64,000 bases of DNA, taken from Bacteroides neonati (GTDB lineage: Bacteria > Bacteroidota > Bacteroidia > Bacteroidales > Bacteroidaceae). The stretch is taken from assembly GCF_000499785.1 (NCBI RefSeq), contig NZ_HG726020.1:372001-436000 (forward strand). Direction: 5' to 3'. Of this stretch, positions 1-64,000 are shown piece by piece; within the stretch, counting starts at the first letter, position 1; every line of letters begins with the position of its first letter. The notes beneath the pieces were generated by a model that ran no database searches, was not told the origin of the DNA, and saw only the letters and a program-made list of their open reading frames with translations. Made by a program: the position numbers and the translations under genes.

Positions 1-1017
1 TGAAAAAAACTTATAATCAGAAGCATTATTTACTTGAATACCATTACGCACACCAAAATATCCCGTTTGATTATTCAAAGTACCTTGGGTAAAATACCTA
101 GAAATTCGAGGATCATCATATCCTCCCATAAAGGACTGCATACTTGCTCCCATACGAACTTCATTGTATCCAAAAGCAATTGTATAGATTGGATTTACAA
201 CTTTAATTCCATTAGCTGTTTGTATAGATGCATTATCACTGTTTGAAAGAATTACTCCAACAGAATGCTTTATAGATTCTTCTGCCTTCTGTTTGGCTAA
301 AGTAGGATTTACATATGCAATGCGCATAGCTAAACGCAACTTTAACGAATTAGCAAACTTTATCCATTTTACATAATCACCTTTATAAACCAAATCGTAA
401 TCTGCCATTGGAGCTGCACCTGGATTAGTAGTTGTAAAAAGAGTCAAAACTTCAATGGCTCTGTCTAACTCTTGAAAAAAGAGATTATATACCTCTTCTT
501 GACTATCATAAGGAGAGGTAAGTCCCCCACCTCCTACCTTAGAATATGGAATTGGTCCCCACATATCTGTAAATCTATGCAAAGAAGCAACCTTCAAAAT
601 CTGAGCAAATTGAAAAGCATGAGAGTTCTCATCAGATCCTAAAATTTTCTTGATCTCAAGCCAAGCACCAAAAGCTCCTGTATATACACTCTTAAAACAC
701 TCATCCTGCCATTTATCATAGAAAAAATAGGTAGCATGATTTTTATTACTATTCCAATTATTGACTACAGACATGTGACCGGAGAAAATATCTCCTACAA
801 GGTTTTGAGACCTTTGATATTGATTATCATTTGTAGATATCACATTTTGTTGTAGTTGGGCATAAAAAGCTCCAACTCGAAAATTATCTCCATCCAAATC
901 ATCTCCATCAGGTTGATAAGGTTTTTTATTATCAAAACCATCGGTACAAGCGAAAGAAACGGCTAAAAAGAGAGTATAAGCTATTCCTTTATATATATTC
1001 TTATGCAATAATTTCAT
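1..1017 (-). CDS. SusD/RagB-family outer-membrane lipoprotein, 3' end outside the window (partial)
   Basis: The reading frame opens with ATG at 1015-1017 and stays open to base 1 (339 codons), so the C-terminus lies outside the window. The N-terminus is a lipoprotein signal: a hydrophobic stretch ending in a Cys near residue 24 (AVSFAC). It continues as an alpha-helical SusD-like protein with a FFQELDRAI segment typical of the SusD_2 group, which is an inference from family memory. It starts 17 bases after the susC-like gene stop in the same direction, so the two are co-transcribed. SusD-like proteins cap the SusC channel at the cell surface and bind glycan or peptide ligands. The substrate cannot be read from sequence; the neighbouring sulfatases suggest a sulfated glycan. 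Confidence 0.88.
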   Translation of the reverse strand, partial: MKLLHKNIYKGIAYTLFLAVSFACTDGFDNKKPYQPDGDDLDGDNFRVGAFYAQLQQNVISTNDNQYQRSQNLVGDIFSGHMSVVNNWNSNKNHATYFFYDKWQDECFKSVYTGAFGAWLEIKKILGSDENSHAFQFAQILKVASLHRFTDMWGPIPYSKVGGGGLTSPYDSQEEVYNLFFQELDRAIEVLTLFTTTNPGAAPMADYDLVYKGDYVKWIKFANSLKLRLAMRIAYVNPTLAKQKAEESIKHSVGVILSNSDNASIQTANGIKVVNPIYTIAFGYNEVRMGASMQSFMGGYDDPRISRYFTQGTLNNQTGYFGVRNGIQVNNASDYKFFS

Positions 1018-1034
1018 AATTATATCTTTATTTT

Positions 1035-4000
1035 TTAAAATTCAACTCTTAAACTAAAACCTATATTTCTTAAACTAGGTTGCATAAAATAATCAATTCC
1101 TTGGTAATAGTTTCCAGTAGAAGCAATAACCTCTGGGTCAAATGGAGCTTTATTATAAATCATCCATAAATTGCGTCCGACAAATGAAACATTTAATGAA
1201 AAATAATCGTTAAACCATGACTTAGGCATCATGTATCCAAATGTTAGTTCCTGCAAGCGAATATTTGTAGCACTGTACACATAATTTGAAAGCATTCCAG
1301 TTTCACCACTGCCAATATATTCATAATAATATTGCGTATCTAGTTTTCCATAGTTCACAAGTACACCACCATTATCACGTGCAATAGCCGATTCTTCTGA
1401 CACTCCATAAGCATCCATTATTGCCTGTGTTGCTGATATAACTTCACCCCCAATACGAGCGTTAAATAAAAATCCAAGATTAAAATTCCTATAAGAAAAT
1501 GAGTTACGGAACCCAAGATTAAAATCAGGATTTGCACTTCCTACTTTCTGTATGCAATCTACTGTTTGCAAAGTATTTGTATTAGGATCAACGTATATAA
1601 ACCCTTGATTGTCTTCACGTAACTTATTAGATGTATACAAATCACCAATAGAACCTCCTTCTTTTAGAATCATACTATAAGATCCTGTCTTACTCATCTC
1701 CAAACTATTAATAGTAAGAGTTTCACCGGTTATTGGGTCTGGATAGTTTCTAACCAATTCTATTATTTTATTACGATTCATACTAAAAGTCAGGTTCGAG
1801 TTCCAACTTAACTTTCCAAATGTATCATTAAATGAAAGCATTGTTTCTATTCCCCAGTTCTCAACATTTCCCGCCTGCAAATAAAAAGAAGAATAGCCTG
1901 ACGAAGGTGATAAAGTTGATTTAAAAATCTGGTCATAAGTATTTGATCTATAATAAGTAGCATCTAACCCCAATCTACCATCAAACATTTTTAGATTTAC
2001 TCCAAATTCATATGATTTTGTTCTTTCTGGTTTTAAGTCCTTAATGGGGTAATGGGTATTAGTTGAAATCTGCCCTTGACCAGTATAAGCATATGTAGGA
2101 TGAGCTAAGTATGGCGTCGGTGCATTACCGACAGAACTATAAGAGCCACGTAATTTCAAAAAAGTTACCCAATCTGGCATTTTCATCATTTCTGTTAAAA
2201 CCGCAGAGACACCTACTGAGGGATAAAAAAAACTTTTAGTAGTAGTGCCCATCAAAGAAGAATCCCAATCATTACGTGCTGTAGCACTTACATAAATCAT
2301 ACTTTTATATCCAACTTCTGCGCTTGCAAAGATAGATTGTGCTTGTCTTTGATCACCTTCTTGAAGTAAAGCAGCTCCACTACCATACAAATCTATATTT
2401 TTTAGAGCAAAGAAATTAGGACTTTTCAATAAATGCCCACAAGTACCACTTCTATCACTTTTTGTATCATGAATACTTGTACCAATATTAGCTGTCAAAT
2501 CAAATAGCTCAAATCGTTTATTTACATTAGCTATTAAATCAGCATATTTATCACTACTTTGATCTTTAAATGTCAACATATATCCTTTTGATCGTGCATG
2601 CAAAGGATCAGTCGAAGCATAAAGATGCCTATCATGCTGTAACAACGTATTATCTAACCGTAAGCGTCCGGAAACATTTAACCACTCTGTCACTTTATAG
2701 CGTAATCCGACATTAGCCATGTAGCGATCTCTGTTATTAGTAAAAACATTACGATTTGCTATCCAATAAGGATTTTGCATAGCTTTACCTTGATTTCCAT
2801 ATGGCCAATATTGAGTCATAATTTTACGTCCTTCATCATAACGTTCATAAAGACGGACATTATCAAAGCTTTCTCCTCTTGGGAATAGATAAACAGAAAG
2901 TAATGGATTATAATATTGTCCTTGTGCTAACATATTTTGATCTTCCTGAGCAATATAGCTAAAACCAAGATCAAGATTCACTTTATCTTTAAAAAAACTA
3001 CTCGTATTTTTTATCGTAAAATTATATCTATTATATTCATTATTAGGAATTATACCCCCTGAATTAGTTACAGAAGCCGAAGCAAATGTCTGATTTTTCT
3101 TTGTTCCTGTAGAAATAGAAAGAGAAGTTGTTGTGCTATAACCTGTACGAAAAAAATCAATAGGATCATAAGAAGATGGGGTTTCCAGTTTATCCCCCCA
3201 ACTGGCAAACTCTCCTTTTTTATTTCCATAAGTATTTTGAAAACGAGGAGTAACAAAAGGCTTCATAAAATCTGTATTATGAGCAAATACGATCTTTGCT
3301 TCGCCCTCTGTGCCTTGCTTTGTTGTTATTAAAATAGCACCGTTAGCCGCATTACTACCATATAGTGCAGCAGCTGATGGTCCTGTCAAAATTGACATAC
3401 TTTCAATGTCTTCAGGGTTGATATCAGAAATTCCCTCTCCAGACGTAAGACCTGAAAAAAGTCCTTCAGAAACTCCTCCTTGAGAGTTACTCATAGGAAC
3501 ACCATCTATCACATAAAGTACATTATTACTTTTTGAAATAGATTTAGAACCACGCATCACCACTTTTGTAGCACCGCCTATTCCTGAAGCGCTACTATTA
3601 ATTTGCAGACCTGCAACTTTTCCTGTAAGTGATTTTACAAAGTTAGCATCTTTTACAGCTGTAACTTCACTCGACTTAACTTCTTGCACATTATAACCCA
3701 ATGCTTTCGATTTTCTCTTAATACCCAGTGCTGTTACCACAACCTCATCCAACACTTCAGCATCTTCTACCATCGTAATAGCAAGTTGTTTACTGTCTTC
3801 TATTTTAATCTTTTGGGTTGTATATCCGATATAAGAAACAATAACGGTATTTCCCTTTTGTACTTTAAGTGAGAAATCACCATCCAAACCGGTTACCGTT
3901 CCATTGGTTGTTCCCTCAATTTGTACGGTCACCCCAATAAGTGATTCTCCTTTACTGTCTTTCACCACACCTTTGAGTTGAAAGCCATTATCTTGAGCAA

Positions 4001-4376
4001 CATCTAATTTGCCCTCGGAAAGAATAATCTGATTATCAACAATGGTATATTTTACATTCGTTCCAGAAAAGATTTCGCGCAACATTTCCGGAATGTCACT
4101 CTTATTATCAATTGAGACTATCCGATTGTTATTAATCGTTTTACTATTGTAAAGGAATACATATCCCGACTTTTTCTCTATCTGATTCAGCACAGACTCA
4201 ACCGTGACATTAGACAGACGAATGGGAGTATTGGTTTTTTGCGCATATCCGGTTGCGGCTTGCAACTGAAAGGCTACAAAAAACAGCATTATGAAACTAA
4301 TCTTCATGGCTAAAGGAAGTTTTAGATTTAAAGAACATTTATATTTTCTTGCAATAAATGAATATTTTTTTTTCAT
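1035..4376 (-). CDS. SusC/RagA-type TonB-dependent outer-membrane transporter with N-terminal STN domain
   Basis: A protein of 1113 aa. A signal peptide ends around residue 46 (ATGYAQ). An STN (secretin/TonB N-terminal) domain follows at about 50-120, then a carboxypeptidase-regulatory-like beta-sandwich at about 130-210 (LKGVVKDSKGESLIGV), a plug domain at about 210-350 with the SusC signature (VLYVIDGVPM), and a beta-barrel ending in the aromatic C-terminus RVEF. SusC proteins import oligosaccharides through the outer membrane with TonB energy. An STN domain marks transporters that signal to a FecR anti-sigma factor in the inner membrane. The matching FecR gene lies directly upstream and an ECF sigma gene is divergent from it. 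The partner susD is immediately downstream. Confidence 0.95.
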   Translation of the reverse strand: MKKKYSFIARKYKCSLNLKLPLAMKISFIMLFFVAFQLQAATGYAQKTNTPIRLSNVTVESVLNQIEKKSGYVFLYNSKTINNNRIVSIDNKSDIPEMLREIFSGTNVKYTIVDNQIILSEGKLDVAQDNGFQLKGVVKDSKGESLIGVTVQIEGTTNGTVTGLDGDFSLKVQKGNTVIVSYIGYTTQKIKIEDSKQLAITMVEDAEVLDEVVVTALGIKRKSKALGYNVQEVKSSEVTAVKDANFVKSLTGKVAGLQINSSASGIGGATKVVMRGSKSISKSNNVLYVIDGVPMSNSQGGVSEGLFSGLTSGEGISDINPEDIESMSILTGPSAAALYGSNAANGAILITTKQGTEGEAKIVFAHNTDFMKPFVTPRFQNTYGNKKGEFASWGDKLETPSSYDPIDFFRTGYSTTTSLSISTGTKKNQTFASASVTNSGGIIPNNEYNRYNFTIKNTSSFFKDKVNLDLGFSYIAQEDQNMLAQGQYYNPLLSVYLFPRGESFDNVRLYERYDEGRKIMTQYWPYGNQGKAMQNPYWIANRNVFTNNRDRYMANVGLRYKVTEWLNVSGRLRLDNTLLQHDRHLYASTDPLHARSKGYMLTFKDQSSDKYADLIANVNKRFELFDLTANIGTSIHDTKSDRSGTCGHLLKSPNFFALKNIDLYGSGAALLQEGDQRQAQSIFASAEVGYKSMIYVSATARNDWDSSLMGTTTKSFFYPSVGVSAVLTEMMKMPDWVTFLKLRGSYSSVGNAPTPYLAHPTYAYTGQGQISTNTHYPIKDLKPERTKSYEFGVNLKMFDGRLGLDATYYRSNTYDQIFKSTLSPSSGYSSFYLQAGNVENWGIETMLSFNDTFGKLSWNSNLTFSMNRNKIIELVRNYPDPITGETLTINSLEMSKTGSYSMILKEGGSIGDLYTSNKLREDNQGFIYVDPNTNTLQTVDCIQKVGSANPDFNLGFRNSFSYRNFNLGFLFNARIGGEVISATQAIMDAYGVSEESAIARDNGGVLVNYGKLDTQYYYEYIGSGETGMLSNYVYSATNIRLQELTFGYMMPKSWFNDYFSLNVSFVGRNLWMIYNKAPFDPEVIASTGNYYQGIDYFMQPSLRNIGFSLRVEF

Positions 4377-4554
4377 ATCTTTGCGGTTAACTAAAGTTTG
4401 TTATTATTAATAAACTATTTGGTATGGGGAGATCCGTATGAATTTGCAAGACTCGGTCGGACTCTCTTCATTTTTTTAAGGTAGGAAGGATAGCTGCTCC
4501 AACAGTATTCTTCCTATTTTCTTTTATTTTTCTATATCATAGGCTGCCTGTTTT

Positions 4555-5643
4555 TCATATGGTTACTATAATTTTATTTTTAGTGAAAGTTTCGTCTTTC
4601 TTTTGGACTGATTGAACCTGCTCCCACTTCATTTCTGCCGTTTTACTTAAATAATCAAGTATCTGTAGCAATGTTTCGTCTTTAAAAGTGGCTCGATAAC
4701 GATATTCCTTTCCAGATTTATTTTGTAATTCTATATCCACATTGAAATGTCGTGATAAACGCTTCAACACATCCGGAAGTGCAGCATTACGAAAAATTAG
4801 CTTCCCATCTTTCCAAGCAGTTTTCTCATCCACATCAACTTGCGATTTTTGTAACTGATGTGTTGCTTTATCGTAACTAAAGCGCTCTCCGGGCTCTAAT
4901 TTCACTTGACCTTTTAGGTCAGGAACAATCACATTAACCTTGCCCTCTTCTAGCGTTGTCTCAATCGAAGTTTCGTCCGAATAGGCATTCACATTGAAAC
5001 GGGTACCATATACATATACGCTCATGCCACTCTTGGTATGTACATAGAAAGGAGATTCGGAATTGGCTTGTACATCGAAATAGGCTTCACCATTTAACTC
5101 CACTTCGCGCTTGTCTGCATAAAACTTAACCGGATAGCGCAAGCGGGTACCTGCATTAAGCCAAACAACAGAACCGTCGGGCAATTCATAACGAATCACT
5201 GTACCAGAAGGGGTAGTTACCTCGGCATATTGAACCACCTCATCCATCGGCTGACTCCAATATAAATATCCTAATATAAAAGAAGAGAGCAACAAGGGAA
5301 GTGACAACATAGCTGCGTAACGCATTACATTAACCTTGAAATGATTTGCTCGATTTCTCTTGATAATACCCTGTGTTCGTAGATACCCTGCTTCTACATC
5401 AACATCTTCCATCAGCTCGATATCGTCTGCAATGGCCAGCGACAAGCGCAACTGGTGTAAATGCTCACGCAATTCATTAGAGGCAGCCAATTCTGCCTCT
5501 ATCGCTTTTTCTTCTGCCGACGTACATTGCCCTTTGCAATAACGCAACAAGCTTTCTGAATCTCTGAATTCAATCTGTTTACCCACTATTTTTATATTTT
5601 TTGAATCGTACTGAATGCTTCGTTTATTAATAATACAATCCAT
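4555..5643 (-). CDS. FecR-family anti-sigma factor
   Basis: A protein of 362 aa. It has a cytoplasmic N-terminal segment (1-107), one transmembrane helix at about 108-128, a periplasmic FecR domain at about 130-250 (LPDGSVVWLNAGTRLRYP, then TRFNVNAY), and a C-terminal DUF4974-like STN-fold domain at about 270-340. FecR proteins hold an ECF sigma factor at the membrane and release it when the STN domain of the SusC partner reports substrate. It lies 178 bases upstream of the STN-bearing susC on the same strand and is divergent from the ECF gene at 6177. A perfect 14-base inverted repeat begins at its start codon. The start is the first in-frame ATG; a later start would remove only non-conserved residues. 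Confidence 0.92.
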   Translation of the reverse strand: MDCIINKRSIQYDSKNIKIVGKQIEFRDSESLLRYCKGQCTSAEEKAIEAELAASNELREHLHQLRLSLAIADDIELMEDVDVEAGYLRTQGIIKRNRANHFKVNVMRYAAMLSLPLLLSSFILGYLYWSQPMDEVVQYAEVTTPSGTVIRYELPDGSVVWLNAGTRLRYPVKFYADKREVELNGEAYFDVQANSESPFYVHTKSGMSVYVYGTRFNVNAYSDETSIETTLEEGKVNVIVPDLKGQVKLEPGERFSYDKATHQLQKSQVDVDEKTAWKDGKLIFRNAALPDVLKRLSRHFNVDIELQNKSGKEYRYRATFKDETLLQILDYLSKTAEMKWEQVQSVQKKDETFTKNKIIVTI

Positions 5644-5684
5644 ACTAAAAAAAAGGACAGGTTGTTTTCTTTTTTTTTAGTATG
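5641..5684. repeat. Perfect 14-bp inverted repeat overlapping the FecR start codon
   Basis: The arms are 5641-5654 (CATACTAAAAAAAA) and 5671-5684 (TTTTTTTTAGTATG), with a 16-base spacer. The left arm contains the FecR start codon on the minus strand, so a hairpin in the mRNA would enclose the translation start. The ATG of each arm faces outward or inward depending on strand. It could modulate translation of the anti-sigma factor or reduce transcription into it. Confidence 0.75.
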
Positions 5685-5779
5685 AGTCAGAAAATATTCC
5701 ATCTACATTTTAACAGTGTTAATTGTATCTAGTCTTGTGCGGATCTATTTATACAAGAGTATATAGACTTGGCATGAAA

Positions 5780-5814
5780 GACTACGTACTCATTGCCCCA
5801 GAAACTACGTATTT
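5780..5814 (-). repeat. TACGTA-containing dispersed repeat, copy 1
   Basis: A 35-base stretch reads GACTACGTACTCATTGC at its left end and ACTACGTATTT at its right end. Read on the minus strand it matches the left 35 bases of the palindromic element at 49611-49668 at 28 of 35 positions by my hand alignment. It is a half-element: the distal third of the other copy is not seen here. Confidence 0.65.
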
Positions 5815-6108
5815 AACACAGCATTAAAATAGTTCTTTTGCAAACAAAGAGAAGCATTATAAAAACTAATTAAAAATAAGAAAACAAGATACTAATAATC
5901 AATAACTTAAATAGACACCAAAACTTATTTCAACTCATTGCTGTCTATTTTAGATCAAGCATCTCCTACTATAATATCAGCTCTTAATAGCAATGATACT
6001 TATGCATTTATCAAGTTCATTTTTTTTTCGGCGCAATACTTTTTATGGGGAAAAGAGAGGTTGTTGATTTGCTCGATCGAAAGCCCTTAGAAAAAACAAT
6101 GAGTCAAA

Positions 6109-6140
6109 TTTAGCTTTTTTAATTATTAGCGTTATCTTTG
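6109..6140 (+). promoter_or_regulatory. Putative promoter of the ECF sigma gene
   Basis: TATCTTTG at 6133-6140 matches the Bacteroides -7 consensus exactly. A weak -33 element (TTTAG, 6109-6113) sits 19 bases upstream. The ATG of the sigma gene follows 36 bases later. The promoter is of the housekeeping type, so the sigma gene is likely expressed constitutively and controlled post-translationally by FecR. Confidence 0.6.
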
Positions 6141-6176
6141 CAACGCACATGAATAGTTACACCAGCGACTAAAACG

Positions 6177-6743
6177 ATGAGAATATCCTTTACTAGTACG
6201 AATAAAGAAAAAGACTTTAAAAAATTATACGAAGAGTATTACGCCCCGTTCTGTCTATATGCCAAACGATTTATTGACGATTCTAGTACCTGCGAAGACA
6301 TTGTTTCGGACGTATTCGCTTCTTTATGGGATAAAGAAGATTCCTTTGAATTAAATAAGACAACAGCATTGGGATATTTAAAAACCTGTGTACGTAATAG
6401 CTGTTTGAACTACCTAAAGCACCTAGAGTATGAATGGAGTTATGCCGAACTCTGCCAGAAACGTGACCCAATATATGCAACAGCTCCCGATAGCATTTAT
6501 ACACTCGAAGAGCTTTATAAGATGTTGTATGAAACACTGAATAAGTTGCCCGAAAGTTATCGAGTTGTATTTACGAAAAACTTTTTTGAAGGCAAAACAC
6601 ATGCCGAGATAGCTAAAGAGATGAACTTAAGCGTAAAATCCATTGACCGATACAAACAACGGACAATGGATTTTCTACGTGCCGAATTAAAGGAGTATTT
6701 GCCTCTAATCGCTTGGGTATTGTTGCACCGCAATGCCTTTTAG
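6177..6743 (+). CDS. ECF-type RNA polymerase sigma-70 factor
   Basis: A protein of 188 aa, normal for the Bacteroides ECF family. Sigma region 2 lies at about 10-80 (FKKLYEEYYAPFCLYAKRF, then EDIVSDVFASLW) and region 4 at about 115-170, with a helix-turn-helix (GKTHAEIAKEMNLSVKSI). There is no transmembrane segment. It is divergent from the FecR/susC/susD unit, which is the usual arrangement for a sigma that activates transporter genes after release by its anti-sigma factor. Its last four bases overlap the stop codon of the convergent sulfatase gene (6740), so the two 3' ends share sequence and no terminator separates them. Confidence 0.94.
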   Translation: MRISFTSTNKEKDFKKLYEEYYAPFCLYAKRFIDDSSTCEDIVSDVFASLWDKEDSFELNKTTALGYLKTCVRNSCLNYLKHLEYEWSYAELCQKRDPIYATAPDSIYTLEELYKMLYETLNKLPESYRVVFTKNFFEGKTHAEIAKEMNLSVKSIDRYKQRTMDFLRAELKEYLPLIAWVLLHRNAF

Positions 6744-8251
6744 CGACTTCGTCCTTGCAGCTTTTGCTGGTCCAAACGCGACTTCATCGTTTTTACAAGC
6801 TCTGGATAATGCTCCACCAGGTTGTTTTGTTGGCTGGCGTCTTGCTCTAAATTGTATAATTGCATAGAAGGTCGATCACTCGCTTCTTTCTCGGGCAAAG
6901 CCCAGCCACCCGAGCCTTTACAATCTAACAGTACCCACGGCCCCTGACGAAAAGCAAAATAACCTTCGACAGAATGAGATATAAGCGACTCGCGCAAATG
7001 AGACTGTCCACTTGACTTCCCCCGTAATACGCTCCAAAAGCTATAGCTATCTTCGCCTGCATCGGGAGATAAGGGAGTTTGTAGCATCTCGGCACAGGTA
7101 GCCAATAAGTCGGTAGAACAAACCAATTGTGACGATCGGCTACCTGCCTGAATCTTTTGAGGCCATGTTACAAGGTAAGGAATCCGGTGACCTCCTTCCC
7201 AGATATCTGATTTTGCACCCGAGTAGATGCCATTAGCACGATGATTAAACGCGTTGATATCCTCCTGTCCCCACATCGATCCGTTATCGCTGGTGAAAAC
7301 AACAATTGTGTTCTTATCCTGACCGCTCTCTTCGAGTGCCTTGTAGATCTGACGTACCACGTCATCGACCATACAAACAAAATCGCCATACACACCGGCA
7401 TTAGACCGATGACGAAACTCTGCCGACGGAAGCCAGGGAGTATGAGGCGCGCTAAGAGGGAAGTATAGAAAGAAGGGCGATTTATTTTTGCTAGCCTCGT
7501 GAATGTACTTTACTGACTGCGCAGTGAAGCGTTGCAAACAAGTATCATGGGAGAAATCGTCTGCAATATCTCCATGACGATACCACATGCCCTTTGCTTC
7601 ATCGCTTTTCCATGTCGGAGCATGTCGGTTTACGGGAGCGGTCAGCTTGCCATTTTCAATGTATACATAAGGAGCCATATCGAGCGATGCAGGCAGGATG
7701 TAACTATAATCAAAACCACAATCGGTGGGTCCGCCGGTAATGGAGGCTTCGTAGTTTACGTTCTGTGTATCCGTAGTATCCCATTCGCTGCCTTCGTACA
7801 GTGCCTTCGTACTGTCTTTTTTACTCCAATGAAGTCCCAGGTGCCATTTACCAATACAGGCAGTACGATAGCCATTTGCTTTCAGAAAGGAGGCTACTGT
7901 TTCACGCACCGGTTCAAGCAATGGTTCGGAGTATCCGGTTAACACTCCTTTTTTTAACGCCGATCGAAAAGCATACCGTCCGGTCAACGTACCATAGCGC
8001 GTGGGAGTACTAACGGCCGAATTGCTATGTGCATCGGTAAACTGCATTCCGTTGTCAACCATGTGGTCTAACGCAGGAGTGGGTATCTGCGAAGCGGCAT
8101 TCAATGCACGGATATCTCCAATACCCATATCATCTGCCAATATATAAATAATATTAGGTTTCTCGACCGACGATGCCTTTGCCACACCTGCCAAAAGCAA
8201 GAGAGAAGGCAGGCCAATCAAGGCTCTGTTACGTATCATGCTGTGTTTCAT
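6740..8251 (-). CDS. Secreted sulfatase, Ser-type formylglycine motif
   Basis: A protein of 503 aa with a signal peptide (about 1-27). The alkaline-phosphatase/sulfatase fold begins with IIYILADDMGIGD, whose Asp pair binds calcium. The maturation motif is STPTRYGTLTG, fitting (C/S)xPxR with Ser at the catalytic position, which an anaerobic sulfatase-maturating enzyme must convert to formylglycine. IGKWHLG and VFTSDNGS supply further active-site residues. It hydrolyses sulfate esters on glycans in the periplasm or at the surface. Its start overlaps the stop of the upstream sulfatase by 4 bases (ATGA), so the pair is translationally coupled. Subfamily and sulfate position are not assigned. Confidence 0.93.
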   Translation of the reverse strand: MKHSMIRNRALIGLPSLLLLAGVAKASSVEKPNIIYILADDMGIGDIRALNAASQIPTPALDHMVDNGMQFTDAHSNSAVSTPTRYGTLTGRYAFRSALKKGVLTGYSEPLLEPVRETVASFLKANGYRTACIGKWHLGLHWSKKDSTKALYEGSEWDTTDTQNVNYEASITGGPTDCGFDYSYILPASLDMAPYVYIENGKLTAPVNRHAPTWKSDEAKGMWYRHGDIADDFSHDTCLQRFTAQSVKYIHEASKNKSPFFLYFPLSAPHTPWLPSAEFRHRSNAGVYGDFVCMVDDVVRQIYKALEESGQDKNTIVVFTSDNGSMWGQEDINAFNHRANGIYSGAKSDIWEGGHRIPYLVTWPQKIQAGSRSSQLVCSTDLLATCAEMLQTPLSPDAGEDSYSFWSVLRGKSSGQSHLRESLISHSVEGYFAFRQGPWVLLDCKGSGGWALPEKEASDRPSMQLYNLEQDASQQNNLVEHYPELVKTMKSRLDQQKLQGRSR

Positions 8252-9705
8252 TTTCTTTCATTTTTAAAAATAGTGTGCCACTCTTGTTTCATTCGTTTCA
8301 CAGACTCTGTGCCGTACTCTTTTCCATCGAAAGAGTCTTTGTATTCGTTAAACTGATTATATAAGATCTTCTTGAGATGCTTTGCCTTTTTAGGCATTAC
8401 TTCATGCAAGTCCTTCTGTTCAAAGGGGTCTTCTTCTATATTATACAACTCATACTGCCCCTCCGAGTAATAGAGCTTATAGTCCGATTCAAGAACAGCA
8501 CCCTGAAGCATGGAGCCAAAGAGTAACGGTTTACTGCGTGCACGAGTCGAGCCATTCGCAAAGCGTCGGAAAGACTCCCCGTCTAACGCTTGCTTGGTGG
8601 AGCCCGTATGACCCAAAATATCTAAAACAGTAGGAAAATAATCAGTTGTAGAGCATGCTTGTGCTACATGCTTCCCGGCAGGTGTCTCTTTTCTCCATAC
8701 CATAAATGCAGGGACTCTGATTCCACCTTCGTGCAATGAGCGTTTAAGCCCTTTAAAGTTGCCTGCAGATCCGGGAGTACCTATTTCGGGACCGTTATCA
8801 CTACAAAACAGGATGAGTGTATTTTCATATAAACCCAATTCTTTGAGGTGAGCAACCAAACGCCCTACCTGCTCGTCCATGGCGGTGATGCATCCGTAAT
8901 AGTTTTGCTCTTCCATAGAAAACCCCTGATACATGGCTGCATGTTGAGGCGACGCAACACATGGCAAGTGAGGGGCATGAAACCAGATTACACTTAGAAA
9001 CGGCTGATTCTTCAGGCGGTTATCCTCAATAAAGGGAAGAACACGATCCATAATCACCCGACTATCATCTCCACTCACCTGATCGGTTACTTTATTTCCG
9101 GCTATATCCCAATAGGAGGTGCCGTAATCTCGCACAGACTCTCCGGGAGTTACAGCATTCCAAAACCGGCCGTTGTTCTTTTCCGGGCATATCATGGGGT
9201 CGTAAGTGGGGACTTTTGACTCCGTAACAAAAGCAATATCATAGCCATGCTCTACCGGAGGATTATATAGATGGGGATACGCTGCACCACCCCGATTGGC
9301 ATCTTTGCCTTGCTTTGTCAATGTACCTAAATGCCATTTGCCAAAATGACCGGTAGCATACCCCTCTTCTTTTAATGTTTCGGACAGGCAGATCTCTTCC
9401 GGACGAAGGATACCTTCATTGGCCGAAAAAACTCCCGTGCGAAAGGGATGACGACCGGTGAGAACACTTGCTCTGGTTGGCGATGAAAGTGGAGCCGCTG
9501 CATAGAAGCGGTCAAAAACAACCCCATCGGAGGCCAATGCATCCAGATGGGGCGTTCGTATGATGCGATTGCCGTTGAACCCGACATCTCCCCAACCCAA
9601 ATCATCGGCCATGATAAGAATCACATTAGGTTTGTCGGTTTGCTTAGCAAAAGCACACAGTGGAGTAACAATAAAGCCAAATAGATATAAAGTGCTTTTC
9701 TTCAT
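8248..9705 (-). CDS. Secreted sulfatase, Ser-type formylglycine motif
   Basis: A protein of 485 aa with a signal peptide ending near residue 20 (CAFA). The N-terminal metal site is NVILIMADDLGWGDVG. The maturation motif is SSPTRASVLTG (Ser-type), followed by GKWHLG and FCSDNGPE. It ends with a short C-terminal subdomain (LYNIEEDPFEQKDL) typical of S1 sulfatases. It is the first gene of a two-gene sulfatase unit and lies only 74 bases downstream of menE on the same strand. It therefore either has its own promoter in that gap or receives read-through from the menaquinone operon. Its sequence differs clearly from the other two sulfatases here, so it probably removes a different sulfate. Confidence 0.93.
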   Translation of the reverse strand: MKKSTLYLFGFIVTPLCAFAKQTDKPNVILIMADDLGWGDVGFNGNRIIRTPHLDALASDGVVFDRFYAAAPLSSPTRASVLTGRHPFRTGVFSANEGILRPEEICLSETLKEEGYATGHFGKWHLGTLTKQGKDANRGGAAYPHLYNPPVEHGYDIAFVTESKVPTYDPMICPEKNNGRFWNAVTPGESVRDYGTSYWDIAGNKVTDQVSGDDSRVIMDRVLPFIEDNRLKNQPFLSVIWFHAPHLPCVASPQHAAMYQGFSMEEQNYYGCITAMDEQVGRLVAHLKELGLYENTLILFCSDNGPEIGTPGSAGNFKGLKRSLHEGGIRVPAFMVWRKETPAGKHVAQACSTTDYFPTVLDILGHTGSTKQALDGESFRRFANGSTRARSKPLLFGSMLQGAVLESDYKLYYSEGQYELYNIEEDPFEQKDLHEVMPKKAKHLKKILYNQFNEYKDSFDGKEYGTESVKRMKQEWHTIFKNERK

Positions 9706-9730
9706 AATTCTTTTTAATTTTCAGATATAA

Positions 9731-9761
9731 TACTGCCAAGTCGAATGAGCTCCTCGGCAGT
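9731..9761 (-). terminator. Weak hairpin between menE and the sulfatase unit
   Basis: ACTGCC (9731-9736) can pair with GGCAGT (9756-9761) around an interior of about 19 bases. There is no good U-run after it on the minus strand, so it is at best an attenuating terminator for the men operon. Confidence 0.25.
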
Positions 9762-9779
9762 TGTTTAATAAAAGTTGGA

Positions 9780-10892
9780 TTAACTTTCCTGCACGTTCGT
9801 TCTAAACATAGATCGTGCCAGTTCTCTACATGCCACACGGTCTACCTTCCCATTGCCCGTCAGAGGAATCTGACGTACGGGAATGATGTACTTTCCGCAT
9901 CTATAGTGTTTGGGCATATTGGCTTCGACCAGCACACGTATCTTCTCTATCTCAAGTATCCCTTCGACCAGTAGCACAACAGCCTCGCCAAGTCTCTCGT
10001 GAGGAACCGAAGTGAACACAAAGGGCATCGGAAGGACAAACTGCAACCACGCTTCGAGTATTTCGGGTTGTAGTTTGATACCGCCGCTGTTGATCGTATT
10101 GTCTCGCCTGCCAAGGATCAGAAATCCACCTTCGGGGGCGAGAGCAGCGACATCGTTGGTCGTCAGCGCTTCATCGCATATAAGAGGTGCCTCAATGACC
10201 AATGTATGATCGGGCGAAATGGAGAACTTCACTCCCGGCAGGGGATGATACGTAAGACTGTCGGACGTATCGCTATTCAAACGGCAAAGGGCAACGTGAG
10301 ACAGGGTTTCGGTCATGCCGTAGGTAGAATAGACTTCGCCCGGCAGTTGGCATATCTTATGCCAGGCTTGGGTGGTAACAGGCCCTCCGCCGATAATCAA
10401 TGTGTCGATGCGACGAAGACGCTTAAGCTCTTTGGGCGTATCGAGCGTATTATAAACCTGCAACGGCACCATGGCGGCAAAGCGGATTTTCTCTTTAACA
10501 TCGGCCAGCGGATGCCCGGAAGGAGTGCGAACGATCAGGTTCAACTCGCCCACCAAGGCGCGCACGACCATCATCTTTCCTGCAATGTATCGCAAAGGCA
10601 TACAAAGCAGGGCGGTATCTCCTTTGGCGAGTTTGAATACCTCGCACGTAAGGCGTGCACTTTGCATCATTTGCTCCTTGCGAACGATCAGCTCCTTCGG
10701 TGTTCCGGTAGAGCCCGAAGTATGCACCCTCATCGTGGGCGAATCATCGAACCACGCTGTGAGAAAGGTATAAAGCTCGGCCAGCATCGGAGGCGTTTGG
10801 GTGTTAACGGAGGCCGACAGGCGAGCAATGTCTGCGGCCGAATACGTTTTCCCCTCCAATGTAATGTACTGCTCTTTTCTGTTTAAATTCAT
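9780..10892 (-). CDS. menE: o-Succinylbenzoate--CoA ligase
   Basis: A 370-aa adenylate-forming enzyme. It activates o-succinylbenzoate to its CoA thioester in menaquinone synthesis. Motifs are the Ser/Thr/Gly-rich P-loop (TSGSTGTPKE), the A5 motif (STYGMTETLSHVA), the hinge region (LGRRDNTINSGGIK) and the C-terminal catalytic lysine (PLTGNGKVDR). I chose the ATG at 10890-10892 because it overlaps the menC stop by 4 bases (ATGA). An in-frame ATG 27 bases further upstream would overlap menC more and adds no conserved residues. It is slightly short for the family (about 450 aa in many bacteria), but Bacteroidota MenE proteins are usually compact. Confidence 0.93.
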   Translation of the reverse strand: MNLNRKEQYITLEGKTYSAADIARLSASVNTQTPPMLAELYTFLTAWFDDSPTMRVHTSGSTGTPKELIVRKEQMMQSARLTCEVFKLAKGDTALLCMPLRYIAGKMMVVRALVGELNLIVRTPSGHPLADVKEKIRFAAMVPLQVYNTLDTPKELKRLRRIDTLIIGGGPVTTQAWHKICQLPGEVYSTYGMTETLSHVALCRLNSDTSDSLTYHPLPGVKFSISPDHTLVIEAPLICDEALTTNDVAALAPEGGFLILGRRDNTINSGGIKLQPEILEAWLQFVLPMPFVFTSVPHERLGEAVVLLVEGILEIEKIRVLVEANMPKHYRCGKYIIPVRQIPLTGNGKVDRVACRELARSMFRTNVQES

Positions 10893-11917
10893 CTGTTCGG
10901 ATTTACGTACCATAAACAATCTTTTCGTATCTCTAAGGGCATGGCTATGTTGTCTGTAAAAAGAGCACCTGTGCCCAAGCCCTGTGGCAACGGATTATCG
11001 AAGGTGGCACACCACTGGGCAATGGCGTTGAGACCGATGTTCGACTCCAGGGCGGAGGTAATCCACCAACCGATCTCCCGTTTACGAGCCTCCTCGATCC
11101 ACTCCTCGCCACCGCTCATACCTCCGTGCAAGGAGGGTTTGAGGATGATGTATTGCGGACGGATCGTATCGAGCAGTCGCTGCTTATCTGCCACACGATG
11201 CCAACCGATCAGCTCCTCATCGAGCGCAATGGGGAGGGGTGTTTCGGCCGTCAGGCGTGCCATCTCCTCGTAGTGACCGGCTCGTATGGGTTGTTCGATG
11301 GAGTGCAGATCGAAGTCGGACAGGCGCTTTAGCTTCTCCAGTGCATCGGCCGGGTCGAAGGCTCCGTTGGCATCGACCCTCAGCTCCACCTCCGCAGCCC
11401 GAAAGTGAGCCCGGATGTGGCGTAGCAAAGCCAGCTCCTGCTCAAAATCAATCGCCCCTATCTTCAGTTTGATGCACCGAAAGCCGGCCTGCATCTTCGT
11501 TTCGATTTGCTCAAGCATTTGCCGATAGTTGCCCATCCAAATGAGCCCGTTGATCGGTATTCCGGCTTCACCACGACCGAAAGGGGTATCCCACAGGGCG
11601 TAGCTATCTGCTTGGAGATGGCGAAAGGCGGTTTCGAGTGCAAAGAGAATCGATGGATAAGGGCGCAATGCCTCGACATCGATCTTTCCCGTTGCCGCCG
11701 TCTGTGCACAGAGGGAGGCGAGGATGAGGGGATAATCGGGCAGATCGTCGCAGCTCAATTGAGGCAACGGCGCACACTCTCCGATGCCTATCCGCCCGGG
11801 AAACTCGTCGGCAGTTAGGTGAATATACCACACCTTGCGGGTTACGTAGGTGCCGCGTGAGGTACCTGCCGGTTTCTTGAAATGTAGTTGGTGAGGAATC
11901 ACCTGAATATAATACAT
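10889..11917 (-). CDS. menC: o-Succinylbenzoate synthase (enolase superfamily)
   Basis: A 342-aa enzyme that dehydrates SHCHC to o-succinylbenzoate. The enolase-superfamily layout is visible: the catalytic lysine pair in RCIKLKIG, and metal ligands in LRVDANGAF, SIEQPI and ALDEEL, followed by the second catalytic Lys in IILKPSLHGG. It sits between menB and menE in a continuous men operon. A five-copy 23-bp tandem repeat occupies the space upstream, between menB and this gene. The start MYYIQVIPHQL is the first ATG and fits the family N-terminus. Confidence 0.94.
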   Translation of the reverse strand: MYYIQVIPHQLHFKKPAGTSRGTYVTRKVWYIHLTADEFPGRIGIGECAPLPQLSCDDLPDYPLILASLCAQTAATGKIDVEALRPYPSILFALETAFRHLQADSYALWDTPFGRGEAGIPINGLIWMGNYRQMLEQIETKMQAGFRCIKLKIGAIDFEQELALLRHIRAHFRAAEVELRVDANGAFDPADALEKLKRLSDFDLHSIEQPIRAGHYEEMARLTAETPLPIALDEELIGWHRVADKQRLLDTIRPQYIILKPSLHGGMSGGEEWIEEARKREIGWWITSALESNIGLNAIAQWCATFDNPLPQGLGTGALFTDNIAMPLEIRKDCLWYVNPNR

Positions 11918-11961
11918 AGGGTTCTGTTTTGGAGTATTATTGTACTACCGACTCGTGCCGC

Positions 11962-12076
11962 TCTGTACTAGATGCTAGTACTGCCCTGTACTGAGGTCTA
12001 GTACCGCCCTGTACTGGATGCCAGTACTGCCCTGTACTGGATGCTAGTACAGCCCTGTACTACGTGCTAGTACAAA
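11962..12076. repeat. 23-bp tandem repeat, five copies, between menB and menC
   Basis: Units start at 11962, 11985, 12008, 12031 and 12054 and follow the pattern CCTGTACTGGATGCTAGTAC plus TGC. Each unit has GTACT and AGTAC arms around about 7 variable bases, so every unit can form a small hairpin in DNA or RNA. Units differ at a few central positions, and the arms are the most conserved part. It lies in the untranslated part of the men transcript, where it may affect mRNA stability or relative expression of menB and menC/menE. Confidence 0.85.
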
Positions 12077-12109
12077 ACTGCACGAGCTGCTCGATCAACA
12101 GCGCCTCGG

Positions 12110-12934
12110 TTAGGGGAGCTTTTGATATTGCTTAAAATTCGGTTTACGTTTCTCAAGGAAAGCATTCTTCCCCTCCTGAGCCTCGTCGGTCATATAGTAA
12201 AGCATGGTGGCATCTCCGGCCAACTCTTGAATACCGGCTTGTCCGTCGAGTTCGGCATTAAGTCCGGCCTTAATCATGCGAAGGGCGAGCGGGCTGAGCT
12301 GCATCATCTCCTCGCCCCACTGCACATACTCGTCTTCGAGTTGTTCGAGCGGAACGATTTTGTTGATCAACCCCATATCCAAGGCCTCCTGCGCATTGTA
12401 CTGCCGACAAAGGAACCAGATTTCGCGCGCCTTCTTCTGCCCTACTACGCGCGCCAGATAGGAGGAACCGAATCCGGCATCGAAGCTGCCCACGCGCGGC
12501 CCGGTTTGTCCGAAGATGGCATTTTCGGATGCAATAGAGAGGTCGCACACAACGTGCAGCACGTGTCCGCCGCCAATCGCATATCCGTTGACGGCTGCAA
12601 TAACGGGCTTGGGAATACTGCGTATCTGCTTCTGCACATCGAGCACACTCAATCGGGGCACACCGTTCTTATCGATGTATCCGCCGTGGCCTTTTACATT
12701 CTGGTCGCCACCCGAGCAGAAGGCCTTATCGCCTGCACCGGTAAGCACCACGACGCTGATGTCTTGATTTTCGCGACAGATACGCATGGCATCGCTCATT
12801 TCGCCCGTAGTGGTGGGGGTAAATGCGTTGCGATAGCGTTCGCGGTTGATCGTGATACGGGCAATGCCGTTATAGTAATCAAACAGAATATCTTCGTATT
12901 CCTTGATCGTAGTCCATTCTCTTGCTGTTGACAT
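12110..12934 (-). CDS. menB: 1,4-Dihydroxy-2-naphthoyl-CoA synthase
   Basis: A 274-aa crotonase-fold enzyme that closes the naphthoquinone ring. Visible are the oxyanion-hole segments ([10 protein letters not shown] and [12 protein letters not shown]), [15 protein letters not shown], and the family C-terminus [12 protein letters not shown]. The start at 12934 (MSTAREW) matches the usual MenB N-terminus. An alternative ATG at 12967 overlaps the menD stop by 4 bases (ATGA) and would add 11 residues, so translational coupling from menD is possible either way. Longer upstream starts run inside menD and are rejected. Confidence 0.95.
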
Positions 12935-12963
12935 AGGTTGTTTTGTATAATTTAATGAGTAAT

Positions 12964-14634
12964 TCATTGCTGCTTGAGCGAATGATAATATTCTTTCAGG
13001 ACACGGGCATCCTTGTTCTTGTTGGTAAAGACTTCGAGCAACAGAGGTTGCCCGGTCGATTCGGGTTGTGCAAACTGAGCCATCGCCTCGTTCAACTGCT
13101 CCTCGTTGTCGGCTTGGAGATAGTCGAAGCCGCGCTCTTCGGCCCAACCGCGAGCCGATGTTTTGTGCACGGCGGTAACGAACTTATGCGAAGTGCCCGA
13201 CATTTCGAGACCAGGCAACGTATGAAAGATCTCTCCCCCGCCGTTGTTAAGCAACAGAATACGGACGTTGGGACGAACGTGCCCATTCCACAGGGCATTC
13301 ATATCATAGAAGAAACTTAAATCGCCGATGATGATAAAGTTCAGCTTGTCCGACGCCGAAGCATATCCGATGGCAGTCGAGAGGGAGCCTTCGATACCGC
13401 TCGTGCCACGGTTGCAACACACCTCCACGCCGGCGGGCAGTGTAAACAGCTGCGCATACCGCACCGTAGAGCTGTTGGCCAGATGCAGTGCCGACTGTTC
13501 GGGCAGTGAGCGTATCAATGCACCGATGGCCGACATTTCGGAGAAAGGCAGCACGGGCGGAAGCAGTGGCTTGCACGTATTCTCCCACAGCAAGGGATAG
13601 GGCGAGGTTCTATTCTCTAACAGGAAGGCGATCTTTTCGAGAAACTCGAACGGGTCCATCTCAATCACCGTAGTGAGCGAACCGTACAGATCGACCACCT
13701 CGCCATCGGGCGATACATGCCAATGCTCCTTGGGGGGATGCTGGCGCAGGTACTTCTTCAGCCGCTTGGACACGATATGTCCGCCATACGTAATGAGTAG
13801 TTCGGGGCTCATCTTCTCCTGCTGCTCCTCGTTCATGGCATAGATAATCGCATCGAAGTTCTTCATGGCGATGCCCGGAACGGTCTGATTGCCCAGATGC
13901 TCCGTCAGCCAGGCGAAGTGCTTGTAGAGCATCTTCACGTATTTCTTTTCGAACTGATAAATAAGGTTCATCTGACCGACAACGATCATGCGTTTCGTGT
14001 ACCCGTTGAGTCGTTCGATCAGTTCGTCGTAATTGCGATCATACACATTGAGTCCCTGATAGCGGGTGATGACACGTACTTGCGGCAAGGCGTCGGTAGT
14101 AAACTGAAACAGCGGCTCTGACACGGGGATGTTGATATGCACCGGGCCTTTGCCGTGATGGTGCGTCTCCAAGAGGGCTTCGTTTACCAAACGGTTGCAG
14201 TACCACTCGTCTTCGTCGGTATAGATTTCGGGAAGGTTTACCGACTTCTTCACCAACGAACCGAACACGCCGGGTTGAGGTACCGTTTGCCCATCCATCT
14301 GCCCTATCCAAGCTGCCGGACGGTCGGCCGAAATAACGACTAAGGGTACGTTTTGATAGAAAGCCTCGGCCACCGCAGGATGCAGGTTCAGCAATGCCGT
14401 GCCCGAGGTACAGCATACGGCGGCAGGCTGCCCTCCCGACAGTGCCAACCCGATGGCAAAGAAGCCGGCACTACGCTCATCGGTTACCGAGTAGCAGGTA
14501 AACGAGGGGTGCGTAGCCAACGTATGTACGATCGGCGCATTCCGACTGCCCGGGCAGAGTACGATTTTAGTCACCTGATGTGCTTCGAGCAATGCTACGA
14601 GCTGCAGAATATTTTTCTTATCTGTAAAAGCCAT
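12964..14634 (-). CDS. menD: SEPHCHC synthase (ThDP-dependent)
   Basis: A 556-aa thiamine-diphosphate enzyme joining isochorismate and 2-oxoglutarate, the first committed step of menaquinone synthesis. The N-terminal Pyr domain holds [11 protein letters not shown] and [15 protein letters not shown], with the conserved ThDP-activating Glu in TDERSA. The C-terminal PP domain holds [14 protein letters not shown] and the [12 protein letters not shown] metal-binding segment. It starts 41 bases after menF. Length and domain order are normal. Confidence 0.96.
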
Positions 14635-14675
14635 AATGGTTCATTATTAAGCGTCGATGATGGCAACTGCCTACA

Positions 14676-15782
14676 TTAAGCGTGGATCATCGACAACATG
14701 GTTTTTAATTTCTTCTCCGTTTCCTGCCATTCGTCTTCTAGTTCGGACGAGGCAAGCAGTCCGCCACCGGCGTAGAGTGTCAATCGGTCGGGGGCAATGT
14801 GCATACAACGCAGGTTGACGTACAGATCGGTTCGTCCGGCAGGGTCTATCCACCCGATGAATCCGGTATAATACCGTCGGTCGTAGCCCTCGTTCTCCAG
14901 AATGAACTGATAAGCCTCTTCCTTGGGCAGTCCGCATACGGCAGGTGTGGGGTGAAGCTGGTTCAGCAGATGCCCAAGTTCTTTATTGTCGGCAAGCGAA
15001 AAGCAGAAGTCTGTTTTCAAATGCGATAAGGCTCCCGCAAAAGCCGGATAAGGTCCTTTTTCGACGGGGCGAATACCCAACGAAAGCAACTGCCGACGGA
15101 TGTATGAGGATACGTACCCCTGCTCTTCGCGATTCTTATCATCCCATAGCTGCGGCAGTTCGCCATTCTGAAGCGATTGTGTACCGGCCAATGCTACCGT
15201 ACTCCACTCGCCCTGTCCACCCGAAAGGATTATTTCGGGCGTACTACCCAGCCATACTCCGGTTTGTGGCGTATAGCAAAGGTAAACGTACGAGTGAACG
15301 TAACGTTCGCAAGCCTGATAGAAAGCCATCGCCGGTGAGAAATCCGTCTTTTTCTCTAGCGTCAGCGAGCGAGACAAGACCAACTTCTCAAATTGCTTCG
15401 TGCGCAAAGCGCGAATAAAGGTATCGAAACAGGCCACATAATCATTGGTATGCGGATACAACGAATGCCCATCGTGCAAGGCCGGCGCATCATCCGCATC
15501 AGTTCCTGCCACAGCGTCGTCACACAACACCACATCGTCTAATGAAAAGATATCGGGTTCGATCAATACAATCGGACAAGCCTCGCTCGCCCGGAAAGGA
15601 GCAATGACAAATCCCCGCTTTTCGTTAAGTGCCGTAATAGAGTCTATCGAACGTACAGCACCCTCGCGTTGCATTAAAAAATGTGGTGTTTCTTCTCCCG
15701 GAATACGATAGATGGCAAAAGAACACTGTCTGCGTATTAATTCATCAATAATCTTGCCATGAGCAAGGTTTTGTGGCGTCAT
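14676..15782 (-). CDS. menF: Isochorismate synthase
   Basis: A 368-aa chorismate-utilising enzyme that converts chorismate to isochorismate. The C-terminal catalytic core has KLVLSRSLTLEK, WLGSTPEIIL, TVALAGTQ, HPTPAVCGLPKE and a final GFIGWIDPAGRTDLYVNLR segment, all typical of MenF/EntC. Its ATG overlaps the stop codon of the upstream HAD/thioesterase gene by 4 bases, so that gene belongs to the men operon. Confidence 0.94.
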   Translation of the reverse strand: MTPQNLAHGKIIDELIRRQCSFAIYRIPGEETPHFLMQREGAVRSIDSITALNEKRGFVIAPFRASEACPIVLIEPDIFSLDDVVLCDDAVAGTDADDAPALHDGHSLYPHTNDYVACFDTFIRALRTKQFEKLVLSRSLTLEKKTDFSPAMAFYQACERYVHSYVYLCYTPQTGVWLGSTPEIILSGGQGEWSTVALAGTQSLQNGELPQLWDDKNREEQGYVSSYIRRQLLSLGIRPVEKGPYPAFAGALSHLKTDFCFSLADNKELGHLLNQLHPTPAVCGLPKEEAYQFILENEGYDRRYYTGFIGWIDPAGRTDLYVNLRCMHIAPDRLTLYAGGGLLASSELEDEWQETEKKLKTMLSMIHA

Positions 15783-17011
15783 CTCTTTTTAAATATACTA
15801 TTAACAACTCGAACAGACGAAACCAACTTCGCTGTAGAAGTCAATACATCTACATTCCATACATGTGATGAACGTCCTTTGTGCACAATGGTTGCCACTG
15901 CACGTACCGTATCGCCTTCATGGGCCGATGAGATATGGTTTCCACTCACCTGCATACCTACGGCAAATTCATCGGGCTGACAGAGAATCATAGAGCCCAT
16001 GCCTGCCACCGTCTCTGCCAAAGCCAATGTGGCACCGCCATGCAAAATGCCAAACGGCTGTCGAGTACGCTCGTCTACCGGCATCGTTGCCTCTATACGG
16101 TTTTCGGATGCATACGTATATTGGATGCCGAGGTTGCCCATCAAGGCATGACGCGCCTGCTGGTTAAGCAAGTCCAAGGGAACATCTTCGGGATGAATTT
16201 CGGCCAGTATCGCTTTCTCAATAGCCACTGCAACCCCGTCTTCATCGTTCGAAGCGGTAATCATATCGGCACAGATCTTGACCGAGTCGGGAGCATTGCC
16301 CATAGCAACACCTAGTCCGGCCAATTGGAGCATCGATACATCGCAAACGCCATCACCGATGGCAATAACCTCTTCGCTGTTCAGCTCAAGTATTTCGAGC
16401 AGGGCACCCAGTGTATTGGCTTTATTGATAGCGGGTGGCACCACCTCGAGAAAGTAAGGTTCGGAACGGAATACATCCAACGCTCCGTTCAGCCGCCTCC
16501 GCCAATGGTCTTCGAGGTCGATCAGTGCCTCTTCATTGTCGCTGACTACCATGCATTTGCACGGAGCAAAATCGACAGCTATCGAAAACTCCTCTTCTTT
16601 GATCAACTCCATATTGTTCAACTCGGCTTCTCCCAGAATATGCTCATTATCAATCGAAGTGGTAATGATACGCTCTTGGTTATAAGTGAAAAGTGAAAAG
16701 CCATTCTTCCGCGCTTTTTTCTCTATGTAAGGAAGCATTTCGGGATTGATGCGCCGCTCAAAGAGCAGTTCACCGTTTTGGGCATTGATAATCTGCCCAC
16801 CGTTATAAGAAAGGATAAACCCACCGTAATTACCCAGTTCAAGTGTTTTGACCAGTGGCATAAGACCGTAAGTCGGTCTACCCGATGCCAAAACAACACG
16901 TACACCCATCTGTTGCACCTTTATTAAAGCTGCCTGAGTGCGCATACTAATTTTCTTTTCCGTATTGAGTAACGTTCCGTCTACATCAAGGACTAATAAT
17001 TTGTACTTCAT
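15779..17011 (-). CDS. Fusion: Cof-type HAD phosphatase + MenI-like DHNA-CoA thioesterase
   Basis: A 410-aa two-domain protein. Residues 1 to about 270 form a Cof/HAD-IIB phosphatase with motif I LVLDVDGTLLN, motif II LASGRP and motif III/IV IAIGDGVCDVSML. Residues about 280-410 form a hotdog thioesterase with EATMPVDERTRQPFGILHGG and LAETVAG, closely resembling E. coli YdiI (MenI). MenI hydrolyses DHNA-CoA between the MenB and MenA steps. It is the first gene of the men operon and overlaps menF by 4 bases, which supports the thioesterase assignment. The role of the HAD domain is unknown; it may be an unrelated phosphatase tethered for co-expression. Confidence 0.88.
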   Translation of the reverse strand: MKYKLLVLDVDGTLLNTEKKISMRTQAALIKVQQMGVRVVLASGRPTYGLMPLVKTLELGNYGGFILSYNGGQIINAQNGELLFERRINPEMLPYIEKKARKNGFSLFTYNQERIITTSIDNEHILGEAELNNMELIKEEEFSIAVDFAPCKCMVVSDNEEALIDLEDHWRRRLNGALDVFRSEPYFLEVVPPAINKANTLGALLEILELNSEEVIAIGDGVCDVSMLQLAGLGVAMGNAPDSVKICADMITASNDEDGVAVAIEKAILAEIHPEDVPLDLLNQQARHALMGNLGIQYTYASENRIEATMPVDERTRQPFGILHGGATLALAETVAGMGSMILCQPDEFAVGMQVSGNHISSAHEGDTVRAVATIVHKGRSSHVWNVDVLTSTAKLVSSVRVVNSIFKKR

Positions 17012-17035
17012 AGTTGCACTATTTGGTTCCGCTTA

Positions 17036-17043
17036 CAAAGGTA
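17036..17043 (-). promoter_or_regulatory. Putative -7 box of the men operon
   Basis: Read on the minus strand this is TACCTTTG, an exact TAnnTTTG match, 24 bases upstream of the HAD/MenI start codon. No convincing -33 element was seen at the usual spacing. Confidence 0.5.
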
Positions 17044-17084
17044 GAACTATTTAGAGAAACACTGCCGTGTGCAGGCAAAAAAAA

Positions 17085-17194
17085 CAGGCTACGAAGTGTA
17101 CAACCTTAAAAAAACGAACAACTCGAGAATGATAACGAAATACAATCATTCAATCGAAGCATCAACAAATCCATATATACACTTTCGTAGCCTG
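17085..17194. repeat. Long inverted repeat in the men/rlmF divergent intergenic region
   Basis: The left arm CAGGCTACGAAGTGTA (17085-17100) pairs with TACACTTTCGTAGCCTG (17178-17194), with a one-base bulge, across a spacer of 77 bases. The 307-base intergenic region holds little else apart from the two promoters. It could be the stem of a small RNA, a cruciform, or the ends of a small non-autonomous element. Confidence 0.6.
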
Positions 17195-17305
17195 CTAATC
17201 TATTCTCATCCGGATGTTGCAGTAACAACAAGACTCGGGCAGGAATGATTAGCGATAGAGGACTAAAGAAATAAAAAGAATCGGAATTTAACGAAAGATT
17301 CTCAT

Positions 17306-17313
17306 TATCTTTG
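17306..17313 (+). promoter_or_regulatory. Putative -7 box of rlmF
   Basis: TATCTTTG lies only 5 bases before the rlmF ATG. With the usual distance from the -7 box to the transcription start, the mRNA would begin at or very near the start codon, giving a leaderless or nearly leaderless message. Confidence 0.5.
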
Positions 17314-17318
17314 CCACC

Positions 17319-18203
17319 ATGGCAGAAAGAAACGAATTACACCCCAGAAATAAGCACAACGGCCAATACGATTTCGGCAGATTAATCGCTGACTATCCGG
17401 CCCTCGAAAAGTTTGTAGCCCCCAATCCATACGGAAACTTATCGATCAACTTCTTCGATCCGCAAGCGGTAAAGGCACTCAACAAAGCACTTCTCAAAAG
17501 CCATTATGGCATTACGTATTGGGACATTCCACGCAACAGCCTTTGCCCTCCGATTCCCGGCAGAGCGGACTATATTCATTATTTAGCCGATTTAATAGGA
17601 GATACTTCTCAAACAACATCACCCGGCCGTATACTCGATATTGGTGTGGGAGCCAATTGTATATATCCCATTATCGGATGCATCGAATATGGATGGACGT
17701 TTGTAGGGAGTGATATCGACACCGCTTCGTTGGCCAACGCTCGCAAAATAGCAACGTGCAATCCGATACTGGCATACCGTATCGAGCTGCGCCTGCAAAC
17801 AGATAAGCAGTCGGTGTTCAAAGGCATTATTGCTCCCGGCGAGCAATACGAAGCCACACTCTGCAACCCACCCTTTCACAGCTCGCCCGAAGAAGCTCAA
17901 CAAGGCACCTTGCGCAAGCTAAGCAGCTTAAAGGGGAAGAGTGTAGCAAAAGCAAAACTCAACTTTGGCGGAAACGCCAATGAGCTGTGGTGCGAAGGTG
18001 GCGAATTAAGTTTTCTTATTCGAATGATCGATGAAAGCCGCCTCTTTGCTAATCAATGCAAGTGGTTTACCACATTGGTATCGAAAGCTGCTCATCTCGA
18101 AACACTATATGCACAACTACAAGCGGTCTCTGTGGCCGAATATAAAACCATTCACATGCAACAAGGAACCAAAACCAGCCGAATACTGGCTTGGCGTTTC
18201 TAA
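17319..18203 (+). CDS. rlmF: 23S rRNA (adenine-1618-N6)-methyltransferase
   Basis: A 294-aa SAM-dependent methyltransferase of the RlmF/YbiN family, which modifies A1618 of 23S rRNA. It opens with the family signature [13 protein letters not shown], has the SAM-binding motif [15 protein letters not shown], an acidic motif FVGSDID, and the adenine-N6 catalytic motif NPPF followed by HSSPEEA. The C-terminus [12 protein letters not shown] is also family-typical. It is followed after 12 bases by a small Cys-rich gene on the same strand. Confidence 0.95.
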
Positions 18204-18215
18204 ATCGAAAGCTAT

Positions 18216-18512
18216 ATGAAATCGAAAATTGAACACGAGAAACAGGTAGTCGAATTAATGATACGACTCTATTGCCGAAAGAAAGAGAAGAATGAAACAC
18301 TCTGTGCTGATTGTGCAGCCTTGATAGAGTACGCTCATGCACGTTTGGATAAATGCACGTTTGGAGAGCAAAAAGGTACCTGCAAACGATGCCCCATACA
18401 TTGTTACAAACCAACCATGCGAGAACAGATGCGAATCGTGATGCGCTTTTCGGGTCCTCGTCTGTTATGGTATGCGCCATGGGATACCCTACGACACCTT
18501 ACATCCTTATAA
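18216..18512 (+). CDS. Nitrous-oxide-stimulated promoter family protein (YgbA-like)
   Basis: A 98-aa soluble protein with clustered cysteines (LCADCAAL, DKCTFGEQKGTCKRCPIHCY) that look like a metal or Fe-S binding site, and the C-terminal MRIVMRFSGPRLLWYAP segment of the YgbA_NO family (E. coli YgbA, linked to nitrosative stress). The family assignment is from remembered motifs. It is co-directional with rlmF and starts 12 bases after its stop, probably as an operon. Confidence 0.85.
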   Translation: MKSKIEHEKQVVELMIRLYCRKKEKNETLCADCAALIEYAHARLDKCTFGEQKGTCKRCPIHCYKPTMREQMRIVMRFSGPRLLWYAPWDTLRHLTSL

Positions 18513-18583
18513 TGTATCAGATACACAACAAATAGCACAATATAGAGGAACAAAATAGCAGCACGATTTGTTTAATTATATGG

Positions 18584-18602
18584 GTTGCCAACGAATGGCA
18601 AC
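18584..18602 (+). promoter_or_regulatory. Small hairpin in the aqpZ leader
   Basis: GTTGCCA (18584-18590) and TGGCAAC (18596-18602) form a 7-bp stem with loop ACGAA, 26 bases before the aqpZ start. It may stabilise the 5' end of the message. No clear promoter box was found in the 116-base gap. Confidence 0.4.
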
Positions 18603-18628
18603 ACCAATCTAACTAAACAAATCTAAAT

Positions 18629-19306
18629 ATGAAAAAGTATGTAGCTGAGATGGTAGGTACAATGATACTTGTACTGATGGGTTGTGGTAGTGCCGTTTTT
18701 GCCGGAGTTACTCAACCCTTTGCTAGCATTGGAACACTGGGAGTTGCTTTTGCTTTCGGTTTGTCTGTACTGGCGATGGTCTATACCATAGGAAAAGTAT
18801 CGGGGTGCCACATTAACCCGGCCATCACATTGGGGGTATGGCTATCCAAACGTATGTCGTCGAAAGACGCAATCATGTACATGATCTTTCAAGTAATCGG
18901 TGCTATTATCGGTTCGGCCATTCTCTATGTTTTGGCAAAGGATTCAGGGTCGACCACTACGCTAACCGGAGCCAATGGTTACAGCAATGCTGTGACAGCC
19001 TTTGTAGCCGAAACGGTTTTTACATTTATCTTCGTGCTGGTCGTTTTAGGCGCTACTTCGAAAGGTGCCAACAACCAGTTTGCCGGTATTGCCATCGGAT
19101 TAACATTGGTATTGGTGCACATTGTTTGCATTCCTGTTACCGGTACATCGGTAAATCCGGCACGTAGCATCGGTCCGGCTTTGTTTCAAGGTGGCGAAGC
19201 AATTTCACAACTATGGTTATTCATCATAGCCCCCTTCCTCGGCGGAGCCATTGCCTCTATTGTATGGAAGGTATTAGACACGACTCCCGCAGATAGTAAG
19301 TCCTAA
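18629..19306 (+). CDS. aqpZ: Aquaporin (MIP family, AqpZ-like)
   Basis: A 225-aa six-helix membrane channel. The first NPA box is at residues 63-65 (CHINPAIT) and the second near 176 (SVNPARS), whose Arg lines the selectivity filter. The histidine in LVHIVCIPVTGTSVNPAR lies at the filter position seen in water-selective AqpZ rather than GlpF, so water is the likelier substrate. It is a single gene, ended by a strong convergent terminator at 19327-19380. Confidence 0.93.
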   Translation: MKKYVAEMVGTMILVLMGCGSAVFAGVTQPFASIGTLGVAFAFGLSVLAMVYTIGKVSGCHINPAITLGVWLSKRMSSKDAIMYMIFQVIGAIIGSAILYVLAKDSGSTTTLTGANGYSNAVTAFVAETVFTFIFVLVVLGATSKGANNQFAGIAIGLTLVLVHIVCIPVTGTSVNPARSIGPALFQGGEAISQLWLFIIAPFLGGAIASIVWKVLDTTPADSKS

Positions 19307-19326
19307 CGCAGAGGTGCTCAAGACAC

Positions 19327-19380
19327 AAAAATGGCACAGATACCACGTTTTCTTAGAAAGCGTATATCTGTGCCATTTTT
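19327..19380. terminator. Bidirectional terminator between aqpZ and the phosphohexomutase gene
   Basis: A perfect 16-bp stem: AAAAATGGCACAGATA (19327-19342) and TATCTGTGCCATTTTT (19365-19380), with A- and T-tracts on both sides. It serves both convergent genes. Confidence 0.9.
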
Positions 19381-19405
19381 AGTATATTATTACCTTACTT
19401 CTTCA

Positions 19406-21151
19406 TCAGATGCCAAGTGATTTCATAATCGCTTTGGCTTTCTCATCGGCAGTAGCATCGGCGCTGGTATAGCAGTTACGACAACCCATTTCGCCCTTTA
19501 TCTCGATATAGAATTTAATCTTCGGCTCCGTGCCCGAGGGACGAACAGAAACCTTGCAACCATCGGCGGTAAAATACTGAAGCACGTTCGATGTGTCGGG
19601 CATATTCAGCGGCGATACATTTCCATCGGCATCGGTCTGAGTCAATGTCTGGTAATCTTTGCAGAGAATCACCTTCGATCCGGCCAATTCGCGGGGAGGA
19701 TGGTTACGGAAGTTAGTCATCATCTGTTTGATCTCTTCGGCACCGCTCTTTCCGGGCTTCACCACATTGACCGTTACCTCTTTCGAGAAACCATATTCTA
19801 CATAGATATCGAGCAACAACTGATACAGCGTTTTGCCGTTATCCTTAGCCCAAGCAGCAATTTCTGCTATAAGACAGCAAGCTGATACGGCATCTTTATC
19901 GCGCACAAAGTCTTCGGCCAGGAAGCCATAGCTCTCTTCGCCGCCGCCAATGTATACTTTCTTACCTTCGTTTTCGCGAATCTCGCGGGCAATCCACTTG
20001 AAGCCGGTATAGCAATCCATCATTTCGATGTTATTCTTATCGGCTACCGCTTTGATCAGCTCGGTCGTTACGATGGTCTTTACGCAGAACTCGTTGCCTT
20101 TGATTTTGCCCAACTGCTTGTATTGCGTCAGGATATAATACAGATAAATCAAGCATGTCTGGTTACCGTTGATCAGTACCCATTCGCCCTTATCGTCCTT
20201 GCAAGCAATACCTACGCGGTCGGCATCGGGGTCACTGGCCATTACCAGATCGGCATCGACTTTCTTTGCCAAAGCCACAGCCATCGAAAGCGCTTCGGCA
20301 TTTTCGGGGTTGGGAGATACTACGGTAGAGAAGTTACCATCTTTCACCATCTGTTCGGGCACAGTCAATACATTCTCGAAGCCCCACATTTTGAGTGCTC
20401 TGGGAATCAATATCATACCGGTACCGTGAATAGGGGTATAGACAATCTTCATGTCTTTCTGGTGCGCAATGGCTTGCGGATCAAGAGACACGGTCTTTAC
20501 CTTGTCCAGATAAACCTGATCAAGCTCTTCGCCTACGATCTGAATCAAATCGGGGTTACCCACAAACTTAATATCGGCAGCCGATGCGATCTTGTTCACC
20601 TCGTCGATGATACCATTATCGTGTGGGGCGAGTACTTGTGCGCCATCGTCCCAATAGGCTTTGTAGCCATTGTACTCTTTCGGGTTGTGCGAAGCGGTGA
20701 GGATAATACCGCTCTGGCATCCGAGGTAACGAATGGCAAATGACATTTCGGGAGTGGGTCGCATACCGTCGAACAGATACACTTTAATACCATTGGCCGA
20801 GAAAATATCGGCTGATATCTTAGCAAACAGATCGCTATTATTACGGCAATCATAGCCAACAACAACTGCTATCTGAGGCAAGTTTTTAAAGCTTGCATTT
20901 AAGTAGTTAGAAAGTCCCTGAGTCGCTGCACCGACCGTATAGATATTCATGCGATTGGTACCTACACCCATGATACCGCGCAACCCGCCCGTACCAAATT
21001 CGAGATCTTTATAGAAGCATTCGATCAGTTCGGTTTTATCTTCACTGGCCAACATGCGTTTCACCTCTGCCTGAGTTTCGGCATCATAAGCCGGGGTCAG
21101 CCATTTATTGGCTTTCTCAGTAACCTGTTTGATTAGTTCCTTATTTTCCAT
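19406..21151 (-). CDS. Phosphoglucomutase/phosphomannomutase (alpha-D-phosphohexomutase)
   Basis: A 581-aa cytoplasmic enzyme interconverting hexose 1- and 6-phosphates. All four family sites are present: the phosphoserine loop ILTASHNPKEYNGYK, the metal loop ASDPDADRVGIA, the sugar loop GGEESYGF, and the phosphate loop VRPSGTEPKIKFY. A short CRNC segment near the C-terminus (GCRNCYTSADATADEK) is an insertion that I cannot explain. It follows the C69 peptidase on the same strand after 70 bases but has its own -7 box in between. It ends at the shared terminator with aqpZ. Confidence 0.93.
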   Translation of the reverse strand: MENKELIKQVTEKANKWLTPAYDAETQAEVKRMLASEDKTELIECFYKDLEFGTGGLRGIMGVGTNRMNIYTVGAATQGLSNYLNASFKNLPQIAVVVGYDCRNNSDLFAKISADIFSANGIKVYLFDGMRPTPEMSFAIRYLGCQSGIILTASHNPKEYNGYKAYWDDGAQVLAPHDNGIIDEVNKIASAADIKFVGNPDLIQIVGEELDQVYLDKVKTVSLDPQAIAHQKDMKIVYTPIHGTGMILIPRALKMWGFENVLTVPEQMVKDGNFSTVVSPNPENAEALSMAVALAKKVDADLVMASDPDADRVGIACKDDKGEWVLINGNQTCLIYLYYILTQYKQLGKIKGNEFCVKTIVTTELIKAVADKNNIEMMDCYTGFKWIAREIRENEGKKVYIGGGEESYGFLAEDFVRDKDAVSACCLIAEIAAWAKDNGKTLYQLLLDIYVEYGFSKEVTVNVVKPGKSGAEEIKQMMTNFRNHPPRELAGSKVILCKDYQTLTQTDADGNVSPLNMPDTSNVLQYFTADGCKVSVRPSGTEPKIKFYIEIKGEMGCRNCYTSADATADEKAKAIMKSLGI

Positions 21152-21189
21152 AAGATGATTTTATGTTGATTACGTATCGTCTTGAAGGA

Positions 21190-21197
21190 CAAATGTA
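21190..21197 (-). promoter_or_regulatory. Putative -7 box of the phosphohexomutase gene
   Basis: The minus strand reads TACATTTG, an exact consensus match, 38 bases upstream of the start codon. It indicates independent expression from the upstream peptidase genes. Confidence 0.5.
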
Positions 21198-21221
21198 GAA
21201 GATTTAGTTTATAATTCCTAA

Positions 21222-22862
21222 TTATTCGGTTACTTTGTAACGGTCGCCGGTTTGCTTCACATACTCTTCTAAAAACTCCGCCGAATATCCGGGACGAATC
21301 ACGCCGGCAGGCTGTCCTATCTCGTTACGTTCGAACGCTCCGTTCTTCACCCGTTTCACCACACCGTCGTTGTATTTCACGATGAGAAACTGTCCCAAAC
21401 GCTTCCAGGCATCGATTGTACTCTGTGCGGTGAGGTTGGTATAGTTTGTCAGGAATTCTTTGGCAGCAGCGGGATTTTTCTGATAAAGACGTGTAGCCAC
21501 CTCTTCAATACCTGCCTGTGCTTCATCAAAGGTACCTTCGAGTTCGTTTTGCGTAGCACGCAAATCGTCGATCATCAAACTGTAACGAGGATACACCATG
21601 TTCGACACCCAGTTGAAAATCCAGAAAGAGGAGTCCCACGAGAAGGTGATATAATCGGCTCCGCCTACACGCGTATAGCAAACGGGCGCTTTGGTGGTAC
21701 AGCAATAAACGGGTGTAAATACAGCCATATTGGCATCGTCGGTAGCAAACCAAAGTACGCCTCCGATTGCATCGGGCTTATTGGCACGCATCTGTGCCAC
21801 AAACACAAAGGCAGACTGCTGTGTAGCAATGGGACGCTCGTTGAAGTACTCCTGATCGCCCACCTTGAAGGTAAGGGGAGACAGACGGTAAGGTGCTTTC
21901 TGAGGACCTGCACCAAAGTCGTTACTGATATCCAACGGTGTGCCTTCGTAATGATCGCGCATGGCGTTCTTTACATCCTGCACCGAGAGTTTACGGGTAG
22001 CTTTCATAAACAACGGCATGGGCTCGTTGGTTTTTCCTTGAATATAAGGAAGAAAAGCATCACCTTTATCGGTAAACTTATTGAAGAAGCTCCATACGCG
22101 AGCCTCGCAAAAGCGACGGGCACCAAAATCAAGCGGTGCATAAGCTGCTGCGAAGCTGAAGTCTTTATTGACACCGTTAAAGTATCCTTTTTCACGGGCA
22201 AACGAGATTACATCGGGCGAATATAGGCAGTTCTCTTTATCGTTCATATCGAACTGATGAATACGAGCCTGATTGGCATGGGCAGAGATACAATCATCGG
22301 GCACCCGAACGGCTACCCATACGGCACCGCGAATACCGGGACCTTTGCCAATCATCTCCATGATCCATATTTCATTGGGATCGGCAATGGTAAACGACTC
22401 GCCGCTGCTATAATATCCGTATTCCTGTACGAGACCGGTCATCACCTTGATGGCTTCGCGAGCCGTACGCGAACGCTGCAAGCCGATGTAGATCAAACTG
22501 CCGTAATCGATCAATCCGGTACTATCAGACAGTTCGGGGCGTCCGCCAAAGGTGGTTTCGCCAATTGTTACCTGAAACTCATTCATGTTGCCAATCACAT
22601 TGTAGGTTTGGCGGGCTTGCTCTATCTGACCGAGATACTTGCCGCTATCCCATTCGTGAATCTTCATCATCGTACCTTTGGCATAGCTGGCTGCGGGGTA
22701 ATGATAGAGTTCGCCAAAGAGTCCATACGAGTCGGCCGAATAAGAGACAATGGTCGATCCGTCGGTCGAAGCGTTCTTACCGACGATGAGGTTGGTACAG
22801 GCGAAAGTCTTCGCCACGGCCGCCACGAGAAGGGCGACGCTAAGAATTAGTTTCTTGTTCAT
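21222..22862 (-). CDS. Peptidase family C69 (PepD-like dipeptidase)
   Basis: A 546-aa protein with a signal peptide whose cleavage before Cys22 (FACTNLIVGKNASTDGS) would expose the N-terminal nucleophile of the Ntn-hydrolase fold. The segments WIMEMIGKGPG and SWDSSFWIFNWVSNMV fit the C69 family. The family cleaves dipeptides. The signal peptide places this one in the periplasm, where it may act on peptides, including peptidoglycan peptides. It starts 28 bases after the M23 peptidase stop, so the two probably form an operon with a shared envelope role. Confidence 0.9.
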   Translation of the reverse strand: MNKKLILSVALLVAAVAKTFACTNLIVGKNASTDGSTIVSYSADSYGLFGELYHYPAASYAKGTMMKIHEWDSGKYLGQIEQARQTYNVIGNMNEFQVTIGETTFGGRPELSDSTGLIDYGSLIYIGLQRSRTAREAIKVMTGLVQEYGYYSSGESFTIADPNEIWIMEMIGKGPGIRGAVWVAVRVPDDCISAHANQARIHQFDMNDKENCLYSPDVISFAREKGYFNGVNKDFSFAAAYAPLDFGARRFCEARVWSFFNKFTDKGDAFLPYIQGKTNEPMPLFMKATRKLSVQDVKNAMRDHYEGTPLDISNDFGAGPQKAPYRLSPLTFKVGDQEYFNERPIATQQSAFVFVAQMRANKPDAIGGVLWFATDDANMAVFTPVYCCTTKAPVCYTRVGGADYITFSWDSSFWIFNWVSNMVYPRYSLMIDDLRATQNELEGTFDEAQAGIEEVATRLYQKNPAAAKEFLTNYTNLTAQSTIDAWKRLGQFLIVKYNDGVVKRVKNGAFERNEIGQPAGVIRPGYSAEFLEEYVKQTGDRYKVTE

Positions 22863-22890
22863 ACTTTCTTATTTTAATATATTAATGTTG

Positions 22891-24543
22891 TTACCAGAAA
22901 AATGTATCGCGTGATACGCTAACATTGCCGCAATCATCGGTCACGGTCATCTCTACCGTATGACGCATTCCTTTCTTCACCCGTTTCGGGTCGAGTTCAC
23001 AAATCCATTGCTTACGCACCAGGTTGGGCAAGGCAAAGAGTGCATATTTACCGTCAATCGTTCCGCGGTACGAACGAATGCCCGTTTCTCCATCCCGTAA
23101 ACGATAAACGACCTTGCCGGAGCGTCCCCAACCGGTCTTGCCAACAGGTGTTATCACAGGTGGCACCGTATCTACAGCCACGGTGTAGGTGCCCAGCTCG
23201 CGAATGCGGGTTTTCAGGAATCCATGCTCGTAGGTACCACCTACGCTCCATTTCCCCCCTTTATTATTGACACGGGCAACGTAATATTTCGTAGAGTCTT
23301 CTACCGGTCGGTGACGCAACCCGATAGAGAGTTCGCAACTGCCATGTAGGGGCACATCCTTATCGTGCAATTGGTAGGTAAAAGCAATCGCCCCACTGTC
23401 TGCCCGAACATTATAATTCAACGCCACATCATCGTAAAGCATACCGCGAGGTATTACCAACGTCAATCCGGGCTCTTGCAAATAGTTGGTTTTGTCCCAG
23501 GCAAAACTATATTTGGCACGCGATTGCACCGAGGGAACGGGTTGCTTGCGTCCGCGAACGGTAAACCGATAGTGCGACGTATTGCCAAACGCATCGGATA
23601 GTTCGTACGAAAAGCGATAATCCCGCTCTTCATTGATATCGACCAATCCCCGATGCCCGTTTGAGGCCTTCAGCATGCGAAGCGTATTGCCCGGATCGAG
23701 AAACGACTTCATATAAGCACCATATGTCCATGAGTTAATCATGCGGTTCTCATCGGGCGAATACCGATCGACGGTGCTACGGAAAATCTCCTTTCCGTCG
23801 AGCGAGAGAATCACCGAATGAACGCCATAATGATTGGAAACTCCGTTCATATAATCGTATGCCTTCAGCCCTACTCCCAGCACGCCCCATGCTTCGATGG
23901 GTCGTACGCTGTTGGGGTGAATAATGCGATTGGTGCTCGCCCCTTCGACCACTCCCCTTCCTGTTTGCGGAAAGAGCATGATACTCTCGGCGCGCGGAGC
24001 AGTGGTGTCTTTCATTCGATGGGCGAAGAAAGGCAGCGGATCGATGTAATCTCCCGTAGAAGTTTCGAACATATCCAGATGGAGATGCGGACCATACGAA
24101 TAGCCTCTGTTTCCACTCCAGGCTATCTGCTGACCGGCCTTGACCGGATATTCTCCGGGTTCGGGAATGATCTCCACCTCATAACTTTCTTTCTCGTATT
24201 GCAACGCTTCGACCCGGGCAGACAACGGAGGCAAGAAGCCTTCAAGGTGACGGTTGATCGTGGTATAACCGTTGTCGTAAACCACATCGAGCACGTAGCC
24301 CGATCCTTCTGTCACCCGAATGCGTGAGATGTATCCATCGGCCAAAGCCAATACGGGCTTTCCGACGACGTTGCCCGTTTTAAAATCGAGTCCACCGTGA
24401 AAGTGATTGGAGCGGAGCTCTCCGAAATTGCCACTCAACACAAGTGGGAAGTCAAAAGGTGGAACAAAGGAGGCCTGCGGACGTTCTTGAGCATTGCCCT
24501 GAACAGCGCAAGCAAGCAGGAGGGCAGTTATATATCGTTTCAT
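22891..24543 (-). CDS. Secreted M23-family metallopeptidase (LytM-type)
   Basis: A 550-aa protein. A signal peptide (about 1-18, VQGNAQ) is followed by an N-terminal LytM domain (about 35-180) with the zinc ligands in NHFHGGLDFK and HLHLDMFE, both complete. The remaining C-terminal two thirds is beta-rich, resembling Ig-like domains, and of unknown role. M23 enzymes are endopeptidases acting on peptidoglycan cross-links, and the intact ligands suggest this one is active. It is the first gene of an operon with the C69 dipeptidase. Confidence 0.9.
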   Translation of the reverse strand: MKRYITALLLACAVQGNAQERPQASFVPPFDFPLVLSGNFGELRSNHFHGGLDFKTGNVVGKPVLALADGYISRIRVTEGSGYVLDVVYDNGYTTINRHLEGFLPPLSARVEALQYEKESYEVEIIPEPGEYPVKAGQQIAWSGNRGYSYGPHLHLDMFETSTGDYIDPLPFFAHRMKDTTAPRAESIMLFPQTGRGVVEGASTNRIIHPNSVRPIEAWGVLGVGLKAYDYMNGVSNHYGVHSVILSLDGKEIFRSTVDRYSPDENRMINSWTYGAYMKSFLDPGNTLRMLKASNGHRGLVDINEERDYRFSYELSDAFGNTSHYRFTVRGRKQPVPSVQSRAKYSFAWDKTNYLQEPGLTLVIPRGMLYDDVALNYNVRADSGAIAFTYQLHDKDVPLHGSCELSIGLRHRPVEDSTKYYVARVNNKGGKWSVGGTYEHGFLKTRIRELGTYTVAVDTVPPVITPVGKTGWGRSGKVVYRLRDGETGIRSYRGTIDGKYALFALPNLVRKQWICELDPKRVKKGMRHTVEMTVTDDCGNVSVSRDTFFW

Positions 24544-24572
24544 GTAGTTAATGGAATATTGCTTTAGTTCGG

Positions 24573-24580
24573 CAAATGTA
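24573..24580 (-). promoter_or_regulatory. Putative -7 box of the M23/C69 operon
   Basis: The minus strand reads TACATTTG, an exact match to the consensus, 29 bases upstream of the M23 start. Confidence 0.5.
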
Positions 24581-24644
24581 CATTATTCTAAGAAGATAAC
24601 GAAAAAACACCTATGAATAAATGAAGAAAAAAACACAGGCAGAT

Positions 24645-24731
24645 GGTCGGACCATCTACCTAAAAGGTTCCGACCATCCACCCCAAAGGTTCCGACCATC
24701 CGCCTCAAAGGTTCCGACCATCGGAATAAAA
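24645..24731. repeat. 22-bp tandem repeat, about four copies, between the M23 gene and ald
   Basis: Units start at 24645 (21 bases, diverged), 24666, 24688 and 24710 with the pattern GGTTCCGACCATC plus 9 variable bases ending in AAA. The first unit overlaps a perfect palindrome, GATGGTCGGACCATC. It resembles the men-operon repeat in unit size but not in sequence. It sits in a 330-base divergent intergenic region, which otherwise holds the M23 promoter and the ald leader. Confidence 0.8.
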
Positions 24732-24873
24732 GGATGCGCTCTTGAGATATAAAAAGAGCAGATCAGTCCAAAAGAGTTTTCGACATTCTGCTGTAAAACA
24801 CATGGTTTTCAATAACAACGAACCCATAAAAACGCTACCTTTCGCCATGTTTAACCCTTAATACAGTAACAAT

Positions 24874-25980
24874 ATGATTATCGGAGTACCCAAAGAGATC
24901 AAGAACAACGAGAACCGCGTCGGAATGACGCCGTCGGGTGTATTGGAAGTGGTGAAGAGAGGACATACGGTGTATGTTCAGCACACTGCAGGTGTAAATA
25001 GTGGATTTCCGGATGAGGCGTACACGGCTGTCGGTGCACAAATAACACCAACGGCAGAAGCAACGTATGCTATTGCCGACATGATCGTCAAAGTGAAAGA
25101 GCCCATTGCACCCGAATACAAACTCATCAAAAAGGGACAGTTGTTATTTACTTATTTCCACTTTGCCTCCGATAAAGAATTGACATTGGCCATGATCGAA
25201 AGCCAAGCCATCTGTTTAGCCTACGAAACAGTAGAAAAAGAAGACCACACGCTGCCTTTGCTCATCCCCATGAGTGAGGTTGCCGGACGTATGGCCACTC
25301 AAGAGGGAGCTCGCTTTCTCGAACGTCCGCAGGGAGGAAAGGGAATTTTATTAGGAGGGGTTCCCGGCGTAAAACCAGCTAAAGTACTGGTATTAGGTGG
25401 TGGCGTAGTAGGATATCATGCTGCTTTAATGGCTGCAGGGCTGGGTGCCGATGTGACTATTGCAGATATCAGCATACCGCGTTTGCGGTACTTAAGCGAA
25501 ATATCGCCTAAAAATATAAAGACAATGTACTCGTCTGAAGTGCGTATTAAACAAGAACTTGCGGATGTCGATTTAGTAATTGGGTCGGTATTGATTCCGG
25601 GAGATAAAGCACCTCACCTCGTTACACGCGAAATGCTAAAACTCATGGAACCTGGAACGGTATTGGTTGATGTTGCCATCGATCAAGGTGGTTGTTTCGA
25701 AACATCGCACCCCACAACCCACAGTGAACCTACGTATCTCATAGAGGGTATTGTGCACTATGCAGTAGCCAACATCCCGGGTGCAGTGCCTTATACCTCG
25801 ACACTTGCGCTAACAAATGCCACCCTGCCCTATGTGCTATCACTGGCAAAAAAAGGATGGAGAGAGGCTTGCAAAGAAGATGAGTCGCTTGCGTTGGGAT
25901 TGAATGTAGTGGAGGGAAAAGTGGTGTATAAAGCAGTGGCTGATGTATTTGGATTAAAATACGAACCACTTACTTTATAA
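24874..25980 (+). CDS. ald: Alanine dehydrogenase
   Basis: A 368-aa NAD-dependent enzyme interconverting L-alanine and pyruvate plus ammonia. The start MIIGVPKEIKNNENRVG is the classic family N-terminus with substrate-binding Arg and Lys residues. THAGVNSGF-like, FTYFHFA and PLLIPMSEVAGR segments follow, then the Rossmann motif VLVLGGGVVGYHAA, and VDVAIDQGGCFETS. Length is normal. A strong terminator follows and is shared with the convergent flavoprotein gene. A weak -7-like TACCTTTC lies at 24836-24843. Confidence 0.95.
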   Translation: MIIGVPKEIKNNENRVGMTPSGVLEVVKRGHTVYVQHTAGVNSGFPDEAYTAVGAQITPTAEATYAIADMIVKVKEPIAPEYKLIKKGQLLFTYFHFASDKELTLAMIESQAICLAYETVEKEDHTLPLLIPMSEVAGRMATQEGARFLERPQGGKGILLGGVPGVKPAKVLVLGGGVVGYHAALMAAGLGADVTIADISIPRLRYLSEISPKNIKTMYSSEVRIKQELADVDLVIGSVLIPGDKAPHLVTREMLKLMEPGTVLVDVAIDQGGCFETSHPTTHSEPTYLIEGIVHYAVANIPGAVPYTSTLALTNATLPYVLSLAKKGWREACKEDESLALGLNVVEGKVVYKAVADVFGLKYEPLTL

Positions 25981-26011
25981 CTCCATCATCTGCAAAGGAT
26001 TCATATTATAC

Positions 26012-26051
26012 ATTACTGCTTGGTTTTGATTACTCAAAACCAAGCAGTAAT
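26012..26051. terminator. Strong ald terminator embedded in the 3' end of the convergent gene
   Basis: A perfect 18-bp stem: ATTACTGCTTGGTTTTGA (26012-26029) and TCAAAACCAAGCAGTAAT (26034-26051), with a 4-base loop and a T-run on the plus strand. The right arm includes the stop codon and last codons of the minus-strand FabK-like gene. Confidence 0.9.
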
Positions 26052-26975
26052 TTTTTGTGTTACTCTTGCATAATCTTCAACCAATTCTTTCATTACTTCA
26101 TCGACCGATTGCTGCCGGCGCAGCAAAGAGGCTATCTGACCTATTTCGAGCTCACCTTCTTCCAGGTCGCCTTCGAAGATACCACGTTTGGCACGGCCTT
26201 TGCCTAGAAGTTCGCGCATTTCATCGACCGAAGCGCCACGTGCCTCGGCAGCCTCAACAGCATCTCGAAAGCCGTTTACAACCAAGCGTGTAGGTGATAG
26301 TTTTTTCAACAGAAGCTTCGTATCTCCCTCATTCAAACGTAGACAGTATTCTTTAAAAAGATCGCTTGCCGAACTTTCGTCGGTAAGTGCAAAGCGAGTA
26401 CCCAGTTGCACTCCATCGGCACCAAGCACCTGTGCAGCAGCCATGCTTTGTCCCGTAGCAATACCACCAGCAGCAATCAGAGGCAAATGAGTAGCCTGAC
26501 GAACGGCCGGGATAAGGCAAAGAGTCGTTGTTTCTTCGCGTCCGTTATGCCCTCCGGCTTCGAAACCTTCGGCTACAATGGCATCGACTCCTGCTTCCTC
26601 ACATTTCACGGCAAATTTGGATGAAGACACCACGTGCACCACAAGTATGCCACGCTCTTTGAGCCAACTGGTCCACGTTTTCGGACTTCCGGCTGAAGTA
26701 AATACGATTTTCACACCTTCTTCGACTACTATGTTCATAATGGTTTCGATTTGCGGATACATCAGGGGGATGTTGACTCCAAAAGGAAGGTCGGTAGCCG
26801 CCTTGCATTTACGAATGTGCTCGCGCAATACTTCGGGATGCATGGAACCGGCACCGATCAGCCCGAGCCCGCCTGCACGACTTACGGCCGAAGCCAACCG
26901 CCATCCGCTACACCATACCATTCCACCTTGAATAATGGGATATTTAACACCGAAAAGTGTCGTAATTCTATTCAT
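26034..26975 (-). CDS. FMN-dependent nitronate monooxygenase / FabK-type enoyl-ACP reductase
   Basis: A 313-aa TIM-barrel flavoprotein. It shows YPIIQGGMVWCS near the N-terminus, AGGLGLIGAG, the flavin-binding EGFEAGGHNG, and AAGGIATG followed by GADGVQLGTRF. This fold covers both nitronate monooxygenases and the FabK enoyl-ACP reductases used by some Bacteroides, and motif reading alone does not separate them. No fatty-acid genes lie nearby. Its last codons form part of the ald terminator stem, an unusual double use of sequence. Confidence 0.85.
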   Translation of the reverse strand: MNRITTLFGVKYPIIQGGMVWCSGWRLASAVSRAGGLGLIGAGSMHPEVLREHIRKCKAATDLPFGVNIPLMYPQIETIMNIVVEEGVKIVFTSAGSPKTWTSWLKERGILVVHVVSSSKFAVKCEEAGVDAIVAEGFEAGGHNGREETTTLCLIPAVRQATHLPLIAAGGIATGQSMAAAQVLGADGVQLGTRFALTDESSASDLFKEYCLRLNEGDTKLLLKKLSPTRLVVNGFRDAVEAAEARGASVDEMRELLGKGRAKRGIFEGDLEEGELEIGQIASLLRRQQSVDEVMKELVEDYARVTQKITAWF

Positions 26976-27027
26976 ACTATTTGAGTTTATATTACTTCAA
27001 AATCAACAAAGAAAATTGGGAAATAGT

Positions 27028-27744
27028 TCAACGAACAATGGGTTCGGGTAGTTGAATCGTGGTGGAGTCGCCATAGCTTTTCAATACTTCGAGCGTACGG
27101 GCACGGCGTTCATTGGCCTTCACACTCCAAAATTTCTTTTCAAATAACAGCATCAAGTTTAGTCCACTAATGGTTCCTCCACTCATCATGACTCCCTTTC
27201 CCAATGCAATGCCGGTTTCGGGGAGCATTTGGGTTTTATTGACCATCATGCCATTGGCGCGCTCGCCCATCAGCACATGACGGATGCCACTCGCTTCAAT
27301 CTCTTCCAACGAACGGCGATAGCCACCACCGCCACTCATCGGGTCCTTCGCCCAATTCGTATACTTAAACTGCATTTTCATCGCATAAAGAGGATCGCCT
27401 CTCCACGTATTTTCGTCTACCTTGATCTTCTTCTGATAGATCGGATCCCAGTCAAATCGGGTCTGAGCCGTATAAGGGCGTAAGGTAAGTACAATCTTCT
27501 TCTTTTGCGGCAACACAGAAGGTAGCGACTCATCGGGCAACATCCAATTCTTCTCAGTAGATAGTCCGGGCGTACCCGTTACCTTACCGAAGTTGATTTT
27601 CTTAACAGCTTCCATATTCAGATGCAACTCTCCGTCCCCATCGAGTATACGCTTTAAATTCAACGAATCTTTCGCCGTCCATTGAGCGTTCACTCCCAGG
27701 GTAACCAGTGATAGCAATAATCCCGTTACCAAACGTTTCGTCAT
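27028..27744 (-). CDS. Secreted protein of unknown function (DUF4858-like)
   Basis: A 238-aa protein with a signal peptide (about 1-20, GVNAQ). No enzyme motif is visible. Conserved-looking features are a Gly-rich YRRSLEEIE region and a hydrophobic GLNLMLLFEKKFW segment. I recall this as a Bacteroidota-only DUF family (DUF4858), which would need a profile search to confirm. It is the last gene of a four-gene unit headed by an ECF sigma factor, 45 bases after the preceding lipoprotein gene, so it is probably regulated with the envelope-spanning anti-sigma protein. Confidence 0.75.
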   Translation of the reverse strand: MTKRLVTGLLLSLVTLGVNAQWTAKDSLNLKRILDGDGELHLNMEAVKKINFGKVTGTPGLSTEKNWMLPDESLPSVLPQKKKIVLTLRPYTAQTRFDWDPIYQKKIKVDENTWRGDPLYAMKMQFKYTNWAKDPMSGGGGYRRSLEEIEASGIRHVLMGERANGMMVNKTQMLPETGIALGKGVMMSGGTISGLNLMLLFEKKFWSVKANERRARTLEVLKSYGDSTTIQLPEPIVR

Positions 27745-27789
27745 TCTATGATCTAATTTACCTTTACCTATTTATCTTTTTACTATTGA

Positions 27790-28311
27790 TTACCACCAGC
27801 GATATCCACTTCCGCACAGTGGCTCGTTGTAGCATGGATCGATGGTCCACGTGGTTCTTGGATACTGCCTTCCCTCCCACCAGCGTCGGTACCGGGCTAC
27901 TACATCAAGCACCTCTTCATTGGTCAAGAAGTAAAGCGCTTCGTAGTTGGGAGCATTTGCGTGTACCATTTTACAACCGAGTGAAGCGGGAAATCCTAAT
28001 CGAATACTCTCCACAATCCAGAGCATACATTCGCCCAATCGGATTTTGCCACTATTGCCATTATAAGCCGATGGAAAAGAAGAGATAATGTCTAAGTTCT
28101 CGGCATACTTGAGCAAGGCTGGAATATCCTTCTCGGTAAAATTAGGAACTTCGACCAGACCTTTTTCATTCTTAGTATTGTATTTCCCGGCTTTAAGCTG
28201 TTTTACAAACAGTTCAATATCCGGATTATGATAGTCTAATGTTTCTTCGCTGCAACTCGCCAACGCAAATCCTGCAAAAACGATTAACAGCATAATAAAT
28301 GCTTTTTTCAT
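27790..28311 (-). CDS. Lipoprotein of unknown function (DUF4943-like)
   Basis: A 173-aa protein with a clear lipobox (FALASCSEE, Cys20). The mature part contains the aromatic-rich C-terminus RYRRWWEGRQYP. No catalytic residues are recognised. The DUF4943 label is from memory and uncertain. It lies 24 bases downstream of the anti-sigma/barrel gene on the same strand. Acidic residues directly after the lipid Cys (SEE) resemble the surface lipoprotein export signal of Bacteroides, so it may be displayed at the cell surface. Confidence 0.75.
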   Translation of the reverse strand: MKKAFIMLLIVFAGFALASCSEETLDYHNPDIELFVKQLKAGKYNTKNEKGLVEVPNFTEKDIPALLKYAENLDIISSFPSAYNGNSGKIRLGECMLWIVESIRLGFPASLGCKMVHANAPNYEALYFLTNEEVLDVVARYRRWWEGRQYPRTTWTIDPCYNEPLCGSGYRWW

Positions 28312-28335
28312 AACAGTAGGTTTTTCTTTAGTTGA

Positions 28336-29373
28336 TTAATAGGTCATACGAACTCCACAAATAAGGTTTACGTTTGTAGGACGCTCCGTACGAACAGTCT
28401 CATGTTTTGAATCTGTTCGGAAGTGATGTACCACAGTTGGCTCGGCAAATAATGCGACTTTATCATTCAGCTTATATCCAACTCCCACACCACCCATAAC
28501 AGCTAATTGTATGGGTTCATTCTTAAAATTATTATTAGCAGCACCGGCTATACATTTATCTGCTACTCCTCCTACAAGAGCATACAGATTCATCTTATTT
28601 GTTTTAGCCAGTGTAACATTCATTTGCAACGGTATTCCGATATAATGTAGCCCTTTTTGACCACCATCTATATAGCTATACCGCAACCCCGACTCGATTG
28701 CCAGATGCTTTGTCAATTGGCGCTCTACAGTCAATTGCCCCAATACGGGCATTTGATATTTACCTGCCGGCAGCGAACTTCCAAGAGCCATTTTAAGAGC
28801 CCAGGAGCGTGAGCGTGCCGACTCTGTTAGAACAGCTCTAGTCGATTCTTGTTCAACCGATGTGCCTGTTTGTTGAACAGATTCTTTATTTTGCCAAGCT
28901 TCATTAGCCACATGGTTCATTGGGTTATTATGCTGACGTACAGTCGAATTTACAGAGAAGCTAAACGACATAGATACGGTTACAGAGACCGAATCGTTGT
29001 CTTCCTTCACCGCAGGAGTATATGCTGCCAGTTGTCGAGACATCTTTTTGGGTAAAATAGGTGCATGCTGAACCGGTTGTGTCACTTGTTTCACCACATC
29101 GCCATCAAGTGTCCCCCCATTTGCCACAGCTATTTGAGTGAAAGCCTCCTCTAAGTCTTCTTTAGGAGAAAAGTACCAGAACGCAGCAGAAGATGCTGCA
29201 AGAACCAGCAGCACAGAGGCTGCCGCAGTTAAACGGAAGAACATTAGCCGCCGATGATGGCAAGTAGCTAATCCTTGATTGAGCTCTTCCCAAAATCCAT
29301 CCCGCACAGGTACCTCAATATCATTCAGACGCGAGCGGAACAAATTGGTTATTTCATCATTTTCTTTCTTCAT
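28336..29373 (-). CDS. Putative dual-membrane anti-sigma factor with C-terminal beta-barrel (Dma-like)
   Basis: A 345-aa protein with an unusual layout. The cytoplasmic N-terminus (about 1-40) starts MKKENDEITNLFRSRL. A single hydrophobic helix follows at about 41-68 (RLTAAASVLLVLAASSAAFW), then a low-complexity periplasmic linker at about 75-190, and an outer-membrane barrel-like domain at about 195-345 (LTVERQLTKHLAIESGLRYS, ending GVRMTY). Inner-membrane helix plus outer-membrane barrel in one chain suggests an envelope-spanning sensor. It starts inside the end of the upstream ECF sigma gene (17-base overlap). From memory, such Dma proteins with a partner sigma (Das) regulate outer-membrane vesicle formation in B. 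thetaiotaomicron. A start 15 bases upstream is also possible. Confidence 0.8.
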   Translation of the reverse strand: MKKENDEITNLFRSRLNDIEVPVRDGFWEELNQGLATCHHRRLMFFRLTAAASVLLVLAASSAAFWYFSPKEDLEEAFTQIAVANGGTLDGDVVKQVTQPVQHAPILPKKMSRQLAAYTPAVKEDNDSVSVTVSMSFSFSVNSTVRQHNNPMNHVANEAWQNKESVQQTGTSVEQESTRAVLTESARSRSWALKMALGSSLPAGKYQMPVLGQLTVERQLTKHLAIESGLRYSYIDGGQKGLHYIGIPLQMNVTLAKTNKMNLYALVGGVADKCIAGAANNNFKNEPIQLAVMGGVGVGYKLNDKVALFAEPTVVHHFRTDSKHETVRTERPTNVNLICGVRMTY

Positions 29374-29968
29374 TCTTTCTATATTCATTAATTCTCTTAA
29401 CCAACAAACATTTTGCACGATGCAGTTGAGAGGTAGACGAATGTTCCTTGATATGTAGCATATCGGCTATTTCTTTGTGCGACTTCTCTTCGAATACATA
29501 AAGATTAAAAATCGTGCGACATCCATCGGGCAACTGAGCTACAAAAGCCAGCAATTGTTCTTCAGAGATACCGTTACCACTACTTCCTGATTCCGAAAAG
29601 TCGGGAACATCGGGCAGTTGTTCTTCGTACACCACCCACTGACTAAAACGCTTCTGTTTGCGTAAATAATCAAGTGCTTGTGTAACCATTACTCTTGTTA
29701 TCCAAGTAGCCAGCGAACACTCTCCACGAAAGGTAAAACGAGTAAAAATCTTAATAAATCCATCGTGTAGCACATCGTGAGCTGCATCCATATCACCCGT
29801 ATAACGGTAGCATACAGCCAACATCCGATTGGAATAGAGGGTGTAAAGTCTCTTCCGGGCCGAATCACTTCCTGCCCGACAGTCCTTTACTAGTTCCATC
29901 TCGTTTTCCAATGTAAATGCGTTTTTACAAGACGCCTCTCTGCGTCGTTTGTTAGTTAGACGCAGCAT
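29357..29968 (-). CDS. ECF-type RNA polymerase sigma factor (Das-like)
   Basis: A 203-aa sigma factor. Region 2 lies at about 24-95 (DSARKRLYTLYSNRMLAVCYRY split around helices, then DVLHDGFIKIF) and region 4 at about 145-195 (KSHKEIADMLHIKEHSSTS). The N-terminal 20 residues are basic and may be dispensable; an internal ATG (MELVKDC) is an alternative start. It is the first gene of an operon with the envelope-spanning anti-sigma-like gene, which overlaps its 3' end, a lipoprotein and a secreted protein. That arrangement implies autoregulation. Confidence 0.93.
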   Translation of the reverse strand: MLRLTNKRRREASCKNAFTLENEMELVKDCRAGSDSARKRLYTLYSNRMLAVCYRYTGDMDAAHDVLHDGFIKIFTRFTFRGECSLATWITRVMVTQALDYLRKQKRFSQWVVYEEQLPDVPDFSESGSSGNGISEEQLLAFVAQLPDGCRTIFNLYVFEEKSHKEIADMLHIKEHSSTSQLHRAKCLLVKRINEYRKNEERK

Positions 29969-30018
29969 TCGAACAAATGCTGCAACATGAATAGTGAAAA
30001 GAAGTTAAGATGTAACGC

Positions 30019-30091
30019 CTTTATATAAAGATGTGCCAATAGACCAAATAAACTGCTGTTTTAGAGCACAGTGAGTGGCATATTGGCACAT
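30019..30091. repeat. Palindrome and long-armed hairpin between nadC and the ECF operon
   Basis: ATGTGCCAATA (30031-30041) and TATTGGCACAT (30081-30091) are perfect 11-base arms around a 39-base interior. A 12-base palindrome CTTTATATAAAG (30019-30030) abuts the left arm. The structure follows the nadC stop and may terminate it. It also lies about 50-120 bases upstream of the sigma gene, where a regulatory role is possible. Confidence 0.5.
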
Positions 30092-30113
30092 AATTTTTAT
30101 TATCATCTAAAAG

Positions 30114-30953
30114 TTAGCAGGCCTTGAAACTCATATCAAGCCCCTTCACCGAGTGAGTCAAAGCACCTACCGAGATATAATCGACTCCACATTCGGCATA
30201 ATCACGCAACGTATCAAAGGTAATACCTCCCGATGATTCTGTTTCATAACGACCGGCAATGATCTCAACGGCTTTCTTTGTATTTTCCGGGGTGAAGTTA
30301 TCAAGCATAATACGGTCTACTCCTCCCAGATCCAATACCTGCTGCAATTCGTCAAAGCTACGTACTTCGATTTCAATCTTCAGATCTTTACCTTTCTCCT
30401 TGCAATACTCTTTGGCACGAAGGATCGCTTTATCAATGCCTCCGGCAAAATCGACATGGTTATCTTTGAGAAGAATCATATCGAACAAACCGATACGGTG
30501 ATTCACTCCACCACCTATTTTCACGGCTGCTTTCTCAAGCATACGAAGCCCCGGAGTGGTTTTGCGAGTATCGAGCACACGGGTACGGGTGCCTTCGAGT
30601 TGCTTTACGTATTTGCGCGTCATGGTGGCAATACCACTCATACGTTGCATTACGTTCAACATCAATCGTTCTGTTTGAAGCAATGACTGAACCTTTCCTT
30701 CCACAATCATGGCTATATCGCCCGGTTTTACCTCTGCGCCATCGTTAATGAATACCTCCACCTTCATGGTGGGATCAAAGCGATGGAAAATCTCTTTGGC
30801 TATTTCCATTCCGGCCAACACACCGGCCTCTTTAATTAAAAGTTTAGATTTCCCCATGGCTGTTGCGGGAATGCACGAAAGGGTGGTATGGTCGCCATCT
30901 CCTATATCTTCGGCGAAGGCGAGGTCAATCAGTCTGTCTATTAAATCATTCAT
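30114..30953 (-). CDS. nadC: Nicotinate-nucleotide pyrophosphorylase (carboxylating)
   Basis: A 279-aa enzyme making nicotinate mononucleotide from quinolinate and PRPP in NAD synthesis. It has AEDIGDGDHTT at the N-terminus, then ERLMLNVMQRMSGIAT, LDTRKTTPGLR, KIGGGVNHRIGL and MLDNFTPE, all diagnostic. I chose the ATG at 30951-30953, 8 bases into the end of the upstream gene. An upstream TTG would add four residues. It is co-transcribed with the DUF4783-like gene in front. Confidence 0.96.
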   Translation of the reverse strand: MNDLIDRLIDLAFAEDIGDGDHTTLSCIPATAMGKSKLLIKEAGVLAGMEIAKEIFHRFDPTMKVEVFINDGAEVKPGDIAMIVEGKVQSLLQTERLMLNVMQRMSGIATMTRKYVKQLEGTRTRVLDTRKTTPGLRMLEKAAVKIGGGVNHRIGLFDMILLKDNHVDFAGGIDKAILRAKEYCKEKGKDLKIEIEVRSFDELQQVLDLGGVDRIMLDNFTPENTKKAVEIIAGRYETESSGGITFDTLRDYAECGVDYISVGALTHSVKGLDMSFKAC

Positions 30954-31338
30954 TGGTTTTATCAATTCTTATTTGATGAATTAAATATTTATTCTGTACT
31001 TTCTTGAAAAAACAATTCACCCGGAAATTACCTTTGGCTGTGACCAAAGTTCCGATCACGAAACTCGTTTCATCGCGTTTGCCCTGATGGTTAACACTGA
31101 ATCCGCTTACTTTGTTACTAACAAAAAAAGAATCCATGGCAACCTCAGCGTTTTGTCTATCCGTGTTTGTCGAGCGATTCTGAAAAATAAGCTCTACCTT
31201 ATCACCCAGATAGTTGCCCAGTTCCTGAGAACTTCCTTTCTTAAAGGCAGTTGTAACTCCCGAAGGAACATCTTGCGCCAGAAGCGTACTCACAAAGAAG
31301 AAGATTCCGGCTATTCCTAAAAGTACTCGTTTTATCAT
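30946..31338 (-). CDS. Secreted DUF4783-like protein
   Basis: A 130-aa protein with a signal peptide (MIKRVLLGIAGIFFF, cleavage near LLAQ). The mature part has a small alpha+beta pattern reminiscent of NTF2-like folds, with the motif FRVNCFFKKVQNKYLIHQIRID. The DUF4783 name is from memory. It overlaps the start of nadC by 8 bases and has its own promoter at 31395-31402. A functional link with NAD synthesis is not evident. The start is the ATG at 31336-31338; a TTG 36 bases upstream is unlikely. Confidence 0.82.
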   Translation of the reverse strand: MIKRVLLGIAGIFFFVSTLLAQDVPSGVTTAFKKGSSQELGNYLGDKVELIFQNRSTNTDRQNAEVAMDSFFVSNKVSGFSVNHQGKRDETSFVIGTLVTAKGNFRVNCFFKKVQNKYLIHQIRIDKTNE

Positions 31339-31394
31339 GATCACAAGTTTTTGGTGTTGAAGTTTTTTATTCAAACTTTCAACTAATGATTAGG

Positions 31395-31424
31395 CAAAGG
31401 TACACATTTATTGCAGAATACAAG
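31395..31424 (-). promoter_or_regulatory. Promoter of the DUF4783/nadC operon
   Basis: The minus strand has TACCTTTG (31402-31395) as the -7 box and CTTG (31424-31421) as the -33 element with an 18-base gap. It overlaps the divergent rlmH promoter region. Confidence 0.6.
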
Positions 31425-31442
31425 AAAAAAGTACTACTTTTG
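31411..31442 (+). promoter_or_regulatory. Promoter of rlmH
   Basis: TACTTTTG (31435-31442) is an exact -7 match. TTG (31411-31413) lies 21 bases upstream as the -33 element. The rlmH ATG follows 24 bases after the -7 box. Confidence 0.6.
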
Positions 31443-31466
31443 CGTTCAAAACAGAACGAACCCCGC

Positions 31467-31940
31467 ATGAAAACGACCCTTCTCGTCGTAGGACGAACCG
31501 TAGAACAACATTATATTACCGGCATCAACGATTATGTTGAACGAACCAAACACTTTATTTCGTTTGACATGGAAGTGATTCCGGAGCTCAAAAACACCAA
31601 AAGTTTATCGGCCGAACAACAAAAAGAGAAAGAAGGCGAATTGATATGCAAAGCCCTGCAACCGGGTGATGTGGTGGTATTGCTCGATGAACACGGGAAA
31701 GAAATGCGTTCGATGGATTTCGCCCAGTGGATGGGAAAAAAGCTAATCAACGTAAACAAGCGATTGGTGTTTATCATCGGTGGTCCATACGGTTTCTCGC
31801 AAAAGGTGTACGATGCAGCCAGTGAAAAGATTTCAATGTCGAAAATGACTTTCTCACATCAAATGATACGGCTCATTTTTGTAGAGCAAATCTATAGAGC
31901 CATGACCATACTCAAGGGTGGTCCATATCATCACGAGTAG
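31467..31940 (+). CDS. rlmH: 23S rRNA pseudouridine-1915 N3-methyltransferase
   Basis: A 157-aa SPOUT (knotted) methyltransferase that modifies pseudouridine 1915 in the ribosomal decoding region. Its C-terminal SAM-binding knot is complete: FIIGGPYGFS, then MTFSHQMIRLIFVEQIYRA, ending GGPYHHE. The start is the ATG at 31467, which follows the promoter and fits the family N-terminus (MKTTLLVVGRT). The in-frame sequence further upstream lies in the promoter and is rejected. Its last 29 bases overlap the 3' end of the convergent STN-domain gene. Confidence 0.96.
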   Translation: MKTTLLVVGRTVEQHYITGINDYVERTKHFISFDMEVIPELKNTKSLSAEQQKEKEGELICKALQPGDVVVLLDEHGKEMRSMDFAQWMGKKLINVNKRLVFIIGGPYGFSQKVYDAASEKISMSKMTFSHQMIRLIFVEQIYRAMTILKGGPYHHE

Positions 31941-33489
31941 TTTCTTCTATTTTCGAAGAGAGTTTTTCGATGGCTTCGGTCAGTACCTCTTCGGGTGGAA
32001 TGACATTAAAGTCTTCCCAGAATGCTTGATCGTACTCGAAACTAGTATCGGCAAAGACGGTACGGGTCGAAAGCTTCTCCTTCCGGCCAAAACGGACAAC
32101 CTGTTCGGTATCAATCTTGCACGTCACCATTTCAAACCAAGTGTGTAAGAGAAAACTGCCGAACAGTCGTTTCTTCTTCTTGACCTTGAATGATAGATCG
32201 CCACGTACGTGGCTGATGTAATAGGTATCCTTCCAAGGTTTGTAAGACACCGTATAGAGTACTTTTTGAGGGGTGATACTCATGTCGCGGGCTTTCTTCT
32301 CCACAAAGATATCGGCTGTGTGGGTCACATACCTAGGGTTTATTTCAAACTGTGCCTGCAACAAAGCATTGTTATCGGCATCGATAAAGAGCTTTCCGGT
32401 AAAGAGAGGATCGGTGGTGGTTTTGCGCTGTTCGAAACAAATCACATTGGCCACCCGGTTGTTAATTACTGTCAAGTCACTCGAGGTGTACACATAGATA
32501 AGATCACGTGTAGAGGGGTCTAAAAAATCGGGCAGGTTTTTGATTAGATCAAGTTGCAAACAAGCATCAATACCCGACTTCATTTTGGTAACGAAGGTAT
32601 CCTTCTCAAGCCGATTACTGATACTCCGCATTTTCAGCAACTTCACCTGATCGGCATTATGCACATCAAGGTAAGAGGTTTTATAGACTTTAAAAACGGC
32701 TTCGGTAAGCGTAACGAACTTATGATTCCGTTCAATACCTTCGCGGTAAAATGAGGTGAAGTAAACCGGATGGCGGGCATAGTTCTTCTCTCTACTTTCA
32801 AGCATCTCGCGTACAATCCGTAGCGGATTCGCTACCCGGATTATGACTTCCTGCAAAGGAATCACCTTGGGTTCGAGCGTCAATGTACGATTTTGTCCGG
32901 CCAGTACGGACGCCTCAATGGTTTGCGAAACATAGCCCAAATGAGAGAAGGAAATTAACGAGTCCAGCGACGTTTCGGGCAAGCGTAACCGGTAGGCTCC
33001 GTTCTGATTGGTAACGCTACCAACGGACGAACCCACCATGCTAACCGTTCCGTATGAAATGGGCTCCTGCGAATAGCGGTCGCGCAATACGCCCTCAATG
33101 GTAAAATAAGAAACACTGTCGGGTATTGATCGGGCGCGCTCGATTACAACGGGCACTTCTGTCGGGTGATATATGAGGATATGGTTTCCTATGACCCGAA
33201 GTGCCAACTGCGTATTGCCAACGATCTCGTAGATAGCCTGCCGCACAGAACGCGTTCCGGACTTTAGTCTCACCACCTGTTCATTGTTAATCAATTGGCT
33301 ATCATAGATAAACAGGTATCCGGTCTGTCTAGACACCTGATCCAACAACTTATAGACCGTTTCTCTGCTTTTCGGTAACTGAATCATACGGTCCAACACT
33401 TCTTCACCGCCTGCCCGAATGGGAGTAAGCACTCCAAACAAGCAGACAATAATTATGTGAAAAAGACGATATGTCATCTTTGCACCCAT
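31912..33489 (-). CDS. STN + carboxypeptidase-regulatory-domain protein without TonB barrel
   Basis: A 525-aa protein with a signal peptide (about 1-27). An STN domain lies at about 30-110 (LLDQVSRQTGYLFIYDSQLIN), a carboxypeptidase-regulatory-like domain at about 125-215 (EGVLRDRYSQEPISYGTVS), and a soluble-looking C-terminal region of about 300 residues (VANPLRIVREML, then FYREGIERNHK). It lacks plug and barrel sequences, so it is not a transporter, although its STN domain suggests signalling to the adjacent FecR. The C-terminal region is paralogous to the protein at 34962-36230. It is the last gene of an ECF/FecR unit. Confidence 0.85.
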   Translation of the reverse strand: MGAKMTYRLFHIIIVCLFGVLTPIRAGGEEVLDRMIQLPKSRETVYKLLDQVSRQTGYLFIYDSQLINNEQVVRLKSGTRSVRQAIYEIVGNTQLALRVIGNHILIYHPTEVPVVIERARSIPDSVSYFTIEGVLRDRYSQEPISYGTVSMVGSSVGSVTNQNGAYRLRLPETSLDSLISFSHLGYVSQTIEASVLAGQNRTLTLEPKVIPLQEVIIRVANPLRIVREMLESREKNYARHPVYFTSFYREGIERNHKFVTLTEAVFKVYKTSYLDVHNADQVKLLKMRSISNRLEKDTFVTKMKSGIDACLQLDLIKNLPDFLDPSTRDLIYVYTSSDLTVINNRVANVICFEQRKTTTDPLFTGKLFIDADNNALLQAQFEINPRYVTHTADIFVEKKARDMSITPQKVLYTVSYKPWKDTYYISHVRGDLSFKVKKKKRLFGSFLLHTWFEMVTCKIDTEQVVRFGRKEKLSTRTVFADTSFEYDQAFWEDFNVIPPEEVLTEAIEKLSSKIEETTRDDMDHP

Positions 33490-33511
33490 TTTCGCTGTTA
33501 CCTTTAGTTCT

Positions 33512-34357
33512 TTATTCGGATAACGTAAGTACCTCTTTTTCGCGCGTACACTTCAGGTTAAACGCCAGACAGATCAGTTCGGCTACCACCTGCGGAGAGT
33601 GATCGGTCAAACTAAGCGTCAGTACGCGCTCGCCCAAGGCAGGCGATGTTTCAATGCGTATCTCATGTTCCTGCTTATTAATCACTCGCAAGATATCGGC
33701 CAAACGCTGATCTTTGAAGCGCATCTGCTCGGTATAGCGTGCAAACCGTTGCGCATGCGAAGTCGTACTAAGCTGAAATTTCTCGGCAAGCAGTTTTACC
33801 GTCTCTCCGGCTTTGACTTGCATGGTCTGTCCGGTTTTCTTCGAAGTAACCTTAACGACTCCACGCTGCACCGATAGTTCAAAGGGTTGTTTGCCCTGTG
33901 TACGCACATCAAATGCAGTACCGATCACTTCAATCTGCACCTCTTCGGTTTCAATCAGAAAAGGGCGTACCCGATTGCCTGTCACATCAAAAAGCGCATT
34001 GCCCGACAAGCTAACCTCACGCTTATGGGGAGCAAAATGCTCGGGGTATTGCAGTGAGGTTTCTCCGGCAAGATAGACTACCGAACCATCTTCGAGGGTA
34101 GTGACCAATGTAGAATACTCTTCATTCTGTTGCGTAAGAAGGTGAGGCACTTCCGGCGACCGATCTGTCAAGAAGTAGGCTGTGGCTCCGTATATACAGA
34201 GAACAATAACGGCGGCAACCGATGTCCACTTCAACACAAGTCGCCGATGCGAAGACTTGTTGCCGATTACCGGCAACAGGTTATCTTCCTCCAAACGACC
34301 ATACAACTTATTCCATGCCAGGTCTGTTCGCTGCCTTTCTTTTTCTCTTTGAATCAT
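33512..34357 (-). CDS. FecR-family anti-sigma factor
   Basis: A 281-aa protein with a short cytoplasmic N-terminus (about 1-45), a transmembrane helix at about 46-68 (WTSVAAVIVLCIYGATAYFL), a FecR domain at about 85-190 (TTLEDGSVVYLAGETSLQYP, IGTAFDVRTQG) and a C-terminal STN-fold/DUF4974-like domain at about 205-281. Its start overlaps the stop of the ECF sigma gene by 4 bases, the standard sigma/anti-sigma coupling. The nearest STN-bearing partner is the barrel-less protein directly downstream (22-base gap). Confidence 0.92.
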   Translation of the reverse strand: MIQREKERQRTDLAWNKLYGRLEEDNLLPVIGNKSSHRRLVLKWTSVAAVIVLCIYGATAYFLTDRSPEVPHLLTQQNEEYSTLVTTLEDGSVVYLAGETSLQYPEHFAPHKREVSLSGNALFDVTGNRVRPFLIETEEVQIEVIGTAFDVRTQGKQPFELSVQRGVVKVTSKKTGQTMQVKAGETVKLLAEKFQLSTTSHAQRFARYTEQMRFKDQRLADILRVINKQEHEIRIETSPALGERVLTLSLTDHSPQVVAELICLAFNLKCTREKEVLTLSE

Positions 34358-34905
34358 GTTGTTTGAGTATAATTTTCTATTTCTTTCCGTAGTGTTTGAA
34401 GTGCTTTCGACATTTCGGCTTCGACTGTCTTGATCGATAGCGAGAGGATGGAAGCTATTTCGGCATACTTCTTTCCACCCATTCGATGCAGTTGAAAAAT
34501 GTGAAGCCTACGCTTGGGGAGTTTAGCAAGCGTTTGATTAATCAACGCTTGCAGTTCTTTGCACTCGAGTTGCTCTTGCGGATCGGAAAACGACTCGGAC
34601 AAGGGTGCAGAGAGCACCACTTCTCGGTATCGTTTTTTCACTTCTTCATGTTCGCAGTATTGAAGCGATTGATTGCGTACAGCTCCGTAGAGATAACTCT
34701 TAATGGAGTGAAACAGCTGCAACCTCTCGCGCTCTTTCCAAAACACATAGAACAGTTCTTCCACAATCTCCTCTCCCACTTCCCTGCTTCCGGTGATGCC
34801 GGCTGCGTACAAGCAAAGCGAAGGGTAATACTGACGAAAGACAGCTTCAAACGCCTTTACATCTCCCTCCTTTATTTTTGTCAGTACGAATAAGTCATTC
34901 AGCAT
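34354..34905 (-). CDS. ECF-type RNA polymerase sigma factor
   Basis: A 183-aa sigma factor of the Bacteroides ECF group. Region 2 lies at about 15-85 (FEAVFRQYYPSLCLYAAGI, EEIVEELFYVFW) and region 4 at about 120-170 (LPKRRLHIFQLHRMGGKKYAEIA broken by helices, then LSLSIKTVEAEMSKAL). It overlaps the downstream FecR gene by 4 bases and lies 56 bases after the CPD-domain gene upstream, all on the same strand. A -7 box in that gap suggests a separate promoter. Confidence 0.94.
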   Translation of the reverse strand: MLNDLFVLTKIKEGDVKAFEAVFRQYYPSLCLYAAGITGSREVGEEIVEELFYVFWKERERLQLFHSIKSYLYGAVRNQSLQYCEHEEVKKRYREVVLSAPLSESFSDPQEQLECKELQALINQTLAKLPKRRLHIFQLHRMGGKKYAEIASILSLSIKTVEAEMSKALQTLRKEIENYTQTT

Positions 34906-34934
34906 ACCATTGATTCTTAGTCATTAAAGCACCC

Positions 34935-34942
34935 CAAATATA
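34935..34942 (-). promoter_or_regulatory. Putative -7 box of the ECF/FecR/STN unit
   Basis: The minus strand reads TATATTTG, fitting TAnnTTTG, 29 bases upstream of the sigma start codon. No -33 element is evident. Confidence 0.45.
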
Positions 34943-34961
34943 CGAAAAGAATAGAAAAAGA

Positions 34962-36230
34962 TTATTTTTGTTGCTTTTTTAATTTAGCTACCGCATTTTC
35001 GAGCGATTCGGTCGGTTCGATAATGTTGTATCCTTTCCAGAAATCTTCGTTACCAAAGTCATCGACCCGATCGGAAAAAACCTGACTCGGTTTAAACGAT
35101 GCTTTGAAAGAGATGGGATCTACCGGACTCTCCTGCCTATCTGTTACTACCATTTCGGATAGTACGGTATAGGTTGTGGAGAACAGTTTCCGCTTCCAGT
35201 CGCACTTAAAGCGAATGTTATTACGAACGTAGTTCAGGTAAGTAACTCCATTGAGCGTTTTATAGGTAACCAGATACGAAACCTCCAACGGTTTGAAGCG
35301 AAGCCCAAAGGGTTTTCTCTTCAAGATAGCCTGTGTTGCTTTGTTCTTATCATCTAGACTGAGACTAAACTCGGCACGCGTAAAGGAGAGGCGTTCCTTG
35401 TCAATGTAAAGCTTTCCATAACACAGGGCATAAGGCTGAATGACGCGAGGCTCAAAACGAATCACGAACTGCGCACGATTATCAATACTAGTCGGTTCTT
35501 CCATAATGAAGTGATAGTCGGATAGGGCTTGCGGATCAAGCAGAAAATCGGGATTCTTCACAACATCAAGGTAAACAAACATCGTGGGGCCACCCAACAG
35601 CTTCACCGCCAACGTATCGCTCTGTTTCGAGCTAAGCAACCGCCGCCCTTTGTCAATCTGTACCCGATCTTTAGTCAAAGGCTCGCCATAGCCTGTTTTA
35701 TATACATCGACAATGGCTTCGGAAATATTGATGTATCGACGCCCTTTCTGAGCTATCTCTCTATAAAAGCCATTGAGAAGATTGCTACTGGTGCTATAGT
35801 TGAGCGACACCTTGCGAATGGCCTCCTGCACAATCAACAGTGGGTTCTGTCCGTGAACGGTCACCTCTCCCAATAGATTTACGTAAGGGGTAAGCCAAAT
35901 TTCCTGATTCAGGATATCTGCACCATTGAGCTTCAGGCGATCATTGACATAACCCACATGCGAAACTTCGACAGCTTGTGGACGAAGGCTGGTTTTAATG
36001 ACGAGTGTAAATTCGCCATCGGCATTCGTCACCGTACCCACGTTACTACCCGGAACGGAGATGTTGACATACTCCAGTTTCCTTTTGTTTAGCTTATCGC
36101 GCACAACACCGCTTACGGTTATTTGTTCGCCCGAATCATTCATTGCCATTACCGGGGTAAAACCCGTCAGTAACCATACCAGTATCAGTACCATTCCTAT
36201 ACCGGTCGTTTGTACTCTTTGCGCTTTCAT
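34962..36230 (-). CDS. Carboxypeptidase-regulatory-domain protein, paralogue of the STN protein
   Basis: A 422-aa protein with a signal peptide (about 1-30, TPVMA). A carboxypeptidase-regulatory-like beta-sandwich lies at about 37-120 (VSGVVRDKLNKRKLEYVNIS), followed by a region of about 290 residues starting NPLLIVQEAI and containing GFYREIAQKGRR, VYKTGY and FWKGYNIIEPTE. That region aligns by eye with the C-terminal part of the 525-aa protein at 31912-33489 (shared NPL-IV, FYRE, VYKT-Y, FW--NII/VI-P-E). It has no STN domain and no barrel. It lies upstream of the ECF gene. The function is unknown, perhaps an envelope target or partner of the signalling system. Confidence 0.82.
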   Translation of the reverse strand: MKAQRVQTTGIGMVLILVWLLTGFTPVMAMNDSGEQITVSGVVRDKLNKRKLEYVNISVPGSNVGTVTNADGEFTLVIKTSLRPQAVEVSHVGYVNDRLKLNGADILNQEIWLTPYVNLLGEVTVHGQNPLLIVQEAIRKVSLNYSTSSNLLNGFYREIAQKGRRYINISEAIVDVYKTGYGEPLTKDRVQIDKGRRLLSSKQSDTLAVKLLGGPTMFVYLDVVKNPDFLLDPQALSDYHFIMEEPTSIDNRAQFVIRFEPRVIQPYALCYGKLYIDKERLSFTRAEFSLSLDDKNKATQAILKRKPFGLRFKPLEVSYLVTYKTLNGVTYLNYVRNNIRFKCDWKRKLFSTTYTVLSEMVVTDRQESPVDPISFKASFKPSQVFSDRVDDFGNEDFWKGYNIIEPTESLENAVAKLKKQQK

Positions 36231-36381
36231 CTTTGTATCATTTAAAAAGGTGGATACTCTTGTTGCTTGTACTATTAAGATCGTTCAAAATCAAAATACC
36301 CTATGACTTTATGCATCTTTTTTCCTACTCAGCGAACAAACAAGAGTCCTTATACCTTATAATAATAAAACCCTATAATAT

Positions 36382-37404
36382 ATGAAGAAAATAATTCCCA
36401 ATAGTCTACTCGTTTTCATTCTTCTATGTTCGTGCATATCGAATGCTAATGAGAAACAAGTCACTACTATACAACAAGAAACAGACTCATTGGTTTGTTT
36501 GGATAGTGTTCCAAAGATTATTACAGAAGATATTAAACCGGAGAATATAGAAATCAGTAAAGAGTTACTGTACGATAAATATACGCTAGCCGATACCTAT
36601 CCGTACAAAGATACGACCCGGCATTTTCAATGGGAGAAGATGAAGGAACGGCTGGCCTTATTGGAAAACATTCAGGCTTCGCATAAACAATGGGGCATTT
36701 TACAGAATTATAAAAACAGAAATGGCGTTGCTCCATTAGTGAAAAAGTTCAAAAGAAATGCTTATCAACGCATTGCAGATACGCTGGGAGTAGAACGATA
36801 TCAATCGGTTCCGCTCTATCTGACGACTGATACCCTCATCCCCGAACGCTACGGACAAGACGGAGATTTGGTTTGTATGCTCGGCGAGGTGGGAACCTTT
36901 GCCGAAGTAGAACCGATATTCATTGGCGACACCTGGATGGTTCCAAAGAAATACATCAAGCCGATTCAAGACAGTGTAGTCTTTCGGAAAGCGATCTTTG
37001 TAGATCGCACCAATCAAAACATTGCCAGTTTGGAGCAGAAGGATAAAGGAGAGTGGTTGGTACGCAGCATGAATCCTGCAACAACCGGACAGCACCGCCC
37101 TCCTTACCAACAAGAGACTCCTTTGGGCATGTTTGTACTACAAGAGAAAAAAGGAAAAATGGTCTTTCTCAAAGACGGAACGATAGAAACCGGCGGTTTT
37201 GCCCCCTACGCCAACCGCTTTACAGACGGTGCCTATATTCATGGAGTTCCGGTCAATGCCCCACGTGCCGAATTTATCGAATACAGTCCTTCATTGGGCA
37301 CTACTCCGCGATCGCATATGTGCGTGCGTAATGCAACGTCACACGCAAAGTTCATATTCGACTGGGCGCCTGTAAATCAGACGATTATTTTCATTTTAGA
37401 ATAA
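36382..37404 (+). CDS. L,D-transpeptidase (YkuD domain)
   Basis: A 340-aa protein with an N-terminal signal and a possible lipobox (ILLCSC). The C-terminal YkuD domain (about 195-335) has the catalytic set YIHGVPV (His) and SHMCVRN (Ser-His-x-Cys), where Cys is the nucleophile. Such enzymes form 3-3 peptidoglycan cross-links or attach proteins to the wall. The central region (about 60-190) is unique. It is followed 37 bases later by a second L,D-transpeptidase of another subfamily, which has its own promoter. Confidence 0.88.
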   Translation: MKKIIPNSLLVFILLCSCISNANEKQVTTIQQETDSLVCLDSVPKIITEDIKPENIEISKELLYDKYTLADTYPYKDTTRHFQWEKMKERLALLENIQASHKQWGILQNYKNRNGVAPLVKKFKRNAYQRIADTLGVERYQSVPLYLTTDTLIPERYGQDGDLVCMLGEVGTFAEVEPIFIGDTWMVPKKYIKPIQDSVVFRKAIFVDRTNQNIASLEQKDKGEWLVRSMNPATTGQHRPPYQQETPLGMFVLQEKKGKMVFLKDGTIETGGFAPYANRFTDGAYIHGVPVNAPRAEFIEYSPSLGTTPRSHMCVRNATSHAKFIFDWAPVNQTIIFILE

Positions 37405-37411
37405 GATTTAG

Positions 37412-37419
37412 TATCTTTG
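37412..37419 (+). promoter_or_regulatory. Putative -7 box of the second L,D-transpeptidase gene
   Basis: TATCTTTG lies 7 bases after the stop of the upstream gene and 22 bases before the next ATG. Confidence 0.55.
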
Positions 37420-37441
37420 CGTCATCACTTTAATAGAAAAT

Positions 37442-38149
37442 ATGCAAAAGGTAATTATATTTTTGTGCCTTATATTACTCGCATCGGGTTATTCGTCACC
37501 CCACAAAACAGAAGCTAACAGACCCTTGCCCATAGCCGATTCAATATCCGAGCTAGCAAGAGGTGAGCAGCTCTTCGAAGAGATGCAACTAGGCGGTATC
37601 GTCAATTTTATTGCTTTTCGAGAAGCAGTAGCCGGTTATCATCGCATCAAACAAAAGAGCAAACCGATCATGACGCTGATCGATTTTACCAAACCATCGA
37701 CCGAGAAGCGTCTCTTCGTGTTCGATATGGAAAAGAAAGCAATGATCTTCTCCTCCGTCGTTTCTCATGGCCGCAATAGCGGAGCTAATTACGCCACTTC
37801 TTTCTCGAACGAAAACGGTTCGTACAAAAGTTCACTAGGATTTTATCTCACCGAGAATACCTATCAGGGAAAAAACGGTTATTCGTTGGTCTTGAACGGA
37901 CTCGAGCAGGGTATCAATGACCATGCTAAAGAGCGTGCTATCGTTATGCACGGAGCGGCTTATGCCAATCCATCGACCATTGCTTCGGGACGACTAGGAC
38001 GTAGCTTGGGCTGTCCGGCTTTGCCTCAGGCACTTGCTAAGCCGGTTATCGATACCATTAAAAAGGGAAGCGTACTGTTCATTTATGCCAATAATGCAGA
38101 GTATATGGCAAAGAGCTCTATTTTGCCAAGAAGAACCAACAACATTTAA
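37442..38149 (+). CDS. Murein L,D-transpeptidase catalytic domain family protein
   Basis: A 235-aa secreted protein (signal peptide, possible lipoprotein-free cleavage near residue 20). The catalytic domain spans about 75-220. IVMHGAAYA carries the His, and GRSLGCPALP carries the Ser-x-Gly-Cys nucleophile motif of the YkuD_2 subfamily. The segment SSVVSHGRNSGANYATSFSN is also typical. It probably acts on peptidoglycan in the periplasm. The gene ends 6 bases before the convergent queF stop, with no terminator hairpin seen between them. Confidence 0.9.
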   Translation: MQKVIIFLCLILLASGYSSPHKTEANRPLPIADSISELARGEQLFEEMQLGGIVNFIAFREAVAGYHRIKQKSKPIMTLIDFTKPSTEKRLFVFDMEKKAMIFSSVVSHGRNSGANYATSFSNENGSYKSSLGFYLTENTYQGKNGYSLVLNGLEQGINDHAKERAIVMHGAAYANPSTIASGRLGRSLGCPALPQALAKPVIDTIKKGSVLFIYANNAEYMAKSSILPRRTNNI

Positions 38150-38155
38150 ATACGT

Positions 38156-38620
38156 TCAAAAGCCAACACCGTGATTCATTAATCGTTGTTCGGCCATCGC
38201 TTCATACTTCGTTCCTTTGCGCCCATAATTAGCATAAGGATAGATAGAGATACCTCCGCGTGGGGTAAATATCCCGGTTACTTCGATGTATTTCGGATTC
38301 ATCAGCCCGATGAGATCTTTCATGATAATATTCACACAATCTTCATGAAAAGCACCATGATTACGGAAGCTAAACAAGTAGAGTTTCAAACTCTTGCTCT
38401 CAACCATTTTTACATCGGGCAGGTAACTTATACGAATTTCGGCAAAGTCGGGTTGCCCTGTAATGGGGCAAAGACTGGTAAACTCGGGGCAGTTAAAGCG
38501 TACCCAGTAATCATTGTCGGGATGCTTGTTATCAAATGCTTCGAGTACCTCGGGTGCGTAATCCTGTTTGTATTCAGTGCTTCTTCCAAGCAGTGAAAGC
38601 TGATCTTTCAGTTCGGTCAT
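38156..38620 (-). CDS. queF: NADPH-dependent preQ0 reductase
   Basis: A 154-aa enzyme of the T-fold family that reduces preQ0 to preQ1 in queuosine synthesis. The catalytic Cys lies in [13 protein letters not shown], with the QueF signature [16 protein letters not shown] and the Glu/His in FHEDCVN. The start is the ATG at 38618-38620 (MTELKDQ); the reading frame extends upstream into queC but lacks family residues there. It follows queC after 16 bases as the last gene of the que operon. Confidence 0.96.
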
Positions 38621-38636
38621 AATAGTAATATTGTTT

Positions 38637-39320
38637 TTATTTCGACATAAGGCTATCGTCTTCTTTGATAGCCAGATATTCCTCCAATCCTTTGCGACGA
38701 AGCCGGCAGGCAGGGCAGTGACCGCAGCCATCACCCTGTATTCCGTTATAGCAGGTCAGGGTTTCATTGCGCACCAGTTCAAGCACGCCCAATTTATCGG
38801 CCAATGCCCATGTTTGCATCTTATCGAGCCACATCAAGGGGGTATGCAGCACGAACTGCTCGTCCATTGCCAGATTCAACGTTACATTGAGCGACTTGAT
38901 AAACGAATCGCGGCAATCGGGATAACCGCTGAAATCGGTTTGCGACACGCCGGTGATGAGGTGACTGATGCCTCGTTCGCGGGCATAAACAGCAGCAATA
39001 CTTAGGAAAAAAAGGTTGCGACCGGGCACAAACGTATTGGGCACTGCATCGTGTGGTTTTTCCTTATCCATCTCGAGCGTTGTATCGGTCAGTGAGTTGC
39101 GGCCAAGTTGTCCGAGCAAAGCAACATCCATGACTTCAAACGGCACATCGGCCTTGCGGGCTATCTCACGGGCCAACTCTACCTCGCGATGATGCTTCTG
39201 TCCGTAAAGGAAACTCAAGGCTATCACATGTGCAAAGTGGTGTTTCGCCCAGAACAGACAAGTGGTAGAGTCTTGCCCTCCACTAAATACGACCAATGCC
39301 GTATCTTGATTCATTGCCAT
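38637..39320 (-). CDS. queC: 7-Cyano-7-deazaguanine synthase
   Basis: A 227-aa ATP-dependent enzyme converting carboxydeazaguanine to preQ0. The PP-loop [12 protein letters not shown] binds ATP. The C-terminal zinc cluster is complete: Cys in [21 protein letters not shown]. It lies between the transporter gene (7-base gap) and queF (16-base gap), so the three are one transcript controlled by the upstream riboswitch. queD and queE are not in the window. Confidence 0.97.
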
Positions 39321-39327
39321 AGGATGG

Positions 39328-40008
39328 TTAAATATCGGTTACCTTCAATACGTTGTAAGATATCTCCTTGTCGTACACATCGCTACCGTCGATCTTCTTG
39401 ATATACTTCACCACCCGAATGGTTACAGGCAGAATAATAACCTCGTAAAGCGACTTTAGCACGATCTGTATCCCCATCATGATGAGTAGTTCGCGCCAGG
39501 CAATCAGCCCTCCGAAGGCAATGGGGAAGAAAATGATCGAGTCGGCCGTTTCGCCTACTACAGTAGACAGAATAGCACGAGCCGAGAAGTTACGCCCATT
39601 ACTAGCCACTTTCATACGGCTCATCACATAAGCGTTCAAGAACGATCCGACCAAAAACGCCATCAAGCTGGCTGCTACGATACGGGGAGCCATACCGAAT
39701 ACGAAGTTGAAGTGCTCAGCTCCATCCCAAAAGGGAGCGGCAGGAAGCGCAACGGCGATCAGTCCCAAAGAGACTACAAAGAAATTCATGATAAATCCGC
39801 TCCAGATAATGAGGCGCGCTTTCTTGAATCCCCAGACTTCGGCGATGCAATCGTTAATAATGTAAGAGATGGGAAACACGAGTAGTCCGGCAGTTACCGT
39901 AATACTACCCACTTGAATAACTTTGGTTTCAAGCAAATTAGCTGCAATGAGGCATACATTAAATAGTATAGCAAGCAGCATGAAAGGCACAGATACTTTT
40001 TCTTTCAT
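39328..40008 (-). CDS. Queuosine precursor transporter (YhhQ/VUT family)
   Basis: A 226-aa inner-membrane protein with about six hydrophobic helices. Family features are [16 protein letters not shown] and the segment [24 protein letters not shown]. The E. coli homologue YhhQ imports preQ0/preQ1. It is the first gene of the que operon, ahead of queC and queF, so the cell can both make and salvage the precursor. The start codon directly follows a probable preQ1-I riboswitch whose pseudoknot would cover the ribosome-binding region. Confidence 0.93.
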
Positions 40009-40043
40009 AATCCTGTTTTTTACGTGGTGTTCTAGATTACACG
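40009..40043 (-). promoter_or_regulatory. Probable preQ1-I riboswitch upstream of the que operon
   Basis: On the minus strand: P1 stem CGTG/CACG (40043-40040 with 40026-40023), 13-base loop TAATCTAGAACAC (40039-40027), then the A-rich tail TAAAAAACAGGATT running into the ATG. Loop end ACAC, a C directly before the P1 3' strand (the ligand-pairing position), and the TAAAAAAC tail all match the preQ1-I pattern of the B. subtilis aptamer. TAATCT of the loop can pair with GGATTA at the start codon to form the P2 pseudoknot, implying translational repression by preQ1. P1 is short (4 bp). Confidence 0.72.
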
Positions 40044-40081
40044 ACCGTTATTCACGGCATCATACTTTGTTAATTGGGCGA

Positions 40082-40089
40082 CAAAGATA
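40082..40089 (-). promoter_or_regulatory. Putative -7 box of the que operon
   Basis: The minus strand reads TATCTTTG. Transcription would start near 40075 and give a leader of roughly 65 bases that contains the riboswitch. Confidence 0.6.
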
Positions 40090-40165
40090 CAATTTCTTTA
40101 GAAAATCGGCAACCATTTTGCAGTTAAAGTTGTTTGTAGACCATTCATCAAAAACTAAACTTATA

Positions 40166-41452
40166 ATGAAAACAAATCTAAAAGTAGCAGCATTACTGCT
40201 GGGAATGGGTATCACTCCGTTTTTCGCTCACGCACAAAAAAAAGTAATTATTGAGGATGATGAACCAAACTCCATCATGTTTGTGTCGAAAAATAAAGCC
40301 GGTGACGAGATTATCCGAATCATGGACGAAACAAGGCTTCCGAGATTTCAGGAGCCCAATACTCCACGTTTCTTATTGACAGATCAGAAAGGTAAGTTTG
40401 CGCTTGGTATCGGTGGATACGTACGAGCAACAGCCGAATATGACTTCGGAGGCATTGTGAACAGCGTAGACTTCTTCCCAGCCTTGATCTCCAATGGGAA
40501 AACTAACTTTGCCAAGAATCAATTCCAGATGGATATCACCACTTCTACTTTATTCCTGAAACTGGTGGGACACACCAAGGCATTGGGCGATTTTGTTGTT
40601 TATACAGCCGGTAACTTCCGTGGCAATGGCTCCACCTTCGAACTACAAAATGCGTATGCTTCTTTCCTGGGATTTACCATCGGTTATAGCTATGGTAATT
40701 ATATGGATCTGGCAGCCCTCCCTCCTACGATTGACTGGGCAGGCCCTAACGGATCGAGCTTCTACCGTGCCACACAATTAAGCTATGTGTGCAATCATGT
40801 AAAAAACTGGAAGTTTGGTGTAGCAGCCGAAATGCCTGCAGTCAATGGCACCGTTACTCCCGGATTCTCTATCAGCACACAACGCATGCCCAACTTCGTA
40901 GCATCGACCCAATATAATTGGAACAAGAGCAGTCACATCCGACTGGCCGGTATCGTTCGCAGCATGACTTACTCGAGTGCCGTTGCACAAAAAGCTTACG
41001 CCAAGACCGGATACGGTTTGCAAGCATCTACCACATTCAATTTAGGCAAGAAATGGCATACCTACGGACAGGTGAATTACGGTAAGGGTATCAGTCAGTT
41101 CCTTACAGACCTAAGTACTCAGAATGTAGACATCGTGCCCGATCCGGAAAGTTCAGACCGCATGCAGGTATTGCCCATGTTGGGATGGTATGCCGGACTG
41201 CAATACAACATCTGCCCCAACTTGTTTGTATCGGGTACCTATAGTTACTCAAGACTGTACTCCGAAAACGGCTACCCCGTCCAAACAACCGATATGTATC
41301 GTACCGGACAGTATTTGGTTGCCAACGTATTCTGGAATGTAACCAATAATATGCAAGTAGGTGCCGAGTACCTGAGAGGTTGGAGAAACGACTTCAATGA
41401 CAATATGCACCATGCCAACCGAATGAACATGGTGGTTCAATACTCGTTCTAA
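40166..41452 (+). CDS. Outer-membrane porin (DcaP-like)
   Basis: A 428-aa protein with a signal peptide (MKTNLKVAALLLGM, cleavage near AHAQ), a short helical/linker region at about 25-75, and a beta-barrel rich in alternating aromatic strands (KFALGIGGYVRATAEYDF, ending MNMVVQYSF). The architecture fits DcaP-type trimeric porins, though assignment is by appearance. I chose the ATG at 40166 because the signal peptide begins there. It is divergent from the que operon and followed by a strong terminator shared with the convergent FadL-like gene. Confidence 0.85.
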   Translation: MKTNLKVAALLLGMGITPFFAHAQKKVIIEDDEPNSIMFVSKNKAGDEIIRIMDETRLPRFQEPNTPRFLLTDQKGKFALGIGGYVRATAEYDFGGIVNSVDFFPALISNGKTNFAKNQFQMDITTSTLFLKLVGHTKALGDFVVYTAGNFRGNGSTFELQNAYASFLGFTIGYSYGNYMDLAALPPTIDWAGPNGSSFYRATQLSYVCNHVKNWKFGVAAEMPAVNGTVTPGFSISTQRMPNFVASTQYNWNKSSHIRLAGIVRSMTYSSAVAQKAYAKTGYGLQASTTFNLGKKWHTYGQVNYGKGISQFLTDLSTQNVDIVPDPESSDRMQVLPMLGWYAGLQYNICPNLFVSGTYSYSRLYSENGYPVQTTDMYRTGQYLVANVFWNVTNNMQVGAEYLRGWRNDFNDNMHHANRMNMVVQYSF

Positions 41453-41477
41453 CAAATCAGAAAAAAGAAAACGAAGA

Positions 41478-41527
41478 GAGGCTTTACTCCTTTTATCCCG
41501 GCAATTAGATAAAAAGAATAAAGCCTC
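41478..41527. terminator. Bidirectional terminator between the porin and FadL-like genes
   Basis: GAGGCTTTACTCCTTTTATC (41478-41497) pairs with GATAAAAAGAATAAAGCCTC (41508-41527) with two mismatched or wobble positions and a 10-base loop. Confidence 0.85.
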
Positions 41528-41567
41528 CTTCAGTTTAGATAGTAAGATCGAATTGGTTCAACCGTTT

Positions 41568-43013
41568 TTAAAACTTATAGTCTAAACCAATACCAAACAC
41601 CTTGTTGGTGCGAGAAAAGACATCGGTTCCGGCGATGCCTGTACCATTGTAATTAGCAGATATCTTTTCGTAATTATCGTAGTTTGTCCAGAAGTAAGCT
41701 ACATTCAGTTTCAAGTTTTTGGCTACATCGAAGCCTGCACCCAAACCAAATGAATATGAGCTCAAAGAGAAACTCATGTCTGTTTGGAAGTTATCTTTCA
41801 CACCGTATTTAGTACGTTGCATACCGGCGCTTACCTGTGCCCATTTGCAAACATCCCATTCCAAACCGGCCAGGTATTCATTGGTTCCGTTGCCGATAAA
41901 GTTTTGCTTGCCAATAAGCTCTCCCGTAGAAGGATCTTGTACGGTAGCCATCTCAGCATGCGTATCGAAAAAGTGGTGATAACCTACCGAAGCACGCAAC
42001 ACGGGCAGAATCTCGTAAGATACACCTACAGTAAGAAGACTGGGCACATCCTGAGGCGTATTCACGCCATGTCTATAATTGGCAAATTTATCATCTTTAG
42101 GGTTTGCCGGTGCACCGGGCAGTGTACCCTTTGTTTTATTCTCAATATTCAGGTTCGTAAGAAATTCGTATTTCACACCAACATTCCATTTCCCCTTCTT
42201 AAAGTCGGCTCCAATAATGGGAGTGATTCCCCAACCTGATTGCTCACAATCCAGCTCAATATCTGCTGCCATGGCCGCATACTCAGGTTTACCTAATTTA
42301 TTAAAAACATCTTGTGCCGAAACCATAGAGCCATCAAGTCCAAGAGCGGGCATATTGGGATTAACTTTAATATCCTTCAAGTATCCATAATAGGCATTGC
42401 TTACGTAATTAACACGTGCACCTCCAAAAACAGACAGATAATCATTAATGCGATACGCAGCTCCCAATTGAAGTCCGAAGATATATTGTTTACCTTCCAT
42501 ATAGCTATTGACAGAATATTGATTGGTCGGTATTCCTGCCTTAGCCAATAATCCCGGAATCATAGCCACCTGCGATTCGAAAGAGCCCAAGCCCTCGTTG
42601 AATGTTGCTTTACCACCACCACCTGTTACGGCAAAGTTGGCAGAGAAAGCCCATTTATCTTTTTTATAAACGGCAAATGCGCTCGGAACGAATGGCGCAG
42701 AAGCCTCGCCTTTGTACATTTTCGTTTGGTTTCCTCCGAAACCGGCAAATCCGGGAAACTTCTCGTTTCCAAACGTAGAATGAATGGTTCTTGTCTGGGC
42801 AGCACTCTGTCCGTTCAACGAAACATAAAAGCCATCTTGCATAAAAGCAGTACCGGCAGGATTAGAGTATACGGCATCAATTTGCGTAGAAGCATCGCGA
42901 GCCAACATTCTCAGAAACAAAATGTGCTGATTGGTGTTTGTCAGGAGCCCCCCTGCAAAAGTTGGAATTGAAACGATCAGCATAAATACACTAATCAACG
43001 ATAATTTTCTCAT
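41568..43013 (-). CDS. FadL/OmpP1-family outer-membrane transporter
   Basis: A 481-aa protein with a signal peptide (about 1-20, PTFAGG). The N-terminal hatch region carries the family NPAG motif (VYSNPAGTAFMQDG), followed by barrel strands and a terminal YKF. FadL proteins move long-chain fatty acids or other hydrophobic molecules across the outer membrane. The substrate here is unknown. It is monocistronic, with a -7 box at 43041-43048. Confidence 0.87.
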   Translation of the reverse strand: MRKLSLISVFMLIVSIPTFAGGLLTNTNQHILFLRMLARDASTQIDAVYSNPAGTAFMQDGFYVSLNGQSAAQTRTIHSTFGNEKFPGFAGFGGNQTKMYKGEASAPFVPSAFAVYKKDKWAFSANFAVTGGGGKATFNEGLGSFESQVAMIPGLLAKAGIPTNQYSVNSYMEGKQYIFGLQLGAAYRINDYLSVFGGARVNYVSNAYYGYLKDIKVNPNMPALGLDGSMVSAQDVFNKLGKPEYAAMAADIELDCEQSGWGITPIIGADFKKGKWNVGVKYEFLTNLNIENKTKGTLPGAPANPKDDKFANYRHGVNTPQDVPSLLTVGVSYEILPVLRASVGYHHFFDTHAEMATVQDPSTGELIGKQNFIGNGTNEYLAGLEWDVCKWAQVSAGMQRTKYGVKDNFQTDMSFSLSSYSFGLGAGFDVAKNLKLNVAYFWTNYDNYEKISANYNGTGIAGTDVFSRTNKVFGIGLDYKF

Positions 43014-43040
43014 CTAAATCTTTTTTAATTATTTCGAGCA

Positions 43041-43048
43041 CAAAGATA
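43041..43048 (-). promoter_or_regulatory. Putative -7 box of the FadL-like gene
   Basis: The minus strand reads TATCTTTG, 28 bases upstream of the start codon. Confidence 0.55.
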
Positions 43049-43261
43049 CAACAATACTACACAAATAACATATAATTGTGCAATTAATTTCGTTAGACAC
43101 ACCGATTTGATTCAAAAACGAATAGTTTCTAATGTAACTATACAACTCTCAAGTACTTCAAACGAAACATAAATGAAGTGAAGAAGAAAAACTTTTCTTC
43201 AGAACCAATGTTTAATTATAAATAGGGTAAAGAGTACTTAATTATAAAACAGAGCATAACA

Positions 43262-43966
43262 ATGAAGAAGGTTATACATAAAGCAGCAACCAGAGGTCAT
43301 ACTCGAAATGAGTGGCTCGATAGCCGTCATACGTTTAGTTTCGATGAATATTTTGATTCAAACCGCATCAACTTCGGTGCTCTACGTATATTGAACGATG
43401 ATCGTGTAGCTCCCGGAGCCGGGTTTCAGACTCATTCACACAAGAACATGGAAATTGTTTCCATCCCCTTGAGAGGAGAGTTAGAACACGGAGACAGCAA
43501 AAAGAACAACTGCGTGATCGGCGTAGGAGACATTCAGGTTATGAGTGCCGGAACAGGGATCTTTCACAGTGAGATGAACCACAGCAAGGTCGATCCTGTT
43601 GACTTCCTGCAAATATGGATCATGCCTCGTGAGCGAAATACCCGACCGGTTTATAACGATTTCAGTATCCGCGAACTCGAACGCAAGAATGAGTTATCAG
43701 TTATTATTTCGCCCGACAATGATACACCGGCTACCTTGTTGCAAGACACCTGGTTCTCCATCGGGAAAATAGAAGCCGGCACAAAGTTAAGCTATCATAT
43801 GCACCAAACACATGCAGGCATCTATGTTTTCTTGATCGAAGGCGAGATTGTAGCAGCAGGTGAGAAATTGTCGCGACGAGACGGTATGGGAGTTTTCGAA
43901 ACCAACAGCATAGACATTGAGGTACTTGCAGATTCGCATATTCTATTAATGGAAGTTCCGATGTAA
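43262..43966 (+). CDS. Pirin-family protein
   Basis: A 234-aa bicupin of the YhhW/pirin family. N-terminal cupin metal ligands are visible in THSHKNMEIV (two His and Glu context) and FHSEMNHS (His, Glu). The motif LDSRHTFSFDEYF is family-typical. Bacterial pirins often have quercetin 2,3-dioxygenase activity in vitro; the physiological role is uncertain. It is followed by pdxH after 8 bases and probably shares its transcript. Confidence 0.92.
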   Translation: MKKVIHKAATRGHTRNEWLDSRHTFSFDEYFDSNRINFGALRILNDDRVAPGAGFQTHSHKNMEIVSIPLRGELEHGDSKKNNCVIGVGDIQVMSAGTGIFHSEMNHSKVDPVDFLQIWIMPRERNTRPVYNDFSIRELERKNELSVIISPDNDTPATLLQDTWFSIGKIEAGTKLSYHMHQTHAGIYVFLIEGEIVAAGEKLSRRDGMGVFETNSIDIEVLADSHILLMEVPM

Positions 43967-43974
43967 CATTGCCT

Positions 43975-44619
43975 ATGAATACAAACTTAGCCAATATTCG
44001 GCAAGAATATACCAAAGGCGGACTACGGGAGGCATCACTTCCCGAAGATCCGCTTTTGCTTTTCAGCCAGTGGCTTCAGGAAGCCATTGATGCGAAGGTC
44101 GATGAACCGACCGCTGTTTTAGTAGGCACCGTATCGCCTGAAGGACGCCCATCAACCCGTACCGTTCTGCTAAAAGGGTTGCATCACGGAGCGTTCATCT
44201 TCTATACCAATTACGAAAGCCGCAAGGGACAACACTTGGCACAAAACCCGTTCATCTCGCTCTCTTTCGTGTGGCATCAACTGGAAAGGCAGATACACAT
44301 CGAAGGGATAGCCCATAAAGTTCCGGCAGCAGAATCGGACGCTTATTTCAGTCAACGCCCCTATAAAAGTAGAATAGGCGCACGCATCTCTCCCCAAAGT
44401 CAACCCATCAAAGACCGCATGCAACTGATTGCCGCTTTTGTTAAAGAAGCCACGCGATGGGTAGGACAAGAGGTACCCCGACCCGAACACTGGGGCGGAT
44501 ATGCCGTAACGCCTCAACGCATTGAGTTCTGGCAAGGACGGCGCAACCGCCTGCACGACCGCTTTCTATATACCCTGCAATCCGATGGGAAGTGGCAGAA
44601 AGAGCGCTTGGCACCTTGA
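43975..44619 (+). CDS. pdxH: Pyridoxamine 5'-phosphate oxidase
   Basis: A 214-aa FMN enzyme making pyridoxal 5'-phosphate. It shows RPSTRTVLLKGL, FIFYTNYESRKGQ, FVWHQLERQIHIEG, RIGARISPQS and the C-terminal EFWQGRRNRLHDR, covering FMN and PLP contacts. The start is the ATG at 43975; a TTG two codons earlier is rejected. It is part of a compact run of plus-strand genes with pirin upstream and an MBL-fold gene downstream. Confidence 0.96.
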   Translation: MNTNLANIRQEYTKGGLREASLPEDPLLLFSQWLQEAIDAKVDEPTAVLVGTVSPEGRPSTRTVLLKGLHHGAFIFYTNYESRKGQHLAQNPFISLSFVWHQLERQIHIEGIAHKVPAAESDAYFSQRPYKSRIGARISPQSQPIKDRMQLIAAFVKEATRWVGQEVPRPEHWGGYAVTPQRIEFWQGRRNRLHDRFLYTLQSDGKWQKERLAP

Positions 44620-44685
44620 TTTTCGCCCGATTCCTTGCCTAATACACGGGGAATCTGTAATATTGCAATTCTAAATGACAAACTT

Positions 44686-45417
44686 ATGAAACTGGATTAC
44701 GTTTATCACAGTGGCTTCGCTATCGAAGCACCGGGCGTTACGCTTATTTTGGATTACTACAAAGACTCTTCCGAAACAGTACACAACCAAGGTATTGTGC
44801 ACGATGAGCTACTCCAAAGACCCGGAAAGCTGTATGTACTCTGCACACATTTTCATCCCGACCACTTCAACCCAGAGGTACTGCAATGGAAAGAGCAACG
44901 CCCCGATATTCACTACATCTTCTCTAAAGACATCTTACGTCACAGGCGCGCCAACAAAGAGAGTGCCTATTATATAAGTAAAGGCGAGAGTTACGAGGAC
45001 GATACCCTGCGCATCGATGCTTTTGGATCGACCGATGTAGGCAGTTCCTTTCTGATACACCTGCAAGGAATGCGTATCTTCCACGCGGGCGACCTCAACA
45101 ACTGGCATTGGAGCGAAGAGTCGACCGAGCAGGAGATCAACAAAGCCAACGGCGACTTTCTGGCCGAGGTAGCCTACATCAAAGCATCGGCACCCGCAGT
45201 AGATGTAGCGATGTTTCCGGTTGACTCCCGCATGGGGAAAGATTATATGAAAGGAGCCAAACAGTTTATCGAACAAATAAAAACTACTATATTTGTACCC
45301 ATGCATTTCGGCGAAGATTATGCGGGAGGCAATGCCTTCTGTGATATAGCAGAAGCAGCCGGTTGCCGCTTCATTAAAATCGATCACCGGGGCGAACGTT
45401 TCGACATTACTAAATAA
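44686..45417 (+). CDS. MBL-fold metallohydrolase (UlaG-like)
   Basis: A 243-aa cytoplasmic metallo-beta-lactamase-fold protein with the metal motif THFHPDHF, a second site in IFHAGDLNNWHW and a third His in VPMHFGED. The size and YHSGFAIEAPG start fit small UlaG-like hydrolases of unknown substrate. The ATG at 44686 is chosen; the frame runs 51 bases further upstream without family residues. It is followed after 12 bases by the DUF4468 gene. Confidence 0.85.
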   Translation: MKLDYVYHSGFAIEAPGVTLILDYYKDSSETVHNQGIVHDELLQRPGKLYVLCTHFHPDHFNPEVLQWKEQRPDIHYIFSKDILRHRRANKESAYYISKGESYEDDTLRIDAFGSTDVGSSFLIHLQGMRIFHAGDLNNWHWSEESTEQEINKANGDFLAEVAYIKASAPAVDVAMFPVDSRMGKDYMKGAKQFIEQIKTTIFVPMHFGEDYAGGNAFCDIAEAAGCRFIKIDHRGERFDITK

Positions 45418-45429
45418 CACATAATAATT

Positions 45430-46461
45430 ATGAACAGATTAACACACCTTTTTCTTGTATTACTTTTAGCCTGCGTACCTATGGGTATCATGGCTCAAGA
45501 CAATGACGATAATGATGATAGCAGATACCTGGTAGGCGCAGTGCCCGAGGTAAACGGCAAAGTTGTCTTTTCAAAAGAGTTCAGCATCCCCGGCATGTCT
45601 CAACAGCAGATATTCGAGCGCATGCAAAAATGGCTTACCGAACGACTAAAAGCGAACAACAACGTGGATAGCCGCGTAGTATATACCGATGCAGAAAAAG
45701 GAACCATAGCCGGTGTTGGCGAAGAGTGGTTGGTGTTTAAATCAAGCGCTCTGTCACTAGACCGCACGTTGCTGAACTATCAAATCACCATCGGCTGCCA
45801 ACCATCCAAGTGCTTGGTCGAAGTAGAGAAGATACGCTATACCTATCGCGAGAAAGAGAAATACACAGCCGAAGAGTGGATCACAGACAAGTATGCACTC
45901 AACAAAGCACAGACCAAACTGGTACGCGGTCTTGCCAAATGGCGCAAAAAAACAGTAGACTTTGCCGATGATATCTTTGCCGAAGCAACCAAAGCATTAA
46001 GTGCATCGAACAGTCAACCTCAAGTAGAGAAAGCTCCTAAAAAGGCAGCTGTAACCTCAGGCCCTGTAGTTATCGGTGCTGCTACCCCTGTTAGCTCTCC
46101 CGATATGCCCGGATATAGAAGCGTTGCACCCGATCAATTACCGGCCGGTGCCATTCAGATGGGTAGCGGCAAACTCGTAATTGCCATCGGCAAGGATGCC
46201 TTCAATATGACCATGATGACTGCCAATGCCGGCGGATCGTTGGGCAAAGTATCCGGAAAACCTGTCGTATTCAGCATCCTATCGCCCGACCAACCTTATG
46301 AGTCGTTCGAGAAGGCAGATACCTACTCGGTACGCTTCTACCCCACCAACCAAACTGAGCCATCGGTTATTCTCGAATGTAAGAAACTACCCGCAGCCGC
46401 TCCGATGGAAGGACAACCCCGTACATACGTAGGTGAAATTGTAAAAGCTTGGATGAAATAA
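45430..46461 (+). CDS. Secreted DUF4468 (TBP-like fold) protein
   Basis: A 343-aa protein with a signal peptide (about 1-22, GIMAQ). An N-terminal DUF4468 domain (about 35-150) contains VVFSKEFSIPGMSQQQIFER and KCLVEVEKIRYTYREKE. A Pro/Ala linker (about 190-225) precedes a C-terminal domain that may be another small beta fold. Function unknown; the family is common in Bacteroidota. It is probably co-transcribed with the MBL gene upstream and the glyoxalase-like gene downstream. Confidence 0.85.
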   Translation: MNRLTHLFLVLLLACVPMGIMAQDNDDNDDSRYLVGAVPEVNGKVVFSKEFSIPGMSQQQIFERMQKWLTERLKANNNVDSRVVYTDAEKGTIAGVGEEWLVFKSSALSLDRTLLNYQITIGCQPSKCLVEVEKIRYTYREKEKYTAEEWITDKYALNKAQTKLVRGLAKWRKKTVDFADDIFAEATKALSASNSQPQVEKAPKKAAVTSGPVVIGAATPVSSPDMPGYRSVAPDQLPAGAIQMGSGKLVIAIGKDAFNMTMMTANAGGSLGKVSGKPVVFSILSPDQPYESFEKADTYSVRFYPTNQTEPSVILECKKLPAAAPMEGQPRTYVGEIVKAWMK

Positions 46462-46494
46462 AAGAAGAGTTGAATAACCCCAAAAACAATCGTT

Positions 46495-46878
46495 ATGGAA
46501 ATAAAAGCAAGATTTGACCATTTCAATATCAATGTAACCAACCTCGAACGCAGCATTGCTTTCTACCAGAAAGCACTCGGGCTCAAAGAACACCACCGCA
46601 AAGAGGCCGCCGACGGCTCTTTTGTATTGGTTTACCTGACCGATGAGTCGACCGGATTCCTATTGGAACTAACCTGGCTCAGAGATCATACCGATAGCTA
46701 TGAACTGGGCGAGAATGAGAGCCACCTCTGCTTCCGTGTGGCAGGCGACTATGATGCCATTCGTCAATATCACAAAGAGATGGGTTGTGTCTGTTTCGAG
46801 AACACCTCGATGGGGCTTTACTTCATCAACGATCCGGATGACTACTGGATAGAAGTATTGGGGGAGAAAAAGCACTAA
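46495..46878 (+). CDS. VOC-family protein (glyoxalase I-like)
   Basis: A 127-aa single VOC-domain protein. The two beta-alpha-beta-beta-beta repeats are visible. Metal-site candidates are the His in RFDHFNINV, Glu in LLELTWL, His in SHLCFRV and Glu in YWIEVLG, matching the ligand set of glyoxalase I. It may detoxify methylglyoxal, but substrate assignment is not certain. It ends with a hairpin terminator at 46904-46939. Confidence 0.88.
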   Translation: MEIKARFDHFNINVTNLERSIAFYQKALGLKEHHRKEAADGSFVLVYLTDESTGFLLELTWLRDHTDSYELGENESHLCFRVAGDYDAIRQYHKEMGCVCFENTSMGLYFINDPDDYWIEVLGEKKH

Positions 46879-46903
46879 TTAGCTTCCCTTAAAAAGTATA
46901 TTT

Positions 46904-46939
46904 TCAGCGAAACATTCTCTTTCAGAAGTGTTTCGCTGA
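46904..46939 (+). terminator. Terminator after the VOC gene
   Basis: TCAGCGAAACA (46904-46914) and TGTTTCGCTGA (46929-46939) form an 11-bp perfect stem, followed by TTTTG. Confidence 0.85.
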
Positions 46940-46986
46940 TTTTGTTTATTAGCTATCAAAAGAATCTTCATGACTCTCCCATTATT

Positions 46987-47520
46987 TCAAAATGCTACTC
47001 CTACTTTTAAGAACAAAGAGTGTCGGGATTGATTCATTTTTGAGCTACCATCAATCGAATAACTACAGTAGTTGTAACCGATAGCCGGAATAATGCTGAT
47101 TCTCTTATCCAGTAACTTGTATCCGAAAGAAAAATCGAATAACCACTTGCCATCTTTATTATTTTCAGATGTAGCCAGATTATAACCGACATCACCATTT
47201 AGTAAAAACCGCTTGTTGGTGAACGGGTGATACCTAAAGTCGATAAACACAGGTAGCGTATTCAGACCCTCCAGCTGCGTGTAGCTATTGATCCCAATAC
47301 CGGCACCTAAAGACAAATCGGGAGTTACATAATAGCCAAGCAAAGCCCTGATTAAGCTCATGGCTATTTTGTGGTCGCTACCGTATGACACATCATACGC
47401 ATCTCCTTTGTCGGAGAGTGAGATTCCGTAACCTACCTCAACAGCACCCCAAAGCTTGCGGTTCTGTGCATACGAACAAGTTGCTGTGAACAGCAGGACA
47501 ACCAATAATAGTTTTCGCAT
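46987..47520 (-). CDS. Small outer-membrane beta-barrel protein
   Basis: A 177-aa protein with a signal peptide (about 1-18, CSYAQ). The mature part has the alternating pattern of an eight-stranded barrel (GAVEVGYGISLS, LSLGAGIGINSY) and ends KVGVAF with the terminal Phe of barrel proteins. No function can be assigned. It is isolated, convergent with the VOC gene and separated from it by a terminator. Confidence 0.82.
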   Translation of the reverse strand: MRKLLLVVLLFTATCSYAQNRKLWGAVEVGYGISLSDKGDAYDVSYGSDHKIAMSLIRALLGYYVTPDLSLGAGIGINSYTQLEGLNTLPVFIDFRYHPFTNKRFLLNGDVGYNLATSENNKDGKWLFDFSFGYKLLDKRISIIPAIGYNYCSYSIDGSSKMNQSRHSLFLKVGVAF

Positions 47521-47666
47521 ATCAATTTTATTTAGTGAATCTTATACCTTTCCACGTTTCGTTGAAGTAACAGGCACTAAACATATCCAGAGCTCCGATT
47601 ATAAATGCCGTTGGCGTAAAACCAACTCATCCGTCAAGCCAGATTCTTTTTGACTGATCAAACATC

Positions 47667-47852
47667 CTATTTATGTCTGGCCGCTCTTTTTCTTCGAATT
47701 TCCGCCTTCATCTTGGCCGAATCAGAACCGTGCAAACCTTTAATGTATTTTGCTTTTTTCGCCTTTGTTTTCACCTTTTTGTCATCTTTTCCGGTCGATT
47801 CTTTCTTCCCTTTAAAGACAATTCCACCGAACATTGCATCCTCTATACTCAT
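47667..47852 (-). CDS. Small highly basic protein
   Basis: A 61-aa protein: an N-terminal hydrophobic patch (IEDAMFGGIVFKG) followed by a Lys/Arg-rich tail (DKKVKTKAKKAKYIKGL, EIRRKRAARHK). No signal peptide or transmembrane helix. Composition suggests nucleic-acid or ribosome binding. That it is real is supported by an exact -7 box 34 bases upstream and by an AGAGAAAG purine run before the ATG. I do not recognise a characterised family. Confidence 0.65.
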   Translation of the reverse strand: MSIEDAMFGGIVFKGKKESTGKDDKKVKTKAKKAKYIKGLHGSDSAKMKAEIRRKRAARHK

Positions 47853-47885
47853 AATCTTTCTCTATTAATTCATTTTTTCTGTGGA

Positions 47886-47893
47886 CAAAGATA
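47886..47893 (-). promoter_or_regulatory. Putative -7 box of the small basic protein gene
   Basis: The minus strand reads TATCTTTG. Its expected -33 position coincides with the -7 box of the divergent methyltransferase gene at 47914-47921. Confidence 0.55.
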
Positions 47894-47913
47894 ATCGTTT
47901 TCTGCGAATTACC

Positions 47914-47921
47914 TATCTTTG
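47914..47921 (+). promoter_or_regulatory. Putative -7 box of the methyltransferase gene
   Basis: TATCTTTG lies 27 bases upstream of the ATG at 47949. It is back-to-back with the divergent box at 47886-47893. Confidence 0.55.
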
Positions 47922-47948
47922 CAGGCTATAACAATAAACAACCATTCG

Positions 47949-48680
47949 ATGGAAACAACATTGCTTGCTCCCGAAAAGGACCCGATGGGTGCCGCCATAG
48001 CCGATTACTTTAACCTGCATAAAGCCGGAAAACTACGTGTATTCTCTTCTCAATTCGACGAAGACGAAATCCCCGTCAAAGACCTCTTTCGTACCACCAA
48101 GCTGATGCCTTTACTCGAACGTACCGCACTCGAATTAGCTTCGGGACGCATTCTTGATGTAGGTGCAGGCAGCGGATGCCATGCATTGGCTCTTCAAGAG
48201 CAAGGCAAAGAGGTATGTGCCATCGACATCTCTCCGCTCTCTGTCGAGGTGATGCAGAAGCGTGGTGTGAGCAACGCCTGCTTGGTTAACTTGTTCGACC
48301 AGCGGTTTACCGATACGTTTGATACCATCCTCATGCTTATGAATGGTTCGGGCATCATCGGCCGACTGGAGAATATGCCCGCTTTCTTTCAAAAGATGAA
48401 ACAACTTCTTCGCCCGGGCGGATGCATCCTAATGGATTCGAGCGACCTACGCTATCTTTTCGAAGACGAGGACGGCAGCTTCTTGATTGATCTGGCAGCC
48501 GATTATTATGGAGAAATCGACTTCCAGATGCAATACAAAACCATCAAAGGCGAATCGTTTGATTGGCTATACGTTGACTTTCAAACACTCAGCCTCTACG
48601 CCGCCGAATGCGGTTTCAAGACCGAGCTTATCAAAGAGGGCAAGCACTACGATTATCTGGCGAAGCTGACGGTTGAATAA
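47949..48680 (+). CDS. Class I SAM-dependent methyltransferase
   Basis: A 243-aa soluble protein with SAM motif I ILDVGAGSGCHALAL, motif II EVCAIDISPLSV, and a later LLRPGGCILMDSSDLRYLF. Substrate unknown. The start is the ATG at 47949 after the promoter; an earlier in-frame codon falls in the -7 box. It ends 1 base before the stop of the convergent TlpA-like gene. Confidence 0.88.
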   Translation: METTLLAPEKDPMGAAIADYFNLHKAGKLRVFSSQFDEDEIPVKDLFRTTKLMPLLERTALELASGRILDVGAGSGCHALALQEQGKEVCAIDISPLSVEVMQKRGVSNACLVNLFDQRFTDTFDTILMLMNGSGIIGRLENMPAFFQKMKQLLRPGGCILMDSSDLRYLFEDEDGSFLIDLAADYYGEIDFQMQYKTIKGESFDWLYVDFQTLSLYAAECGFKTELIKEGKHYDYLAKLTVE

Positions 48681-48681
48681 A

Positions 48682-49275
48682 TTATTTTTTCAACTCTTCA
48701 TCTATCGCCTGTACCAACGAGCTGAACTCTTCTTCATTGTATAGACGAGTCAGCTTAAGTATCTTTCCATCGCGACCAATCAGTACATTGCGCGTAATAC
48801 CCGACTGACGAAGCGCATACTTCGCAAAAATATCAGCACCCGGATCGAGCCCCATCGGATAAGTAACACCCGTAGCTTTCATAAAAGCAAGTACTTTATC
48901 CAATGGCTCATCGCGGTCGATACCGATCAGCATGAACTGCGGGTTGCTTTTATTCTTCAACCAAATATCTTTCTCGATAAAAGGCATCTCTTTGCGACAT
49001 ACGCCACACCAACTGGCTGTAAACTGCAACATCACTACCTTACCGCGCAATGACGACAGGCTTACCTGCTTACCGTCGGTCAAGGTGATGGTAAAGTCGG
49101 GTGCCATCTGCCCTACTTTCACTATGTAACCGGTACTATCGGCTTCGACTGCCGTTACATTCGTTTCATCGGTAGCCGCAGCTACCTCTTTGTTCGCCTT
49201 CGCCTGTCCGGCACATGCCACGTTGCTTAACGCAAACAGCCCTAAACAACAGATACTTAAAAAAGTTTTCTTCAT
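48682..49275 (-). CDS. TlpA-family thioredoxin-like protein
   Basis: A 197-aa exported protein: signal region about 1-22 (FALSNVACAG, possibly a non-standard lipobox), a linker, then a thioredoxin/AhpC-TSA fold at about 55-195. It has VGQMAPDFTITL and the active-site CxxC in ASWCGVCRKEMP. A later GITRNVLIGRDGKI holds the cis-Pro region in altered form, since Thr rather than Pro follows the Ile. It probably acts as a periplasmic thiol:disulfide reductant. Monocistronic. Confidence 0.9.
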   Translation of the reverse strand: MKKTFLSICCLGLFALSNVACAGQAKANKEVAAATDETNVTAVEADSTGYIVKVGQMAPDFTITLTDGKQVSLSSLRGKVVMLQFTASWCGVCRKEMPFIEKDIWLKNKSNPQFMLIGIDRDEPLDKVLAFMKATGVTYPMGLDPGADIFAKYALRQSGITRNVLIGRDGKILKLTRLYNEEEFSSLVQAIDEELKK

Positions 49276-49300
49276 CCTTTTAATCTTATTTACTTTCGAG

Positions 49301-49308
49301 CAAAACTA
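49301..49308 (-). promoter_or_regulatory. Putative -7 box of the TlpA-like gene
   Basis: The minus strand reads TAGTTTTG, an exact TAnnTTTG match, 26 bases upstream of the start. Confidence 0.45.
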
Positions 49309-49610
49309 CAAAAAAGTATTTTATTATCCTTGTATATTCGATAATTATTTGCAAAATGGCTCTACCTACGAATCGAGCACCGCAAGGAATAACGAAATAG
49401 TAGACGAAGTTGCTGAATACACAAGTATCTCTGTAAATAGAATAAATATTAAAGGAAAAGAGGAAGTAAGTAATGATGAAAAAAGCAGAAGAAACAAGAG
49501 GTATGAAAATGATATAAAATATTGAAAAACAATAATATACAGAATTATAAATCAAGTATACATACTATTATTTTTCTTAGCTTGCAAAAGAACTATTTTA
49601 ACGGTGCGTT
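49309..49610. other. A/T-rich stretch without a recognised gene
   Basis: About 300 bases between the TlpA promoter and the palindromic element. Plus-strand frames give only short peptides with no start or family signal. The base composition is noticeably more A/T-rich than the flanking core genes, consistent with the edge of an acquired segment. Confidence 0.5.
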
Positions 49611-49668
49611 AAGTACGTAGTCTTGGTAGCAATGAGTACGTACTCTTTGTTACTAAAACTACGTACTT
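49611..49668. repeat. TACGTA palindromic element, copy 2
   Basis: AAGTACGTAGT (49611-49621), the central palindrome GAGTACGTACTC (49634-49645) and ACTACGTACTT (49658-49668) form a near-symmetric 58-base element. Its left 35 bases match 5780-5814 in inverted orientation. The reading frame at 49632 starts inside it. Confidence 0.75.
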
Positions 49669-49943
49669 TTGCTATAGAAGCTATTAAAAAGCTGTTTAAC
49701 GGCGAAATACTGCCCTTTACCGGCAAGCTCCGATCCCCCGAACATAACCAAGATTTCAATGTACAGGATGCCAAGTTGCAACTGTTCAAAGAACGGGATA
49801 ATCCGGACAGATTCCGTCTTTCCCTCAATAGTCAGAATATCCTCTACTGGTTCAAACAAAAATATCAGGAATTGAAACAGGTTGTTAAACCTCATATTAG
49901 ACCTACTATAAAGCCGGAAGTGAGCAAAAGTTTTAAGAGGTAA
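49632..49943 (+). CDS. Short ORF starting within the palindromic element; possible gene remnant
   Basis: 103 codons. The first residues (MSTYSLLLKLRTF) are encoded by the TACGTA element itself, and the rest ends in a basic tail (YWFKQKYQELKQVVKPHIRP). The LNSQNILYWFKQKYQEL segment faintly recalls the C-terminus of Bacteroides mobilisation/relaxase-type proteins, but I cannot confirm this. It may be a degenerate fragment carried with the element. No promoter of the usual type was seen. Confidence 0.4.
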   Translation: MSTYSLLLKLRTFAIEAIKKLFNGEILPFTGKLRSPEHNQDFNVQDAKLQLFKERDNPDRFRLSLNSQNILYWFKQKYQELKQVVKPHIRPTIKPEVSKSFKR

Positions 49944-50004
49944 TCCGTGCTGTATACCAATTATTTACTAAATTTGCAGGCAATAACAAAAATATAATAG
50001 CTTT

Positions 50005-50847
50005 ATGAGCGGAAGTCATTTTACTTCGTTAAACCCTCAACATAAGTTGTTTGGCGAGCTTAAAGAAACTGCACCTGCTTGGTGGCAATTTATAAAAGAG
50101 AATATCAAGCCGGGCGGCTTTTATATAGATATTCGCAAGAATAATTCCCTGAATGTCTATTATAATGGAGGTTCGTTGCTTAAAATCACATTGTCGCAAG
50201 GCGGGATTAAGGGCAAAATACATGAGTTTTACTTGGGCAGAACAGGTTCAAAATATATTGATTATGAATTGCCCCACTTACCAGCAGATGCTGATAGTAT
50301 AAAAAAGAGGATAGCCTTGAGGTATAGCGATACATCGGAAAGTGGTATCAAAGCAAGACTTATATGTTCTTCCGGAACAAATTACATAGACTCCGAATTT
50401 GCTTTTCCTGAAATAGTTGGCAAGAAAATAAATTCCAAAGGGGAAGAAGTACCGGATTATCTGACAACCCGTATCGATCTTACTAAAATCGAAAATGGCA
50501 AAATTATCTTTGTAGAGTTAAAACGAATTGAGGATAGTAGACTTCTCACTAATGAGTATGAGAATGGCAGCCCTGAGATACTCTCCCAAATGGGAGCATA
50601 TAATCAATTCACCCAAAAACACAAACAAGAAATAATCGAGTATTACAAAACTCTTTTCGCAATAAAACGTGACCTTGAGATATTGCCTCTTAGTTTGGCC
50701 GGTATAGATAACATAGATGAATATGAGCTTTGTGAGAATGTGGAACTATATATAGAACCTTATAATAAACTGAATCAGGCACGGATACGAAGAATTGAAG
50801 CTATTAAAACAATTCTCAACAGAAACAATATCATTCATAATCTATGA
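50005..50847 (+). CDS. RecB-like PD-(D/E)XK nuclease-domain protein
   Basis: A 280-aa protein without signal peptide. Residues about 145-190 show a PD-(D/E)XK core: Asp148 in TTRIDLTK, Glu161-x-Lys163 in FVELKR, and a QMGAY segment at 185-189 fitting the QxxxY motif of RecB/Cas4-type nucleases. The N-terminal 120 residues are alpha/beta and unrecognised (SGGIKGKIHEFYLG-like basic stretch). It overlaps the downstream beta-CASP gene by 4 bases (ATGA), so the two are translationally coupled and probably act together. I know no characterised protein with this exact layout. Confidence 0.7.
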   Translation: MSGSHFTSLNPQHKLFGELKETAPAWWQFIKENIKPGGFYIDIRKNNSLNVYYNGGSLLKITLSQGGIKGKIHEFYLGRTGSKYIDYELPHLPADADSIKKRIALRYSDTSESGIKARLICSSGTNYIDSEFAFPEIVGKKINSKGEEVPDYLTTRIDLTKIENGKIIFVELKRIEDSRLLTNEYENGSPEILSQMGAYNQFTQKHKQEIIEYYKTLFAIKRDLEILPLSLAGIDNIDEYELCENVELYIEPYNKLNQARIRRIEAIKTILNRNNIIHNL

Positions 50848-52133
50848 AAATCATCGTTCATAGGGGTATAGACCAGATCGGAGGTTGTATAACGGAAATA
50901 TCTACCGTCAAAGCCCGGATATTGATTGATCTGGGACAGAACTTACCAAATGGCGAGGGGGTTGTAGATGATGATTTGGCAAGCCATGAAGCGATAGAGT
51001 CGATCACGCAAGGCGTTGATGCCGTATTCTATACTCACTATCATGGCGACCATTTAGGACTATTCCATTATGTTCCTGATAATGTTAGACAATATATAGG
51101 CAAGGTTGCCAAGCGTGTCGCATTATGCAAACACAGACAACTTTCATATATCAAAGGTCGTGAGCAACAATCGAAAGAAGAAATTGCTAAACTTGAAGGA
51201 ATGGGCGAACTCTCTCCCGGACAAACAATAACCGTGGGAGATATCAAGATAACTCCGTTTTTTGTAAGCCACTCGGCTTACGATGCTTATATGTTCCTAA
51301 TCGAAGCGGACGGCAAAAGAATGCTACATACAGGCGACTTCAGAGGGCATGGATATTTGAGTAAAGGCTTACTACCAACCATTGAAAAACTTATCTTATC
51401 GCAAGGTAAAGTTGATTTTCTGATTACTGAGGGAACTATGCTTTCGCGGCTTGGCGAAAAAGTGATGAGCGAAAACGAGTTGCAAAGGAAAGCTGGGGAA
51501 ATAATGACACGCTACAAAAACGTGTTTGTGATGTGCTCCTCTACGGATGTGGAACGTATAGCTACATTCTATGCATCGAATAAGCGATTAAAGTACAGAC
51601 CGTTGGTGTGTGACCACTTTCAAAAGAATATCCTTGAGATATTTACAAAATCGGCAGGCGAACATACTCCGCTGTTCCGTTTTGATGAAGCCTATGATTT
51701 CAATCCAACCAATACCAAATTGTTGGATTGGATGGAGGATAAAGGCTTTTGTATGTTTGTTCGAGCAACTGACAAGTTCAAGGATTACTATCAGGCACTT
51801 GCATCCCGGTTAGACCCAAATGAAACAATACTGATATATTCCATGTGGAAAGAGTATATAAATGACAACAGTAAGCACGCTGTGCAGCGATATATTGACT
51901 TTGTTTCCATGTTCCCCTATATGGAGACGCTACATACAAGCGGACACGCTTCCGCCGACTGCCTCGCAAAAGTATGTAATCTTGTAAATCCGGTTCTTGG
52001 AATAATTCCTATTCATAGTGAAAATTCGGCAAGCTATAAAAATTTGCCAATTAACGAGCATTTACAACAGATAATAATCACTTCATCAAATTCTACAGGT
52101 CATGTGGAGATTAGAATAAATCAAAGTCTATAA
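50844..52133 (+). CDS. MBL-fold beta-CASP nuclease-like protein (RNase J-related)
   Basis: A 429-aa cytoplasmic protein. The zinc motif is THYHGDHLG (His65-x-His67-x-Asp69-His70), with His143 in VSHSAYDAY and Asp165 in HTGDFRGHG. A beta-CASP insertion (about 200-370) is suggested by LITEGTMLSR and TSGHAS (His368), and the C-terminal IPIHSE (His391) resembles the RNase J/CPSF73 motif. These enzymes cut RNA or DNA. It is shorter than RNase J (about 555 aa) and lacks its C-terminal domain. It is coupled to the PD-(D/E)XK gene by a 4-base overlap. Confidence 0.8.
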   Translation: MKIIVHRGIDQIGGCITEISTVKARILIDLGQNLPNGEGVVDDDLASHEAIESITQGVDAVFYTHYHGDHLGLFHYVPDNVRQYIGKVAKRVALCKHRQLSYIKGREQQSKEEIAKLEGMGELSPGQTITVGDIKITPFFVSHSAYDAYMFLIEADGKRMLHTGDFRGHGYLSKGLLPTIEKLILSQGKVDFLITEGTMLSRLGEKVMSENELQRKAGEIMTRYKNVFVMCSSTDVERIATFYASNKRLKYRPLVCDHFQKNILEIFTKSAGEHTPLFRFDEAYDFNPTNTKLLDWMEDKGFCMFVRATDKFKDYYQALASRLDPNETILIYSMWKEYINDNSKHAVQRYIDFVSMFPYMETLHTSGHASADCLAKVCNLVNPVLGIIPIHSENSASYKNLPINEHLQQIIITSSNSTGHVEIRINQSL

Positions 52134-52211
52134 TCGCAGAGAGCAACACCTATTTGATGTTTTTTATAAGGAATCAGCATATTCTTTGTTGTTTATAGAA
52201 TGATTATAGTT

Positions 52212-52682
52212 TCATGGAAGATACTTATTCAGTGTTGGAATCCTTTTTAAGTCTTTTTCCCTGCCAAAGAAAGATAAGATTCTTTTCTGCTCTTCAAGGG
52301 TAGGTATTCTGATTATTAAATTTCCGATGAATATTTCTCTATATTTTTCCACACAAACAGGTAACCAAACATTGTTTTTCTTGATTTGAAGGTCTCCCAT
52401 GACCTCTATATCCATTAAAGGAAGATGGAATCTGGCAAAATTGGAACGAAATAAATCATTCTCTTTTGTTTTTGGAGCAACTTCTATATACCTACTTAGT
52501 AGTTGCTGTAATTTGAGTGAGTTTGCTTCGGTAGTCAAAATATCAATATCAAAAGTTTCCCCTATCTCTACCTCCGATAGAATCATAGCAGATGCACCTA
52601 TGATATAAAATTCAGAACTTATTTCCTGTAGCTCAATAGCTATGCTCGCAAGGGTCTGAGTTATTTTGTCTTTAATCTTCAT
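52212..52682 (-). CDS. Nucleotidyltransferase-fold protein (MNT/AbiEii-like)
   Basis: A 156-aa protein. YIIGASAMILSE and FDIDILTT (Asp45-x-Asp47) fit the minimal nucleotidyltransferase active site. The remaining helical region includes LEEQKRILSFFGREKDLKR. Members include substrate-binding or toxin-like enzymes such as AbiEii and MNT. It is convergent with the nuclease pair (79-base gap), and no antitoxin partner is adjacent. It is probably part of the same acquired segment near tRNA-Cys. Confidence 0.65.
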   Translation of the reverse strand: MKIKDKITQTLASIAIELQEISSEFYIIGASAMILSEVEIGETFDIDILTTEANSLKLQQLLSRYIEVAPKTKENDLFRSNFARFHLPLMDIEVMGDLQIKKNNVWLPVCVEKYREIFIGNLIIRIPTLEEQKRILSFFGREKDLKRIPTLNKYLP

Positions 52683-52981
52683 ATTTCTATTATCTATAGC
52701 AAAAGTACATAATATATTTCAGGATAATAGCAAAAGACGATCCAATTCAGCAGATAAACCGATACCTTATTATAGAAAGCTGGAATCCGATTTGGTATCA
52801 ATTCCCCGATAGGCTCCTACCATTTCGCAGAAACAGGACTCAAACCATCAAACTTTGTTGTTTCTCAAAACATCTTAAATGAGTCAAGGTAGTATCAGAG
52901 GCATATTCTAAAATATTCTCTTGCCTCTGAGGTACGTCGCAACGTGTCACCCTATGCCACTAAATTGGAATCCACAAAGAA
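52683..52981. other. Non-coding stretch between the accessory genes and tRNA-Cys
   Basis: About 300 bases with no start-to-stop frame of note on either strand. No copy of the tRNA 3' end was found here, so no attachment site can be called. It may hold decayed gene sequence. Confidence 0.5.
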
Positions 52982-53016
52982 AAATCCCCTAAAAGTAATT
53001 GACTTTTAGGGGATTT
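52982..53016 (-). terminator. Terminator of tRNA-Cys
   Basis: A perfect 15-bp stem: AAATCCCCTAAAAGT (52982-52996) and ACTTTTAGGGGATTT (53002-53016), with a 5-base loop. On the minus strand a T-rich run follows. Confidence 0.88.
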
Positions 53017-53029
53017 AGAGTAACGATGG

Positions 53030-53100
53030 AGGTTCCTGGCGGATTCGAACCGCCGTAGACGGTTTTGCAGACCGGTGCCTAGCCACTCGGCCAAGGAACC
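53030..53100 (-). tRNA. tRNA-Cys (anticodon GCA)
   Basis: 71 nt on the minus strand. The acceptor stem GGTTCCT pairs with AGGAACC, and U73 is the discriminator typical of tRNA-Cys. The anticodon loop CTGCAAA contains GCA, and the T-arm has GGTTCGAATCC. CCA is not encoded. A strong promoter lies upstream and a terminator downstream. It is adjacent to an accessory segment. Confidence 0.97.
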
Positions 53101-53121
53101 CTGTTTTCCGTTTTGCGGTTG

Positions 53122-53152
53122 CAAAGGTAGTACAAATTTTCAAACTACCAAA
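53122..53152 (-). promoter_or_regulatory. Promoter of tRNA-Cys
   Basis: On the minus strand TTTG (53152-53149) as -33 and TACCTTTG (53129-53122) as -7 are separated by 19 bases, an exact Bacteroides promoter. Confidence 0.75.
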
Positions 53153-53244
53153 AAACTCTATCTCTTTTTTAATACACATCTATTCTGAAAGCGTAAGAAA
53201 CCGTTTTTTTGCACAACCTTCAACGGGAATTAAAGGAAATCACG

Positions 53245-53252
53245 TACATTTG
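53245..53252 (+). promoter_or_regulatory. Putative -7 box of the hybrid two-component regulator gene
   Basis: TACATTTG, an exact consensus match, lies 23 bases before the ATG. No -33 element was found at the right distance. Confidence 0.5.
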
Positions 53253-53275
53253 TATCGATCTAAAGACAGGATAAA

Positions 53276-56200
53276 ATGAAAAGCACCTACCTATTTTTAA
53301 TTATTGCACTCTTTTCCCTTTTTCCCTCGGCACAGGCCAACGGCTCGGCATACTATTATTTTAAACAGATATCCATCAAAGAAGGACTCCCCTCTTCCGT
53401 AACAACCGTATACGATGGCAACGATGGCTTTCTGTGGATAGGTACCATCTATGGAGCTTATCGCTTTGATGGAGAAAAATTGAAAAGATATTCGCCGTCG
53501 GCAAAAGGACAGAACATTCCGTACATCTATCGTATCGACGGTGATAAACAGGGAAATATCTGGATGTTTCACCCCGAAGGAACCAGTCGGTACAATCCGG
53601 AGAAGGATGTCTTCGAGGCATTCCTATTCAACAATAAGCCCTTAGAGGCACACACACTTTTATCGGAAAGCAACCAACTGATTTTTCCGGTAATCGGCGC
53701 ATTGCTACGATATACAAAAGACTTGCGATACAACGGACGCATCATCGTTAAAGAAGGAGAAAAAGAGGTGCTGTGCAGAAAAATAAAGATCTATAATGAG
53801 AAATATTATATAGCCTCTACCCAATATCAACAATTGGTACTCATTGACCGCCACACGGGAGAGATACAGGAAAGCCCCTTTGGAAAACAAACTAACGTGC
53901 AAGATTTCTACGTAGACTCCAAACAAAGGTTCTGGATAGCATATTACGGCAAAGGAGTATCGTGCTATACGCAAGGAGGGAGTTTGATACGGTCCTTTCA
54001 TACGCGCAACTCTTCGCTGAGCAATGACGTGGTGTTGGATATCGAAGAGCGTAACGGAGATATTTGGCTGGCTACAGACGGAGGAGGTATTAATATCATA
54101 AGAGGAGGTACGGAAGAGATCACAGTCTTATCGAACAACAACGATCATAAATTCCCCGCCAACTCGGTAACCTGTCTGCACAACGGGGTCAACAATATGT
54201 GGATAGGAATGGTGCGCGAAGGTGTATTGGGAGCCAAGGAGAATTTCATCACCACCTACTCGAAGGTACCGCAAAACGATCCGTCGGGACTATCCGAGAA
54301 GTGCCCTTTAAGCTTGCTCGAAGACAAGGACGGCACCATATGGATCGGCACAGATGGCGGAGGTATCAACAGCTTCAACCCGAGAACAGAGCAATTCACA
54401 CATTTTCCATCTACTTCCGGTGGTAAGATTGTATCCATCTGCCCCTATTCGGATAGCGAGCTATTGGTGTCGAGCTTCACTAAAGGTATCTATCTCTTCG
54501 ATAAGAAAAGCGGGCGATACCATCGCTTTCAGGCCATGGGAAAGGTCATGGACGATGAAATCAGTTACTCCGGCAGCCCAACCAACCTATTCGTCAATTC
54601 CGAAAATGAAATCGAATTTCATGGAGAATATGCTTATCGGTATGTGCGCGACAAGAACCTGTTTACAAAGATACAAGTTCCCTCCAGGCAATATAATGAA
54701 TCGGCCATTGCCCTTGGAAACTATCAGGCAAACACGTATTATCACAACAAAAACATTGTGTTTTGTTATAACCGACAAAGCGACCGGTTTGAATCAGTAT
54801 ATAAAAAACAAGGGAATCAGATCCTAACAGCCTATCTGGAACCGACAGAAGGACGTATATGGATAGCCGAGAAAAGCGGACTGAGCATCTATCATATAGA
54901 AAGCGGGAAAACAACCCCGATCAAACTGCCCGATCAGAATGACATCGTTACCTCGCTTATCATGGATCGCAAAGGGGTTTTATGGATGGGAACCTCGGGT
55001 GCATTGTATGCCTATTTTCCCAAAGAACAGCGATTCATTCTTTTTAGTGAATCGGACGGGGTACTTCCCAACGACTTTCTACCCAAACCCGTACTACTGA
55101 CTCGCAACGGTGATGTGTACATGGGCGGTGCCATGGGGTTGGCCAGAGTCAATCAGTCCATGAACAAGCAAATGCATGAAACAAGCACTGCATTAAGAAT
55201 TAGTTTACTCGACGTAAACTTAAACGGAAACAATGTGGTGCCCAAACAGATGGGACAAGTATCCCGGTTAGAGATACCGTCGAACTTTTCATCGCTGAGG
55301 GTACATACCAAACTGGATGGAACAGACATCTTCCGCAAACGAATTTACAGGTATCAGATCGAAGGGCTAAACCATAGTTTTACCGAATCATCGAAATCGC
55401 ACTTCTTGATTCCTACTTTGCCACCGGGGCATTATCAGATTAAAGCACAATGCACACAATCAGACGGATTGTGGAGTGTACCTTTTACCCTGCTCGATTT
55501 AACTGTGCTCCCACCTTGGTGGCAACGCACCTGGTTTATATTATGTGTTGTTGCTGCACTCATCTCAGCAATCATTTATATCATTCGCCGCCGCGAAGAG
55601 CATCTGCAACAAAAGCTGAAGGAGAAAGAGCGGGAAATATACAAAGAGAAGGTGCAGGCGTTAATCAACATCAACCACGAACTACGCACGCCACTGACCC
55701 TTATTTACACGCCATTGAAGCAGTTGCTGAGTAGCAGACAAGTACCACTGGAGCTGCGAGGCAAGCTACAAGGAGCTTTTAAGCAGGCACGGCAGATGAA
55801 GAATATCATCAACATGATACTCCATATGCGCAAAATGGAGGTGGGGAAAAACACGTTGAACCTAACACCTACCTTGCTTAATGAGTGGTTGCAAGATATA
55901 GTCAACGATTTTAAAGATGAGTTCGATATGCGAAATATCCGCTTGGTTTTTGATGCGGACAGTAACATACAGACCGTCTCTTTTGATGTAGGACAATGTG
56001 AAATCATCCTTAATAATCTGCTGATGAATGCTTATAAATTTAGCCATCCGGATACTACGGTTACTGTTTCGACCCGGTTGGAGCAAGCAGGAAGTATTAT
56101 CAGGATCGAGGTATGCGATGAAGGTATCGGTCTGGGAGCAGTAGACCCGCAAGGGTTATTTACGCGGTTTGAGCAAGGAGATCATCATATTCAAGGAAGT

Positions 56201-57184
56201 GGAATCGGCCTGTCTTATGCCAAGCAACTGGTAGAGATGCATCAAGGAACCATCGGTGCCATGAATAATAAGGAGAAAGGAGCTACCTTTTATTTCACAC
56301 TGCCCAATCGGCAAGAACCGGTCTGTGTACCCTGTCCGGCAAAGCCTTATTTGAATGAGCTACTCCCCCCTCAGACACTTTCGTTGCAGAAAGCAGAAGT
56401 ATTGCCGAACCGGTTTCATTCGGTACTCATAGTAGATGATGATCCCGACTTATGCGATTATCTGGCCTGCAACCTGCAAGCTATGTTCGAGGTAATACAC
56501 ATCGCACATGACGGAATGGAAGCCATTCCCATTGTTGTATCGCACCTGCCGCAACTGATTATCAGTGACGTCATCATGCCTCGGATGGATGGATTGGAAC
56601 TCTGTAGAAAAGTTAAGCAGAGTGCCGAGTTCAACTACATTCCGGTTATCCTACTGGCTTCGCATGCCGACGAGCCAAGTACCGAAGACGGCTATAAAAC
56701 AGGAGCCGATGCTTATGTGGCGAAACCGTTCGACATGGATACCTTGCTACTACAGATACAAAACATTCTGAACCATCAGTCCATCGTACAAAAGCGATAT
56801 GCAGGTATCGAACAGGTAGAGAAGAAAGAAGGGAAAATGAATAATCAGGCAGACGAACAGTTTGTTGTTCAACTCAACAACGTGATTCGCGAGAACAGAG
56901 CCAATGTAGCACTGGATGTTAATCTGGTAGCCGAACTCATGCGTATGAGCCGGGCTTCGCTTTACAATAAGATGAAAACAACCATCGGCATCGGGGTCAA
57001 TGAATACATCACCAAGCAGCGAATAGAGTATGCCGCCCAGCTACTGATGACAACCGAATTAAGCATACGGGACATATCCGAACAAACGGGTTTCTCCCAT
57101 CAACGCAACTTTAGTACTACATTTAAGTCGTTGATGGGAGAAAGTCCGTCGGAATATAGAAAGCGAATCGTTAGCGGTTCCTGA
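53276..57184 (+). CDS. Hybrid two-component system sensor/regulator (HTCS)
   Basis: A 1302-aa protein combining all steps of a two-component system. Signal peptide about 1-22; periplasmic beta-propeller repeats (about 25-640; DGFLWIGT, GNIWMF, GTIWIGTDGGG); a Y_Y_Y domain at about 660-745; a transmembrane helix near 753-771; HisKA with phospho-acceptor His801 (INHELRTP); HATPase at about 880-1020 (NNLLMNAYKFSH, DEGIGLG, GSGIGLSYAKQL); a receiver with Asp1098 (IISDVIMPRMDG); and an AraC-type HTH at about 1195-1295. HTCS proteins bind oligosaccharide in the periplasm and activate nearby susC/susD genes. Its end overlaps the convergent sulfatase by 14 bases. Confidence 0.97.
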   Translation: MKSTYLFLIIALFSLFPSAQANGSAYYYFKQISIKEGLPSSVTTVYDGNDGFLWIGTIYGAYRFDGEKLKRYSPSAKGQNIPYIYRIDGDKQGNIWMFHPEGTSRYNPEKDVFEAFLFNNKPLEAHTLLSESNQLIFPVIGALLRYTKDLRYNGRIIVKEGEKEVLCRKIKIYNEKYYIASTQYQQLVLIDRHTGEIQESPFGKQTNVQDFYVDSKQRFWIAYYGKGVSCYTQGGSLIRSFHTRNSSLSNDVVLDIEERNGDIWLATDGGGINIIRGGTEEITVLSNNNDHKFPANSVTCLHNGVNNMWIGMVREGVLGAKENFITTYSKVPQNDPSGLSEKCPLSLLEDKDGTIWIGTDGGGINSFNPRTEQFTHFPSTSGGKIVSICPYSDSELLVSSFTKGIYLFDKKSGRYHRFQAMGKVMDDEISYSGSPTNLFVNSENEIEFHGEYAYRYVRDKNLFTKIQVPSRQYNESAIALGNYQANTYYHNKNIVFCYNRQSDRFESVYKKQGNQILTAYLEPTEGRIWIAEKSGLSIYHIESGKTTPIKLPDQNDIVTSLIMDRKGVLWMGTSGALYAYFPKEQRFILFSESDGVLPNDFLPKPVLLTRNGDVYMGGAMGLARVNQSMNKQMHETSTALRISLLDVNLNGNNVVPKQMGQVSRLEIPSNFSSLRVHTKLDGTDIFRKRIYRYQIEGLNHSFTESSKSHFLIPTLPPGHYQIKAQCTQSDGLWSVPFTLLDLTVLPPWWQRTWFILCVVAALISAIIYIIRRREEHLQQKLKEKEREIYKEKVQALININHELRTPLTLIYTPLKQLLSSRQVPLELRGKLQGAFKQARQMKNIINMILHMRKMEVGKNTLNLTPTLLNEWLQDIVNDFKDEFDMRNIRLVFDADSNIQTVSFDVGQCEIILNNLLMNAYKFSHPDTTVTVSTRLEQAGSIIRIEVCDEGIGLGAVDPQGLFTRFEQGDHHIQGSGIGLSYAKQLVEMHQGTIGAMNNKEKGATFYFTLPNRQEPVCVPCPAKPYLNELLPPQTLSLQKAEVLPNRFHSVLIVDDDPDLCDYLACNLQAMFEVIHIAHDGMEAIPIVVSHLPQLIISDVIMPRMDGLELCRKVKQSAEFNYIPVILLASHADEPSTEDGYKTGADAYVAKPFDMDTLLLQIQNILNHQSIVQKRYAGIEQVEKKEGKMNNQADEQFVVQLNNVIRENRANVALDVNLVAELMRMSRASLYNKMKTTIGIGVNEYITKQRIEYAAQLLMTTELSIRDISEQTGFSHQRNFSTTFKSLMGESPSEYRKRIVSGS

Positions 57185-58745
57185 TCGGATCGTTGTATTG
57201 CACCTGAAGTTTCAGCAGTTCTTTTTTCAACTCTTTGGTCAGTTTCTCAGTTCCCGATTGTCCGTAGAGGTTGTGCATCTCCATGGGGTCTTCCTGCAAG
57301 TCGTACAACTCCCAGCAGTCAATATCATTATAGAAATGAATCAACTTATACCGTTCGGTACGCACGCCATAATGCCTTCTTACTGCATGTTCGGCCGGAT
57401 ATTCGTAAAAGTGATAATAAAGTGACTTGCGCCAATCGGGCACTTTCTTACCCCGAAGCAACGGAAGGAATGAAACGCCATGCATATCAGACGGAGTCTT
57501 TACACCTGCCAAATCGAGTATAGTAGGGCCGTAATCGATGTTTTGCACCATCTGGTCTATATCTCCCTGTTTGCCACCGGGCAAGCGTACCAACAATGGT
57601 GTGCGAAAAGACTCTTCGTACATAAAACGCTTATCGAACCATCCATGTTCGCCCATATAAAAACCTTGATCGGAGGTGTACACAATCATTGTCTGATCGA
57701 GCAAACCGCTTTTGGCGAGGTAATCAAGTACCTTGCCTACATTACGGTCAATAGAGTGAATCACCCGTATGTAATCGTGCATATACTGCTGGTATTTCCA
57801 TTCGGCCAATGCCTTACCGGTAAGTTTAGACTCTTTGAACTTTTTGATAATTGGATCGTAGTGCTTATCCCACGCTGCTTTTTGTTCCGGATTCAGTCGG
57901 TTGTACATACTTCGCCCGGCCTGTTCGAGTCCGGTCTTGGTATGAATTTCATCCTCTTTATCGGCCATCTTGAGATCGTATATCAAATCCATGTCTTTAA
58001 TGATACTCATCTCTTGCTTGGATGCAGGGATTCTCCCCTCATACTTATCGTAGAAGTTGGCAGGAAGTGGGTACACCACATCTTCATTCAGGTCGAGGTC
58101 GCATAAATCGGGCATCCACGTACGGTGAGGAGCCTTGTGATGAAGCAACAGACAGAAAGGCTTACTCTTATCTCGCTTCGTGTCCATCCAGTCGATAGCC
58201 AAATCGGTTACGATATTGGTAGCGTAGCCTTCGCGCTGCTGCTTCACCCCATTGGTGATAAATGTGGGGTTGTAATACTCGCCTTGTCCAATGAGAATAT
58301 CCCAATAGTTGAATCCCGTAGGCGATGATACCAAGTGCCACTTACCAATGATAGCCGTCTCGTATCCTACCTGTTGCAACAACTTCGGGTACGTTTGCTG
58401 GCTACCATCAAAGGCACCGTTGCTATTGTCCATATAGCCATTCGCATGGCTGTGTTTGCCTGTCAGCATGCAAGCCCGACTGGGACCGCTAAGCGAATTG
58501 GCAACAAAACTGTTGGTGAATCGCACTCCTTCGTTGGCAATGCGGTCTATGTTGGGTGTTTGTGTGAATCGTTGATCGTAAGCACTGATTGTTTGATAAG
58601 AATGATCATCGCACATTATATATACGATATTCATTGGTTGCTTTGACTTATCCTTCTTGTTCTTCGGGCTATCAAAAGAGGAGAACGATAAAATCGTCGC
58701 TGTTCCTACTAAAGAGTTTAAAAATACGGATGTTAGTTTTTCCAT
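57171..58745 (-). CDS. Secreted sulfatase, Ser-type formylglycine motif
   Basis: A 524-aa protein with a probable signal region (about 1-25). The metal site is NIVYIMCDDHSYQ and the maturation motif SGPSRACMLTG (Ser at the catalytic position). IIGKWHL, HHKAPHRTWMP and VYTSDQGFYMGEHGW follow. The MCDDHSYQTISAYDQ start and overall length resemble GlcNAc-6-O-sulfatases (S1_11) of Bacteroides, but this subfamily call is tentative. It is the third gene of the susC/susD unit (24 bases after susD) and overlaps the regulator's 3' end by 14 bases. Confidence 0.93.
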   Translation of the reverse strand: MEKLTSVFLNSLVGTATILSFSSFDSPKNKKDKSKQPMNIVYIMCDDHSYQTISAYDQRFTQTPNIDRIANEGVRFTNSFVANSLSGPSRACMLTGKHSHANGYMDNSNGAFDGSQQTYPKLLQQVGYETAIIGKWHLVSSPTGFNYWDILIGQGEYYNPTFITNGVKQQREGYATNIVTDLAIDWMDTKRDKSKPFCLLLHHKAPHRTWMPDLCDLDLNEDVVYPLPANFYDKYEGRIPASKQEMSIIKDMDLIYDLKMADKEDEIHTKTGLEQAGRSMYNRLNPEQKAAWDKHYDPIIKKFKESKLTGKALAEWKYQQYMHDYIRVIHSIDRNVGKVLDYLAKSGLLDQTMIVYTSDQGFYMGEHGWFDKRFMYEESFRTPLLVRLPGGKQGDIDQMVQNIDYGPTILDLAGVKTPSDMHGVSFLPLLRGKKVPDWRKSLYYHFYEYPAEHAVRRHYGVRTERYKLIHFYNDIDCWELYDLQEDPMEMHNLYGQSGTEKLTKELKKELLKLQVQYNDPIRNR

Positions 58746-58769
58746 GTTAACTGATTACTTTTATATATT

Positions 58770-60569
58770 TTACCATTTTGGGTTTTGTACCCATTTGTTT
58801 CCTGTCAATGAAAGCATACGAGGTTGGATGGGGAGCAAATAATCTCGCTCTATATCAAACTTCCATCCGCTGCCATAACCTTTGGGATTTTGCGGAAGAA
58901 TATAGCGCTTCGCATCCCCGGGATTACCGGTTAAGTACAAGTTATTATTACTAGTTTGATCATAAATAAGTTTTGTATAGGAAGTCTGAAGATTACTTCC
59001 AACAAAAAGGGCACCGACCGCATGTTTACCTTGGATTAGCACATCAGCTACTGCCCAGCGTTGAATATCCTCAAAACGACGTCCTTCACAGGCCTTCTCA
59101 ACTCGCCGTTCACGACGTACAACCTGAATATATTTATCAAGAGTGTGAAAAGGATAATCAGCCGCCACATTATATTCGCGATCAAAATCAACGTCCGGCA
59201 TACCTACCCGATCTCGAAGAGGCTTAAGAGCAGCAGCTATTTTAGTAGCATAAGCAACTCCATCCAGTTCGGCGAGTGCTTCAGCATAATTAAGAAGTAC
59301 ATCGGCATATCTAAATTGAATAGCAGGTGTAGATCCTTTATTCTCGGTATCTAAAGCAGCAGTGTTTGTCGTATTAAACTCGACATATTTCAATAAAGAG
59401 TAGCCGGTCGTATTCATACTATAACTATTTCCATCTAAAGGTGGAACGGTATAAGTATACCCTCCATTAGGACGCAACTCTTGACCCGGCATACATACCG
59501 TTTGCGATAAACGAGGGTCACGTAAACTGGGTTTTAATTCATCGCCATATACTTTCTGAGCGATCTCACGTACTGCACCTACAAAAGGCTTTCCATCAAT
59601 TGTCAGATAATCATCTACCAAAGATAATGTAACACCTGTTTGCCCACCTCCTTTATTTAGATAACGAGTTACAGAGTTTCCTACATTATCACCATCGTAC
59701 ATTTTAAACCACAACACTTCAGGGTTCGAAGAAAGATTACCGGTAATAAATAAATCTCGATAAGCTGTCAACGGATTTCCAGTCGAGATTTTCCAAACGC
59801 TACGTTCCATTACATCTTGAGCAGCTTGGGCAGCTTGTGTCAAATAACTTTTTATTTTATCATCGGTCACTGCTTTATCATAAAATTCATCACCTTTGGC
59901 TTTATGATATTTTTCCCAAGTACCTTCAAACAGTGCTACCTCGCTTTTCAAAGCACGAGCCACATCACGATGTACACGCATCGTAGCACTACTTTTTTGT
60001 TCGTTCAAATACTTAATAGCCTTATCTAAGTCATTTAAAATACTATCGGCAATAACTGTACGCCCGGCACGAGCTTGCTCCATTTTTTCCTGCGAAGGAT
60101 CAAGCGGCTCGTTTACCCATGTCAGTGGTCCATAGTCAATAAACATCTGATAATAGTACCATGCCCGAAAGTAATAAGCTTCCCCCAGACATTGTTCATA
60201 AGCCGTCCCCTTATCGGTGCAGTTGCTGATATTTTTAAGCAAGAAATTAATGTTACGAATATATGTGTAATTGGTTAGTTTACTAGCATTGCTCAATGCT
60301 ATTTCACCGGCCAAACGGGTATCTACAACATTAGAAGACATATTATCACTTTGCATATCTTTTCCAACGATACCAACAGCGGTTCCCACATTGAAGTCTT
60401 GTTTGCGTACACCGGTTTCATAAAACTGATCCAAATAGTTTCTTATTTCTCCTGTACTAGTAAAGGCATTGGTCGTTGATAATACGCCTTCTGGCATTTT
60501 GTCTAAGTCAAAACAGGCTGTCAAGCACAGAGTCAAAATAAGACTCATGAATATGTGTAATCGATTCAT
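58770..60569 (-). CDS. SusD/RagB-family surface glycan-binding lipoprotein
   Basis: A 599-aa protein. The lipobox LCLTACFDLD is at the N-terminus. The body shows SusD features: helical repeats, FRAWYYYQMFIDYGPLTWV, RYADVLLNYAEALAE and a C-terminal NPKGYGSGWKFDIERDYLLPI. It binds glycan at the surface and lids the adjacent SusC. I chose the ATG at 60569, giving the standard signal MNRLHIF; another ATG nine bases upstream would also work. It starts about 12 bases after the susC stop. Confidence 0.94.
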   Translation of the reverse strand: MNRLHIFMSLILTLCLTACFDLDKMPEGVLSTTNAFTSTGEIRNYLDQFYETGVRKQDFNVGTAVGIVGKDMQSDNMSSNVVDTRLAGEIALSNASKLTNYTYIRNINFLLKNISNCTDKGTAYEQCLGEAYYFRAWYYYQMFIDYGPLTWVNEPLDPSQEKMEQARAGRTVIADSILNDLDKAIKYLNEQKSSATMRVHRDVARALKSEVALFEGTWEKYHKAKGDEFYDKAVTDDKIKSYLTQAAQAAQDVMERSVWKISTGNPLTAYRDLFITGNLSSNPEVLWFKMYDGDNVGNSVTRYLNKGGGQTGVTLSLVDDYLTIDGKPFVGAVREIAQKVYGDELKPSLRDPRLSQTVCMPGQELRPNGGYTYTVPPLDGNSYSMNTTGYSLLKYVEFNTTNTAALDTENKGSTPAIQFRYADVLLNYAEALAELDGVAYATKIAAALKPLRDRVGMPDVDFDREYNVAADYPFHTLDKYIQVVRRERRVEKACEGRRFEDIQRWAVADVLIQGKHAVGALFVGSNLQTSYTKLIYDQTSNNNLYLTGNPGDAKRYILPQNPKGYGSGWKFDIERDYLLPIQPRMLSLTGNKWVQNPKW

Positions 60570-60581
60570 AATATACATAAA

Positions 60582-63500
60582 TTAGAAATTAACAATTAAA
60601 CCTAAAGAAAGTACTCTGTTCATTGGGTAGTTTTTACCAGCTTGATCGAGAGATATCTTACCGCTGGAATCCTTCCCATACGAACTATAAGTGAAGAGTG
60701 CTTCAGGGTCGAACATATCAGCCAATTGGGTAAAAGTAAGTAAATTCTCGCCAGAAAAGAAGACTTGTACCTTACCTAGTCCGGTTTTGTCAACCCAGGT
60801 ATCGGGTAAATCATAACTCAACGTCAAGTTTTTCAAACGACAATATGCAGCACTCTGAATGTATCGATCACTGCGCTGTGATGTTTTATTGCGAAACTCT
60901 CCAATTTTCCCTGCAGGTCCTGTATAAGGTCTAGGGTAATACGCATCCGGATTATCTTTAGTCCAGTAGTCCATATGTTGTTTAAATACAGTCACTTGTG
61001 CATAAGCACCAGATCCCCAAAAATATGAAGTGCCTTGGTCAGCTATCCAGTCTCGCTTGCCTACTCCTTGAAACATCATACTCAATGAAAAACCTTTCCA
61101 AGCGATAGAACCATTAACTGTATATTGATAACGGGGAGTGGTATTACCAATAATTGTCATATCGCCCATATCACCCAATATATTACTACCATTATTAATT
61201 TTATTATCACCATTCAAATCAATGTATTTCACATCACCCGGTTCCCAAGGTTTCCCAGATAAATAAGCAAGATTATACTTGGTATTATATTCGGCAGCCT
61301 CTTCAGTCGTTTGAATCAACCCCGAACTGCGATACCCCCATATCTCCCCTACTGTTTTACCTACATACCAGTTTGCATCAGGATTGGTGCCTGTTGGATT
61401 CTCATATTGTGTGACTTCGGATATAGCATCAGAAAGGGAGAAACCCAAGCTATAATCAATGTCTTTACCTATTTTTCCGCGATAGTTCAACATCAACTCC
61501 CAACCACGATTACGCATACAGGCATTATTGGTATTGGGAGCAGTAGCACCAAACAGATCAGCAAAATCAGCATTAGGGCCTAACATGTCTTTGGTGTTGC
61601 GTTGAAATACATCAAAAGTACCCGTCAATGCGTTTCCCCAAAAACCGAAATCAATACCTATATTTTTACTTTCAACTTTTTCCCAAGTAGTATTAGGATC
61701 AATTACCCCGGGAGCCTTTGTGTATACATGGCGACCATCAGGAAAGATATACCCCCCCAAGCCACTATTGAGATTCATCATCGCGGCAAAAGTATACAAA
61801 TCAGCACCTGTCTGATTTCCCAGTAAACCGTATGAAGCACGTAATTTTAAATTAGAAAGTATGTGTGTAACAGGTTCCATGAATTTTTCACGAGTTACAT
61901 TCCATCCTAAAGAAACAGATGGGAAAAAGCCCCATCGGTGTCCTGAAGCAAAGCGTGAAGATCCATCATATCTCCCATTCATTTCAAGTAGATAGCGACC
62001 ATCATAATCGTAATTTATGCGGCCGAAAAATCCTCTGGTAGCCCATCCATTACGTGTATCGATAATTGTTTTATCGCCTGATCCAAGCCCCAAACCAGGA
62101 TTCGACGTCGAATATAAATTATTCACTGAGTTCTTCAAGTAGCTATAATCAGACTCATCTTCCTGGAATCCAGCCATCAAAGTAAAATTATGATCAGTGA
62201 CTGAGAATAAATAATTGGTGTATAGATTGATTGACTGATAACGGTCTCGTGACATAGTACGAGTAAAACGACCATCTTTAGCCATTCCCAACTCGTCACG
62301 CACCCCTTTAGAGGTAGTCACTCCATCAGCTGCATAAATCAGAGGTGCTACATTCAACGCTTTGCCCTCTGTATTTCCTAATTTATAAGTATAGTCAAAG
62401 AAGATACGCCAATTTTTGAGTGGTTGAGCCTCAAAGCCTACAGTCATATTTATATTATCCTTCTGGGTATTGACATTCGTTCCACTTTGTAGATAAGGAA
62501 TCATGGTAAGTTCTGTAAAATGTCCATTGGGATCAATAGGGCTAACTGTAGGTCTAAATCTTGCCAATGAATGATAAAACCCTTCAGATATACCTCCATC
62601 ACCAAAGGGAGTATTCTGATCAGAATGCATGAATTTCGTATTGACTCTCATCTTAAGCCACTCTGTTATTTCGGAAGTAACATTCGCATTGAAGTTGAAG
62701 CGCGAGTAATCCATAGACGCATATCGCATAATGCCGTCTTCCGAATAAAATCCTCCCGACACATAGTACTGTGCTTTCTTTCCACCTCCGCTAACACTCA
62801 AATTGTGGTTCTGCTTAAAAGCATAATCTTTATAATGCAATTTGAAATAATCAACATTGCCCACTCCGTTTCCTGAATTCTCGAAAGCAGGATTCATAGT
62901 AGCATGAGCAGGCAACTCAGACCAACAATCTACGCTTCCGGGATCTTTCATATATTGTTGTAACAACCCTAGCTTCTCATCACTATATTGTTTAGGAAGT
63001 CCGGCATTGATACATGCATCATTAAAGAAAGTTGCAAATTCATAGGAATTAGCCATCTCCGGTAATACCGTTGGCGAGTTCCATCCAACAGTACCCTGGT
63101 AATTGATGCGCATTTTCCCCTCTTCTCCTTTTTTAGTAGTAACTAGAATTACCCCATAAGCAGCACGTGCTCCATAAATAGCACAAGCTGCTGCATCTTT
63201 CAATACCGATATGTTTTCAATATCACTAGGGTTTACGTCCGACAAATTCATTTCAACACCATCTACCAATACGTATGGATTAGCGTTATTAGCAAGATTG
63301 CCCTGTCCACGCAAGGTTAAAGATCCAGTAGCTCCAGGTCGACCGGACTCATTATTCGAAACTAATAATCCAGGGATTAATCCTTGTAAGCTTTGTGTAG
63401 CATCCACCACCGGACGACGACTTAACTCATTTCCGCTAACTGCAGAAACCGATCCGGTCAAATTCACTTTCTTCTGCACTCCATACCCTACCACTACGAC

Positions 63501-63836
63501 TTCATCCAATACCTCTGTATCTTCAAGCAATGTCACCGATAACACTTTTTCCCCATCTAAATGAATTGTTTGAGGAGTATAACCGATATAGGATATTTTG
63601 AGGACACCTTTGGGACCCACATTATTTAATGTAAATTCGCCATTCAAATCAGTAATAGTACCATTCGAAGTTCCATCAACTAAGATACTAGCACCAATAA
63701 TAGGCTCGTTTGCCTTGTCAAAAACATTGCCTTTAATAGATAAAGACTGTGCCACTGCTGTTGTAGAGAAGAGAAAAAGAGCAACAATAATTGTCAAATT
63801 CCAAAAAATAAATAGCAGCTTCCTTTTTTGTTTCAT
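60582..63836 (-). CDS. SusC/RagA-type TonB-dependent transporter without STN domain
   Basis: A 1084-aa protein: signal peptide about 1-29 (TTAVAQ), carboxypeptidase-regulatory-like domain about 32-110 (IKGNVFDKANEPIIGASI), TonB-box/plug about 112-240 (VVVVGYGVQKKVNLTGSV, NPYVLVDGVEM), then a barrel ending LGLIVNF. It lacks the STN domain seen in the other SusC of the window, consistent with control by the HTCS at 53276 rather than by a FecR. It is the first gene of a susC-susD-sulfatase operon. Confidence 0.96.
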   Translation of the reverse strand: MKQKRKLLFIFWNLTIIVALFLFSTTAVAQSLSIKGNVFDKANEPIIGASILVDGTSNGTITDLNGEFTLNNVGPKGVLKISYIGYTPQTIHLDGEKVLSVTLLEDTEVLDEVVVVGYGVQKKVNLTGSVSAVSGNELSRRPVVDATQSLQGLIPGLLVSNNESGRPGATGSLTLRGQGNLANNANPYVLVDGVEMNLSDVNPSDIENISVLKDAAACAIYGARAAYGVILVTTKKGEEGKMRINYQGTVGWNSPTVLPEMANSYEFATFFNDACINAGLPKQYSDEKLGLLQQYMKDPGSVDCWSELPAHATMNPAFENSGNGVGNVDYFKLHYKDYAFKQNHNLSVSGGGKKAQYYVSGGFYSEDGIMRYASMDYSRFNFNANVTSEITEWLKMRVNTKFMHSDQNTPFGDGGISEGFYHSLARFRPTVSPIDPNGHFTELTMIPYLQSGTNVNTQKDNINMTVGFEAQPLKNWRIFFDYTYKLGNTEGKALNVAPLIYAADGVTTSKGVRDELGMAKDGRFTRTMSRDRYQSINLYTNYLFSVTDHNFTLMAGFQEDESDYSYLKNSVNNLYSTSNPGLGLGSGDKTIIDTRNGWATRGFFGRINYDYDGRYLLEMNGRYDGSSRFASGHRWGFFPSVSLGWNVTREKFMEPVTHILSNLKLRASYGLLGNQTGADLYTFAAMMNLNSGLGGYIFPDGRHVYTKAPGVIDPNTTWEKVESKNIGIDFGFWGNALTGTFDVFQRNTKDMLGPNADFADLFGATAPNTNNACMRNRGWELMLNYRGKIGKDIDYSLGFSLSDAISEVTQYENPTGTNPDANWYVGKTVGEIWGYRSSGLIQTTEEAAEYNTKYNLAYLSGKPWEPGDVKYIDLNGDNKINNGSNILGDMGDMTIIGNTTPRYQYTVNGSIAWKGFSLSMMFQGVGKRDWIADQGTSYFWGSGAYAQVTVFKQHMDYWTKDNPDAYYPRPYTGPAGKIGEFRNKTSQRSDRYIQSAAYCRLKNLTLSYDLPDTWVDKTGLGKVQVFFSGENLLTFTQLADMFDPEALFTYSSYGKDSSGKISLDQAGKNYPMNRVLSLGLIVNF

Positions 63837-63908
63837 AATACGTTAGATTTAATTTAAATATTAACAAAATTGTAATCCATGCTGTGTTTTCATATAAAGA
63901 TTACGTAG

Positions 63909-63916
63909 CAAAATTA
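63909..63916 (-). promoter_or_regulatory. Putative -7 box of the susC/susD/sulfatase operon
   Basis: The minus strand reads TAATTTTG, matching TAnnTTTG, 72 bases upstream of the susC start. There is no good -33 element, as expected for an activator-dependent promoter. Confidence 0.45.
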
Positions 63917-63940
63917 CGGTCAGCTATCCACTTTCTTATT

Positions 63941-63978
63941 CTTGAAACGTCTATTTCTTGTCTTAAAACGTCTAATTC
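63941..63978 (-). promoter_or_regulatory. Direct-repeat operator, probable HTCS binding site
   Basis: CTTGAAACGTCTATTTC (63941-63957) and CTTAAAACGTCTAATTC (63962-63978) agree at 15 of 17 positions with a 21-base period (two helical turns). They lie about 25-60 bases upstream of the -7 box, the position expected for an AraC-type activator. Confidence 0.6.
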
Positions 63979-64000
63979 ACGCAATAAAAGACATATTAAA

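What the first reader, a model, noticed from the sequence alone, without database searches (positions are those of the whole stretch)
50005..52682. Coupled RecB-like nuclease plus beta-CASP nuclease, with a nucleotidyltransferase gene, beside tRNA-Cys
Two nuclease-type genes overlap by ATGA: a 280-aa protein with a PD-(D/E)XK core (D148, E161-x-K163, QxxxY at 185-189) and a 429-aa MBL/beta-CASP protein with complete metal motifs (HxHxDH 65-70, H143, D165, H368, H391). A convergent nucleotidyltransferase-fold gene follows. The segment is A/T-rich, lies between a palindromic element and a tRNA, and interrupts a run of core genes. I know no described system with this pair. A mobile defence or RNA/DNA-processing module is an inference.
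Basis: partly seen in the sequence, partly recalled or inferred. Interest (0 to 1): 0.78.

Follow-up and report, generated by a model that had tools for sequence, protein, structure and literature searches.

The report
Candidate two-nuclease phage-defence operon
Two overlapping genes in this gut bacterium encode a restriction-enzyme-like nuclease and an RNase J-like nuclease, a pair kept together in distantly related bacteria and, in some relatives, accompanied by miniature copies of the cell's own replication and transcription proteins, so it is probably an uncharacterised antiviral system.

Summary
The genes are as described: a 280-aa protein (Nuc, 50005-50847) overlapping by ATGA a 429-aa protein (MBL, 50844-52133). 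Models are confident (pLDDT 93): Nuc's C-terminal domain is PD-(D/E)XK-like; MBL is an RNase J/CPSF73-type beta-CASP core. Nuc has no Pfam, PADLOC or NCBIfam match.

The pair is a unit: MBL lies beside Nuc in 43 of 53 named Nuc loci, overlapping in 29, and the two co-diverge (Mantel r 0.73, 0 of 10,000 shuffles). It is patchy (Nuc in 15 of 301 family genomes) and mobile, also on plasmids, often near WYL, GmrSD or restriction genes. REase-ARP nucleases stand in for MBL in at least 5 of the other 10 loci.

Unexpectedly, in Prevotella-type relatives the operon contains or adjoins truncated host-like proteins: sigma-70 region 2, DnaE palm/fingers (some without the catalytic motif), DnaB, perhaps GyrA. 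DnaE palm fragments lie within 5 kb of Nuc or MBL at 18 of 32 places (about 0.1 expected).

Best reading: a modular nuclease-based defence system, here in a minimal version. The nucleotidyltransferase and palindrome are not part of it; nor, as far as seen, is the tRNA.

The parts
50005..50847 (+). Nuc: 280 aa; N-terminal domain about 1-108 (weakly YdhG/DUF1801-like) plus C-terminal PD-(D/E)XK-like domain 109-280 with E112, D129, E131, D158, E171, K173, Q195, Y199
   Evidence: residues invariant in 37 sequences; pLDDT 93.2; VIA: XisH Z 7.5, Upx Z 7.4, SduA Z 6.6; no Pfam/PADLOC/NCBIfam hit
50844..52133 (+). MBL: 429 aa metallo-beta-lactamase/beta-CASP nuclease core of RNase J/CPSF73 type, shorter than RNase J; H65, H67, D69, H70, H143, D165, E196, H368, H391
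   Evidence: pLDDT 93.1; Foldseek: 2az4 5e-24, RNase J about 1e-21, CPSF73 about 1e-20, Cas14 1e-18
50844..50847 (+). ATGA start/stop overlap that couples the two genes
   Evidence: 29 of 43 adjacent pairs in other genomes overlap too
49969..49976 (+). TAAATTTG, resembles the Bacteroides -7 promoter element TAnnTTTG (consensus recalled); possible promoter of the pair
   Evidence: a match to a short consensus only
49623..49943 (+). 106-aa ORF upstream, its C-terminal part related to an ORF upstream of Nuc in Bacteroides ihuae (L070) that clusters with tyrosine recombinases; possible mobile-element remnant, not thought to be a working part

Best explanation
Nuc and MBL form the effector core of a modular, horizontally transferred anti-phage (or anti-mobile-element) system. 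Shown by sequence and models: two separate proteins with complete nuclease-type active sites (beta-CASP fold firm, PD-(D/E)XK fold moderate), encoded as an overlapping pair that is kept together in Bacteroidota and Proteobacteria. Inferred: Nuc cuts nucleic acid (most likely DNA) and MBL, an RNase J-like enzyme, cuts or chews RNA; the two act as one complex or in sequence, are silent in healthy cells, and on infection degrade phage (or phage and host) nucleic acids. The gene just before Nuc differs between lineages (GmrSD, DEDD exonuclease, DUF6946, kinase, mini-sigma) and probably supplies the trigger. The window locus is a minimal version without such a third gene, so it either senses by itself or relies on a factor elsewhere.
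For: Pairing: MBL beside Nuc in 43 of 53 named loci, 29 overlapping; 11 of 15 Nuc genomes in a sample of 301; 5 of the 9 plasmid regions fetched; co-divergence over 35 dereplicated of 49 pairs, Mantel r 0.73, 0 of 10,000 shuffles. Active sites invariant. Fold: PD-(D/E)XK-like and RNase J/CPSF73-like. Patchy and mobile: Nuc in 15 of 301 genomes; L069-L071, the three closest relatives with the pair or Nuc, share no flanking gene with the window within the stretches compared, apart from the 106-aa ORF in L070; no pair in this interval in 6 chosen relatives; on plasmids near restriction, DUF262, UvrD + PD-(D/E)XK and WYL genes. Neighbours: among 148 scanned proteins WYL in 12, DEDDh, PDC-S10 and PDC-S48 in 3 each, PDC-S01 and type II RM models in single proteins; GmrSD 3 nt upstream of Nuc in G055; REase-ARP in place of MBL.
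Against: No experiment. The scan of neighbours had no matched control set. Neither Nuc nor MBL has a convincing match to a defence model. Nuc's fold matches have Z under 8, which the tool warns may be only a common arrangement, and Foldseek gives nothing at E <= 0.001. Which nucleic acid either enzyme cuts is unknown. MBL-family proteins are more common than Nuc (48 against 15 of 301 genomes), so most have a partner that the Nuc query does not recognise; those looked at have a 270-390-aa protein in that place, with a loose motif match. In a phylum-wide sample Nuc was found in only 2 of 395 genomes, the window's own and G032. Metallophosphoesterase genes near the pair (9 of 72 loci) would also fit a repair cluster. 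The window copy has no WYL, sensor or mimic gene beside it. Several of the 53 loci are near-copies, many are MAG contigs, and the scan used one Nuc peptide pattern.
Confidence: 0.62

Rival explanations
1. A mobile DNA/RNA repair or processing pair: Nuc and MBL trim broken or damaged nucleic acids, like the bacterial cluster of Lhr-core helicase, ligase, MBL exonuclease and metallophosphoesterase (recalled from the literature, not tested here).
For: Metallophosphoesterase genes near the pair in 9 of 72 loci and DEDD exonuclease in 3; replication-like neighbour proteins; UDG-like gene before Nuc in G032/L070, below its cut-off.
Against: Patchy, site-variable distribution; WYL, GmrSD and restriction neighbours; the metallophosphoesterase of L076 matches PADLOC's defence candidate PDC-S10 at 2.5e-67; some DnaE-like proteins have lost the catalytic motif.
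Confidence: 0.17
2. A maintenance or toxin-antitoxin module of mobile elements: one nuclease is toxic and the other protein or a neighbour restrains it.
For: Overlapping two-gene layout; plasmid and transposon settings, e.g. near Tn3 and CcdAB genes in Cereibacter.
Against: Both proteins keep complete catalytic sites, unlike a usual antitoxin; Nuc occurs without MBL and MBL without a recognisable Nuc.
Confidence: 0.12
3. Ordinary cargo: two unrelated nuclease genes that happen to sit together in a variable interval near tRNA-Cys.
For: In six relatives the AhpC-tRNA-Cys interval holds varied genes.
Against: Conserved adjacency across phyla and co-divergence.
Confidence: 0.03

Closest known systems
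RNase J / CPSF73 / aCPSF beta-CASP ribonucleases
   Same: MBL has the MBL + beta-CASP core and the metal and beta-CASP motifs, including His391 at the last motif (His in RNA-acting members, Val in SNM1/Artemis: recalled); the best named PDB matches are RNase J and CPSF73
   Different: 429 aa against about 550 for RNase J; far below the RNase J curated cut-off; paired with Nuc; the host genome has no second match at E <= 1
E. faecalis EF2904 (PDB 2az4), structural-genomics protein of unknown function
   Same: Best sequence-profile and fold match to MBL (2e-29; 5e-24), same length
   Different: 21% identity; its gene neighbourhood was not examined here
Cas14 of type VII CRISPR-Cas
   Same: A beta-CASP RNase used as an effector in immunity (PMC12669027, passages read); fold match 1e-18
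   Different: Cas14 works with Cas7/Cas5 and a crRNA and has a Cas10-like C-terminal domain; MBL is far below the Cas14 cut-off
MBL-trypsin 'gated nuclease' pairs of Hachiman, AVAST, Lamassu, DRT and canu loci
   Same: MBL-superfamily nuclease acquired as a pair by defence systems (PMC12799240, passages read)
   Different: There the partner is a protease and the MBL enzymes resemble DNA-uptake nucleases; here the partner is a PD-(D/E)XK-like protein and MBL is of RNase J type
PD-(D/E)XK proteins XisH, Upx, Shedu SduA, Can2/Card1 (fold membership recalled)
   Same: Fold of Nuc 109-280 (VIA Z 7.5 to about 5.0)
   Different: No sequence match found; other domains; Z under 8
REase-ARP / PDDEXK_13 (PF22558, PF20796)
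   Same: Takes the place of MBL downstream of, or fused to, Nuc in five loci: four by Pfam, L079 by a home-made profile
   Different: A PD-(D/E)XK nuclease by Pfam, not a beta-CASP enzyme
Mza system (mzaABCDE)
   Same: Contains MzaA, called a sigma factor in PMC9523054 (passages read), which a mini-sigma protein matches at 9e-22
   Different: No other Mza model is among the 25 PADLOC families shown, of 156 that matched the neighbours; the match covers the widespread sigma region 2

Membership tests
PD-(D/E)XK nuclease superfamily (Nuc) | Core D ... (D/E)xK catalytic triad, conserved | tested here: met
   D158, E171, K173 invariant in 37 sequences; present in the window protein
PD-(D/E)XK nuclease superfamily (Nuc) | Restriction-endonuclease-like alpha/beta fold | tested here: inconclusive
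   Top VIA rows are XisH, Upx and SduA, which I recall as this fold, but Z is at most 7.5, and Foldseek finds nothing at E <= 0.001
PD-(D/E)XK nuclease superfamily (Nuc) | Nuclease activity | not testable with these tools
   No assay
beta-CASP family of MBL nucleases (MBL) | MBL motifs HxHxDH, H, D and beta-CASP motifs A (D/E), B (H), C (H) (motif scheme recalled) | tested here: met
   H65, H67, D69, H70, H143, D165, E196, H368, H391, all invariant in 31 sequences
beta-CASP family of MBL nucleases (MBL) | MBL domain with inserted beta-CASP domain | tested here: met
   Model pLDDT 93; near-full-length Foldseek matches to RNase J and CPSF73, TM about 0.6-0.7 by query
RNase J proper | About 550 aa with a C-terminal domain; NCBIfam TIGR00649 cut-off of 400 bits | tested here: not met
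   429 aa; 48.2 bits
Type VII CRISPR-Cas (Cas14) | Cas14 profile; Cas7/Cas5 genes in the operon | tested here: not met
   NF045584 at 21.7 bits against a cut-off of 800; none of the neighbouring window genes scanned matches a Cas family
Gated MBL nuclease with protease (Hachiman/AVAST/Lamassu/canu) | Adjacent trypsin-like or caspase-like protease | tested here: not met
   No protease among the window genes scanned beside the pair; none among the 25 Pfam families shown, of 129, for 148 neighbours elsewhere
Any system in PADLOC-DB 2.0.0 | Convincing match of Nuc or MBL to a model | tested here: not met
   Nuc: none; MBL: LmuA 0.0015 and GajB 0.026 only
Anti-phage defence system in general | Protects cells from phage | not testable with these tools
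   Only genomic context is available

The most novel reading that the evidence does not exclude
The pair is the effector half of a bait-and-kill system. In relatives, small truncated copies of essential host machines act as baits for phage take-over proteins: sigma-70 region 2, DnaE palm and fingers (some with the catalytic motif lost), DnaB C-terminal domain, and perhaps a GyrA/ParC piece. When a phage inhibitor binds the bait, exchangeable nucleases (Nuc + MBL, REase-ARP, DUF6946 proteins) are released. This would be a prokaryotic counterpart of the integrated decoys of plant immune receptors, with swappable baits and swappable effectors.
Probability: 0.25. Interest if true: 0.93.

Novelty: new variant of a known kind. 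Interest (0 to 1): 0.72.

Why it matters
Nuc matches no model in the libraries searched, and no description of this pair turned up in ten paper searches (open-licence papers only, word lists that miss synonyms). If it is a defence system, it would join a PD-(D/E)XK-type and an RNase J-type nuclease in one unit, patchily spread in gut Bacteroidales and present in Proteobacteria. The mimic proteins in its larger relatives would make a clear question testable: whether bacteria use fragments of their own replication and transcription enzymes as decoys to sense phage take-over.

Tried and rejected
RecB-like assignment: the RecBCD and AddAB chains appear in the Foldseek list only at E above 0.1, so I did not keep the narrower label.

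The DUF6036 nucleotidyltransferase as a third component: rejected, because a 77%-identical copy lies in the same interval of G691 without the pair and it is in none of the recurrent neighbour families listed.

The palindrome as an operator or mobile-element end: rejected, because it belongs to a dispersed repeat. The shared promoter-like string near 49663 and 52711 (inverted repeat I1) was not followed; the first copy lies in that repeat.

tRNA-Cys as an attachment site: not supported. The only listed direct repeat that touches the tRNA is a 15-nt, 87% match inside the Nuc gene (50165-50179 and 53026-53040). The genome has a second tRNA-Cys match about 98 kb away.

Empty-site comparison: of the relatives I fetched six in which the AhpC-like gene and tRNA-Cys were close on one contig. 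In others, e.g. G032, G163, G191, G693 and G719, they are far apart or on different contigs, so the interval is not conserved throughout the genus.

Foldseek on Nuc gave no significant match. PDB sequence search with the Nuc profile gave nothing credible. The phylum-wide search with profile A2 matched 2 of 395 genomes. Nuc had no match in phages; MBL had four weak ones (23-25% identity), not followed. Solved-structure searches with the 127-aa GyrA-like fragment and the 177-aa protein before Nuc found nothing, so the GyrA label rests on a Pfam match just below its cut-off (30.4 against 31 bits). A PADLOC model named Cas3c also matched 12 of the 148 neighbours; I take these to be the WYL proteins but did not check.

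Papers: PMC9122601, PMC9519451 and PMC10952713 were searched for a few MBL, RNase J and sigma words and hold none of those asked. PMC11090510 names an MBL-fold protein only in a figure legend on genes associated with CoCoNuTs (passages); I could not tell whether it is related.
Full report
WHAT IS THERE. The window is contig 2, bases 372001-436000, of a 5.02-Mb genome. Genomes of the same genus include, by equal contig lengths, those of Bacteroides ihuae (L070 = G032) and B. ndongoniae (L116 = G149). tRNA-Cys is at 53027-53100 on the minus strand.

WHAT THE PROTEINS ARE. MBL matches Lactamase_B_2 (2e-11) and, by NCBIfam, RNase J (TIGR00649, 5e-13, but 48 bits against a cut-off of 400). A profile of 31 sequences finds 2az4 at 2e-29, RNase J at about 6e-24, Cas14 at 8e-13, CPSF73 at 6e-10 and SNM1A only at 1e-3 in the PDB. 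Its model (pLDDT 93.1, pTM 0.92) matches 2az4, RNase J and CPSF73 over nearly its full length. With His391 at the last motif it is of the RNA-acting type (the His/Val rule is recalled). Nuc has no match in Pfam, PADLOC or NCBIfam. In 37 sequences (30-69% identity to the window's) D158, E171, K173, Q195 and Y199 are invariant, with E112, D129 and E131. Its model (pLDDT 93.2, pTM 0.89) has a C-terminal domain whose best structural matches are XisH Z 7.5, Upx Z 7.4, Shedu SduA Z 6.6, EndoMS Z 6.2, Can2 Z 5.6 and Card1 Z 5.4, proteins that I recall as PD-(D/E)XK folds. These scores are middling and Foldseek alone finds nothing below 0.001, so the assignment leans on motif and fold together. Residues 8-113 resemble a YdhG-like protein weakly (Z 5.3).

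THE PAIR IS A UNIT. Of 53 named Nuc loci, 43 have MBL next to it and 29 of these overlap. In the sample of 301 genomes of the window's family Nuc is in 15, and 11 of these have MBL within 1.5 kb. On plasmids, 10 records hold an MBL relative; 9 regions were fetched and 5 carry a recognisable Nuc beside MBL: Ochrobactrum, Rhizobium phaseoli, Cereibacter, Sphingomonas sp. NIC1 and Cupriavidus. Across 35 dereplicated of 49 pairs the two distance matrices correlate with r 0.73, and 0 of 10,000 permutations reach it. Against: several loci are near-copies, many are MAG contigs, and the scan that found them used one Nuc peptide pattern. MBL relatives are in 48 of the 301 genomes, more than Nuc; of the 54 MBL places that I tabulated most have no partner that the Nuc query recognises. 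In the loci I aligned, the protein before MBL is a 270-390-aa protein with an ID...E-x-K pattern, but that alignment is loose for the most divergent rows. In a phylum-wide sample the Nuc profile matched 2 of 395 genomes, the window's own and G032.

MOBILITY AND DISTRIBUTION. Nuc is in 4 of the 22 same-genus genomes that one search lists. The three nearest relatives (L069 Bacteroides sp. 214, L070 B. ihuae, L071 Bacteroidaceae HV4-6-C5C) share with window bases 42000-62000 only the pair (Nuc alone in L070) and, in L070, a remnant ORF. Six relatives chosen because both markers lay close together have the AhpC-like gene and tRNA-Cys 5.6-10.5 kb apart with other genes in between and no pair; one of them carries the 156-aa nucleotidyltransferase (77% identity) without the pair, so that gene is separate cargo. 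The palindrome at 49611-49668 is part of a roughly 100-nt repeat with at least 39 other places in this genome by my count.

DEFENCE CONTEXT. In G055 (L050/L071) a gene with both GmrSD domains (1.9e-29, 2.7e-17) ends 3 nt before Nuc. In Ochrobactrum and Rhizobium plasmids the pair is near DUF262, UvrD + PD-(D/E)XK, N6-methylase, Eco57I-type and GIY-YIG genes; in Butyrivibrio and Prevotella plasmids MBL is within 7 kb of WYL, McrC or DUF262 genes. Of 148 neighbour proteins (120-900 aa, within 1.9 kb, from 41 loci; chosen), 12 match WYL, 5 MzaA, 3 each PDC-S10, PDC-S48 and DEDDh (25 of 156 matched families are shown). This scan has no matched control. At least 5 of the 10 Nuc loci without MBL have a REase-ARP nuclease downstream or fused (Pfam for L073, L075, L086 and L100; home-made profile for L079). 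That looks like exchange of effectors.

THE UNEXPECTED PART. In 72 loci examined together, a WYL gene is within 4.5 kb in 24 and a sigma-70 protein in 12. Most of these sigma proteins are short (about 100-220 aa). The one of L095 matches region 2 of RpoS and SigA in the PDB (1e-29), and seven compared are 37-51% identical to a full-length sigma paralogue of L100 over that region. In 6 loci they end 12-61 nt before Nuc; in 3 they lie between Nuc and MBL and overlap MBL's start by 1 nt; in L093 the corresponding frame is interrupted by a stop. A second group are fragments of DNA polymerase III alpha: a 166-aa palm piece, a 195-aa finger piece, and single-chain forms that span DnaE residues about 300-790 but lack the PHP and C-terminal domains; where the real DnaE of L091 has PDIDIDF, L061, L066 and L100 read KFQFDF, TFTFEV and KFQFDI. 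Single-chain forms in L096, L109 and L073 keep part of that motif, so not all need be dead. A profile of the palm piece, run on the 301 family genomes, gave 32 places in 30 genomes. Of these, 18 lie within 5 kb of an MBL or Nuc place, against about 0.1 expected if placed at random in 2.8-Mb genomes (a rough estimate). Of the other 14 I fetched 10: 9 have a WYL gene, 6 a sigma fragment, and 6 a nuclease-type gene (REase-ARP, DUF6946 or, in L192, a divergent Nuc; one of the six, L188, is below the Pfam cut-off); none has MBL or a typical Nuc, though four contigs end nearby. So the mimic module is separable from the pair, which is evidence against its being an obligatory part. Two loci (L187, L196) hold a DnaB C-domain fragment beside the palm piece (Pfam 2.5e-67 for L196; L187 by profile). 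L100, L195 and L109 hold related short proteins, of which that of L100 resembles a GyrA/ParC segment just below the Pfam cut-off.

HOW IT MOST LIKELY WORKS. Committed reading: a two-nuclease effector of a modular defence system, with the trigger supplied by an exchangeable upstream gene or by Nuc itself. Shown: gene coupling, intact active sites, folds (MBL firmly, Nuc moderately), mobility, association. Inferred: substrates, silence before infection, activation, protection. In the boldest version the host-like fragments are baits for phage take-over proteins; I give it 0.25. Alternatives for the fragments are dominant-negative inhibitors of host transcription and replication, or regulators (a sigma factor driving its own operon). 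The window locus carries none of them.

KNOWN OR NEW. No library model covers Nuc; MBL is a divergent beta-CASP protein. Known immune uses of MBL enzymes differ: Cas14 in type VII CRISPR (PMC12669027, passages) and protease-gated nucleases (PMC12799240, passages). A sigma factor occurs in the Mza system (PMC9523054, passages). I rate it a new variant of a known kind, namely a nuclease-based candidate defence system, with a larger claim possible for its mimic-bearing relatives. On checking this report against the calls I corrected several counts; none required a change of odds.

Noticed in passing
L185-L194 (e.g. L190 8005-10843, L191 1613-4460); also L088-L103, L115: A recurrent Bacteroidales module: WYL gene, exchangeable nuclease-type gene (REase-ARP or DUF6946), truncated sigma-70 protein and a DnaE palm fragment, often in divergent orientation, in several loci without Nuc or MBL.
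   Followed up: partly
L196 6918-7583, L187 6900-7565: DnaB helicase C-terminal-domain fragment (221 aa; Pfam DnaB_C 2.5e-67 for L196) between the DnaE palm fragment and a metallophosphoesterase.
   Followed up: partly
L100 8165-8548, L195 2198-2566, L109 11192-11926: Short related proteins near Nuc; the first resembles a GyrA/ParC segment (2.4e-7, 30.4 bits against a cut-off of 31).
   Followed up: partly
49570-49672: Copy of a roughly 100-nt dispersed repeat with an inner 58-nt palindrome, with at least 39 other places in this genome by my count (one at about window 5750-5853).
   Followed up: partly
L076 9850-10353, L113 9850-10353, L095 9846-10175: Uncharacterised 109-167-aa proteins between Nuc and MBL; those of L076 and L095 have no Pfam match.
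   Followed up: partly
L111 8132-8665 and relatives (L099, L102, L104, L106, L108, L112, L116, L121): A 177-aa protein family just before Nuc, with no Pfam or PDB match for L111; in L099 the 452-aa Nuc frame also matches it, which suggests a fusion.
   Followed up: partly
L070 8289-8975: A protein with weak, below-cut-off similarity to uracil-DNA glycosylases directly upstream of a Nuc gene that has no MBL.
   Followed up: no
44635-45417: Another MBL-fold gene in the window (260 aa, simple metal-dependent hydrolase type by eye only), apparently unrelated to the pair.
   Followed up: no
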